38,159 nucleotides of DNA, taken from IMG/VR virus record IMGVR_UViG_3300037246_001106, positions 1-38,159 of that record; one strand, given 5' to 3'. The stretch comes from a virus. Shown here in pieces: positions 1-38,159 of this stretch (its first letter is position 1; each line of letters starts with the position of its first letter). The notes beneath the pieces were generated by a model. That model searched no databases, was not told the DNA's origin, and saw only the letters and a list, made by a program, of their open reading frames with translations. A program made the translations under genes and the position numbers.

Positions 1-1424
1 TCGTAGTGCCGGGTGGTCAGGTGGATTCGGTTGTTGGTGGCACGAACATCAGTGTCAATGTCGCCGACCCGGTCAATCCTATCGTTAACCTTGATGCTGC
101 GATCACGGGCGTGTCGGTCAACGGAGTCTCGTTATCAAATGCTGGCGTTGCGACTGACTTCCTCAACGAAGAGGGAAATTATGTCGCTGCAGGAGGAGCA
201 ATCCCAGACCCACTGATCATTGCTTCGATTAACGCCACGAGTTCAGAGTCAGTCAGTCAAACGATTTCTCCGTACGCCAACGTTGCTTTGAATATCGGTC
301 CTAACCTGACTGGCACGATGGGCATGATGCAGATCAACCGTCAGAATATTCAGACTCGACAAAGTTCGGGCGGCTTCAACGCTACATTATTTATCAACAT
401 CAATGGTGCCGGTACCGCAGGTAGCAATGTAATTATCGGTGGCCTGAACGGTGCGCAGGTCGAAGTAGATTTCGGCGTTGCAGTCAGATTCCAACACGCT
501 CAGGTAGGTACGACCGTAGCTGAGACTGCTGCCGCAGCAGACGGTGGCTTCCTCGCTAACAACTTAAATACTGGTGCAGGCCTTGAACGCGTACTGACCA
601 CAGCTGATCTTAGTACCAGCTTCGATCCTGCGGCTAACCAGACGATCACAGGCGACTGGACGTTTGACAATGCGGTATTTGATCTGAAGCTTGGTGTCAG
701 CACAGCTATACACTTCCGCAATCCTTCCGACAACTCAGCAACGTTTGTACAGAATCTCGGACCAACACTTCAATGGGGTATTGCAGGTGCAGACTTCGGT
801 TCGGGTATCTTCGAAATCGCACAGAGCAGCTTCGCGAAACTCGTTTGCCCTCCCATTTTCATTGGAGAACAGGCAGCGGCTGAGGCAGACGTACTGGGTG
901 ATGGTCAGGTCTGGGTGCGCAACGACAATCCCAACACGCTCATGTTCACCGATGACACCGGCAATGATTTTGTAGTAAGTGGGTTCAGCGTTGCGAGGGA
1001 GAAGGCGACTACTGAGAGTACGAACACCGACATTGTCTTATCCGATGACGCCGAACTTACGATGACGTTGCCTGTCGGCACGTACAGGATCCACCTCATA
1101 GCCATTCTCTCGGCTAACACGGCTGGCGGCATGGGCATACAGTACCGGCTGAACTTCACAGGCAGCATTGCTCGAACGCGCTTCATACAGCAGAACAGGA
1201 TCAACGGTGCGGACGCTCAACGTAATCCAACGTTTTTCAATTCAACGTCGAACTACGCAACCATCACGACGGTAGGAGCTTCGGACTACCTCGACATCGA
1301 GGGTGTCGCAGTGGTCACAGTTGCTGGCGTCTTGTCCTTCCAGTGGGCGCAGCAAAGCAGCAATGCAAACGATCTTTCAATCAACAACACGTCGAGTCTG
1401 ACCGCGCAGTTGATCAGGGAATAA
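1..1424 (+). CDS. Tail fibre / receptor-binding-type virion protein, 5' end cut by the window
   Basis: The reading frame is already open at the left edge (first complete codon at position 3), so the GTG at 6 is probably internal and the gene starts outside the window. About 473 residues remain. The visible start is a beta-rich Gly/Asn/Thr repeat typical of phage fibres (GGTNISVNVADP then NPIVNL). Near residues 180-200 is GGFLANNLNTGAGLERVLT, which recurs in the fibre gene at 4323-6617. A segment near residues 295-325 (GQVWVRNDNPNTLMFTDD) has the feel of fibre repeats seen in other phages. The last ~145 residues look like a globular beta-sandwich tip domain, which would bind the host receptor. 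It lies upstream of the lysis cassette. The fibre role is inferred from composition, repeats and position; no enzymatic motif was seen. Confidence 0.7.
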   Translation, partial: VVPGGQVDSVVGGTNISVNVADPVNPIVNLDAAITGVSVNGVSLSNAGVATDFLNEEGNYVAAGGAIPDPLIIASINATSSESVSQTISPYANVALNIGPNLTGTMGMMQINRQNIQTRQSSGGFNATLFININGAGTAGSNVIIGGLNGAQVEVDFGVAVRFQHAQVGTTVAETAAAADGGFLANNLNTGAGLERVLTTADLSTSFDPAANQTITGDWTFDNAVFDLKLGVSTAIHFRNPSDNSATFVQNLGPTLQWGIAGADFGSGIFEIAQSSFAKLVCPPIFIGEQAAAEADVLGDGQVWVRNDNPNTLMFTDDTGNDFVVSGFSVAREKATTESTNTDIVLSDDAELTMTLPVGTYRIHLIAILSANTAGGMGIQYRLNFTGSIARTRFIQQNRINGADAQRNPTFFNSTSNYATITTVGASDYLDIEGVAVVTVAGVLSFQWAQQSSNANDLSINNTSSLTAQLIRE

Positions 1425-1461
1425 CACAAACCACGAAAGTGGATAATTAGGAGAAGGAAAA

Positions 1462-1779
1462 ATGGCAAAGCAAGAAGTAACAGCAGTTCAGGTTCAAATG
1501 GCTGCAGCAGCAGGTGTGACGCTGTTGCAAGTGGATGATCTCCCGGTGCCGCTGAAGGTAGCGAAGTCTGGAGCACTGGGTGTTCTCGAAGGGATGTTGC
1601 AAGCGATAGCGAATGGTGAAGTGGTGCTTGGACCTCCTCCGCAGGAAAATATTGGAGGGGGTGGCCCAAAGCCCGCCATGGCTCCCGTGGAAACCCCACC
1701 CCAAGGGGACCAAGACCAAAGCGGGGCGGAGGCAAGCGCCGCAAACGAAAGCGGTGAAGACCCGAAGCCTGAGGCATAA
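1462..1779 (+). CDS. Small hypothetical protein before the lysis cassette
   Basis: This is a 105-residue protein with a strong ribosome site (AGGAGAAGGAAAA directly before ATG). The first ~50 residues are Ala/Val/Leu-rich and probably helical. The rest is Pro/Gly/Glu-rich and likely disordered (GPPPQENIGGGGPKP, then Gln/Glu-rich). There is no signal peptide or clear membrane segment. It sits 37 bp after the fibre gene and 11 bp before the TM/coiled-coil gene. I do not recognise the family. A small virion or fibre-assembly protein is possible, but only from position. Confidence 0.65.
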   Translation: MAKQEVTAVQVQMAAAAGVTLLQVDDLPVPLKVAKSGALGVLEGMLQAIANGEVVLGPPPQENIGGGGPKPAMAPVETPPQGDQDQSGAEASAANESGEDPKPEA

Positions 1780-1790
1780 GGGATAGGATT

Positions 1791-2138
1791 ATGGCTGCGA
1801 GAGAAGTTTCAATAAGCACAATTTTTAGCACCGTTGCGTCTCTCGCGGTCGTGATCCCTGTTCTGTGGTACGTCGGCAAGCCACTCATCTCTGCATCGTT
1901 GGCTGAAGACTTTAAGCAGATTGCACAAGACCAAGCGCAACCAATTAAGTCTGCATTCTCGGTGCTGCTGACACGTGACATCAATTCGTTGCGTAAAGAG
2001 ATCGCAGCGCTGAAGTTCCGGCAGCGTCAGGACACGGACTGGGAACAAGACGACGCAGAGTATCTGGCTGATCTGGAGATCGAGCTGGAAGCGTTGCAAG
2101 AAGCGAGAGCAGAATTGAAAACGGATAACACTTCGTGA
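1791..2138 (+). CDS. Membrane-anchored coiled-coil protein, possible inner-membrane spanin
   Basis: The protein has 115 residues. An N-terminal hydrophobic segment (about residues 8-30, TIFSTVASLAVVIPVLWYVG) is followed by a charged, heptad-like region (residues 63-112: LRKEIAALKFRQRQ, LEIELEALQEARAEL). That order, one N-terminal anchor then a coiled coil, is the layout of Rz-type i-spanins, which bridge to an outer-membrane lipoprotein at the last step of Gram-negative lysis. It directly precedes the endolysin, overlapping it at a GTGA junction, and a lipoprotein gene lies two genes on. No sequence-level spanin match can be claimed, and a holin or another membrane protein is an alternative. 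Confidence 0.6.
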   Translation: MAAREVSISTIFSTVASLAVVIPVLWYVGKPLISASLAEDFKQIAQDQAQPIKSAFSVLLTRDINSLRKEIAALKFRQRQDTDWEQDDAEYLADLEIELEALQEARAELKTDNTS

Positions 2139-2593
2139 TTGATCGCGAACAATTTATTGACCTGATCATCGAGCCGACTCTCGAAGATTTGGGCCTGTAC
2201 TCGACAGCAGCTTCCGAGCTGGTGCTGGGCACATGTCTTCAAGAGTCGAGACTTATTTACATCAAGCAGCTGGGCAGCGGTCCAGCGTTGGGCGTGTGCC
2301 AGATGGAACCCGCAACGCATGATGACATCTGGAATAACTACCTACAGTACCGTGACAGGCTAGCAGCAGCTGTGTCTGAAATCGGAGGTCCGGATTCGCG
2401 AGAGTTGATCTGGAATTTGAAGTACGCAGTTGCGATGTGTCGTGTGCATTACAGGCGTGTGCGCGCTCCGCTTCCGCAAGCAGGTGACCTGAAACATCAG
2501 GCTACTTACTGGAAGGAGCACTACAACACAGATCTCGGACGTGGCACGACGGACGAGTACATCAATAGCTGGAGGAAAGGTCATGAACATTAA
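2135..2593 (+). CDS. Endolysin, lysozyme/lytic-transglycosylase fold
   Basis: This 152-residue protein would cut peptidoglycan glycan strands during lysis. The segment LGTCLQESRL (residues 31-40) followed by LGVCQMEPATHDD matches the SLT/lysozyme-like arrangement, with a Glu (E37) in the catalytic position and a following Gly/Gln-Met-Glu-Pro segment. The C-terminal part (YWKEHYNTDLGRGTTDEYINSW) resembles the tails of small phage muramidases. There is no signal peptide, so it needs the holin encoded next to reach the periplasm. The start is GTG at 2135, overlapping the previous stop (GTGA), which implies translational coupling. The 3' end overlaps the holin start by 11 bp. Confidence 0.75.
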   Translation: MIDREQFIDLIIEPTLEDLGLYSTAASELVLGTCLQESRLIYIKQLGSGPALGVCQMEPATHDDIWNNYLQYRDRLAAAVSEIGGPDSRELIWNLKYAVAMCRVHYRRVRAPLPQAGDLKHQATYWKEHYNTDLGRGTTDEYINSWRKGHEH

Positions 2594-2813
2594 CACTCTC
2601 ACAGGGGCACTCATTGCAGCGCTGATTCTGTTTGGATCAAGCGTCGTAACGCTGTTCACTAGCAATCCAGATCTGACGTTTGCCGATCTAACAACGGCAA
2701 CGTGGGTCTCTCTTGTCGGTGGTGCAGCAGTAGCATTTTTCAAAGATTACCAAGCGCTCACGGTGCGGCGTACGGTGAATAAAATCTCAGGCACTGGAGA
2801 TGGAGGTATTTAG
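2583..2813 (+). CDS. Holin with two membrane segments
   Basis: This is a 76-residue protein with two hydrophobic stretches: TGALIAALILFGSSVVTLF near residues 6-24, and ATWVSLVGGAAVAFFKDY near residues 39-56. A short basic/polar tail (TVRRTVNKISG) follows. Size, topology and position directly after the endolysin fit a class II-type holin that permeabilises the inner membrane and times lysis. I chose ATG 2583 over an in-frame ATG at 2541, because GGAGGAAAGG lies just upstream and the shorter start removes 14 residues read out of the endolysin. Confidence 0.75.
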   Translation: MNINTLTGALIAALILFGSSVVTLFTSNPDLTFADLTTATWVSLVGGAAVAFFKDYQALTVRRTVNKISGTGDGGI

Positions 2814-2814
2814 T

Positions 2815-3225
2815 ATGGTGAGGAAACTCGACTACCGCTACGCATGGTTGATGCTCTGGCTCTTTGCTCTTGCAGGGTGTCAGTCCGCTAATCCTATTGC
2901 GGCAGCGGAAACGCCAGAGCAGCGAGCGTTTGCTGCTTACGGCACGTTTGTCATTTTACAGGAGACGGCTGCTGATCTTGTTGAAGATCCTGCCATCCCT
3001 CGCGGTGTCAAATTACGCATCATTCAGGCAGAGGAACGAGCGAAGCCGGTGGCCGACAGTTTATTAGTTGCCTACACCGCGTTTTTAATTGTGAAAGCTG
3101 AATTCGACGCAGGAGAAACAAGCGAACAACAGTTTGCTATTGCGTCGAGGGAACTTAACAGTTGGATCTCAGAGTTGGCTCCCCTGATGAATGAATTAAT
3201 TCGAAACATCAAAGGAGCACAATAA
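2815..3225 (+). CDS. Lipoprotein of the lysis region, possible outer-membrane spanin
   Basis: The 136-residue protein has a lipoprotein signal: a positively charged start, a hydrophobic core (WLMLWLFALAG) and a lipobox LAGC with Cys at about residue 22. The mature part is ~115 residues, helical and acidic (ETPEQRAFAAYGTF, then EERAKPVADSLLVAY). The start at 2815 is set by GGAGGT seven bases upstream; the in-frame ATG at 2800 is too early for that site. Coming right after the holin, it could be the outer-membrane partner of the coiled-coil protein at 1791-2138. It is longer than most Rz1-type proteins and not Pro-rich, so this is tentative. Confidence 0.65.
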   Translation: MVRKLDYRYAWLMLWLFALAGCQSANPIAAAETPEQRAFAAYGTFVILQETAADLVEDPAIPRGVKLRIIQAEERAKPVADSLLVAYTAFLIVKAEFDAGETSEQQFAIASRELNSWISELAPLMNELIRNIKGAQ

Positions 3226-3227
3226 CA

Positions 3228-3668
3228 ATGGATCCAATTTCACTAGCAATACTCGCAATCAACGGTCTGAGTACGGTGTTGTCCAACCCTGCATTGGGTG
3301 GTGGCAGCAGCCTAAAACTGGGCCAAGCCTCCGAGCTACTCGGCATACTCGGCGCTCTAATTTCACAGGGTGACGATGCGCTCGACGATCTCAAGGAGTT
3401 CACTTCACTCATCGAAGAGATGGCTGCAAAAGGCAGAGAACCCTCCCCCGGTGAATGGGATGTCATGCGCGCAAGGTCTGACGACGCGCACGCACGTTTG
3501 CAGGCAGCGAAGGAGGAGCTTCTTGAAGAAGAAGAGCCAGAAGAAACTGTGGACGACGAAGTACCAACCGACCCCGTTGACTCTGAACCAGCTTCACCCG
3601 CAGTGGAAACACCGACTGAAGAGCCGGTCGATCCACCTGAAGAAGAAGATCCACCCGTAACAGGGTGA
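3228..3668 (+). CDS. Small acidic-tailed hypothetical virion-region protein
   Basis: This is a 146-residue protein. Residues 1-65 form a hydrophobic/helical segment (AILAINGLSTVLSNPALGGG, then LLGILGALISQGDD). The last ~50 residues are extremely rich in Glu, Pro, Asp and Thr (EEEEPEETVDDE, PVDPPEEEDPPVTG) and must be disordered and strongly negative. An AAAGGAG site lies ten bases before ATG. It lies between the lysis genes and the adaptor gene, 10 bp from the latter. I do not recognise it. A DNA-mimic, scaffold-like or head-associated role would be a guess. Confidence 0.6.
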   Translation: MDPISLAILAINGLSTVLSNPALGGGSSLKLGQASELLGILGALISQGDDALDDLKEFTSLIEEMAAKGREPSPGEWDVMRARSDDAHARLQAAKEELLEEEEPEETVDDEVPTDPVDSEPASPAVETPTEEPVDPPEEEDPPVTG

Positions 3669-3678
3669 GGAGTAGCTA

Positions 3679-4323
3679 ATGGCTGTCTCAATGACATTCG
3701 ACTCGCTTCTTGCTGATCTCCGTGCATATTTGGAGCGAGGCACGGCTGTCGATCCTACTGTGTTTGAACAGCTGCCCAGCCTGATCAATCTGGCTGAGCG
3801 TGAGCTGGCAAACCGGTTAAAGATCCTCGGATTCGTGACTGTGGTCACGGATACGCTGGGTGTTGGACAGTCAGTAATTCCGAAGCCCGACAGGTGGAGA
3901 GATACCATCTCGATCAACTTCGGTGTGGGCACTACACAGGTACGCACCCCTCTGTTCGCTCGCAGCTACGAGTACTGTCGGCGCTATTGGCCGGATGAAG
4001 ATTTGACTGCTCAGCCAAAGTTCTATGCTGACTACGATTACTTCAACTGGTTGATAGCTCCGTCAGCTGACTTCGCATATCCATTCGAGGTCAATTATTG
4101 GGAGTTGCCTGCACTTCTGGATGCCACCAATCAAACGAATTGGTCGTCGGACTTTGCCCCGAACGCCCTACTTCATGGCGCGCTCCTGCAGGCAACTCCG
4201 TTTTTAAAGAACGACGAACGCATTCCCACGTGGGAAGCGATTTACGAGAAAGACGTTGCAATTCTTGAAGGGCAGGACATCAAACGCATCGTCGATAGAA
4301 ACGTTACTAGGGACACAGTCTAA
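3679..4323 (+). CDS. Head-tail adaptor protein, phage SU10 adaptor type
   Basis: The 214-residue protein most resembles the adaptor family that sits under the portal in SU10-like podoviruses and carries the nozzle. The N-terminal half has FDSLLADLRAYLERG and LINLAERELANRLKI, the helical entry of this family. The C-terminal LLHGALLQATPFLKNDERI followed by WEAIYEKDVAILEGQDIKRIVDR is a very typical helix pair. The length is also typical. ATG at 3679 has AGGAG six bases upstream, and the stop overlaps the next ATG (TAATG). The presence of this gene together with the nozzle-like gene at 6622 argues for a short-tailed virion. Confidence 0.75.
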   Translation: MAVSMTFDSLLADLRAYLERGTAVDPTVFEQLPSLINLAERELANRLKILGFVTVVTDTLGVGQSVIPKPDRWRDTISINFGVGTTQVRTPLFARSYEYCRRYWPDEDLTAQPKFYADYDYFNWLIAPSADFAYPFEVNYWELPALLDATNQTNWSSDFAPNALLHGALLQATPFLKNDERIPTWEAIYEKDVAILEGQDIKRIVDRNVTRDTV

Positions 4324-6617
4324 TGGGTTACTCCGACGTATTTGGCGGCAATTTGATCTTCCCATCGAGGGTCACTTATCTCGCACTCACCACAGCCATC
4401 GATGTTGTCTTGCAATGGCCGACTGAGCAACAGATCACAGGCGGAGACGTCGTTGCAGACATCATCGATGTCAATACCACAGCTGGTGGACTCAACATCG
4501 ACATGCCTGACGCGAGGAACACCTCGCTGGGTAACAAAGCGACGTTCAACAACGTGGGAGGCGTCAACGTCTTCACCGTGCGCGACAACACAGGCGGCAC
4601 GATTCAATCCGTGCAGCCCGGTGAGCAGTGGGTCATCGTGCTCACGGACAACTCGACCGATATGGGTGTGTGGACAACTTTCCAACTGGGTGGCAATGCA
4701 GCTACCCAAGCGTCTGCCTCTGCGTTAGCAGGTGATGGTCTCAGACCTTTTGGTATTCAGCTGGACCAGATCATTGATTCGGATGTCGAGGCTGGAACAC
4801 CTTTCACTGTGGTCAATGGTGATCGAGCGAAGTGCCTGATTTACACGGCAGGTGCAGGCACATGTAACTTGCCATCACCGGGAGTGGTTTTCAACAACTG
4901 GTTCTTCATGCTGCGCAACGCAGGCAGCGGTACGCTTAACATCGTGCCCCCGTCTGGCGACATCGATGGAGCGTCGAGTCTCAACCTCGATCCGAATGGT
5001 AGTACGTTTATCTTCACAGACGGCACTGACTTTTTCACCATCGGACTCACTGTTGCCTCGACCATTGCGTTCGACTTCGTGTCGCTTGCGGTACCGGGCT
5101 CTGGTGACTTCGTACTCTCCGGTGCAAACCTCGACAGGATCTCGTATAGATTTACGGGCGCACTGACGGGTAACCGACGCATCGTCGTACCGAATACGAC
5201 GCAGCAGTACTGGGCAGATAACCAGACGAGTGGTGCCTTCTCGCTGGAGGTTTCCACAGCTGCTGGTGCAGGGATAACCATCCCGCAAGGGCAGAGCGTA
5301 ATCGTTTACTGCGATGCTACCGACGTGATCAACGCGACGTCATCCACCAGTGTGGCGTTCCCGATCACCATTGGTCAGGGGGGCACGAGTGCAACCGATG
5401 CACCAACAGCGCTTGTAAACTTGGGGGCTGTCGCTGAGACGTTCGACCTGATAGCGGGCGACGGCATGGTTGGAGGTGGAGATCTATCATCCACTCCACG
5501 CACGTTCGATTTCAATCTTGCAAGCATCGGTGCAGTTGCTCCGGCACTCGGCGACTTCATGGTCTTACAAGATGTCGATGGTGCTGACATCAATATCAAA
5601 GCGACGCTCACTGACATCCTCGCACTGGGCGGAGTCACTATCGAAGATGAAGGGGTACCTCTGGCGACACAAGCACAGGTTCTCGACTTCGTTGGTGGAT
5701 TTGTCACAGCGTCAGGAGGAGGTACCGATAAGACGATCACCATCGGCGCACCGCTGATCCTGCTGGACAATGAACAGATTCGATTCGGCACCGGTAATGA
5801 CATCCAGTTCCAATGGGATGGCACCCAGATGGAATTCTTGGGTGCAGGTCCATTCCACTACGGTGAGAATTCTGACATTGCCATCCAGCTGAAAGTGTTG
5901 AACTTCCGAGGAGGTATCGAACTTGAGATTCTAGACGCTTCTGGTGACGGGAGAATCAATGACACCTTTAACACTGGTGGATTCGTCAAAACTTATATCG
6001 ACCTGATCACATCCGATGGTAGCGTACAGCTGAACTTCGGCAACGTACCTGTTGCCCGCTCCGCAGCAGTCAGTGGTGCAGCCTATCCGTACTTCGGCAC
6101 TAGCGGTGGCTTCCTCGTTAACAACAACACGACGGGTACAGGTTCCAACGAACGCGTGCTGACTTACATCGATCACGCCATGACAGGTGGCATCGCGGAC
6201 GACCGCAGCCTGACCACCACGATGGCAGCGGACAACCGTCTGGTCGCAGGCTTTGTCAGACGCCAAGGCTATGTCAAGTTCGAGGTCTACGCCTCGTTCT
6301 CTAAAGTGGGCGGCACGGCTCAGATCGAGTTTGACTTCGACGGCACCAACATTATTGAGTGCAGCTACATCTATGACTTCCGCACTGCCGACGGTACACC
6401 TAGCGGTGCAGGTGCAAGCGACGACGCAGCAACCAACCAGTCACTCACCTTGGGGTCAGCTGGAGAGCGCACCTACTTGCGCATCACCGGATACGCCAGA
6501 TTCGATAACTTTTCTTCGACGTTCGACTTCCGCTGGAGGCCAACGGTTAACCAGATCGACACGGTTTCTCGCAACAGCGGTGGCTGGATGACAATTTGCC
6601 CCGTACTTATTGAGTAA
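4323..6617 (+). CDS. Large tail fibre protein
   Basis: This 764-residue protein is almost entirely beta-type, rich in Gly, Thr, Asn and Asp. It has features common in phage fibres: FPITIGQGGTSATDAPTAL near residue 350 (the GGTGA-T-type segment before a fibre shaft) and GDGMVGGGDLSSTPRTF near residue 380. The segment GGFLVNNNTTGTGSNERVLT near residues 597-616 is shared with the fibre at the left edge. The last ~140 residues form a probable globular tip (FEVYASFSKVGGTAQIEF, then TICPVLIE at the C-terminus). It would mediate host recognition. It is translationally coupled to the adaptor by TAATG and precedes the nozzle-like gene by 4 bp. Confidence 0.75.
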   Translation: MGYSDVFGGNLIFPSRVTYLALTTAIDVVLQWPTEQQITGGDVVADIIDVNTTAGGLNIDMPDARNTSLGNKATFNNVGGVNVFTVRDNTGGTIQSVQPGEQWVIVLTDNSTDMGVWTTFQLGGNAATQASASALAGDGLRPFGIQLDQIIDSDVEAGTPFTVVNGDRAKCLIYTAGAGTCNLPSPGVVFNNWFFMLRNAGSGTLNIVPPSGDIDGASSLNLDPNGSTFIFTDGTDFFTIGLTVASTIAFDFVSLAVPGSGDFVLSGANLDRISYRFTGALTGNRRIVVPNTTQQYWADNQTSGAFSLEVSTAAGAGITIPQGQSVIVYCDATDVINATSSTSVAFPITIGQGGTSATDAPTALVNLGAVAETFDLIAGDGMVGGGDLSSTPRTFDFNLASIGAVAPALGDFMVLQDVDGADINIKATLTDILALGGVTIEDEGVPLATQAQVLDFVGGFVTASGGGTDKTITIGAPLILLDNEQIRFGTGNDIQFQWDGTQMEFLGAGPFHYGENSDIAIQLKVLNFRGGIELEILDASGDGRINDTFNTGGFVKTYIDLITSDGSVQLNFGNVPVARSAAVSGAAYPYFGTSGGFLVNNNTTGTGSNERVLTYIDHAMTGGIADDRSLTTTMAADNRLVAGFVRRQGYVKFEVYASFSKVGGTAQIEFDFDGTNIIECSYIYDFRTADGTPSGAGASDDAATNQSLTLGSAGERTYLRITGYARFDNFSSTFDFRWRPTVNQIDTVSRNSGGWMTICPVLIE

Positions 6618-6621
6618 TTGA

Positions 6622-8166
6622 ATGGCTGAACAACCTGCAATGCTAGCGTCTGCTCCCGGTATCAAACGGGACGGCACGCGTTTCGACAGCGAACACTACG
6701 TCGATGGCGAGTGGTGCAGGTTCCAGCGTGGCAAACCGAAAAAGATTGGCGGCTATCAGCAGGTCACCGACACGGTGCCCGAGATTACTCGCGGCATGGC
6801 TTCATTTTCACAGGATAACATTCAGTTCTTACACCTCGGTCACCCAAACACCATCGGTCAGTACCAAGTGTCGAACGGTTCGCTCAACTTGTTCAGTGAT
6901 CGCACGCCCGTAGGATTCAATGCAGATCTCAACAACCTGTGGCAGTTCGACATCTTCGCTGACACCAGTGGCACTCCTAATCATGTACTGATGGCGCACG
7001 CTGCAGAGAACGCCCAGAACATCGACAACTCTGTCAACGGTACGCTGTACATCGACACCCTCGTTGCGACGACCGTACTCGACACGGTTGGCTTACACGC
7101 CGACTGGAACGGTGCGGAAGCAACCAGTGGTGGTGTCCTGACCAGCGGTGTGTACACGTGGACTTACGGTAGTGACGGACTCATCGTGCAGTCGGTAGCC
7201 AACAACCTCACCCTGCAACCAGTTGCTGTCAACATCGGTTCCCAGAAGATCGTGAAGGGCATGCCGCTGCGTGGAGCTGGGCAAGGTCCTGCTGCACTGT
7301 TCTGGGGTCTCGATATTGTCATTCGGGCCACCTTCATTCCAAGTGGTCCCCCCGACTTCGCGTACGACGTCATTGCTCGTGGCACAACCATCATGAGTTC
7401 GCAGGGTGTCGTCGAGATGGACGGCATTTACTACTGGCCCGGTGTGGATCGGTGGTACATGTTCAACGGTGTCGTGCGAGAGATTCCAAACAACATGAAT
7501 CAGAATTTCTTTTTCGACAACATCAACTTCCGCGAGCGGCAGAAATGTTTCGGCATGAAGATCCCACGCTACGGTGAGCTGTGGTGGTGCTACCCAAGAG
7601 GCAGTGCGACCGAGTGCACGCACGCTGTGGTCTTCAACGTGCGTGAAGGTTACTGGTTCGACACACCGTTACCTGACAGCGACGACCTCAACCAAGGACG
7701 ATGCGCAGGCATCTACGCTGACGTGTATCAACGTCCCTTCATGGTGGACAACGAAGTCACGGCAAACGGTCGTACGTTGTGGCAGCACGAGACTGCGTTC
7801 GACAAGATTCGCCTGAGCAGCATCAGTGCGGTGCGCTCGTCGTTCGAGACGCATGAGTTTGCACTGCTCGACCAGAACATAGCGGACAAATCCTTGCACG
7901 TTGCACGCGTCGAGCCTGACTTGGTGCAGTCGGGTGACATGACCCTGCAGGTACGTGGACGTGCCAACGCGAAAGCTGATGTGGTGGACGGAGCGACTGA
8001 GACAATTTTTGCTACACCCTCCTCCTCCGACGAGGAGACTGTTAAGTTTAAAGAGATCAAGCGGCTGATGAGTTTCAAGTTTGAATCGAACGTAGCAGGC
8101 GGCAACTACGAGCTGGGCAAGACGTACGCCCACATCGGGCCTGCTGACGGAAGGGTCGAGACATGA
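6622..8166 (+). CDS. Tail nozzle / packaged-DNA stabilisation protein (P22 gp10-like)
   Basis: The 514-residue protein begins with GIKRDGTRFDSEHYVDGEWCRFQRGKP-type sequence, then KKIGGYQQV, an opening typical of the podoviral stabilisation/nozzle family related to P22 gp10. The body is beta-rich with repeated Trp/Tyr-Phe motifs (GIYYWPGVDRWYMFNG, GELWWCYPRGSATECTHAV), as expected of a beta-propeller. It would close the tail channel below the adaptor. The neighbours agree: adaptor and fibre upstream, ejection-type proteins downstream. The ribosome site is weak. The end overlaps the next gene by 4 bp (ATGA). The assignment rests on remembered motifs and order; it could instead be a generic minor structural protein. 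Confidence 0.65.
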   Translation: MAEQPAMLASAPGIKRDGTRFDSEHYVDGEWCRFQRGKPKKIGGYQQVTDTVPEITRGMASFSQDNIQFLHLGHPNTIGQYQVSNGSLNLFSDRTPVGFNADLNNLWQFDIFADTSGTPNHVLMAHAAENAQNIDNSVNGTLYIDTLVATTVLDTVGLHADWNGAEATSGGVLTSGVYTWTYGSDGLIVQSVANNLTLQPVAVNIGSQKIVKGMPLRGAGQGPAALFWGLDIVIRATFIPSGPPDFAYDVIARGTTIMSSQGVVEMDGIYYWPGVDRWYMFNGVVREIPNNMNQNFFFDNINFRERQKCFGMKIPRYGELWWCYPRGSATECTHAVVFNVREGYWFDTPLPDSDDLNQGRCAGIYADVYQRPFMVDNEVTANGRTLWQHETAFDKIRLSSISAVRSSFETHEFALLDQNIADKSLHVARVEPDLVQSGDMTLQVRGRANAKADVVDGATETIFATPSSSDEETVKFKEIKRLMSFKFESNVAGGNYELGKTYAHIGPADGRVET

Positions 8167-8432
8167 TCATCGATCCCCGAGGCTTCGCTGACACTGAGGT
8201 GATTCAGTGGGCTGACCGGATGACTGGTGAGCTGGGTTTTTTCTCTGACGAGCTGAGCGGATCGGATCCTAATTACCCACGCTTGGATGATGCTGCGGAG
8301 TGGCAAGCGTGGGCAGTCGGTGTGTATGGTGGGGTCGATGCGTTGGGGCAAGATGTGCCTGACCCTTACGATTACGACGACTGGAAAGACTGGGCAATGA
8401 GATTGTTTTCAACTACAAATTTTATGGGATAG
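8163..8432 (+). CDS. Small hypothetical protein in the virion block
   Basis: This 89-residue acidic protein is rich in Trp, Asp and Gly (EWQAWAVGVYGGVDALG, DPYDYDDWKDWAMRLF). It has no membrane segment and no recognisable motif. ATG overlaps the nozzle-like stop (ATGA), with GGAAGG nearby, and the stop lies 4 bp before the next gene, so it is part of the late operon. Function is unknown; a small virion component or chaperone for an ejection protein fits the position only. Confidence 0.6.
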   Translation: MIIDPRGFADTEVIQWADRMTGELGFFSDELSGSDPNYPRLDDAAEWQAWAVGVYGGVDALGQDVPDPYDYDDWKDWAMRLFSTTNFMG

Positions 8433-8436
8433 AGCG

Positions 8437-10362
8437 ATGGCTACACAAAATACTTCCAGAGTACCGGCAGCTGCTGAAGGCATCCGTGCAAGACGAGGTC
8501 TGGCTTCCATGCTGGTGGAGCAGGGCGGCGACCAAGAGGTCGTTGATGCTGCGGAGCTGATCGAATCCATACCGGGTGGTCCTGAGCTGCTTTACTCATT
8601 TGCTGCAACCGAGTTGCTGAAGAAGGCAGGTGTCAAGTCATCGGAAACCAAAAAGGTGAAGCTGTACGAGATCGGTGGCTACGTCGAGAAGGCCGAAGGT
8701 GGTCTGGCGAAAGCTGCTGAGACGACACGTCGAGGTGGACGCAACGGTGACTCGATGATGGTGCACATGACGCCTGAAGAGTTAGGCGTCCTTGAAGGCA
8801 TGTGGGGTAAGGCTGACATCAACCCGAACACCGGCATGCCTGAGTACGGATTCTTCTCCAAGATTTGGAAGAGCGTGAAGAAGGCAGTGAAAAAAGTCTT
8901 CAGTTCCAAGATCTTCCAGATCGTTGCTCCAATCGCACTGAGCATGTTCGCTCCCGGACTCGGCACGTGGATCGGTGGTCTGATACCGGGCGTGTCAGGA
9001 GCCGGGGCTTCTATTGTCGGCAACGCACTGCTGCGCGGTGGCATGTCCGCTGCCGGTGGTGGTGACTTCGCAACGGGTGCAATGACAGGTGCTATCGCTG
9101 GAGGTCTCGGTGCGGTGACGGGCGACATGATAAAAACTGTTGCACCCGGACTGTCCGACAGCACTGCAGCCATCGTCGGATCCAGTCTGGCGAGTGGCGC
9201 AGGTTCTTCATTAACCGGTGGCGACTTCATGGAAGGTGCCATGTCCGGTGCACTGACCCAGATGATGCAGCCGACGATAGAGAACATCGCAGGCAGAGGT
9301 CAGGAGATGCTGGGGCTCGAAGGTCCCGCTGAAGGCGGCATCCTTGCGAGAGCTGAGTCGCCAGAAACTGCGATGGCACGTGAAGCCGCGAGAGCGGGAA
9401 CAGAAGGTGCACTCGCACAAGCGCGGTCACTTGATCCATCCGGTGGCCTTGCACCGGGCGAGATGGGTCCGCCAGAACCGATTCCCGGTTACGGTGAGCC
9501 CGGTGGTCCTTCCGGTCCTCCGGCACCTGTGGTGACTCCCGCCGGAGGCACGACAACTCCTGCAGCTGGTGGTGATACCGGTAACCTGATGAAGTACGGA
9601 CTGCCAATCATGGCAGCGATGGGCGCACTGAGTGGTGGCGAAGAAGAGGGCGCACCTGATTTCACCCAACCTGAGGGTTTCAACAAGCCGCTGCCTCTTT
9701 ACGACAGCAATCGTCAGTTCATCGGCCCGACCGATCCGAATGCTTACTACACATACGGACAGCCCGGTGCGCCTATCACAGGCGAGAGCTTGTTCATCAC
9801 GCCTGATCCTTTCTCTGGTGAGACCGGCACGCCGACACATCCCGGTCCCGCTGGTGGACTGGGCGGGGTGGGAGGCATCGCTCAGATGATCGCGGCAGGT
9901 CAGCCTATTCCACAAGCCATGGTCGGAGATGGTGGTCAGCAGATTCAAGCAGCTGGCTACACGTTGGATCCCAACACGCAGACATGGATGCCTCCACAAC
10001 AGCTGGGTCAGGGCACGGGCTTCCAACGTGGAGGTCACTTCGATTACTGGGCTCAGAACGCCGACGTACCACGCGCTGCACCCGCTGTGAGCGCTGGTGG
10101 TGGCTACACGCAGGGACCGGGCACTGGTAGGTCCGACGACATTCCGGCGCGACTGAGCGACGGTGAGTACGTCATAGACGCAGAAACGGTGGCACTCTTG
10201 GGTGACGGATCCGGTAAGGCAGGCGCAAGTCGGTTGGATGAGATGCGCTCGAACATGCGTAAGCACAAAGCGAAGAACCTGATGAAGGGTGGCTTCAGCC
10301 ATAAGGCCAAGTCGCCTGAGGCTTACATGGGACGGCTTCGAGCCGCAGCGGGGAGATCGTAA
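8437..10362 (+). CDS. Large Gly/Ala-rich virion protein, probable DNA-ejection protein
   Basis: The protein has 641 residues. Residues ~140-165 are basic and amphipathic (KIWKSVKKAVKKVFSSKIF). Residues ~165-285 form a long Gly/Ala zipper-like hydrophobic region (IAPIALSMFAPGLGTWIGGL-like, then ATGAMTGAIAGGLGAVTG) that could enter a membrane. A Pro/Gly-rich linker (residues ~330-390) follows. The C-terminus carries GPGTGRSDDIPARLSDGEYV, then IDAETVALLG, a motif widely seen at the ends of phage virion/tail proteins. It is the first of five large proteins of this style. Ejection or a virion-pore role is inferred from composition and gene order, not from a confirmed family match. Confidence 0.65.
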   Translation: MATQNTSRVPAAAEGIRARRGLASMLVEQGGDQEVVDAAELIESIPGGPELLYSFAATELLKKAGVKSSETKKVKLYEIGGYVEKAEGGLAKAAETTRRGGRNGDSMMVHMTPEELGVLEGMWGKADINPNTGMPEYGFFSKIWKSVKKAVKKVFSSKIFQIVAPIALSMFAPGLGTWIGGLIPGVSGAGASIVGNALLRGGMSAAGGGDFATGAMTGAIAGGLGAVTGDMIKTVAPGLSDSTAAIVGSSLASGAGSSLTGGDFMEGAMSGALTQMMQPTIENIAGRGQEMLGLEGPAEGGILARAESPETAMAREAARAGTEGALAQARSLDPSGGLAPGEMGPPEPIPGYGEPGGPSGPPAPVVTPAGGTTTPAAGGDTGNLMKYGLPIMAAMGALSGGEEEGAPDFTQPEGFNKPLPLYDSNRQFIGPTDPNAYYTYGQPGAPITGESLFITPDPFSGETGTPTHPGPAGGLGGVGGIAQMIAAGQPIPQAMVGDGGQQIQAAGYTLDPNTQTWMPPQQLGQGTGFQRGGHFDYWAQNADVPRAAPAVSAGGGYTQGPGTGRSDDIPARLSDGEYVIDAETVALLGDGSGKAGASRLDEMRSNMRKHKAKNLMKGGFSHKAKSPEAYMGRLRAAAGRS

Positions 10363-11684
10363 TGCCAGATAGCAATATTGACTTTCTGTTTGAGGGAAAG
10401 CCTCCACAATCGGTTACAACTGAAGGGCAGACCGTCGAGGGCATCCCAAAATGGATGTCGGATTACACGCAGGGGTTGATCGCACGAGCGAACGCAGCCG
10501 CTGCTGAGCCGTACATCCCGTACGGTGGTCCGAGGATCGCAGGCTTCACGCCCGAGCAACAAGCTGCGTTCGGCATGGTAGAAGCGCAAACAGGTGCGTA
10601 CCAGCCTTACCTCGAAGGCGCAGCAGCTGGTTACGGTGGTGGTCTCAGTCGCGCTGCGAACATTGGACGTGCGGCATCTCCCTTCGTCGAAAGAGGATCG
10701 CAAGCGTGGACTGACGAAGGTGTCGCCGAGTCTTACATGAGCCCGTACATCGGGAACGTGCTCGACCGACAGGAGGCGCTCGCCACGCGAACACTGGAAG
10801 AAGAATTTATGCCTCGCCTCTCCGGCATGTTCGGAGGCGCAGGTCAGTATGGATCCCGTGGTGGCACCGGCTCGATGGAAGACATTGCCATGCGAGGTGG
10901 ACGTGACATTCAGGAAGGTCTCGAAGCCCAGCGGCTCGAAGCACTTCACGGAGCGTACGGTCAAGGCGCAGACATCTTTGCTGGTGACCAGTCGCGTTCC
11001 GCAGAGATGGCACGCATCGTCGGTGCACTCGAAGAAGCGGGTGCGACGAGCATGTACCGAGGTGCCGAAGGTCTTGGCATGCTGGGTTCAGAAGCTCAAC
11101 GCATGGGTCTTACAGATGCAGCAGCAATGGAGGGCATCGGTGCTCAGCAACAAGGTCTCAATCAGGCGAGCCTCGACATGGCTTACGCCGACTTCCTCGA
11201 ACAGCGCAACTTGCCGTTCGACCGTGTTGCATTCATGAACCAAGCTATTCGTGGCTTGCCGATGGACAGGACGCAAACTCGCACCGACTTTGGACCGGCT
11301 TCGATTTACCAGCCGTCACCGTTGTCACAAATTGTTGGCGCGTACGGTGTGTATCGCGGAATGAATCCGAGCGGCGAAGCGGAAGGTGGTTACATTGAAG
11401 GTGAGTACGAAGACGTGAGCGACTACGCGGAGGGTGGGTATGCGTACCCAAAAGTAATGGCTGAAGGCGGATACATTCCCGAGGAGTACAGCATCGGGGG
11501 ACTCGCCACGGCAGCGTGGAAGAAGATGTACGGGCTTGGTAAAACTGCGTGGGGTGGGTTGAGCGCATGGGCACAAAACCTTCGCCCTGACCCTACCGAT
11601 AGTATTGGTGTCTTGGGTGGTCACACATTGGCTAATGAGAATGCATCCAAAAAGAACATCGAACTGAAATGGAAACAGGACTGA
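10362..11684 (+). CDS. Virion/ejection-type protein with repeated GGY motifs
   Basis: This 440-residue protein is coupled to the previous gene by TAATG. The N-terminus includes IPYGGPRIAGFTPEQQAAFG, a segment common in large internal phage proteins. A long helical, Ala/Glu/Gly-rich middle follows (residues ~100-270). Near the C-terminus several short motifs recur: EAEGGYIEGE, DYAEGGYAYP, MAEGGYIPEE and YSIGGLATAAWKK. Related motifs occur in four neighbouring proteins (see findings). The likely role is in an internal core or ejection channel; no enzymatic motif was seen. Confidence 0.65.
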   Translation: MPDSNIDFLFEGKPPQSVTTEGQTVEGIPKWMSDYTQGLIARANAAAAEPYIPYGGPRIAGFTPEQQAAFGMVEAQTGAYQPYLEGAAAGYGGGLSRAANIGRAASPFVERGSQAWTDEGVAESYMSPYIGNVLDRQEALATRTLEEEFMPRLSGMFGGAGQYGSRGGTGSMEDIAMRGGRDIQEGLEAQRLEALHGAYGQGADIFAGDQSRSAEMARIVGALEEAGATSMYRGAEGLGMLGSEAQRMGLTDAAAMEGIGAQQQGLNQASLDMAYADFLEQRNLPFDRVAFMNQAIRGLPMDRTQTRTDFGPASIYQPSPLSQIVGAYGVYRGMNPSGEAEGGYIEGEYEDVSDYAEGGYAYPKVMAEGGYIPEEYSIGGLATAAWKKMYGLGKTAWGGLSAWAQNLRPDPTDSIGVLGGHTLANENASKKNIELKWKQD

Positions 11685-13084
11685 TGAGAAACTTTCAAGC
11701 AGGTGGACTGGCAGCGTTGACACTTTCCCCCGAGTTCGAGGAGGAAGAAGAAGATACGTCCTTTGATGTGTCAGCAGCGACCGGTACCGAAGAGATCCTT
11801 GCAGAGGTCGATCCGTTAGTCGAGCTGCGCAAGATGGCGACGATGACCAAGGACGATGCCATGGCTCGTCTGCGTGAGTCACGTAACACCTTAGCAGAAC
11901 GTCGGACGAGGCAGCAGAAGGGTGCCGAACAGGACAGGTGGCTCGCACTTGCACAGGCAATGCTGTCGCCAACGAAGACCGGTGCGTTCGGTGAGAACGT
12001 TGGCTACGCTGCGGGCGCACTGCGTGACGTGAATGCGCAATCGTTCGAGCAAGAACAAGCGATAGCAGAGGAAGAAGAGCGCATGCTTCATCGTGAGTAC
12101 GAGATCGCAGGTGACTACTTCGACTCGCTCGCTAACTTGGAAGGCTTCAAAGGCAACAGCCGTGCACGTGTCGTAGGTCTGCGAGATGTCATCTCTCCGG
12201 CTGATAAAATACGCATCGCAAATAATGAAATCACGGAGGCGCAAGCCGAGCGCAACATCGTCAGCATTATTATGCAGCCTGACGGTACTACCGTCTCGCG
12301 CATTGAGCGTCAGATAAATCCTGATGGCACACCGGGAGATCCATGGATCATGGTAGATCCGAGGAAGGATCCGTCGCAAGCAGCTGCACAGGCAGTAGCA
12401 ACGAACACTGCAACCTTAGCGGTTCAGACAGCTAACAAACAAGCCAATGACGGTATCAAAATGATGCCTGCCATCCTGCGGTTGAGGAAGGCGCACAATC
12501 TGTTGATGACCTTGGATGAGAACACGAGTGGTCTTAACGAAGCCATACGTCAGGTTGCAATGTGGGCTGGCATCAGTGATGCAGCCATCACGGACAACAC
12601 GACACTCGCTAAACTGCATCGACTGTTCGGTGATCAGGTACTTGCTGATCTGTTGACGTTGACAGGTAGCAAGACCGACTTCGAATACAAGAAGATGGCA
12701 GAACTGAACGCAGGACTGGGCAAAGGCGTCTCAGAAAACGTCGCGATCATCGGTTTGGGTATGATCAAGATGGGCGAGATCATCGAGCGTGGGGAGTTCG
12801 CTGCGCAGATGTTGGCAGAATCACCGGGTAACCAAGAAGCTCAGCTGTGGAAGAATCAGTACCTACGATTCCAGAAAGAGAGTGCAGAGATGTTGCAGGT
12901 CAAAGAGCGGGAGACAGGTCCTCCTCCCATACCTCAGGCAACGCGCGATAAGTTGATGCAGCTTATTGAGGCGAATCAAGGTAACCCTGAGGAGCAGCGA
13001 AGAATCATCGAATCGTTCCGACAGAGAGCTAAGATTCCAGAGGATATGATCGTACCTCTCCGTCAATTAGGAGCACCACTCTAA
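11684..13084 (+). CDS. Helical virion/ejection-type protein
   Basis: The protein has 466 residues from ATG 11684, which overlaps the previous stop (TGATG). An in-frame ATG at 11669 has no ribosome site, so the later start is preferred, though not proven. The sequence opens MRNFQAGGLAALTLSPEFEE, carrying the GGL motif of its neighbours. Most of it is charged and helical, with a probable coiled coil near residues 45-75 (LRESRNTLAERRTRQQKG) and another near 115-145. It has no signal peptide and no strong membrane segment. It is presumed to be a structural or ejection protein because it lies inside an operon of such proteins. Confidence 0.6.
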   Translation: MRNFQAGGLAALTLSPEFEEEEEDTSFDVSAATGTEEILAEVDPLVELRKMATMTKDDAMARLRESRNTLAERRTRQQKGAEQDRWLALAQAMLSPTKTGAFGENVGYAAGALRDVNAQSFEQEQAIAEEEERMLHREYEIAGDYFDSLANLEGFKGNSRARVVGLRDVISPADKIRIANNEITEAQAERNIVSIIMQPDGTTVSRIERQINPDGTPGDPWIMVDPRKDPSQAAAQAVATNTATLAVQTANKQANDGIKMMPAILRLRKAHNLLMTLDENTSGLNEAIRQVAMWAGISDAAITDNTTLAKLHRLFGDQVLADLLTLTGSKTDFEYKKMAELNAGLGKGVSENVAIIGLGMIKMGEIIERGEFAAQMLAESPGNQEAQLWKNQYLRFQKESAEMLQVKERETGPPPIPQATRDKLMQLIEANQGNPEEQRRIIESFRQRAKIPEDMIVPLRQLGAPL

Positions 13085-15405
13085 TGTCCAGACCTGAAGA
13101 AGAAGTGCAGGCCGACATCCGCTTGCAGCAAATGATGGGTGAGATGGAAGGGCGTGAGGAAGAGCCCACCGAGGAGGAGATCCTCAACATGCGTTCGGAC
13201 CTTGCAATCTCAGGGAAGTCTGCCGAGGAAGAGAACATCGCACTGATGGCTCAGGAGCTGGGTACACCCGAGATAATGCCGCCTGAAGGTCAGTTTGGTC
13301 AGGCGTACGATGATCCGTTCGCTGATTTCTGGGGAGATCCTGCTAACGATCCGTTTGGGGAGATGGATTTTGGATCTGCCCAGCCCGCCGACATCGTAAC
13401 TCCAAAGGGGATGCCAGAGTTGTCTCCCTTCCCTGAGGAGCGTGGTACATCACGTGCATCGATTCAACTCCCTGAGATGGCGAGCATGGAAGCAGGTTTG
13501 TCAATGTTCTTGCCCGAGACAGATGTAAGAATGAGCATTGATGAAGAAGCACTCGACCGGATGGGTGGCTGGGAACAGGCGGCAGCTGCTTCCGCGATGA
13601 CGGGTACGCCGTTTATGCCTCCGATCAGAATCGATGGTCTTGGACAGCTCGCTGAGAACTTCGGCATGAGCATGGCAACGCTGACGATGACGGATCCGCA
13701 AGAGATTGTGGACACCATGACGCAGCGGGTTGAGTTCGAGAACCCCACGACAGGGGAGATGGAAAGCGTTGCGATGTTCCCCGGTGTTAGTCATATGGTT
13801 GCGCCTGATGGTGCACTTATCTTGGTCAACAACCACCGGAGGGACGCTAATGGACAGCCGCTGATGGCACTGGTCAATCGTCCGGGCTTCAGCATGATGG
13901 ATGCACTGCAGATCATCGGCATTGGTAGCATGTACACGCCTACCGGTCGTTGGGCTACTGTTGCGTCAGCGGGTGCGCGTCAAGCAGCTGTAAAAGCTGC
14001 GAGTGAGACGGCACGTCGATTGGCAGTACGTCAGGCTCGTGCAGCAAGCGCTAAAGCTATGATGGCTGGCTCTGCGCTTACTGAGACAGCTATACAAGCT
14101 GGACATGCGCAGGTCGGAGGCGAGTTCAACAAAGCTGAGGTCGCTCTGTCAACTTTACTAGGTGTGGTGCCTGACTACGTCTTCGATCCTCTTATCAGGG
14201 TGGCAACAAAAATTCCCAGCTATCTGAGAGGTGCCATCCCCGAGGGTGATGTAGCAGAACTCGCGGGTAAAACTGCTGCCATGGAGTTCGCGGATACGAC
14301 TGGTCGCAGACTGATGACGCAAGATGTATTGCAGGAACGCATCACGCCACCGATGGCTATCTTCGCCAAAATTGTTGAACGTATTCCTATCGTCGGTACT
14401 GGTCGTGCGCGTAAACGCATGGTGCAGGAACGCATCGACTCATTGACAGAGCTGGCTAAAAAATATGGCATCGATGTTGAGTCGAACTATGGCACCCGTG
14501 TAATGGAGTCGTTTGTTGAACGCATGACGAACCAACGCTTCTGGGGTAAGCAACAGGAGATGCTAGAGAACGTTCCGTACTATGGCAAAGGCTCGCAGAC
14601 TGGTCCAAGACGTGCGCAAGAGATGATAGAACGTGCGTGGGCGAAAGAGGCGGAGGAAGTCACGGAGGGTGTCCTGAGGAAAGCAATCTTGAATAACAAC
14701 ATCGATGATGCTGTTATCGATGGAGTGATGACATCTAATAAGTCAGCGATAATGACTGATTTGTTTGAACGACTGACACCTGAAGGTAAAACAGCTCTTA
14801 AGAACCGCTGGCTTATGAATGGTTTGGAGGACGCGACGTGGCACGCGGATGCACCGGGCAATGCAAATGCGCAGAAGTTCATGACGTGGCTTAACGCACC
14901 TACAAACAGGAAGGTCATCGCAGCATGGTTTAGTCCTGAAGAGCAGCAGATGCTCACGGGCATGCGTGAGTACTTACGTCTGTCTGCATCTGCGGAGAAG
15001 ACTGCAGCAGGTGCAGGTATGGTTGCTGCTGTCGGTGGTGGTGGTGCATGGATAGCTGGCATGTTGGAAGCGTTCGTTGGAGTGGGTGCTTTTACAGCTG
15101 GCGCAGGTCACGCTTACCAGAGCAACTTCGTTCGTAATCGTTTGCTGCAATTGGCGCACACGAGAGGTGATGAGAAATTAACTGCTTTCCTCATGGATTC
15201 GTTACGCCCGTACATGCTTGCTGCCGAGAAACAGTGGAAGGGAAACAACTACCACTTCCCAGAGGTGAACATCTCACGTGACTCTCTCAAGGAGGCAGGT
15301 AAAGACGTCGTTGACTACGCGGTCGAGCAAACTCAAGCAGCCTTTGGTGAGATTGGGCAGCTCCCTAAGAACGTACTGGACTTCTTATCAGGTGAGGACC
15401 AGTAG
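13084..15405 (+). CDS. Large virion protein, probable DNA-ejection / internal protein
   Basis: The 773-residue protein has an acidic, disordered first ~140 residues and Ala-rich helices at ~280-330. A middle segment reads IPIVGTGRARKRMVQERIDS then LTELAKKYGIDVESN; I associate this motif with large phage DNA-transfer or internal virion proteins. Near residues 635-665 is a Gly/Ala hydrophobic stretch (GAGMVAAVGGGGAWIAGMLE) that may be membrane-active. TAGGAG lies upstream of ATG, which overlaps the previous stop (TAATG). Its size and position make it the best candidate for the main ejection protein. The exact family is unconfirmed. Confidence 0.65.
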   Translation: MSRPEEEVQADIRLQQMMGEMEGREEEPTEEEILNMRSDLAISGKSAEEENIALMAQELGTPEIMPPEGQFGQAYDDPFADFWGDPANDPFGEMDFGSAQPADIVTPKGMPELSPFPEERGTSRASIQLPEMASMEAGLSMFLPETDVRMSIDEEALDRMGGWEQAAAASAMTGTPFMPPIRIDGLGQLAENFGMSMATLTMTDPQEIVDTMTQRVEFENPTTGEMESVAMFPGVSHMVAPDGALILVNNHRRDANGQPLMALVNRPGFSMMDALQIIGIGSMYTPTGRWATVASAGARQAAVKAASETARRLAVRQARAASAKAMMAGSALTETAIQAGHAQVGGEFNKAEVALSTLLGVVPDYVFDPLIRVATKIPSYLRGAIPEGDVAELAGKTAAMEFADTTGRRLMTQDVLQERITPPMAIFAKIVERIPIVGTGRARKRMVQERIDSLTELAKKYGIDVESNYGTRVMESFVERMTNQRFWGKQQEMLENVPYYGKGSQTGPRRAQEMIERAWAKEAEEVTEGVLRKAILNNNIDDAVIDGVMTSNKSAIMTDLFERLTPEGKTALKNRWLMNGLEDATWHADAPGNANAQKFMTWLNAPTNRKVIAAWFSPEEQQMLTGMREYLRLSASAEKTAAGAGMVAAVGGGGAWIAGMLEAFVGVGAFTAGAGHAYQSNFVRNRLLQLAHTRGDEKLTAFLMDSLRPYMLAAEKQWKGNNYHFPEVNISRDSLKEAGKDVVDYAVEQTQAAFGEIGQLPKNVLDFLSGEDQ

Positions 15406-15968
15406 TGCCAGCGAAACGTATCAATCGCAAGGCGAGGAACCGACACGGTCAGATACTGTCCGCTGGCTCCCGTGTATTCCTGCCTGACTACCCAGATCAG
15501 ATCCGCGCGATCATGATGAACGGCTTCGACGAAGACGACATCTCTGAGGTGTTTGACATCAGTCGCAGGCAGCTGGGCATCTGGAAGGCACAGTACCCTA
15601 CGTTCAAAAGAGCTGTCGAAGATGGTTACACCGATGCGGATGCTGCAGTGCTGAACGCACTGTTCCAGACAGCGACCGGCTACACGCACGACGAAGAAAA
15701 GATAATGATGTGGGACGGTGAGGTCATCCGTGCCGACACCATCAAGCATTACAAACCTGACGTGCAAGCGATCAAGTTGTGGCTGACCAATCGCCAGCGG
15801 AAGAACTGGGCTGATCGTAAACACACTGAGCACAGCGGCACGGAAGGAGCACCCATTGGTATTCGTGACGAGACGAGGATGGAAGTCATGTCCAGCATCC
15901 TGTCACTGATTAAACCGAAGTCCGACAACGCACTGATCGACGGACGCACCGGGGAGGTCGAAAAGTAA
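15405..15968 (+). CDS. Terminase small subunit-like DNA-binding protein
   Basis: The protein has 187 residues from GTG 15405, overlapping the previous stop (TAGTG). Residues ~32-62 form a helix-turn-helix (MMNGFDEDDISEVFDISRRQ then LGIWKAQYPTF). The following LFQTATGYTHDEEKIMMWDG, then IKHYKPDVQAIKLWLTNRQ and WADR, closely follow the conserved core of a common small-terminase family that recognises packaging sites. No large terminase gene is present in the window, which is unusual for this gene's position. A basic, unstructured N-terminus (AKRINRKARNRHG) may contact DNA. Confidence 0.7.
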   Translation: MPAKRINRKARNRHGQILSAGSRVFLPDYPDQIRAIMMNGFDEDDISEVFDISRRQLGIWKAQYPTFKRAVEDGYTDADAAVLNALFQTATGYTHDEEKIMMWDGEVIRADTIKHYKPDVQAIKLWLTNRQRKNWADRKHTEHSGTEGAPIGIRDETRMEVMSSILSLIKPKSDNALIDGRTGEVEK

Positions 15969-16708
15969 TGGGTCTCTTCAGTACACTCACCGATCCTCTC
16001 GGCCTCCATAAGAAGACGCGAAAGGCACTCGGGATCAAGCAAGATCCGGGAGATCCCTTCGGTCACATAAAGAAGCTGGAGAAGGGAGTCGGGGAAGAGC
16101 TTGGCCTTGACTTCGAGAAGTTCCACTTCAAACAGATCTGGGACGATCTCATGCGTAATCCGGGGCGCATTCTTTACGGGTCCTTCGATCCGTTCAGCAC
16201 GAAGCTGTGGAACGAAGCTCTCGGTACAGATTACGACCCCATCATCAACCAGTTGGGTGGCGCAACCAGTCAGAGGTTTGTGGACTACGTCGAGCAAGGT
16301 GGTGATCCGAAGATCGCGGAGAAGGCTGCTCGAAACCATCAGATAGCTGCGACAGTTGCATCGATCTACGCAGGCGGAGCACTCGGTGCACTCGCTCCCG
16401 GTGCAGGTGCTGCGGCTGGTGCAGGAGCAGGTACCGCTGCAGGAAGTACCGTGGGCGGACTCACGGCTGCGATACCAGCATCATCTACATTCATGGCTGG
16501 CTTGTCGGGAACTGGTGCAGCAGCTACGGCAGCAGTGGCTGCGGGAGCGGCATCAATGGACGAAGAATTTCCACTTGAGATAGCAGAGCAGGTACCGATG
16601 GGAGCCCTCGGTTCGCTCAGAGTAGGTAACGTACCTACGTGGGGTGGCTTTGCACACGGTGGTCTCATGCGTGCTGCGCAACCACGTCGAGTGAGGAGGT
16701 ATCATTAG
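15968..16708 (+). CDS. Ala/Gly-rich virion protein
   Basis: This 246-residue protein follows the terminase-like gene with a TAATG overlap and a strong GGGGAGG site. Residues 1-115 are mixed and contain DPGDPFGHIKKLEKGVGEEL and NPGRILYGSFDPFS. Residues ~120-195 are almost pure Ala/Gly/Thr/Ser and hydrophobic (GALAPGAGAAAGAGAG, AAATAAVAAGAASM), resembling a flexible membrane-inserting hairpin. The end has GGFAHGGLMRAAQP and a basic tail (RRVRRYH). It is probably a small ejection or internal protein; the function is not established. Confidence 0.6.
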   Translation: MGLFSTLTDPLGLHKKTRKALGIKQDPGDPFGHIKKLEKGVGEELGLDFEKFHFKQIWDDLMRNPGRILYGSFDPFSTKLWNEALGTDYDPIINQLGGATSQRFVDYVEQGGDPKIAEKAARNHQIAATVASIYAGGALGALAPGAGAAAGAGAGTAAGSTVGGLTAAIPASSTFMAGLSGTGAAATAAVAAGAASMDEEFPLEIAEQVPMGALGSLRVGNVPTWGGFAHGGLMRAAQPRRVRRYH

Positions 16709-17439
16709 TGCCAGAGAAAGCACCTTGGCCTGACTCTACTCCGGAAGAGGATGCGGCGTATGCTTTACAAGCGCAGCTCTGGGACATGGAGTTCGAAGGC
16801 GAGGTGGTCAGTCAAGGTGGCCCGCAACTTCAAGGAGTAGTGGAGGCGGAAAGAGCACGACTGTTACCTGTTGGTAACTATAATTTGCAGGGGATGTATC
16901 GAGGTCCAGATTCTGAATCAATCATGGAGATTGGTAGGTACGGACCCATCGCTGACAAGCTGAGGGAAAAAGGAATTGAAGCACCGGGTCCGGATACAGT
17001 TGCAGCAGTTGGTGCATCGAATGCTAACCCGCAGATCTGGGCACACGAATTTGGTCACCGGCTTGATCAGCAACAAGGTGGTGGTGGTAGAGAGAGACGT
17101 CGATTAATACACGATGCCTTCCGGTCGGACACACCGTTCGAGTGGGCAGCTGCAGTTAATCGATGGTACGCATTGAACAAGAGAAGGTGGAAGAACGACG
17201 ACTCGATTAATACTTACGCGGACGTCGAGCGACACCTTAAAGAAACGATTGCAAGTAACCGCAACTCACTTCTCCAAACTGAAGTGGACGCACGAGAAGC
17301 AGAAGGTGATGTACCGATAAAACGTGAAGGTTTTTTTACCACTGAAAGCCTGCACAAAGATCAGGAAGAACAGATGGAACGTCGCTCCAAAAGTTGGAGC
17401 ATTGAGAAGTACAACGAAATTGTGAAAGGATGGGAGTAA
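16708..17439 (+). CDS. HEFGH metallopeptidase-like virion-block protein
   Basis: The protein has 243 residues from GTG 16708, with GAGGAGGT ideally placed upstream; the longer frame from 16639 merely reads through the previous gene. Residues 113-117 are HEFGH, a zinc-protease HExxH signature, followed by RLDQQQ with D120 as a possible third ligand. The surrounding segment (NPQIWAHEFGHRLDQ) looks like the start of an active-site helix. The rest is charged and helical. It could act as a maturation protease or virion-associated peptidase, or be a zincin-fold structural protein. No third zinc ligand is certain, and I do not know the family. Confidence 0.6.
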   Translation: MPEKAPWPDSTPEEDAAYALQAQLWDMEFEGEVVSQGGPQLQGVVEAERARLLPVGNYNLQGMYRGPDSESIMEIGRYGPIADKLREKGIEAPGPDTVAAVGASNANPQIWAHEFGHRLDQQQGGGGRERRRLIHDAFRSDTPFEWAAAVNRWYALNKRRWKNDDSINTYADVERHLKETIASNRNSLLQTEVDAREAEGDVPIKREGFFTTESLHKDQEEQMERRSKSWSIEKYNEIVKGWE

Positions 17440-17441
17440 CC

Positions 17442-19025
17442 ATGCCGAGCACGTCACAGAAGCAAGCTAGATTTATGAATGCTGTTGCGCACGGCTGGCA
17501 ACCCACACGTACGGAGGCTCCTCCCGTTGCAGTGGCACAGGAGTTCGTTGCAGCTGACCAAGCTGCAGGCATGTACGAAGGTGGGCTCGCACCGATGAAT
17601 GACCTGCGTCAGCGAATGGATGCGCCGGGTTTGCAATTGAACTTTGCCCATGGTGGTGGGACTACCGTTGATCCTGACATGAGCTGGGCAGGTGACGAAC
17701 CTCTTACTTTGAGGCAGGCTGGGAGATTATTTCCGGAGGGAGGAATCTACTCTTCCGTAGGTGCTTACGACGCCTTGATACACAGCAACTGGTTCTTCAA
17801 TGAAGAAGAGAAGAAGTGGTACCCACCGCAGCCAACGATACTGCAACCACAAGACTCAGAACCTACTTTTAGCGCAGGTCCTAACCGAGGTCCCCGAGGT
17901 GGTGGACGTCGCGGTGGAGGTGGCCGACGTGGCGGAGGTGGTCGCGGTGGTGGTGGTGGAGGAGGCGGAGGCGGAGGTGGTGGAGGTCAGACTCCACCCA
18001 GAATCATTCCGCCAGCCGTGCCTCCCGTGGATTTCACGCCACCTGATCCGAGGGAAGGGAGAGACACCGAGTACTCGGACGCCATACGTGCGCACAAGTT
18101 GCGTATCGCAGCATCATTAGCGGTGCCACCGGGTGGCTACGCGGAAGGTGGTGGAGTGCGTGCTGGACATCACGAAGACACCTTAGATAGAGGACCGAAC
18201 CCGCACCCGAAAGATGGTGCTCAGTACAATTACTGGGAGCGTCTGTATCATGCAGAGCCACCTCCCCCTCCACCTCCACCCGAGCCAGAGGAAGAAGAGG
18301 GTTGGTTCAGCAAGTTGTTAGGCCTCGGTGTTGAGGAAGATCGTCAATCACGTACCGAACGGGAGCTAGAAGAAATGGAACAAGCATATGGTGGTTACGT
18401 CGATGGCTATCAGCACGGTGGACTGGCTGCGGCATCAAACTTTAGAGGTGGCTTCCCCGGTGGTGGTGGTCGCACACCATGGCGAGGTGCACCTCCTGCC
18501 AGAGCGATGCCGGGTGGTGGTAAGCCGATGCCTCCGTGGATGACTGGTCGTGGACCGATGACACCTCCGCCGGGTAAGTTCCCCGGTGGACGTGGTGGAG
18601 GCGGAATCCGTGGGATGATGAATCAGATACAAGGTCAGCGTGGAGATCCACGTTCAATGCCACCCGGTGGAGGTAGAGGTGGTATCCGTGAAATGATGCA
18701 GCGGATGCAGCAGCAACAAGGCGGAGCGCGTCGTCCGCCAATGAGACCACCTCCGGGCGTAGATCCTAGAGGTGGACCCGGTGTAACTCCCGGTGGTGGA
18801 GGTGGACCGATAGGTGGACCTCGGATTCCGTCTAGCTTACGAGGTCAGATGCAGACGCGTGCGATGATGAATCGTCCTCGTCGCGGTGTACCCGGACCAG
18901 CCGGAGCAGGGGGACAGCCGAACCGCGTCGGTCAGTCGGATCAGCAAGGTGGTCTTGCACGGGCACTCCAAAGAGGGACGGGTCGTCCCCCCATGTCACG
19001 TCGGTCAGGGTTCCCCGGTAGGTAA
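17442..19025 (+). CDS. Gly/Pro/Arg-rich low-complexity virion-region protein
   Basis: The protein has 527 residues from ATG 17442, where GGGAG lies five to six bases upstream; ATG 17430 lacks such a site. The first ~70 residues are ordered and begin MPSTSQKQARFMNAVAHGW followed by AQEFVAADQA, a start seen in small phage proteins that lack the rest. After that it is low complexity: RGG-like repeats leading to a run of about 14 glycines (residues ~150-183), a run of prolines and glutamates, then repeats such as GGGIRGMMNQIQ and GRGGIREMMQRMQ. Short GGL/GGG motifs match its neighbours. It is the last late gene and its 3' end overlaps a minus-strand gene. The role is unknown; a flexible virion or nucleic-acid-binding protein is plausible. 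Confidence 0.6.
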   Translation: MPSTSQKQARFMNAVAHGWQPTRTEAPPVAVAQEFVAADQAAGMYEGGLAPMNDLRQRMDAPGLQLNFAHGGGTTVDPDMSWAGDEPLTLRQAGRLFPEGGIYSSVGAYDALIHSNWFFNEEEKKWYPPQPTILQPQDSEPTFSAGPNRGPRGGGRRGGGGRRGGGGRGGGGGGGGGGGGGGQTPPRIIPPAVPPVDFTPPDPREGRDTEYSDAIRAHKLRIAASLAVPPGGYAEGGGVRAGHHEDTLDRGPNPHPKDGAQYNYWERLYHAEPPPPPPPPEPEEEEGWFSKLLGLGVEEDRQSRTERELEEMEQAYGGYVDGYQHGGLAAASNFRGGFPGGGGRTPWRGAPPARAMPGGGKPMPPWMTGRGPMTPPPGKFPGGRGGGGIRGMMNQIQGQRGDPRSMPPGGGRGGIREMMQRMQQQQGGARRPPMRPPPGVDPRGGPGVTPGGGGGPIGGPRIPSSLRGQMQTRAMMNRPRRGVPGPAGAGGQPNRVGQSDQQGGLARALQRGTGRPPMSRRSGFPGR

Positions 19026-19095
19026 CACCACACCGGTCGCACTTGTTGTTCTTCCATTCGTGGAAGAGCCAACCGTCTGCACAATGAATTTTCAT
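18832..19095 (-). CDS. Small zinc-finger-like protein, antisense to the end of the late operon
   Basis: The protein has 87 residues. ATG 19095 overlaps the stop of the HAD gene (TAATG), and CTTGGAGGG lies just upstream, so translation is very likely to start here. Residues 1-24 read MKIHCADGWLFHEW then KNNKCDRCGVTYRG, giving a Cys...CxxC pattern with His/Trp that fits a small zinc site. About 195 bases of the frame run antisense to the plus-strand Gly-rich gene, and that part of the protein is unremarkable (Asp/Arg/Ser-rich), so only the N-terminal third is convincing. It is the last gene of the leftward operon. Function is unknown. Confidence 0.55.
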   Translation of the reverse strand: MKIHCADGWLFHEWKNNKCDRCGVTYRGTLTDVTWGDDPSLFGVPVQDHLADPTDRRGSAVPLLRLVRVHRDEDDSSSHASASDLVS

Positions 19096-19556
19096 TATCC
19101 CTCCAAGTTGATGAACGCTTCGGGTGCGTAAGCAACACATTCTGTCTGCATTGCACGCACCAACTCGCGTACTTCTTCTCGATCATCGACGATGAGCAGC
19201 GGGGTGTACTCACGCACCCATTGCGCAACGAGATCAGGTCCCTTGATCTTGGTCATGTGAGGCTCACGTTGCAAGAGATCGACTTGATCCCACAGCCCGT
19301 GCAGCTTCAGCCATCCCTCTTCGTGCTTGTATTTATTAATGAATCGGGTGCTGTAGATGAGAGGACGAATGTCTTCTTCGATGTACTCGCGCACCAGTTC
19401 CATGATGTGTGTGCGCGGTGGATCGTCAATGAGTCCTGCGTAGTAGGTCTTCCACGCAGTGCGGTCACGCTTCCTGTACTTCTCTTCGTTCTCCAGAAGG
19501 GTTGCTAAGCGAGCGCTGTGATCGCTTAACGTCCCCTCCAGATCGACCATGATCAC
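19095..19556 (-). CDS. HAD-superfamily phosphatase, polynucleotide 3'-phosphatase-like
   Basis: The protein has 153 residues if started at GTG 19556 (GTGA overlap with the previous stop) or 151 from ATG 19550. HAD motif I is VDLEGTLSDHSAR (D5; the second Asp of the usual DxDGT is Glu). Motif II is LIYSTR. The late acidic pair is in LLIVDDREEVRELV. This order and size resemble the C-terminal phosphatase domain of T4 polynucleotide kinase and its stand-alone phage relatives, which remove 3'-phosphates from nucleic acid ends. The kinase domain is absent. Substrate is inferred only. The GTG start is favoured because it completes the first beta-strand, but a fair AGGTG site also precedes the ATG. 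Confidence 0.65.
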   Translation of the reverse strand: MIMVDLEGTLSDHSARLATLLENEEKYRKRDRTAWKTYYAGLIDDPPRTHIMELVREYIEEDIRPLIYSTRFINKYKHEEGWLKLHGLWDQVDLLQREPHMTKIKGPDLVAQWVREYTPLLIVDDREEVRELVRAMQTECVAYAPEAFINLEG

Positions 19557-19789
19557 CTACGTCTCTTGATGACCTTTCGTTTGGCTTTCTTTTTGGTGCG
19601 CCTCTTTGCACCCGTCTTCTTCTTCCCTTTGTTCGGGTCAAATTCACGGAGCTGCTTGCGCATCTCGTTGATGAACTCAAGGATCACCTCGCGGTCACCC
19701 TGATTGGTCAGGCTCACGCTGAACTTACCGATGAGCTTTCGCCCTTCGAGTTGCAGCTCTGCCTTGCGGTGCTGTTTTAAGAACGCCAT
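19553..19789 (-). CDS. Small basic-tailed hypothetical protein
   Basis: The protein has 78 residues from ATG 19789, with AAAGGAAAA upstream; a longer in-frame extension upstream is just read-through of the zinc-finger gene. Residues 1-50 are a mixed alpha/beta segment (FLKQHRKAELQLEGRKLIGK, then QGDREVILEFINEMRK). The last ~27 residues are strongly basic (KGKKKTGAKRRTKKKAKRKV), as in DNA- or RNA-binding tails. Its neighbours are a small zinc-finger gene upstream and the HAD phosphatase downstream. I do not recognise the fold. Confidence 0.6.
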   Translation of the reverse strand: MAFLKQHRKAELQLEGRKLIGKFSVSLTNQGDREVILEFINEMRKQLREFDPNKGKKKTGAKRRTKKKAKRKVIKRRR

Positions 19790-19790
19790 G

Positions 19791-19970
19791 TTATTTTCCT
19801 TTGCGTCGCAGATAAGCTGCCCGGAAACGACACTCGTCCGAGCAGTATGTAGTGATGGTGAGACCCTCGAAACGCTTCTTGCATTCCGGGTTCGCACACT
19901 TTTTCCAGCCTCGCTTGCGCATCATTGCCATCTGTGCACCGATGCTGTCGCTATGGGCTTGCATTGCCAT
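19791..19970 (-). CDS. 59-residue zinc-finger protein
   Basis: ATG at 19970 is preceded by CTGGAGGTAGTCCGC, an excellent ribosome site, and the frame runs 59 codons to TAA at 19791, one base before the next gene's ATG. The protein contains KKCANPECKKRFEG and then TYCSDECRFRAAYLRRKG. The two Cys pairs (CxxxxC and CxxxC) have the spacing of a small treble-clef or zinc-ribbon finger, with basic flanks suited to nucleic-acid contact. It is the first gene after the minus-strand promoter at 20001-20028. Small DNA-binding regulators of this kind are common in early phage operons, but its target is unknown. Confidence 0.7.
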   Translation of the reverse strand: MAMQAHSDSIGAQMAMMRKRGWKKCANPECKKRFEGLTITTYCSDECRFRAAYLRRKGK

Positions 19971-20000
19971 GCGGACTACCTCCAGTTAGATTTAACCCTT

Positions 20001-20028
20001 ATTATACACACTTCCGCTTACGTGTACA
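20001..20028 (-). promoter_or_regulatory. Minus-strand sigma70-type promoter
   Basis: Read on the minus strand, TGTACA (complement of 20023-20028) is followed after 16 bases by a perfect TATAAT (complement of 20001-20006). It lies in the only clear gap of the lower minus-strand cluster, 31 bases before the ATG at 19970. It would start a transcript near 19994 for the zinc-finger, basic, HAD and second zinc-finger genes. The -35 matches consensus at four of six bases. It lacks the ATTTAACATAA element of the plus-strand promoters. Confidence 0.6.
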
Positions 20029-20032
20029 GGAA

Positions 20033-20272
20033 CTAGTCACTCTGCATTGCACGAGCCTCAGCAGCGTGTTTAAGCAGGGCATTCGCCATATCTTCAGCAG
20101 CTTTAGGAGGCATGCCAATTGTCGTAAGTCGTTGAGAGAACACAATAATTACGTTGCCGTTCTCTACACCGACAGAGATGCCCAGATCTGGAGCTTCTTC
20201 CTCACTCTCGTCCTTACCGATCACCGTAGGCTCTGAGACCTCGTCCTTTCCATTCTCTTCTTCGTTGCTCAT
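20033..20272 (-). CDS. Small hypothetical protein of the early operon
   Basis: The protein has 79 residues from ATG 20272; a GTG at 20281 that overlaps the previous stop (GTGA) would add three residues. The first ~30 residues are Glu/Asp-rich and disordered (NEEENGKDEVSEP). The rest reads ISVGVENGNVIIVFSQRL then MPPKAAEDMANALLKHAAEA, a beta-strand pair followed by an amphipathic helix. This arrangement occurs in small phage proteins of unknown function. It ends upstream of the 20001-20028 promoter, so it is probably the last gene of the main replication transcript. Confidence 0.6.
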   Translation of the reverse strand: MSNEEENGKDEVSEPTVIGKDESEEEAPDLGISVGVENGNVIIVFSQRLTTIGMPPKAAEDMANALLKHAAEARAMQSD

Positions 20273-20277
20273 GTAGG

Positions 20278-20532
20278 TCACTCTCTCTTCGGGTTGAGAT
20301 CTGCAGCTGCTTTCTCCACCAACAATGGGATGGTGTAGTTGCGTGGATCCATGCCGCGATCATAGTGTGAACAGGCCTCGGTCCACGTGTACTGGATTGC
20401 TTCCGCCCTAACATCACCGACCAGTTTCTCCAGCTCGTCGGTGCATTCATCCATCTGATAGATCCCCTTGCGTCGAGCGTCATCGAGCATCTTGTTGAGG
20501 ATCGTGTTGACACGTTCGCGGTCGTATCTCAT
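20278..20532 (-). CDS. Small helical hypothetical protein
   Basis: This 84-residue, mostly helical and charged protein includes RERVNTILNKMLDDARRKGI and CTDELEKLVGDVRAEAIQYT. ATG 20532 has GGAGGG about ten bases upstream and overlaps the MazG-like stop (ATGA). There is no signal, membrane segment or metal motif. Coupling to the MazG-like gene suggests a shared role, but I cannot assign one. Confidence 0.6.
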   Translation of the reverse strand: MRYDRERVNTILNKMLDDARRKGIYQMDECTDELEKLVGDVRAEAIQYTWTEACSHYDRGMDPRNYTIPLLVEKAAADLNPKRE

Positions 20533-20945
20533 TGGTATTGCCCTCCAACTGGTCCGCGTGGTAACTCATCTTCGACCGCAGGGAATTCGTACAAGAAGTT
20601 GTCATCACCTTCGACTGCGACGCGTACTGCCATCGCTGCTACCTGCACTGCTTCACGCAGTACTTCCTGCACGCTGGTCCCCTCGGAACGGTCGTGTTGC
20701 ATCATTGCTTGCGCTAGCTCACCTACCTCTTCGACCAGTGCGCAGAGCATGTGTGTCTTACCCGGAAATGCTTCGCGTGCTGCAGCCAGCTCGTCACGGA
20801 TCATCTTGATCATCAGACCATCGGCACTCGTCAGTCGGTCATCCGCTATGTGATCAGGCTCAACGCACTGACAGAAATCAATGCCGAGGCCGCACTCAGT
20901 GCAGCACTCGACATGATGTTTGTTGAGGTAGGTGCAGCTGCGCAT
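20529..20945 (-). CDS. MazG-like NTP pyrophosphohydrolase with N-terminal Cys cluster
   Basis: The 138-residue protein has a C-terminal helical region carrying LVEEVGELAQAMMQHDRS (residues 71-88, EEVGE) and VLREAVQVAAMAVRVAVEGD. This is the metal-binding helix pattern of all-alpha (MazG-like) nucleotide pyrophosphohydrolases, which hydrolyse NTPs or dNTPs and may control nucleotide pools or (p)ppGpp. The N-terminal ~28 residues have Cys residues in a CCxxC...CxC arrangement (VECCTECGLGIDFCQC), probably a small zinc site not usual in the minimal family. ATG at 20945 overlaps the preceding stop (TGATG). Confidence 0.65.
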   Translation of the reverse strand: MRSCTYLNKHHVECCTECGLGIDFCQCVEPDHIADDRLTSADGLMIKMIRDELAAAREAFPGKTHMLCALVEEVGELAQAMMQHDRSEGTSVQEVLREAVQVAAMAVRVAVEGDDNFLYEFPAVEDELPRGPVGGQYQ

Positions 20946-21157
20946 CAGTACACTCGATGCCCGAGCTGCGACAGCTTGTCGATGATGGCTCTGACATTCG
21001 GAGACTCGTCCAGTGATGCGATCAGTGACGTGACTGCTTCGAGACGCAGCTCCAGTTCTTTCTTCTCCTGCTCCAGCTTCTCGCTGACAGTCGGCGGACG
21101 GTGGTCCATGAGTGCACGACCTGTTGCCTCAACTGCTTGACCTTCATTCTCAAACAT
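20945..21157 (-). CDS. Small coiled-coil protein
   Basis: The protein has 70 residues. TVSEKLEQEKKELELRLEAV forms a strong coiled coil, followed by TSLIASLDESPNVRAIIDKL and SQLGHRVY. A GAGGAG ribosome site lies seven to eight bases before ATG 21157. Short proteins of this layout recur next to replication genes in phages. They are probably oligomeric; function is unknown. Confidence 0.6.
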   Translation of the reverse strand: MFENEGQAVEATGRALMDHRPPTVSEKLEQEKKELELRLEAVTSLIASLDESPNVRAIIDKLSQLGHRVY

Positions 21158-21168
21158 TTTTATTCTCC

Positions 21169-21663
21169 TCAGTAGTACTCTGCGTGAAGCCGGTAATTAT
21201 CCGACACTCTAAGTGCTCCATCCAGTAAGGACGCAGCTTGTTTAGGATCTTTCCTGCTCATCGTCTCCCATGACATCTCAAGCAAGTCCTCGTGCGTTGC
21301 CCCGTTGAACTTCGCGGCATCCTTGCCGTGGATAATGTAAATGATGCCGGGAGTTTCTGCAATGATCCAGACGACTCCACCTGCAGCTACGTTCTCTCGG
21401 ATCCATCGCAGCTGTGATGTGTGCAGTCCTTTCTCCTCATCAGGGAAGGGCACTCGCAGGCTGCGGTCAGTTGCTTTGAGTTCGAGGGTGCCACACCCAG
21501 CCTTGCCGGGGACGGGTGGTTTAGCTGTCTTCCGTGGACCTTGGCCCACGCAAAAGAATACGTCAGGAAATCCCGGCGAAGTCTCTGGGGATTCGATTCT
21601 GGAGTAATGCCCCAGAGGCAGCGAAACGTCTCGCAGCCACTCCCATAAACTCGCTTCGTTCAT
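21169..21663 (-). CDS. PD-(D/E)XK / VRR-NUC-like nuclease
   Basis: The protein has 164 residues from ATG 21663; a TTG 18 bases upstream is possible, and both have weak ribosome sites. Catalytic-type motifs are E24 in SRIESPETS, D34 in SPGFPDVFF, the ELK triplet (E61, K63) in CGTLELKAT, and Q84 in HTSQLRWI followed by AAGGVVWIIAET. This matches the E...PD...ExK...Q pattern of small PD-(D/E)XK endonucleases such as the VRR-NUC and Holliday-junction-resolvase-like groups. It is placed after the SF2 helicase, suggesting joint action on branched or stalled replication DNA. Specific substrate is unknown. Confidence 0.65.
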   Translation of the reverse strand: MNEASLWEWLRDVSLPLGHYSRIESPETSPGFPDVFFCVGQGPRKTAKPPVPGKAGCGTLELKATDRSLRVPFPDEEKGLHTSQLRWIRENVAAGGVVWIIAETPGIIYIIHGKDAAKFNGATHEDLLEMSWETMSRKDPKQAASLLDGALRVSDNYRLHAEYY

Positions 21664-21707
21664 AAAACCGTATTTCCGCAAAAATATCGCACTACTTTTT
21701 CACCGAT

Positions 21708-23135
21708 TCACCTATAAGGGGCATCTGCGAGGAGATGGGTTTTTCGAATTCTGCGCGCACCTCGCCAAGTTGATCTTCGACGCTTTTGTGCCTTCTCTCT
21801 GCGGTACCTGTCGAGCACAAGCGTCGAGAATTCTTTCTTCTTCGCAACCGCTTCATAAAACTCATCCTCTATCGTGTCGTTCGCCATCATAAAGTAGTAA
21901 TACACCCAGTTGGTAGTTTCCATGTTCATGATGCGAAAACGGGACTGATCGAACGTAATCCAACTATGGTCCCAACTGTAAAACACGTATGCGTTCGCTT
22001 CTGACAAATCGAAGCCCAAACCGCTCCTAACTTGCAAAATGACGAAATCGACGTCGAACTTGTCATCCCACTCATTGCGCCCATCGATGATTTTGTACGT
22101 CCAACCGAATTCGTCGAATTTGGCCGCAATCGCGTCAATTTCGTGTGTGAAGCGACAACAGATAACTGCCTTTTCTTGCCCAAAGCCGGAAAGCAGTCCC
22201 ATGAGTTTTTCGAGCTTTTCGCTGCCACACGGGATTATCGTCCTAATGCGTTTTCGCTGCCCCGGAACACGCTCCTGATGCAAAAGGAAACCACCACAAA
22301 CCTGCTGCAACTTTTGCGGCAGTGTGACCGGTAGCGGAGCACCCACCGTTAACTCGCCTATGGTGGTTTCCATGTCTTGTTCTAATTCGTTGTAGATCGT
22401 ACGCGCCTTACGATTGAGGTCGAAACGCACTTTCTTCCGGCGGAGGCGCACGGGGGACTTTCCCATGGCAACTCGCGCCTCGTTGAACGTAATTCGGTAA
22501 CTGTATTCGTGGATGACTTCGAGCAGTTGCTCTTCGTTTCGATATCCGATGAGGACGGGATATTGTCGTCCGTCTTTGCGTGCTTTAATTTCGTAGACAA
22601 CGTACTCCTCCTTGAAGCTATCGTAGGTGCCAAATATTTCTCTGTGATCGATGAAGTCGAAAATTGCCCAGTACTGTTCAAACCCCGTGTCAATTGGTGT
22701 GCCACTGAGAGCGAGTTTCCAGACGCAGCGCTTGGCTAACGTGCGTGCGAATCTGCCTTGGGCAGTCCCCGGCTTTTTGATGTATTGGATCTCGTCACCG
22801 ATGATCATCATCTTGACGCCTTGTTTTTTCCACTTCAGCGTCTCTTTATACCAATCCTTGCGCAGGTCGAGATTTTTAACCGGCTCCTGATACGTGATGA
22901 TGTAAATCTCGCAATCCCAATCATTATCGAGGTGCTTGTCTATCTCCGTGTTCCACGTGAGCACCGCTTTCTTCGGACAGAGGATGATCAGTACATCGGG
23001 CTTGCGCTCATCAACAATCGCGAGCGAGACAAGGCACTTCCCTGTGCGTTGCTCTGGAAACAGGCAGAAGCCGTCGTGCGGACGTGCCGCAGCGACAGCC
23101 TCTTCCTGATAGGTGCGGAGTTCAGTTCGGATCAC
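21708..23135 (-). CDS. SF2 (SNF2/DEAD-like) helicase
   Basis: The protein has 475 residues from GTG 23135 (GTGA overlap with the SSB-like stop). Motif I is degenerate: FPEQRTGKCLVSLAI (residues 26-40) keeps GK but has Cys after it. Motif II is GDEIQYIK (residues 113-120). Motif III is LALSGTPID. Helicase-C motifs follow near residues 310-410 (EKAVICCRFTHEIDAIAA, VRSGLGFDLSEAN, and DQSRFRIMN in the place of the SNF2 Q-x-x-R-x-x-R). Phage proteins of this type remodel DNA or proteins during replication and recombination. The neighbouring SSB-like, RecA-like and nuclease genes suggest a recombination-dependent replication role. The C-terminal ~30 residues are very basic. Confidence 0.8.
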   Translation of the reverse strand: MIRTELRTYQEEAVAAARPHDGFCLFPEQRTGKCLVSLAIVDERKPDVLIILCPKKAVLTWNTEIDKHLDNDWDCEIYIITYQEPVKNLDLRKDWYKETLKWKKQGVKMMIIGDEIQYIKKPGTAQGRFARTLAKRCVWKLALSGTPIDTGFEQYWAIFDFIDHREIFGTYDSFKEEYVVYEIKARKDGRQYPVLIGYRNEEQLLEVIHEYSYRITFNEARVAMGKSPVRLRRKKVRFDLNRKARTIYNELEQDMETTIGELTVGAPLPVTLPQKLQQVCGGFLLHQERVPGQRKRIRTIIPCGSEKLEKLMGLLSGFGQEKAVICCRFTHEIDAIAAKFDEFGWTYKIIDGRNEWDDKFDVDFVILQVRSGLGFDLSEANAYVFYSWDHSWITFDQSRFRIMNMETTNWVYYYFMMANDTIEDEFYEAVAKKKEFSTLVLDRYRREKAQKRRRSTWRGARRIRKTHLLADAPYR

Positions 23136-23911
23136 GCCTTCTTCAGCTCACCGACCGGAATCTCCCATTCACCTTCTTCATCGTCAACAACAATTGCAAT
23201 GTCATCTTCGATGCCCTCGATCACGCCCTGATACTCTTCGCCGTCTTCATCTTCAAACACGACGCGCGCACCCGGTCGTAACGCACCTGAGGCTCTCCTC
23301 TTCTTTTTAGCGGGAGCCTTCTTTTTCTTCGACGCTTTCTTGCGAGCGGGAGGTGCCTCTTCTTCTTCCTCTTCGGGCTCTTCTTCCTCTTCTTCCGGCT
23401 CCTCCTCTTCTTCTTCGGGTGCCTCTTCTTCTTCCTGCTCAACGTAGCCACCGGCTTTTTCAATCTCCGCTTCGGCTACCTCAGGAGGCATGTAACCCGT
23501 TACCCGAGGCTGATCTTTCTCCTCGTATTCTTCGTTGGTAATTTCCAGTCCGCACGCACAGCCGACCAGATCATCCGGGTCAAAGTCGAAAGGACCATCC
23601 GGAATGTCATACCCCATGCACTCAAGTGCCGTACGCAGCACCCAGAGGGACTGAGGCACCAGAACAAATCTGTCGAACACGGTGGAACCGGTGTGGGTCT
23701 TCCAACGCACTACGATCATGTCGTTGCCGTTCTGACTGACCTCCTGTTCCGCCTTAGTGACTTCAGCGACGTAGTAGCCATCCGGCGTGGGCATGCCACC
23801 CCCAGACTCAACATCTGTAAAATCAACTGATACGACGTTCTTGCCCCGACGCCCGCGTGACGTCTTTTTCTTGCTCGCCTTTTTAGCAGGCCGCTTTTTA
23901 CGTGTCGCCAT
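23132..23911 (-). CDS. DUF669/SSB-like DNA-binding protein with acidic linker
   Basis: The protein has 259 residues. A basic N-terminus (residues 1-24) precedes an OB-fold-like domain of residues ~28-150 (VDFTDVESGGGMPTPDGYYV, then MIVVRWKTHTGS) of the kind found in phage DUF669/SSB proteins encoded next to RecA-like recombinases. Residues ~157-190 are nearly all Glu with a repeating PEEEEEE unit. A Lys-rich block then leads to a small C-terminal domain (LRPGARVVFEDEDGEEYQGV) resembling a Tudor/KOW barrel. It probably coats single-stranded DNA and recruits partners. AGGAG precedes ATG 23911, which overlaps the ATPase stop (TAATG). Confidence 0.7.
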   Translation of the reverse strand: MATRKKRPAKKASKKKTSRGRRGKNVVSVDFTDVESGGGMPTPDGYYVAEVTKAEQEVSQNGNDMIVVRWKTHTGSTVFDRFVLVPQSLWVLRTALECMGYDIPDGPFDFDPDDLVGCACGLEITNEEYEEKDQPRVTGYMPPEVAEAEIEKAGGYVEQEEEEAPEEEEEEPEEEEEEPEEEEEEAPPARKKASKKKKAPAKKKRRASGALRPGARVVFEDEDGEEYQGVIEGIEDDIAIVVDDEEGEWEIPVGELKKA

Positions 23912-24801
23912 TAGTTTCTTCTCCTGATTTTCTTACGTTTTGGTTTCTGTTTACCCGTGGTCAGATCCTTCACTTTTTGGAACGTCGGGTTGACGAGTAG
24001 CTCCGGGATCGGTCCAGCGGACACTGGTCTGCGAATCTTTGTCGAGTAGTACGCATGAGGACCGATTCGCATACAGTAGTCCACGTGCCTGACTTCTTCT
24101 TTATCTTCCGTTTCCCAACGCTCTTTAATGAACGTTGATCCGATGGCATCGACAGCACCGTCGAGGAAGGAACTCACTGACGGCATCACGCGTGCACCGA
24201 TGCTGGGCTCGATGGACTCTTCTTCATCGTCGCCTGCTTCGTTGATACGTTCGTGCGCAATCAGCAGCAAATTGTAATGGTCAGACAGGTCACGGAAGTC
24301 GCTGATGAATTGCTTCAGCATTCCGGACAGCTGTCCCCAGTTGCGTTGCGTGAATGTTTCGTCTCGACCCTTGCGGCCTTTGCGTAGCACCTCAGCCATG
24401 CCGATGTCTTGCAGGTTGCTCACCTGATCAATGACGATGGATTTGTACGCGACGTCGGTTTCTTGGTTGAGCAACGCCCAGTACAGCTCGTCGATCTCCT
24501 GCCACTCAGTGACACGCACGACATCGATGTCTTCTTCGAGAGCGATGGTCTCGGTGCCGCGCTCGTTTGTATCGATGAACAGGATTGGCTTGGGGAACGT
24601 CGAACCGAAGTGCGTCTTGCCGGTGCCAGAGCGACCGTACACCATCATCACCGTGTTCGTTTTCAGTTCAGTGACTGGCTGGATTTTGTCAAGGATCGAG
24701 GACGTGGGGGCAGCTGCTTTTTTTATTACCTTGCGTCCCAGAACTTTTTTCTTCTTTGTGACCTTCAATCTCGGCTTCGTCTTCTTGGGTCTAGCTGCCA
24801 T
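23911..24801 (-). CDS. RecA-fold ATPase, Sak4/AAA_24-like recombinase
   Basis: This 296-residue protein has a very basic N-terminus (KKTKPRLKVTKKKKVLGRK). The Walker A motif is VYGRSGTGKTHF (residues 54-65), followed by LFIDTNERGTETI. A Walker B-like strand reads SIVIDQVSNLQD (D125), and LLLIAHE comes later. This is the compact RecA-like core of phage Sak4-type single-strand annealing proteins and the phage nucleotide-binding (AAA_24) family. It would drive ATP-dependent strand annealing with the SSB-like protein next to it. GAGGAG precedes ATG 24801. The gene overlaps the upstream nuclease by 11 bp. Confidence 0.8.
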   Translation of the reverse strand: MAARPKKTKPRLKVTKKKKVLGRKVIKKAAAPTSSILDKIQPVTELKTNTVMMVYGRSGTGKTHFGSTFPKPILFIDTNERGTETIALEEDIDVVRVTEWQEIDELYWALLNQETDVAYKSIVIDQVSNLQDIGMAEVLRKGRKGRDETFTQRNWGQLSGMLKQFISDFRDLSDHYNLLLIAHERINEAGDDEEESIEPSIGARVMPSVSSFLDGAVDAIGSTFIKERWETEDKEEVRHVDYCMRIGPHAYYSTKIRRPVSAGPIPELLVNPTFQKVKDLTTGKQKPKRKKIRRRN

Positions 24802-25798
24802 GTCTTTCTCCTCGCGCCACGTAGTCAGCCTTCCTTACGAAGTCTGCATCGAGACCGCGTATTTCGGCTTCACACAGGGTGCGGAATTCGCACGTCGTGC
24901 AGTTAAAAGGTGACATGTTGCGAGTACAGCGTCCGCCATCACGCTTGGCCTGAATCTCAGCTGTCGTTTGCAGGAAGTCATTGACCACCGCGACGATCAT
25001 GTCGGTGTTGGGTAGTGGCAGGAATACACGCTCGAAAAACGAATCCTCCTTGCCTTTGAGGAGCGACAGCATATCGTCATAGTCCTGTTCAACCAACCCA
25101 TTCTTGCGAATTGCCTGACGATAGGTGTAGGGGTCGCAGTCAAGGTTCTTACGCTTGCTCAGGGAGCCGTTCTTGAGCACTTCGGGCGAGGTGGGTGCCT
25201 TGGCCTTACCGTAGTCCCAGCAGACGCCATCGATCTTCTCCTTCGGGTTCTGCATGCCATAGGCCCAGACGTAGAGTAGGAGCTGCAGCTCGCTGAAGCG
25301 ATCCTCAGCCGTTGGAATGCCCTTCACAAATTTGTGGTCCATCACCCACCGACGCTTCTGTGGGTCCACAGCAATCTTGTCGATGAAGCCGATGAATTTG
25401 ACGTTGATCGCACTGTCACCACCCAGCTTGTTCAGGTCCACTTCGATCTTCAGCTCAGTCTGTTCGTATTTCAGCGGGTCGCGACGGTACTTGCGCAGGT
25501 AACCCTCGAAGATCTGGCCGCAGTCGCCGATGATGTCACCGTGCATATCACGCTCTTCTTCGAAGTAGGCAGCGTACTTGTCGGCGTAAACTTCCAGCAC
25601 GTCCCACGGATCTTCGCCCTCGTATTTCAGTCCATGGATCTTGGTGTTGATGTACGCGTTGAGCATCTCGTGCAGGATCTCGCCGCGCAGTAAACGTACG
25701 CCTTTAAATTTGCGCTTGAGACGTTCGAGATAGCGATAGCTCCACGCCTTCGGACAGCGGCGATAGGAGTTGACCTCGCTGAAACTAATCTGCTCCAT
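24791..25798 (-). CDS. RecB/Cas4-like PD-(D/E)XK exonuclease with Fe-S cysteines
   Basis: The protein has 335 residues from ATG 25798, chosen because GAGG lies six bases upstream; ATG 25804 is directly against that site. It starts with ISFSEVNSYRRCPKAWSYRY (C15), the usual Cas4/AddB opening. Nuclease residues are D140 in GFIDKIA, D154 and K156 in WVMDHKF, and the QxxxY motif in LQLLLYVWAY. Three further cysteines (C291, C300, C303) plus C309 (RCTRNM, NCTTCEFRTLC) would complete a 4Fe-4S site. It degrades or trims DNA ends for recombination. It is encoded between the polymerase cluster and the Sak4-like ATPase. Confidence 0.8.
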   Translation of the reverse strand: MEQISFSEVNSYRRCPKAWSYRYLERLKRKFKGVRLLRGEILHEMLNAYINTKIHGLKYEGEDPWDVLEVYADKYAAYFEEERDMHGDIIGDCGQIFEGYLRKYRRDPLKYEQTELKIEVDLNKLGGDSAINVKFIGFIDKIAVDPQKRRWVMDHKFVKGIPTAEDRFSELQLLLYVWAYGMQNPKEKIDGVCWDYGKAKAPTSPEVLKNGSLSKRKNLDCDPYTYRQAIRKNGLVEQDYDDMLSLLKGKEDSFFERVFLPLPNTDMIVAVVNDFLQTTAEIQAKRDGGRCTRNMSPFNCTTCEFRTLCEAEIRGLDADFVRKADYVARGERHGS

Positions 25799-25949
25799 TG
25801 TCATCCTCGCGTATTTTTTCCATCATAGTGTCGGTGAAGATTTTCAGCGTATCTTCGAGCTGCATTATCGCTGCGCACTGGATCTCTTCGACGGAGTGAC
25901 CTTTGTTTTGCAATAGCTTGATTTTGGTTAGCTGTTTCTCATGCCGCAT
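25785..25949 (-). CDS. 54-residue protein between polymerase and nuclease genes
   Basis: ATG 25949 has AAAGGAG six bases upstream and gives a 54-residue frame to TAG at 25785. It overlaps the polymerase stop by 11 bp and the nuclease start by 14 bp, exactly filling the gap, as other genes in this operon do. The protein is helical: KQLTKIKLLQNKGHSVEEIQ then AAIMQLEDTLKIFTD, ending acidic. No metal or membrane motif was seen. Function is unknown; it may be a polymerase accessory or regulator by position only. Confidence 0.65.
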   Translation of the reverse strand: MRHEKQLTKIKLLQNKGHSVEEIQCAAIMQLEDTLKIFTDTMMEKIREDDNGAD

Positions 25950-28452
25950 ATTTTTCTCCTTTACCCCATGGTCCTAACTCAGCTTCGCCCTCCATCGGCA
26001 CGCTGAGATTAATTTTGAATGTTTCAAGCAGCTTCGGTGAAGCAGCGATTTCCAACATCTGAGGGACACATTCATCGATGCATTCGTCGCGGACAATAGT
26101 TAACACAGCGTCATGGTGCTCACCGACCAGACGCACCTGACTGCGCTTGAACGTCTCGTGAATTTCGATGAGCACCATGGCTTTCCAATCTCCGATCAGA
26201 CCCTGCACGGGGCTATTCACTGCCTGACGCTCGTTCTCCATGCGAACGTATTTGTCTCTGGCTTGAATGCCGGGGAGTCGTCTCATACGACCCGTCAGGC
26301 AGCGAATAAAACCGTCGGTCTTTGCCAATCGTTTTGTGCGTGTGTGCCATCCTGCCAGTCGAGAGTAGAGACGGAAATATGCCCTGCGCGAGTTTTTCGC
26401 TTCAGTCATGGTTGGTGTCCAACCGTAGTCGAGCGTTGCCTGTTGGATGAACTTCTTCTCATACATGCCAAAGATGTAACCGAAATTAATTGCCTTAGCA
26501 CGCGTTCGACCTTCGTACCATTTTGGATCGATTGCGATGCACTTCTTGGGTCCTGCCTCCATCATGATCTCAAGGGACCGACTGTACGAGTGCGCTCTGT
26601 GGGTCAGCTTCTCTGCAGTCGCAAACACGCGCTCACTCCATTCGCTTTCGCTGGTGATGCCCAAGTTTTCAATCATCGTGCGCCAGTGAACGTCTATGCC
26701 GTCAACGAAGCACCGACGCATCTCTGGGTCTTTAGACAGGTGCGCTGCGATGCGCATCTCTGCCGTTGCAAGATCCAATGCACAGAATGTCCAGCCCTTG
26801 GGAGCGGTAATGAGGTTGCGAATTTGCCCGTCACGCGGGATCGGGTGCAGCGGTGAGCTGTAACGTCCGGTGACAGTGCCGTGCAATTTGTAGTCGAAAT
26901 AATATTTGTCACCGACACGATATTTCTGCCACCCTTTAATATAGGTGTTGAACATTTTCGCTGCGCCACGATAGGCGAGCAACTTCTTAACGACGGGTTT
27001 TGTTGCGATGCTGAGCAGCGCTTCTTCAGATGTGGAGTTTGCCCCTTTCTTCGTAAAAATTTTGCACTGATATCCCAGATCCTCGTATAGGAGTTTTCCG
27101 ATCTGCGCTGGACTGTTCCAATTCACTTCGTGCCCTGCCATGTCGTTCAGCTCTTCGCGCGACGTGATCATTTTGGACAGTAGGTCGAGCCCGACTTCTT
27201 TGCGGCCTTCCGCATTGATCACGAGGCCTTCCATTTCGGCGTCTTCCATTGCGCGTGCACCGGGCATGGTGATCTTCCAGAATACGCGATGCAGCTCCGG
27301 CTCAGCACGCAGCATTTTCATGAATAGGTGCGCAAGGCGGAAGGTGTACTGGGCATCCTGACCACAATATTTGTAGTTGCGCATGGGCTTCTCGGACTTG
27401 CCCTGCTTCTCGGCGAGCGGGATGTCATACTCAGGCTCATCGAGATAAGTGCGGCACAGGCTGGTCAGATCGTGCGCGAGATTTTCATCCAGTACGTGGT
27501 GCGCGAGCATGACGTCGAAGGTCAAGCGGAATGAACCACCGAACATACAACGCATCCACTTGTTGTCGAACTTCCCATTCTGGGCGTAAGCTTTTTTGTT
27601 GTCACGATGAGCAAGAAAAAACAAAAGCCGCATCAGTTTCCCAAGAGCATCACCGTGTGCAAACGGGGAGTGCGAAAATCGCTGGTAATCAGGATGCATA
27701 AATCCGGGGATGACCCAAGTCCTGTGTTCGAGGGCTATTGCAATTGCCGTGATGCGCCGCTCTTTATTGAATGGGGGTTCATCGAAGGGGAAAAGGCCAG
27801 ATGTCTCGCAGTCGTATGCGAATTCGGATGCCTCCTCAAATTCTCGTATAAAGGTACTCAAGTTGCCTTTTCTGACAACCGTCCAGTTGACTGTATCATC
27901 GCGCAAGCCGCCCTTCATGAGTCGAGCGAGCCGAGCGATGTCATCTTGAAAAGCAGGGAGCTTCGACGGATCGCGAAGTGTGTACGTCGGATCAAAGAGG
28001 GGCATCCCGATGAACTCGACTTTGGGATTCTCTATGATCTCTCCATGATACTGAGTGATCTTCGCCTTTCCCCGGAAGAGCGTCTTCGTCGCGAGGACTC
28101 CGGTTGTGACGACGTACCCCGGCTTTAATTCTGCGATTTCTTGTTCGAGGTAGGGACGGCATGCTTTGACTTCAGCTGCGGTCGGTTTTCGATCTTTCGG
28201 CGGACGGCATTTGACGAGCTGGGTGATGTAAGTTTTGTCGAGCAGATTATTTTTGTGCAGCTCGTTGCGCAGAATCTTGCCACCGTCTCCGAGGAACGGC
28301 ACGCCTCGCTTGTCTTCGATTGCGTTGGGTGATTCCCCGACTACCATAACCTTAATGTCGTCAGAGTGTTGCGGGCCAGAGCCTCTCATACAAACGGTCG
28401 CAGCGGTGGCGTGGAGGCTGCAGTCGGTACAATTCGGGTTCAGGCTCGACAT
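25939..28452 (-). CDS. Uracil-DNA-glycosylase-like domain fused to DNA polymerase I
   Basis: The protein has 837 residues. Residues 1-185 form a family 4 UDG-like domain: cysteines C8, C11, C82, C98 suited to a 4Fe-4S cluster, GESPNAIEDKRGVPFLGDGG (residues 39-58) and ITQLVKCRPPKDRKPT. Residues ~205-380 form a DnaQ-like 3'-5' exonuclease with intact acids (DCET D214/E216, NGKFD D296, YCGQD D366). Residues ~390-837 form a family A polymerase: motif A LDLATAEMR (D560), motif B RAKAINFGYIFG (R649/K653), motif C EHHDAVL (H780-D781). It is the replicative polymerase. Phage SPO1 polymerase also has an N-terminal UDG-like domain. About 40 extra residues lie before motif B. The ribosome site at ATG 28452 is weak. 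Confidence 0.85.
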   Translation of the reverse strand: MSSLNPNCTDCSLHATAATVCMRGSGPQHSDDIKVMVVGESPNAIEDKRGVPFLGDGGKILRNELHKNNLLDKTYITQLVKCRPPKDRKPTAAEVKACRPYLEQEIAELKPGYVVTTGVLATKTLFRGKAKITQYHGEIIENPKVEFIGMPLFDPTYTLRDPSKLPAFQDDIARLARLMKGGLRDDTVNWTVVRKGNLSTFIREFEEASEFAYDCETSGLFPFDEPPFNKERRITAIAIALEHRTWVIPGFMHPDYQRFSHSPFAHGDALGKLMRLLFFLAHRDNKKAYAQNGKFDNKWMRCMFGGSFRLTFDVMLAHHVLDENLAHDLTSLCRTYLDEPEYDIPLAEKQGKSEKPMRNYKYCGQDAQYTFRLAHLFMKMLRAEPELHRVFWKITMPGARAMEDAEMEGLVINAEGRKEVGLDLLSKMITSREELNDMAGHEVNWNSPAQIGKLLYEDLGYQCKIFTKKGANSTSEEALLSIATKPVVKKLLAYRGAAKMFNTYIKGWQKYRVGDKYYFDYKLHGTVTGRYSSPLHPIPRDGQIRNLITAPKGWTFCALDLATAEMRIAAHLSKDPEMRRCFVDGIDVHWRTMIENLGITSESEWSERVFATAEKLTHRAHSYSRSLEIMMEAGPKKCIAIDPKWYEGRTRAKAINFGYIFGMYEKKFIQQATLDYGWTPTMTEAKNSRRAYFRLYSRLAGWHTRTKRLAKTDGFIRCLTGRMRRLPGIQARDKYVRMENERQAVNSPVQGLIGDWKAMVLIEIHETFKRSQVRLVGEHHDAVLTIVRDECIDECVPQMLEIAASPKLLETFKINLSVPMEGEAELGPWGKGEKYAA

Positions 28453-28541
28453 GGAGCCCGCGCGCTCAAGACCATTTCCAGTGCTCCGTAATCTCTGTTA
28501 GATTGGTCGGCCTAACAAAATTTAAACACTCATTTGAATTT

Positions 28542-28579
28542 GGAGGGGGGGTCTTCCCAACAGAGACGATCCCCCCTCC
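28542..28579. other. Stable GC hairpin beside an AT-rich stretch, candidate origin or control region
   Basis: GGAGGGGGGGTC (28542-28553) pairs with GATCCCCCCTCC (28568-28579) over 12 bp with one G-T wobble, leaving a 14-base loop. Directly to the left is an AT-rich run (about 28515-28540, AACAAAATTTAAACAC). The element sits in the 158-bp region between the divergent polymerase (28452, minus) and primase-polymerase (28611, plus) genes. No U-run follows it on either strand, so it is not a classical terminator. Replication origin, leader hairpin or regulator site are all possible. No convincing promoter was found here on either strand. Confidence 0.5.
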
Positions 28580-28610
28580 GGTTCTCACACCTACAACAAG
28601 AAGAGGCGAG

Positions 28611-30722
28611 ATGGCACAGGATAAAGCAGGATGGAACGCGACGCAAACTGCGTTGTACTGGTTAGCTATGGATGTCTACACAGTTCCGCTGCAGAGGAGG
28701 TCAAAAAGGCCTAAAGCCAAGAACTGGCCGCATCTCAGGCTAGTTGAAGAAGATTTAAAAAACGGCGCATTTAAGCCCGGTGACAACATCGGAGCACTCT
28801 GGGGCGAGCCATCTGCGCACGTTACCGACGTCGATCTGGACATGGACGAGGCTGTTTGGGTAGCTGAACAACTGCTTCCCGCGACGTACATTTACGGTCG
28901 CACCGACAAAGAATATTCACACTATATTTATCGCGTCGCGGGTGCGAAGACTAAAAAATGGCAGGTGGCCGAACTGGGCACCATCGTCGAAATTCGTTCT
29001 ACAGGATCCCAATCAGTCATCCCACCGTCGCGTCATCCTGAAGGTGGCAAGTATTTCACCAACAGTGACGGAGATGCCGAGTTTGTCTCCCTGACCAAGC
29101 TTGACCTCGAACGACTCTGCGATGAAATTGCCGTCGCTGCCGTCTTCCTTCATTACTACCCTGAGGCTGGATCTCGACACGACTTTGTCCATGCCTGCAC
29201 AGGTGCACTGTGTCACCAGCGGTGGCCTGCTAAAAAAGTGAAGCGCGTGATGGGTGCGATACTCACCATCATCCAAGACGAAGAAGACGAGATCGATGAC
29301 CGCATGAATGCGGTAGTCAACACCATCGAAAAACACGAGGCTGGTGATCGCACAAAAGGATTCACCACACTGACAGACTGGATGACGATGCCAGTCATCT
29401 CTGCACTGCGCAGGTGGACGCAGAGCGGAATGCACGAGGGACAGATCGTCACGCGTCCTGTCATAGATGCACCGAAAGGTGCGCCCAAGAAGATCACGTT
29501 CGATGATCAGTTGCTTGAAGTGCCCGGACTGGTCGGTGAGTGCGCAAAATGGGCACGCAGTGCACAGTATCTTGATCAGCCGATTTTCGCTCTCGCTTCT
29601 GGCATCATGTGCACCGCGTTGGCGAGCTGCAATCACTACGTCGTGCAACACTGGGACACGCCACTGCAGCCTTACCTCTTGGTGACAGCAGGAACAGGGG
29701 GCGGGAAGAATTCTGCACTCTCTGCAGTTACAGAATTCACGCATAGGGTGGGGCTCGATGATGTCGCCTTTCGAGGCTTCCAATCTTATTATGCGATGCT
29801 CGATATTTTAGGTGAGGAAGGAATGGCATGTTGGCTATGGGACGAAGCTGCGCGCTACATGGCAAACGTAAAAAATAGCAGCGGACAGGACTTTGCAATC
29901 CTCACGCACGTCATCTCTTTATATGGTGCAGCGAACCAATTTGTTCCCGGCGTTCCCGGTCGCAGACAATCAATCCCCGCTCTCGATCATCCGTTCCTTA
30001 CTCTTCTCGCTACCGCACAACCCGAAGCACTCATGGAAGCCATCACGGGTACTGCGCGCGAGACTGGCTTCGTCAATCGATTTGTTTTAATGGACACTGG
30101 CGACTACTTCCCTCCGCGCAACACACGTCGCACAAAAGTGTTCCCGTCAGCTCTCAAGAAACATGCGCGCGAACTTATTGCGCACGAGCCGCACGATGAC
30201 CACACTGAGATCGCGTTCGAAGACACCGATACGTTTTCACGTTTCGATGAGTACGAAGAATCATCGCGGCGTCGATCTCGTAAAGATGAAACGTGGGCGA
30301 GAGCAAATCAAAACGCACTCATCATGGCAGGCGTCGCAGCTGTCGGTGTCGATGCACATCGTCCTGTCATCACACCTGACATCGCGCGGTGGGCAATCAA
30401 ATTAGTATCGTGGAGCAACGAGTGCTGGGCAAGTAAAATGCAATTCATTTCGAGCGGCACCAGTTACGTCGAGAAGAATGCAAGGCGAGTTGAAGCCGTC
30501 ATCAGTCAGCCGCAAAAATATATGGAACAAAAACCAAATACATCAGCGCAGAAGCTGTGCATGAAGAATGGCATGATGCCCGCCGCAGCTCTCACGCGTA
30601 ATACAACTGACATTCAACGTAACAATCGCGAACACATCATCAACGATCTTCTCGAAGCCGAAGTCATCGGCACCACCGAAGCTCACGGAAACGTCTGCTA
30701 CTTCAGAAAATCATTCGACTAG
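28611..30722 (+). CDS. Bifunctional primase-polymerase / helicase-like protein
   Basis: The protein has 703 residues from ATG 28611, preceded by AAGAGGCGAG; the frame extends upstream only through non-coding sequence. The N-terminal ~180 residues form a prim-pol domain: VTDVDLDMDEA (D73, D75, D77), EYSHYIYR (H104), and IVEIRSTGSQSVIPPS then HPEGGKY. Residues ~350-560 form a DUF3987-like ATPase/helicase: VTAGTGGGKNSAL in the Walker A place (residues 358-370, GKN rather than GKS/GKT), a DEA box (WLWDEAARYM), and a C-terminal region to 703. It would make primers and unwind DNA at the fork with the polymerase encoded divergently. The Walker A change is discussed separately. Confidence 0.8.
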   Translation: MAQDKAGWNATQTALYWLAMDVYTVPLQRRSKRPKAKNWPHLRLVEEDLKNGAFKPGDNIGALWGEPSAHVTDVDLDMDEAVWVAEQLLPATYIYGRTDKEYSHYIYRVAGAKTKKWQVAELGTIVEIRSTGSQSVIPPSRHPEGGKYFTNSDGDAEFVSLTKLDLERLCDEIAVAAVFLHYYPEAGSRHDFVHACTGALCHQRWPAKKVKRVMGAILTIIQDEEDEIDDRMNAVVNTIEKHEAGDRTKGFTTLTDWMTMPVISALRRWTQSGMHEGQIVTRPVIDAPKGAPKKITFDDQLLEVPGLVGECAKWARSAQYLDQPIFALASGIMCTALASCNHYVVQHWDTPLQPYLLVTAGTGGGKNSALSAVTEFTHRVGLDDVAFRGFQSYYAMLDILGEEGMACWLWDEAARYMANVKNSSGQDFAILTHVISLYGAANQFVPGVPGRRQSIPALDHPFLTLLATAQPEALMEAITGTARETGFVNRFVLMDTGDYFPPRNTRRTKVFPSALKKHARELIAHEPHDDHTEIAFEDTDTFSRFDEYEESSRRRSRKDETWARANQNALIMAGVAAVGVDAHRPVITPDIARWAIKLVSWSNECWASKMQFISSGTSYVEKNARRVEAVISQPQKYMEQKPNTSAQKLCMKNGMMPAAALTRNTTDIQRNNREHIINDLLEAEVIGTTEAHGNVCYFRKSFD

Positions 30723-30735
30723 CCAAGTATCTGTT

Positions 30736-30784
30736 ATTTAACATAATTCAAGGACTTTACACGGGAGCCCTCCTGTGATATAGT
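30736..30784 (+). promoter_or_regulatory. Early promoter A with upstream ATTTAACATAA element
   Basis: ATTTAACATAA (30736-30746) is followed after nine bases by a -35 TTTACA (30756-30761), a 17-base spacer and a -10 TATAGT (30779-30784). The spacer contains GGGAG-CC-CTCC, an imperfect palindrome. It directly follows the prim-pol stop and precedes the thirteen-gene small cluster that starts at 30825. The same architecture recurs at 34078 and 36495. Confidence 0.75.
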
Positions 30785-30796
30785 ACGTCTCGTACT
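30782..30796. repeat. Perfect palindrome AGTACG-TCT-CGTACT over the transcription start
   Basis: A 6-bp inverted repeat with a 3-base centre overlaps the end of the -10 and the predicted start site of promoter A. This is where a repressor dimer would block transcription. It is absent from the two sister promoters. An operator role is inference. Confidence 0.5.
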
Positions 30797-30824
30797 GTTT
30801 CACAAATACCACAGGAGCACGACC

Positions 30825-31127
30825 ATGAGTAAAGTAGCAAAGAGAGACCTGCCCGGACTAGCCGATGAGCTTGGCTTCCTCCGCGCACAGATAGCGGACC
30901 TGAAAGATCGCGAGACAGATATTCGCGAGACCTTCATCGAAGCTGGCATTACTGCGATGGAAGGTGAGACCTTTCGCGCAGTAGTTGTAGAGTCCCTGCG
31001 CACGACCATCAACTGGAAGGCAGTAGCTGCGAAGCTGAAGCCCAGCCGTCAGCTGGTCACGTCGCACACCACGGAGAAGGAAGTCATCGCTATCCGTGTT
31101 AACGCCCGCCGAGGAGTAGCAGCGTGA
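30825..31127 (+). CDS. Small coiled-coil early protein
   Basis: This 100-residue protein is the first gene after promoter A, with CACAGGAGC upstream of ATG. The N-terminal ~45 residues are a probable coiled coil (LADELGFLRAQIADLKDRET then DIRETFIEAG). The rest is beta-type (MEGETFRAVVVESLRTTINW, VNARRGVAA). I do not recognise an enzyme motif. Proteins of similar layout (helix, then short beta region with KLxPSRQ) occur in early phage clusters. The stop overlaps the next GTG. Confidence 0.6.
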   Translation: MSKVAKRDLPGLADELGFLRAQIADLKDRETDIRETFIEAGITAMEGETFRAVVVESLRTTINWKAVAAKLKPSRQLVTSHTTEKEVIAIRVNARRGVAA

Positions 31128-31387
31128 GAATCGCAATCGCTGCCACGGGCAAATCCAAGAGTGTTGCCCAGTACCTGCCGAACAACTTTAAGGTACTGGG
31201 TCGCACGCTTGACAACACCGGCACGATCATCGTCGGTGTTGATGACCACGGCTGGTCACTCGACCAGTACGTGATTCCCCGACTTGGCTCCGCCATGATT
31301 CACTGCGAAGAGGTGTTCGAGATTAACGGTCTCAACATCAAGCAGCTGGAGCTGAATCTCAAACGTTACGAGGAGCAACTCTCATGA
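31124..31387 (+). CDS. Small hypothetical early protein
   Basis: The protein has 87 residues from GTG 31124 (GTGA overlap), with GAGGAG about seven bases upstream. It starts MRIAIAATGKSKSVAQYLP, then TIIVGVDDHGWSLDQYVI, an alternating beta/helix pattern that ends in a helix (NIKQLELNLKRYEEQL). There is no membrane segment or Cys cluster. Function is not recognised. It is tightly coupled to both neighbours. Confidence 0.6.
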   Translation: MRIAIAATGKSKSVAQYLPNNFKVLGRTLDNTGTIIVGVDDHGWSLDQYVIPRLGSAMIHCEEVFEINGLNIKQLELNLKRYEEQLS

Positions 31388-31653
31388 GCATCATGACCGC
31401 AGCGAACACGCTTGCAGATTTCCACGCGGACCTGAGTCACTTCACCGTCAACAAGTGGAACACCACACTGCTCGTGCGCAACGTAATGGAGAACGTCGCG
31501 CGCAAGCTCGAACTCGACATCCATCGCAACGACATAGCCGACACCCTGTACTGGATCTGCTGCGACCTCGAAGACTTCCCTAAGGATGAGGGCTTCGGTA
31601 GCAGCGATCACTACACCTACATTCAAAGAGCAAAAGAGGAGCTAGGAGCATGA
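31384..31653 (+). CDS. Small helical hypothetical early protein
   Basis: The 89-residue protein overlaps the previous stop (ATGA). It is all-helical by appearance: AANTLADFHADLSHFTVNKW, then RNVMENVARKLELDIHRNDI, ADTLYWICCDLEDFPKDEG. It is acidic with two adjacent cysteines. Such compact acidic proteins often bind host proteins, but this is only a general expectation for the region. It has no recognised family. Confidence 0.6.
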   Translation: MSIMTAANTLADFHADLSHFTVNKWNTTLLVRNVMENVARKLELDIHRNDIADTLYWICCDLEDFPKDEGFGSSDHYTYIQRAKEELGA

Positions 31654-31946
31654 GAATAGAAAGCGCACAAGGGATGGCAGTACAGCATCCGGATACATTC
31701 GAGGTCGCTGACATCGACCTCCTACGCGAAGTCGTCAAGCCCGGAGTGTACGCGAAGATCTGCATACTCGACGGTGGAGGCGAACGCATCTGGACCAAGG
31801 TCATCAAGGTTGACGGTGACAAGGTCAGAGCATCACTCGCCAATGATCCGTTCGGCCTCGAAGGCATGTCGCACGGTGACCGGGTCGAGTACCAGATGCA
31901 CAACGTCTACAACGTGACGTCGGTCGATGGGGAGGAGCTAGCGTAA
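31650..31946 (+). CDS. DUF2314-like small protein
   Basis: The protein has 98 residues. The C-terminal two-thirds read GGERIWTKVIKVDGDKVRAS then LANDPFGLEGMSHGDRVEYQ. This strongly resembles the DUF2314 core (W-V-x-V...VDGD...LxNDP...GD-x-V), a small beta-barrel of unknown function found in bacteria and phages. ATG overlaps the previous stop (ATGA), and its own stop overlaps the next ATG (TAATG). The molecular role is not known. Confidence 0.6.
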   Translation: MRIESAQGMAVQHPDTFEVADIDLLREVVKPGVYAKICILDGGGERIWTKVIKVDGDKVRASLANDPFGLEGMSHGDRVEYQMHNVYNVTSVDGEELA

Positions 31947-32122
31947 TGGGTACTAGCGACAACCCGTATAAGAGAGGTGACGCAGTCCGCATCCAACGTG
32001 GTGCGGGCTGGCTCACCGGGACAGTGGTCAAGACGATACTGGCGCGCGTGCACATCCAGATCGATGACAGGGTATTCGTCGAAGACTGGCACAGTTGCAA
32101 GCGGTTGACACGGGTACGCTGA
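31946..32122 (+). CDS. 58-residue SH3/KOW-like small protein
   Basis: ATG 31946 overlaps the previous stop (TAATG) with GGAGGAGC upstream. The frame has 58 codons and ends at 32122. It reads YKRGDAVRIQRGAGWLTGTV then VKTILARVHIQIDDRVFVED, a short all-beta pattern like an SH3, Tudor or KOW barrel (GDxVRI...GxV...V). Its charge is mildly basic. Function is unknown; small barrels of this kind often bind nucleic acid or proteins. Confidence 0.6.
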   Translation: MGTSDNPYKRGDAVRIQRGAGWLTGTVVKTILARVHIQIDDRVFVEDWHSCKRLTRVR

Positions 32123-32313
32123 TGTGTAACCATGCAGACCTGAGGGGTGGAGTAGCTTTCGCTTTTGGTTTTTTGACGATTACAGAAAGCCCCACCGTTG
32201 ATCCCGCGAGAGACGCGGAGCTGATGACCCTTACAGGCGAGGCACCGCTGATCGATGACCGGGGTAGGAATCTGGGTAGCGTTGATCCCACCCCTCTTTT
32301 TTACTGGAGCTGA
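32122..32313 (+). CDS. Small hypothetical protein
   Basis: This is a 63-residue frame from ATG 32122, overlapping the previous stop (TGATG). No good ribosome site is visible, so it would depend on coupling. The sequence has a hydrophobic stretch (GGVAFAFGFLTITESPTV) and ends LIDDRGRNLGSVDPTPLF then YWS. It fills the only gap in this cluster, which supports it, but the protein itself shows nothing recognisable. Confidence 0.45.
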   Translation: MCNHADLRGGVAFAFGFLTITESPTVDPARDAELMTLTGEAPLIDDRGRNLGSVDPTPLFYWS

Positions 32314-32316
32314 ACA

Positions 32317-32553
32317 ATGAATTACGCAGTAACTTGTTTGACAGATGAAGGTCCCGATCAGGAACGCGTGAGAGTCACGCGCAAGACCTTCACCCGCGAA
32401 GAGGCGGAACACTACATCAAGGGTGTTGCCGCGAGCCGCGAACCTAAGATCGAATCGATCTGCATATTTTGCGAAGTGGAGTACAGGACTGCAGTTGATC
32501 CTCAACTCGGCTTCGACGATTGGCCGCGATGCGTTAATTGCGGTGCATGTTAA
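32317..32553 (+). CDS. Small protein with C-terminal Cys pairs
   Basis: The protein has 78 residues. TGGAGC lies upstream of ATG 32317. The N-terminal half is beta/charged (YAVTCLTDEGPDQERVRVTR), then a helix (EEAEHYIKGVAASREP). The end has CIFCEVEYRTA and RCVNCGAC, two or three CxxC pairs that would hold a zinc ion. It is a probable zinc-ribbon protein of unknown target. Confidence 0.6.
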   Translation: MNYAVTCLTDEGPDQERVRVTRKTFTREEAEHYIKGVAASREPKIESICIFCEVEYRTAVDPQLGFDDWPRCVNCGAC

Positions 32554-32573
32554 AACGCAAAGGAGCAAATGAC

Positions 32574-32822
32574 ATGAATAGGAAAGAAGCAGAAGCACTG
32601 CACGCAGCGATGGAAGATGAAGGCTGCGAAGACCTGAACCTCCGCGAAAATTATTCTGGTCGCGGCATGTACGGCAAAGACACGTGGGCTATCAGTGGCG
32701 ACTTCAGCTGGTGCGTTGTCGCAGTTGCATGGGCACAGGTCTGTGTCGGTGATGACGAGTACCAACCTGACGATCTCAAGTTCACATGGGATGCCATGGG
32801 CTTGGGCACGGTGATCTACTAA
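32574..32822 (+). CDS. Small acidic hypothetical protein
   Basis: The protein has 82 residues from ATG 32574, set by AAAGGAG upstream; an earlier in-frame ATG at 32538 lies inside the previous gene. It opens with a helix (RKEAEALHAAMEDEGCEDLN) and is acidic and Trp-containing (DTWAISGDFSWCVVAVAWAQ, DLKFTWDAMG). It overlaps the next gene by TAATG. Unknown function. Confidence 0.6.
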   Translation: MNRKEAEALHAAMEDEGCEDLNLRENYSGRGMYGKDTWAISGDFSWCVVAVAWAQVCVGDDEYQPDDLKFTWDAMGLGTVIY

Positions 32823-33079
32823 TGAAACTTTCTAAACACGACACTGAGATGTTTCTGAACGGTCGCGTCGTTGGCTACCAATACCAGATGCGAATCGTCA
32901 TCACCTATGGCGAGACCGAGAACGTCGGCGAGATAGTCGTCTTCGGTGCATACGGAGAACCTGTCGATAAATTCCGACGGGAGTTCCATCACCAGTACGG
33001 TCGTGAGTGGATCAAATCATCGATGCGCGACACGGCAAAAGTCCGGGACGAAGTTCCCGAGTTGAAGGAGCAAAAGTAA
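32822..33079 (+). CDS. Small hypothetical protein
   Basis: The protein has 85 residues from ATG 32822 (TAATG overlap, weak ribosome site, so probably coupled). It has a beta-rich N-terminus (GRVVGYQYQMRIVITYGETE, then GEIVVFGAYGEPVDKF) and a charged helical C-terminus (REWIKSSMRDTAKVRDEV). No motif is recognised. The stop overlaps the next ATG. Confidence 0.6.
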   Translation: MKLSKHDTEMFLNGRVVGYQYQMRIVITYGETENVGEIVVFGAYGEPVDKFRREFHHQYGREWIKSSMRDTAKVRDEVPELKEQK

Positions 33080-33234
33080 TGGGTACCAAAGAGAAAGAGT
33101 ACAACAACGAACTGACAATTCGTACCGAGACCGAAGACCAGACTGACCGCATCCTCAAGGTGCTTGAAGAAGCCGAAGAGGAAGGTGAGCTGGACTTTGG
33201 ATTCAACTGCATCCGCAACACGTATCCGAGGTGA
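33079..33234 (+). CDS. 51-residue acidic hypothetical protein
   Basis: This short acidic protein has 51 residues from ATG 33079, with AAGGAG about eight bases upstream and a TAATG overlap. It reads KEKEYNNELTIRTETEDQTD then RILKVLEEAEEEGELDFGFN, a beta strand followed by an acidic helix. Function is unknown. Small acidic proteins are common among phage host-takeover genes, but there is no direct evidence here. Confidence 0.55.
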   Translation: MGTKEKEYNNELTIRTETEDQTDRILKVLEEAEEEGELDFGFNCIRNTYPR

Positions 33235-33239
33235 GCATC

Positions 33240-33590
33240 ATGGACGACAACAGGCGCAAGCATGATGACCTGCGCAAGATGGTGGACGATACCATCCAGC
33301 GCATGACTGATGGCAGAGGATCACCTTGCTCGACCAATGTCGCTAACGCCGTCAAAGACACTGCACGCAAAGCGTACTACCTCGGATGCCGTGATGGCAT
33401 GGAGCTGGCACGCGAAGCGGACAAGCAACCACGAAAGATGTGGATACTCGGCAGAGAGTACGACCTGTCCAAGGGCGACGACGTCAAGGCAATCGGCGAA
33501 GTGATCGGCGATTGTCAGGACAGGCAGGCACCGAACGATCTTGCCCTAATCGCGAGCACTCTACTGAGTGCCGCACTGGAGGTGAAGTAA
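33240..33590 (+). CDS. Small helical hypothetical protein
   Basis: The protein has 116 residues from ATG 33240 (GAGGTG six bases upstream); a GTG at 33231 overlapping the previous stop would add three residues. It is helical and charged (DDLRKMVDDTIQRMTDGRGS, VANAVKDTARKAYYLGCRDG), with a mixed second half (KMWILGREYDLSKGDDVKAI, LALIASTLLSAALEVK). No recognised motif. The stop overlaps the next gene (TAATG). Confidence 0.6.
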   Translation: MDDNRRKHDDLRKMVDDTIQRMTDGRGSPCSTNVANAVKDTARKAYYLGCRDGMELAREADKQPRKMWILGREYDLSKGDDVKAIGEVIGDCQDRQAPNDLALIASTLLSAALEVK

Positions 33591-33751
33591 TGTACTTGAC
33601 TGATATTGAAGTGGCTCTGGTCGTCACTCGCGTACTTAGCGGTGACAGCTGGGCCGAGGTTGGAAGAGACATGACCGTCTCTTCGCGCAGGCTACGACGC
33701 TGCGTCGCAGACAACCTGAAGCTGCACGTCCCGAAGAGGAAGAAGAGGTGA
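33590..33751 (+). CDS. 53-residue possible helix-turn-helix protein
   Basis: ATG 33590 has GGAGG upstream and overlaps the previous stop (TAATG). The sequence LTDIEVALVVTRVLSGDSWA then EVGRDMTVSSRRLRRCVADN has the helix-turn-helix rhythm of a short DNA-binding protein (VGRDMTVSSRRLRRCV as recognition part), with a basic end (HVPKRKKR). It could regulate promoters A-C, but that is inference only. Confidence 0.5.
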   Translation: MYLTDIEVALVVTRVLSGDSWAEVGRDMTVSSRRLRRCVADNLKLHVPKRKKR

Positions 33752-33754
33752 CCC

Positions 33755-34015
33755 ATGGATCCATTTGTTGGGTGGTTTACATCGTGGCTTCTGGTACTGG
33801 TGATCAACGGTGAGATGGTTGAGCGCGAGGAGTATGATTCACGCATGGCATGCCTGTCGGTCGGTAACCACATGGTTAAAGACACCCTTAATCCAGCTAC
33901 GCACTATTGGGAAATCGAAGGCACGCTCGATGGTTTCTTCTGTGAAAAGAAAGAGCCTACGAAACCTGAGAAGGTTACTGCGGTCTGCGTAGCACCGACA
34001 CGCCACTGTAGCTAA
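33755..34015 (+). CDS. Small membrane or secreted hypothetical protein
   Basis: The protein has 86 residues. GAAGAGGTG lies before ATG 33755. The first ~20 residues are hydrophobic (FVGWFTSWLLVLVINGEM), serving as an anchor or uncleaved signal. The rest is soluble with four cysteines (MACLSVG, GFFCEKKE, AVCVAPTRHC) that could form disulfides outside the membrane. It is the last gene before the terminator at 34029. A role in superinfection exclusion or envelope change is possible but unproven. Confidence 0.55.
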   Translation: MDPFVGWFTSWLLVLVINGEMVEREEYDSRMACLSVGNHMVKDTLNPATHYWEIEGTLDGFFCEKKEPTKPEKVTAVCVAPTRHCS

Positions 34016-34028
34016 CAGAAAGCTCCGG

Positions 34029-34063
34029 CCCCGGTAACGCGTAATGGCGACCGGGGTTTTTTT
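34029..34063 (+). terminator. Rho-independent terminator ending the small-gene operon
   Basis: CCCCGGT (34029-34035) pairs with ACCGGGG (34050-34056) around a 14-base loop, followed by seven T residues. It lies just after the stop at 34015 and immediately before promoter B, separating the two units. Confidence 0.85.
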
Positions 34064-34077
34064 GTGGCTGAGGGTCT

Positions 34078-34126
34078 ATTTAACATAATCCCCTGATTTG
34101 CAATGGGAGCGCTCCTGTGGTATACT
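34078..34126 (+). promoter_or_regulatory. Early promoter B with ATTTAACATAA element and palindromic spacer
   Basis: ATTTAACATAA (34078-34088) is followed after nine bases by -35 TTGCAA (34098-34103), a 17-base spacer and -10 TATACT (34121-34126) with an extended TG. The spacer holds the perfect palindrome GGAGCGCTCC (34106-34115), a likely operator. It lies right after the terminator and drives the UvrD-like helicase unit starting at 34164. Confidence 0.8.
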
Positions 34127-34163
34127 GATCCCTCAACGTCAAAAAATCTACACGGAGCACAAC

Positions 34164-35648
34164 ATGATTACACTTTCCAAATATCAGCAAGCGGTCATCG
34201 ACTGGGTGACCGCACACATTGAGACCGCAGGCGCGCTGATCGTTGAAGCGGTCGCAGGCAGCGGCAAGACCTTCACCATCGTGAAGGCTGCGCAGCTGAT
34301 CCCGAAGGCGCACAAGGCAGTCTTCCTTGCCTTCAACAAATCCATCGCAGTCGAGCTGGGCACCAAGCTTCCGGGTCACGTCGAGAGCAAGACACTCAAC
34401 GCACTGGGCTGGGCAGTCTGCCGCTACCGTCTCGGCAAGACCATCACCGTTGATCGCAACAAGACATTCGACCTGATCGACAAGCTACTGCCAGAGGAGT
34501 CGCGCGAGGTACGCAGCGAGCTGCTCAACATCATCGGCAAGGCGAAGGCGCACGGACTGGTGCCCAAGGGCATGCGCATACCGAGCGGCACGTACGAGGC
34601 AACTGACGAGCGCTGGGATACGCTGATGGATAAGTACGACGTGGACCCCAACGGCTGCGGATCCGCGACGTTCATCAACTGGGCTAACATCCTGCTCAAG
34701 GCTGGGCTCGAAGAGCAAAACGTTTTCGACTTCGATGACCAGCTGTACATGCCGGTCGCACTTGACTTGCCAGCATGGGGATACGACTGGGTCATCATTG
34801 ATGAGGCGCAGGATGTGTCGCACGTGCAACGCACGCTGCTGCGCAAATTCCTCAAACGTAACGGACGGCTGATCGCAGTCGGCGACAGTCACCAAGCGAT
34901 CTACGGATTCAGAGGCGCGGACTCGGACTCGCTCAAGAACATCGGTCGAGTGTTCAAGGCCGAGACGCTACCGCTCTCGATCAGCTACCGGTGCCCACGC
35001 AAGGTCGTCGAGATAGCGCAGGGATTCGTGCCGCACATCGAGGCAAGCGACAGCGCTGAAGATGGCGAGGTGCTCAAGCCTACCAGCTGGGACGTCGAGT
35101 CATTCAGTGATACGGACCTCGTGGTCTGCCGCAACACTGCACCCCTGATCGAGCTTGCATACAAGTGCATCAGCGAAGGTCACAAGGTGCACGTGATGGG
35201 TCGCGAGATCGGCAAGGGTCTGGTCAACGTCATCAAGAAGGCGGCTGGCAAACGGGCGAAGACAATCGAAGAGCTGCGACCCAAGCTGGATACATGGCAG
35301 CAGCGCATGGTCAAGAAGGCCGAGAAAAACGAAGCGAAGATCGCTGCGATACAGGACAAGGTGGACTGCATCAATGTACTGGCAGCAGGCCTCGACACCA
35401 TCGCTGAACTGGTCAAGGCAATCGAAGACATCTTCAGCGACAGCGCGCAAGGCACCACGCTTGCAACGGTGCACAAAGCGAAAGGCCTTGAGGCACCGCG
35501 AGTATTTATTTTGAACCCGGACCTGATGCCATCACGATGGGCAACACAGGAATGGCAGCAAGAACAAGAGCGCAACCTGCAGTACGTCGCAGTCACCCGC
35601 GCACTTGAAACCCTCGTCTACCTCCCGCTAGAAATAGTGGGAGTGTAG
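34164..35648 (+). CDS. UvrD/Rep-like SF1A helicase
   Basis: The protein has 494 residues from ATG 34164 with CACGGAGCAC upstream. Motif I is VEAVAGSGKTFT (residues 27-38). Motif II is VIIDEAQDVS. Motif III is AVGDSHQAIYGFRGAD. Motif V-like is TLATVHKAKGLEAPRVFIL and motif VI is LQYVAVTRALETLVYLP. This is a complete 3'-5' DNA helicase core, with a coiled, Lys/Glu-rich insert between residues ~375 and 430. It has no nuclease domain. It may serve DNA replication or repair, or displace host proteins. It is the first gene under promoter B and stands apart from the main replication operon. Confidence 0.85.
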   Translation: MITLSKYQQAVIDWVTAHIETAGALIVEAVAGSGKTFTIVKAAQLIPKAHKAVFLAFNKSIAVELGTKLPGHVESKTLNALGWAVCRYRLGKTITVDRNKTFDLIDKLLPEESREVRSELLNIIGKAKAHGLVPKGMRIPSGTYEATDERWDTLMDKYDVDPNGCGSATFINWANILLKAGLEEQNVFDFDDQLYMPVALDLPAWGYDWVIIDEAQDVSHVQRTLLRKFLKRNGRLIAVGDSHQAIYGFRGADSDSLKNIGRVFKAETLPLSISYRCPRKVVEIAQGFVPHIEASDSAEDGEVLKPTSWDVESFSDTDLVVCRNTAPLIELAYKCISEGHKVHVMGREIGKGLVNVIKKAAGKRAKTIEELRPKLDTWQQRMVKKAEKNEAKIAAIQDKVDCINVLAAGLDTIAELVKAIEDIFSDSAQGTTLATVHKAKGLEAPRVFILNPDLMPSRWATQEWQQEQERNLQYVAVTRALETLVYLPLEIVGV

Positions 35649-35679
35649 GCATCAATGCGAAAGCAACGGAGCAAACGCA

Positions 35680-35856
35680 ATGAGTAATGTACCTAAGACA
35701 ATCAACCTCGCACCGAGTTGGACCGGGGTCGCGCGCATGCACATCATGCTCATCGACCACGGCACCGATGAAGGTAAGCAGGATGCGCGCGATGGCATCC
35801 TTGAGATGGGCAAGCTACTTGACCAGCTGGTCGCCGAACGGGAGCAACAGTCATGA
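35680..35856 (+). CDS. 58-residue hypothetical protein
   Basis: ATG 35680 is preceded by CGGAGC. The frame has 58 codons and overlaps the next ATG (ATGA). It reads TINLAPSWTGVARMHIMLID then GTDEGKQDARDGILEMGKLL. The LAPSW-G opening followed by a Gly-Lys and an acidic helix is a pattern I associate with small phage proteins of unknown function. It is helical and probably soluble. Confidence 0.6.
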   Translation: MSNVPKTINLAPSWTGVARMHIMLIDHGTDEGKQDARDGILEMGKLLDQLVAEREQQS

Positions 35857-36173
35857 ACTTAATCGAACAGACTGCGAAGCAAATTAAGAAACGCAAGCAC
35901 CTGCAATCTCAGGAGAAGAACATCACGCAAGACTTCTGCGATGCGAACGGCAGGGAGTGGGATGCAGAACTTAACGTCGAGTGGGAAAGCGGCGACGAGT
36001 GCACCAGCTACTGTCACCTGAGCACGACGGTCGGACACAAGGTCTACTGCAGCAGCCTCACACTGGTCGAGGCATTCGGTTACGTCGAGGGTGACGATGA
36101 CGGTGACGTCATCAAGGTACCGACCGCGCTCTTCGATGAGGTTCACGAGTGGGCACTTGAGGAGGGATACTGA
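35853..36173 (+). CDS. Small acidic hypothetical protein
   Basis: The protein has 106 residues. It starts with a basic helix (IEQTAKQIKKRKHLQSQEKN), then a beta/acidic region with several cysteines (DECTSYCHLSTTVGHKVYCS) and an acidic end (FGYVEGDDDGDVIKVPTALF). The clustered Cys/His suggests a metal site or redox pair, without a known family. It overlaps the preceding gene (ATGA) and lies one base before the next ATG. Confidence 0.55.
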   Translation: MNLIEQTAKQIKKRKHLQSQEKNITQDFCDANGREWDAELNVEWESGDECTSYCHLSTTVGHKVYCSSLTLVEAFGYVEGDDDGDVIKVPTALFDEVHEWALEEGY

Positions 36174-36174
36174 G

Positions 36175-36396
36175 ATGGGACTTCAAGCAATCAGTTGGCA
36201 AGCGTACTGGCTCGATGACGCGTGGGTGAAACCCGGCAAGAGTCACGCCTACGTGCGCGGAGTGTGCGGCACTGGCGAGCGGGCACTGTGCGGGTACGAG
36301 CCCCGGTGGAACTGCAACACGATGTACGGTCACGCACCTGAGTGCAAGCGTTGTCGCGCAGTGGCAGACAAGGAGGAGCTGCCCACCTGCATCTAG
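36175..36396 (+). CDS. Small Cys-rich zinc-binding-type protein
   Basis: The protein has 73 residues from ATG 36175 with GAGGAGGG upstream. It is Trp- and Cys-rich: LQAISWQAYWLDDAW, VCGTGERALCGYEPRWNC and GHAPECKRCRAVADKEELP. The CxxC and the other four cysteines fit a zinc ribbon or knuckle. It is the last gene before a terminator. Function is unknown. Confidence 0.6.
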   Translation: MGLQAISWQAYWLDDAWVKPGKSHAYVRGVCGTGERALCGYEPRWNCNTMYGHAPECKRCRAVADKEELPTCI

Positions 36397-36419
36397 CCTC
36401 ACGCACGTGCAACACACAC

Positions 36420-36450
36420 GGGACGCGCTCGCGAGGGCGCGTTCCTTTTT
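36420..36450 (+). terminator. Rho-independent terminator after the UvrD-unit genes
   Basis: GGGACGCGC (36420-36428) pairs with GCGCGTTCC (36437-36445) around a short loop, with one G-T pair, followed by TTTTT. It lies 24 bases after the last gene and before promoter C. Confidence 0.8.
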
Positions 36451-36494
36451 ATTGTCAGGCGCGCGTACACATGAGCGCTACCCCCCAAATCCCC

Positions 36495-36521
36495 ATTTAA
36501 CATAATACCGACTTAACATAA
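36495..36521. repeat. Direct repeat of the TTAACATAAT element
   Basis: ATTTAACATAA at 36495-36505 and ACTTAACATAA at 36511-36521 are direct copies with a 16-base offset, upstream of promoter C. Single copies precede promoters A and B. They are the most conserved part of the promoter set. Confidence 0.8.
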
Positions 36522-36571
36522 TGCAACCGTAGGTATGCCGATTTGACACGGCAGCGCACATGTGGTATACT
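36495..36571 (+). promoter_or_regulatory. Early promoter C, consensus sigma70 with two upstream elements
   Basis: After the two TTAACATAAT copies comes a perfect -35 TTGACA (36543-36548), a 17-base spacer and -10 TATACT (36566-36571) with an extended TG. The spacer palindrome of promoter B is degenerate here (CGGCAGCGCACATGTGG). It is the strongest of the three by consensus and lies 36 bases before the ArdC-like ATG at 36608. Confidence 0.85.
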
Positions 36572-36607
36572 GATCCTGTAACGTCAAAAAACCAACTGGA
36601 GAAAAAA

Positions 36608-37558
36608 ATGAAAGCTTCAATATATCAACGCATCACAAACAAGCTCATCGCGATTCTTGAATCCGGAGCTAACCCTTGGCAGCGTGACTGGACACTCGGC
36701 AACGGGGGCGGATACGGTATGCCTCACAATGCCATCAGCGGTCGCGCGTATCGCGGGATCAATCTCATGCTGCTCACGGCTGAGCAAATCGTCAACGGCT
36801 ACCAGTCAACCGGCTGGATCACCAAAGGCAAATTGTACGAGCTTGCCAAGGCCGACGGTGTAACGCTCAACTGGAAAGGCCAGTCGCCGACTGAGGTCGT
36901 ACTCTGGAAACGCAGTGAGAAAAAAGACTCGGCCACAGGCGAGCGCTCATCATACATGTGGGCAAAAACCTTCTGGGTCTGGAACCTCGATCAGATTGAC
37001 GGCATTGAAGATTGCGCCGACAAGCTGAAAGGATACAAGGCGCTTGAGATCCCTGAAGAGATCGCGGACACGCATGCGCTGGTCGCTGCAGTCAGCAAGG
37101 GTCTGGACATCAAGGTCAATCACGGTGGTGACCGCGCGTTCTATAATCCGGGCAGCGACTTCATACAGATGCCGCCTAAGGATGCATTCAAATCAGAAGC
37201 CGGATACCTCGGCACGTTCATGCACGAGAGCACGCACGCGACCGGGCACAAGTCACGGTGTGATCGCGGAGTCAAGGCAATGCAAGGGCGCTTCGGCACT
37301 GAGGCGTACGCGTTCGAGGAGCTGGTCGCCGAATTGGGATCTTGTTTCTTACAGGGTACGCTGGGCATTGAGATGCATACCGAGAACCACGCCAGCTACT
37401 TGGCGAACTGGCTCAAGGTTTTAAAGGATGACGAGAAAGCCATCTTCACTGCAGCGAGCAAGGCGCAGAAAGCTTGTGACTACATCCTCGACAAAACCGG
37501 CATCAAAGAGATGCCCGTTTACGATACTGAAGAGACTGACAAAAAGAGGGCAGCGTAA
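36608..37558 (+). CDS. ArdC-like antirestriction protein
   Basis: The protein has 316 residues from ATG 36608, preceded by CTGGAGAAAAAA. The N-terminal ~130 residues form the ArdC/TraC-type ssDNA-binding domain (ILESGANPWQRDWTLGNGG, then SGRAYRGINLMLL). The C-terminal ~150 residues form a zincin-like metallopeptidase: FMHESTHATGH (H206-E207...H210) with a downstream Glu near residue 237 (FEELVAELG). ArdC proteins protect incoming DNA from restriction, possibly by binding it or by proteolysis. Expression from the strongest promoter, likely immediately after entry, suits that role. The stop overlaps the next ATG (TAATG). Confidence 0.8.
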   Translation: MKASIYQRITNKLIAILESGANPWQRDWTLGNGGGYGMPHNAISGRAYRGINLMLLTAEQIVNGYQSTGWITKGKLYELAKADGVTLNWKGQSPTEVVLWKRSEKKDSATGERSSYMWAKTFWVWNLDQIDGIEDCADKLKGYKALEIPEEIADTHALVAAVSKGLDIKVNHGGDRAFYNPGSDFIQMPPKDAFKSEAGYLGTFMHESTHATGHKSRCDRGVKAMQGRFGTEAYAFEELVAELGSCFLQGTLGIEMHTENHASYLANWLKVLKDDEKAIFTAASKAQKACDYILDKTGIKEMPVYDTEETDKKRAA

Positions 37559-38159
37559 TGAATACTTGGTTTCACTTCACGCGCAAATCGCAGAACGCGA
37601 AAACGGGGCCGATTGCCACGACCACTACTGAAGAGCGCACGTGTCCGCCATCGTGCCCGCTCTTCACGGAGTGCTACGGCAAGGGCGGACCTCAGGCAAT
37701 GCACTGGCGCAAGGTAAACGAGCACGCGCGTGGCGGCGACCTCGCATACCTGACCGCTAACATCCGCGCGCTGGATCCGGGTGAGTTGTGGCGACACGAC
37801 GTGACCGGTGACTTGCCCGGAGTAGGTGAGCGGATCAACGGTCGCGAGTTACGCGCGATCACTGCAGCCAACGCGGGCAAGCGCGGATTCACATACACGC
37901 ATAAGCGGCCAAGCGTAGGCGACAACGCGCGACACATTAAGGATGCCAACGTCGCCGGGTTCACTATCAATCTCAGCGCTAACACGCTCGCGGAAGCTGA
38001 CGCCTACGCGGACCTTGAGATCGGCCCGGTGGTCACGGTGTTGCCAGCTGATCAAACCGAAAACACGGTGACGCCTGCGGGCCGACGCGTGGTGGTTTGC
38101 CCAGCGACGCAACGCGATGACGTGACCTGCGCAACCTGCAAAATGTGCGCGGTGCAAGA
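37558..38159 (+). CDS. Cys-rich phage protein (DUF7227-like), cut by the window end
   Basis: ATG 37558 overlaps the ArdC-like stop (TAATG), and the frame is open to the last base (about 200 residues visible), so the 3' end lies outside. Features include TFHFTRKSQ-like start (WFHFTRKSQNAKTGPIATTT), CPPSCPLFTECYGKGGPQ, HWRKVNEHARGGDLAYLTAN, and near the end VVVCPATQRDDVTCATCKMC. The two Cys clusters suggest metal or Fe-S binding. I associate this layout with the DUF7227 family, whose function is unknown to me. Its coupling to ArdC-like DNA protection is notable. Confidence 0.65.
   Translation, partial: MNTWFHFTRKSQNAKTGPIATTTTEERTCPPSCPLFTECYGKGGPQAMHWRKVNEHARGGDLAYLTANIRALDPGELWRHDVTGDLPGVGERINGRELRAITAANAGKRGFTYTHKRPSVGDNARHIKDANVAGFTINLSANTLAEADAYADLEIGPVVTVLPADQTENTVTPAGRRVVVCPATQRDDVTCATCKMCAVQ

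Follow-up and report, generated by a model that had tools for sequence, protein, structure and literature searches.

The phage DNA deposited as IMG/VR record IMGVR_UViG_3300037246_001106 (38,159 nt; analysed over its whole length, positions 1 to 38,159, and called the window below) ends in a unit of two genes, ardC and a gene of the DUF7227 family, placed behind a promoter that is repeated in the window and in related phages. In our preferred reading, to which we assign a probability of about 0.55, the two genes are accessory early cargo of this promoter, and the DUF7227 protein is an independent, noncanonical radical-SAM-like enzyme that forms one family with GP88 and phrog_2554. ArdC itself is not a conserved partner of DUF7227.

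Layout of the unit

Near the end of the record, a hairpin is followed by two TTAACATAAT boxes, promoter C, ardC and the DUF7227 gene (Table 1). The start of ArdC was set at the ATG after the GGAG site; an alternative start at 36560 lies inside promoter C. The DUF7227 gene runs off the contig end, which leaves its product short of about 25 C-terminal residues. The TAATG overlap of the two genes, pointed out in the first-pass annotation, is indeed found at 37556-37560, with AGAGGG before the second start. The genes are likely co-transcribed, and their common promoter and one-base overlap make translational coupling likely too. A search of NCBIfam gave no match.

A 73-aa protein encoded at 36175-36396 has no family match and is strongly conserved in one relative (L137, 10538-10795, E 4e-37).

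Table 1 Features of the two-gene unit and of the sister promoter copies in the window.
Feature	Position	Strand	Description or basis
Promoter copy A, sister of promoter C	30756..30784	+	repeat and consensus match
Promoter copy B, sister of promoter C, ahead of UvrD-like helicase	34098..34126	+	repeat and consensus match
Terminator-like hairpin	36420..36445	+	11 pairs, T-rich tail; separates the unit from upstream genes
TTAACATAAT box, first at promoter C	36497..36506	+	identical boxes at 30738 and 34080
TTAACATAAT box, second at promoter C	36513..36522	+	sequence match
Promoter C (TTGACA-17-TATACT, TG extension)	36543..36571	+	11/12 consensus match
Operator-like palindrome position in the spacer of promoter C	36547..36564	+	18 bp, 5/9 pairs, degenerate
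GGAG ribosome-binding site of ArdC	36598..36601	+	sequence
ArdC gene	36608..37558	+	316 aa; ArdC-N ssDNA-binding domain and zincin domain
AGAGGG ribosome-binding site of DUF7227 gene, within ardC	37545..37550	+	sequence
TAATG stop-start overlap of ardC and DUF7227 gene	37556..37560	+	one base; sequence
DUF7227 gene	37558..38157	+	3' end cut by contig end

A repeated promoter ahead of the unit

Promoter C consists of TTGACA, a 17-nt spacer and then TGGTATACT, and is a near-consensus extended sigma-70 promoter. Sites as good occur on average 0.12 times per shuffled whole window (100 shuffles). When the 211 bp 5' of ArdC are shuffled instead, a + strand site this good appears in 5 of 3000 cases; requiring the TG extension as well lowers this to 1 of 3000. 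Its earlier description as nearly perfect is confirmed, and its consensus match is far above the shuffled expectation. The accompanying claim that it is the strongest promoter holds as a ranking by consensus score, in which it comes first among the 17 sites found in 18200-38159, and reaches no further than that score.

Three copies of the element are present in the window and span 30735-30784, 34077-34126 and 36495-36571. A repeat search places promoter C and copy B in a common 57-nt repeat (81% identical), and copies B and A in one of 48 nt (77% identical). The repeated element is made of TTAACATAAT, followed by TTGACA-like and TATAAT-like boxes separated by a spacer near CACGGGAGCGCTCCTGTG; the exact TTAACATAAT copies listed in Table 1 precede copies A and B. 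The same element is found in seven of the eight closest relatives of the phage (L135-L138, L140, L167 and L172), which were identified through the helicase (72-93% identity); in the eighth, L139, there is no copy within 10 mismatches. As an IMG/VR probe, the promoter pattern gave no confirmed match.

Together with the three of the window, the relatives bring the number of + strand copies to 26, two - strand matches being left out. Six or more of the 9 palindrome pairs are formed in 22 of these 26 copies, compared with 1.2% of 4500 random 18-mers, a count that is partly circular since similarity to a consensus rich in palindrome pairs had served to select the copies. The three window copies were found by the repeat search, independently of that consensus. 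Promoter C is the least symmetrical of them, with 5 pairs against 7 and 6. From these sequence patterns, we infer a set of early promoters with a common repressor; promoter C is one of the copies of this repeated and probably co-regulated sigma-70 promoter.

Elsewhere in the window, TTGGTTTTTTGACG at 32165-32178 matches the ArdC leader (36582-36595) exactly when reverse-complemented, which may reflect antisense pairing or chance.

DUF7227 and its relatives

The second gene of the unit had been annotated as a DUF7227-like Cys-rich protein, an assignment confirmed by its match to PF23872 (E 2e-74; 250.4 bits, against a cut-off of 27). It keeps all conserved cysteines of the family, namely C29, C33 and C39, then C181, C191, C194 and C197. 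The copy, cut by the contig end, differs from the family in having CYG for CYA and TGD for AGD.

DUF7227 occurs at no fewer than 585 confirmed loci in IMG/VR (at least that many) and in 185 of 50,697 named phage records, including PAK_P1 and P-SSP7. We found no mention of it in the literature searched; PF17338, PF23872 and the phrog names had no match there either, and the sole match, to 'gene product 88', was a work whose title concerns long non-coding RNAs. A profile search of the PDB with eight DUF7227 sequences returned chance matches alone (best E 1.3).

In Tunturiibacter phage Tunturi_2 (L008, 4965-5699), the label 'DNA methyltransferase' looks wrong for a protein that matches DUF7227 and GP88. 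We rejected this product name as an indication of DUF7227 activity, because the Tunturi_2 protein itself is the DUF7227/GP88 match. In PAK_P2 (KC862298, 58398-58984), the DUF7227 match falls in two pieces across two annotated genes, so that this copy may be broken. Dap2 of PaoP5 was considered as a DUF7227 protein and taken as a different gene, as it is orf004 (PMC13083879) and the DUF7227 gene of this phage lies at 82908-83495.

Judged by their sequences, the DUF7227, GP88 (PF17338) and phrog_2554 models describe related proteins, linked by bridging sequences. Ten of 49 DUF7227 proteins match GP88 (best E 3.4e-8), and the window protein matches phrog_2554 (E 1.8e-33). Proteins of two sister phages, L138 and L139, match phrog_2554 with E 5.6e-78 and 4.9e-76 and DUF7227 with E 7.1e-4 and 2e-5, both of these DUF7227 matches being below its cut-off. 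The Tunturi_2 protein matches both GP88, over the cut-off (E 2e-10), and the window protein (E 2e-7). Compared directly by hhalign, DUF7227 and GP88 align weakly (E 0.02) and colinearly over 196 columns.

GP88 and phrog_2554 share with DUF7227 an NxKT start, a Cys loop after strand 1 and a Ser after strand 4, as well as their neighbourhood in sister phages. After strand 2, they have R-x-N-x3-D where DUF7227 has R-H-N-x2-G-D; after strand 3, YTK corresponds to YTH. GP88 lacks the four C-terminal cysteines of DUF7227.

GP88 also aligns with DUF5131 (PF07505), which we take to be phage Gp37/Gp68, and the E-value of 0.0021 (hhalign) hints at a wider family. DUF5131 has SDLF and LTKR at the places where GP88 has TSDI and YTKI; such proteins, with both motifs as in the GP88 layout, are encoded at loci L116-L124. 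Compared directly, DUF7227 and DUF5131 gave no significant match (hhalign E 0.15-0.18).

Family members in sister phages

Related phages usually keep some DUF7227 relative in the corresponding part of the genome. Of the nine phage-group records, seven encode a single member of DUF7227, GP88 or phrog_2554, and none encodes two. The window has DUF7227; a GP88 gene is present in L135, L140 and L167 and, cut by the contig end, in L136; a phrog_2554 protein is found in L138 and L139. In the remaining two records the contig breaks off at this position or close by: L137 stops 2 kb beyond the helicase gene, and L172 within it.

A promoter copy stands upstream of the family member in six of the seven carrying records. 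In L167, the start codon of GP88 is about 40 bases behind it. In the window, L135, L136, L138 and L140, the copy lies at most about 1 kb upstream of the member, with 0 to 2 genes between. No copy was found upstream of the phrog_2554 protein of L139. Across phages more broadly, a separate GP88 gene occurs in none of 35 DUF7227 records (the sole match, in Tunturi_2, is the DUF7227 gene itself), a count that says little on mutual exclusion because GP88 and DUF7227 are both rare.

Predicted fold and cysteines of DUF7227

As the window copy is cut, we modelled the full-length DUF7227 protein of L014. The AlphaFold2 model, built from a 49-sequence alignment, has a pLDDT of 97.1 and a pTM of 0.93; that of GP88 (41 sequences) has a pLDDT of 89.9. 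Foldseek gave no PDB match at E ≤ 0.001 for either model. Its 1000 best PDB chains were realigned with VIA and the resulting rows classed by structure titles (7bi7 was presumed to be NifB).

For DUF7227, rows 1-11 are all radical-SAM enzymes with Z from 6.6 to 5.4, and for GP88 rows 1-26 are, with Z from 6.8 to 4.9; all Z for both models are below 8, a range in which, by the warning of the tool, a match may mean merely a common arrangement. The top rows of DUF7227 include PFL-AE, with 165 aligned positions at Z 6.6 and rmsd 4.3, along with viperin, spore photoproduct lyase and SkfB. Its best unrelated match, CutC in row 12, follows closely at Z 5.3; the first unrelated row of GP88 has Z 4.5.

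Three N-terminal cysteines are present in 48 of 49 DUF7227 and 41 of 41 GP88 sequences, no other cysteine being invariant in GP88; the four C-terminal ones are found in all 49 DUF7227 rows. By our own reading of the strands, the three cysteines directly follow strand 1 in both models. Strand 2 is followed by R-H-N-x2-G-D in DUF7227 and by R-L-N-G-T-S-D in GP88, Y-T-H or Y-T-K closes strand 3, and strand 4 terminates in a Ser. Radical-SAM enzymes have their cluster after strand 1, the GGE motif after strand 2 and the ribose motif after strand 4.

As predicted, the partial TIM barrel and the three cysteines in the loop after strand 1 would resemble those of the radical-SAM superfamily (PFL-AE, viperin, spore photoproduct lyase, QueE). 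DUF7227 and GP88 differ from it in cysteine spacing and have no significant sequence match to it: the arrangement is mostly CX3CX5-6C in DUF7227 and CX6-7CX3C in GP88 (with both families taken together, mostly CX3CX5-13C or CX6-7CX3C), in place of the canonical CX3CX2C, and radical-SAM models of Pfam match none of the 49 DUF7227 members at E ≤ 1. Because of this spacing, we do not file DUF7227 as a member of the superfamily. On the predicted fold and cysteine layout, we read it as a radical-SAM-like iron-sulphur enzyme, presumably expressed early, in which a cluster and SAM cleavage would be expected.

Alternatively, DUF7227 may be a zinc-binding, non-enzymatic early protein that binds DNA, RNA or a host protein, its seven cysteines forming two zinc sites on a barrel scaffold. 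A Cys-rich protein of about 225 aa from an early region would suit this role; its CxxCxxC and CX3C spacings could serve zinc binding, and the failure to match radical-SAM models at the sequence level points the same way. However, the model alternates helices and strands, radical-SAM enzymes top both VIA lists, and the invariant polar residues R79, D85, H115, N138 and S140 (L014 numbering), placed after strands 2, 3 and 4, have the look of an active site. We consider a purely zinc-binding protein rather unlikely.

QueE and thymine-hypermodifying radical-SAM enzymes make DNA or nucleotide modifications, and DUF7227 might likewise, independently of ArdC, make a modification that protects phage DNA. 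The radical-SAM-like fold agrees with this, its VIA neighbours including spore photoproduct lyase, QueE, queuine lyase and viperin, but such neighbours say nothing on the substrate. Moreover, no gene for a pathway partner recurs by DUF7227, whose nearest neighbours are small unnamed ORFs, and we consider such a modification enzyme unlikely.

ArdC and its occurrence beside DUF7227

The first gene had been called an ArdC-like zincin, and this identity is borne out in an intact copy. Residues 4-125 match Pfam ArdcN (PF08401, E 9.7e-22) and residues 164-285 the MPTase-PolyVal zincin (PF18818, E 8.2e-46), both over the cut-off. The HExxH zinc motif HESTH (206-210) and the downstream Glu motif EELVAE (237-242) align with PDB 6i89, which the protein matches with E 1.4e-55 over residues 2-295. 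Both domains and both motifs are shared with ArdC of R388/pSa (PDB 6i89, 6sna); the latter resides on a conjugative plasmid, whereas the window copy belongs to a phage early operon.

With R388 ArdC, DNA withstands type I restriction in the recipient, and the protease activity of ArdC is not required for this (PMC7213743). PMC5512222 describes ArdC-N as rare among phage polyvalent proteins and common among conjugative ones. By analogy, an early phage copy of ArdC fits the anti-restriction role of R388 ArdC. As an IMG/VR probe, ArdC gave no confirmed relative. Some ArdC homologues are named 'DNA primase', as in cyanophage SS120-1 (L258, 3950-4933) and in Brevundimonas phages.

Among 108 other DUF7227 loci (L005-L112), ArdC is near DUF7227 in one, L018; 69 of the 101 loci L012-L112 have flanks of 1.2 kb or more to either side. 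In L018, both genes lie within 2 kb, ArdC is downstream of DUF7227, an order opposite to that of the window, and a gene of about 84 codons separates them. ArdcN was detected in one of 35 whole records with DUF7227 (those searched from the 108 loci), in two of nine bacterial genomes with DUF7227 (those searched from 21 genome loci) and, over whole records, in none of the eight close relatives. On these counts we rejected ArdC and DUF7227 as a conserved pair: they stand apart in most of the genomes counted, contrary to the coupling put forward in the first-pass annotation. The same counts leave without support its suggestion that, being co-expressed with ArdC, the Cys-rich protein also protects DNA.

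Named phages include 59 records with ArdC and 185 with DUF7227. No common record was seen among the matches listed, many of the 185 (nearly all Pseudomonas phages) not being listed singly; with about 0.2 common records expected by chance, this non-overlap is no evidence either way. In marine cyanobacterial autographiviruses, ArdC and DUF7227 are both found near early genes, but in different phages. No recurring operon partner of DUF7227 was seen in the gene rows around the 108 loci; large gene clusters, which hold many reverse-frame shadow ORFs, were left out.

That ArdC and DUF7227 make up one counter-defence module, in which DUF7227 modifies or shields DNA alongside ArdC, would suit their shared promoter, likely translational coupling and proximity in L018, but is quite improbable against the scarcity of ArdC at all the loci, records and genomes counted above, the reversed and interrupted order in L018 and the separation of the two genes among marine autographiviruses.

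Proposed role of the unit

Under our preferred reading of two independent early genes, ardC and the DUF7227 gene would be transcribed right after DNA entry. ArdC would bind the incoming DNA and hinder type I restriction like its R388 counterpart, and the DUF7227 protein would work independently of it. In the latter, a [4Fe-4S] cluster that binds and cleaves SAM would be held by the three N-terminal cysteines that follow strand 1 of the partial TIM barrel. The conserved GD behind strand 2 and the Ser behind strand 4 may be stand-ins for the GGE and ribose motifs, and the C-terminal CP/CxxCxxC cysteines could hold a second cluster or zinc. Our guess for the substrate is a nucleotide, a nucleic acid or a host component altered early in infection. 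DUF7227, GP88 and phrog_2554 would then be alternative members of one family kept in the early region of this phage group.

More broadly, and tentatively, as we place it somewhat below even odds, the three could together make up a single phage family of noncanonical radical-SAM enzymes, widespread and represented in each sister phage by one interchangeable member behind operator-bearing early promoters, for a host-takeover or counter-defence chemistry not yet described. If DUF7227 is truly an early SAM-radical iron-sulphur enzyme, unstudied genes of lytic Pseudomonas phages and cyanophages would become open to standard anaerobic biochemistry.
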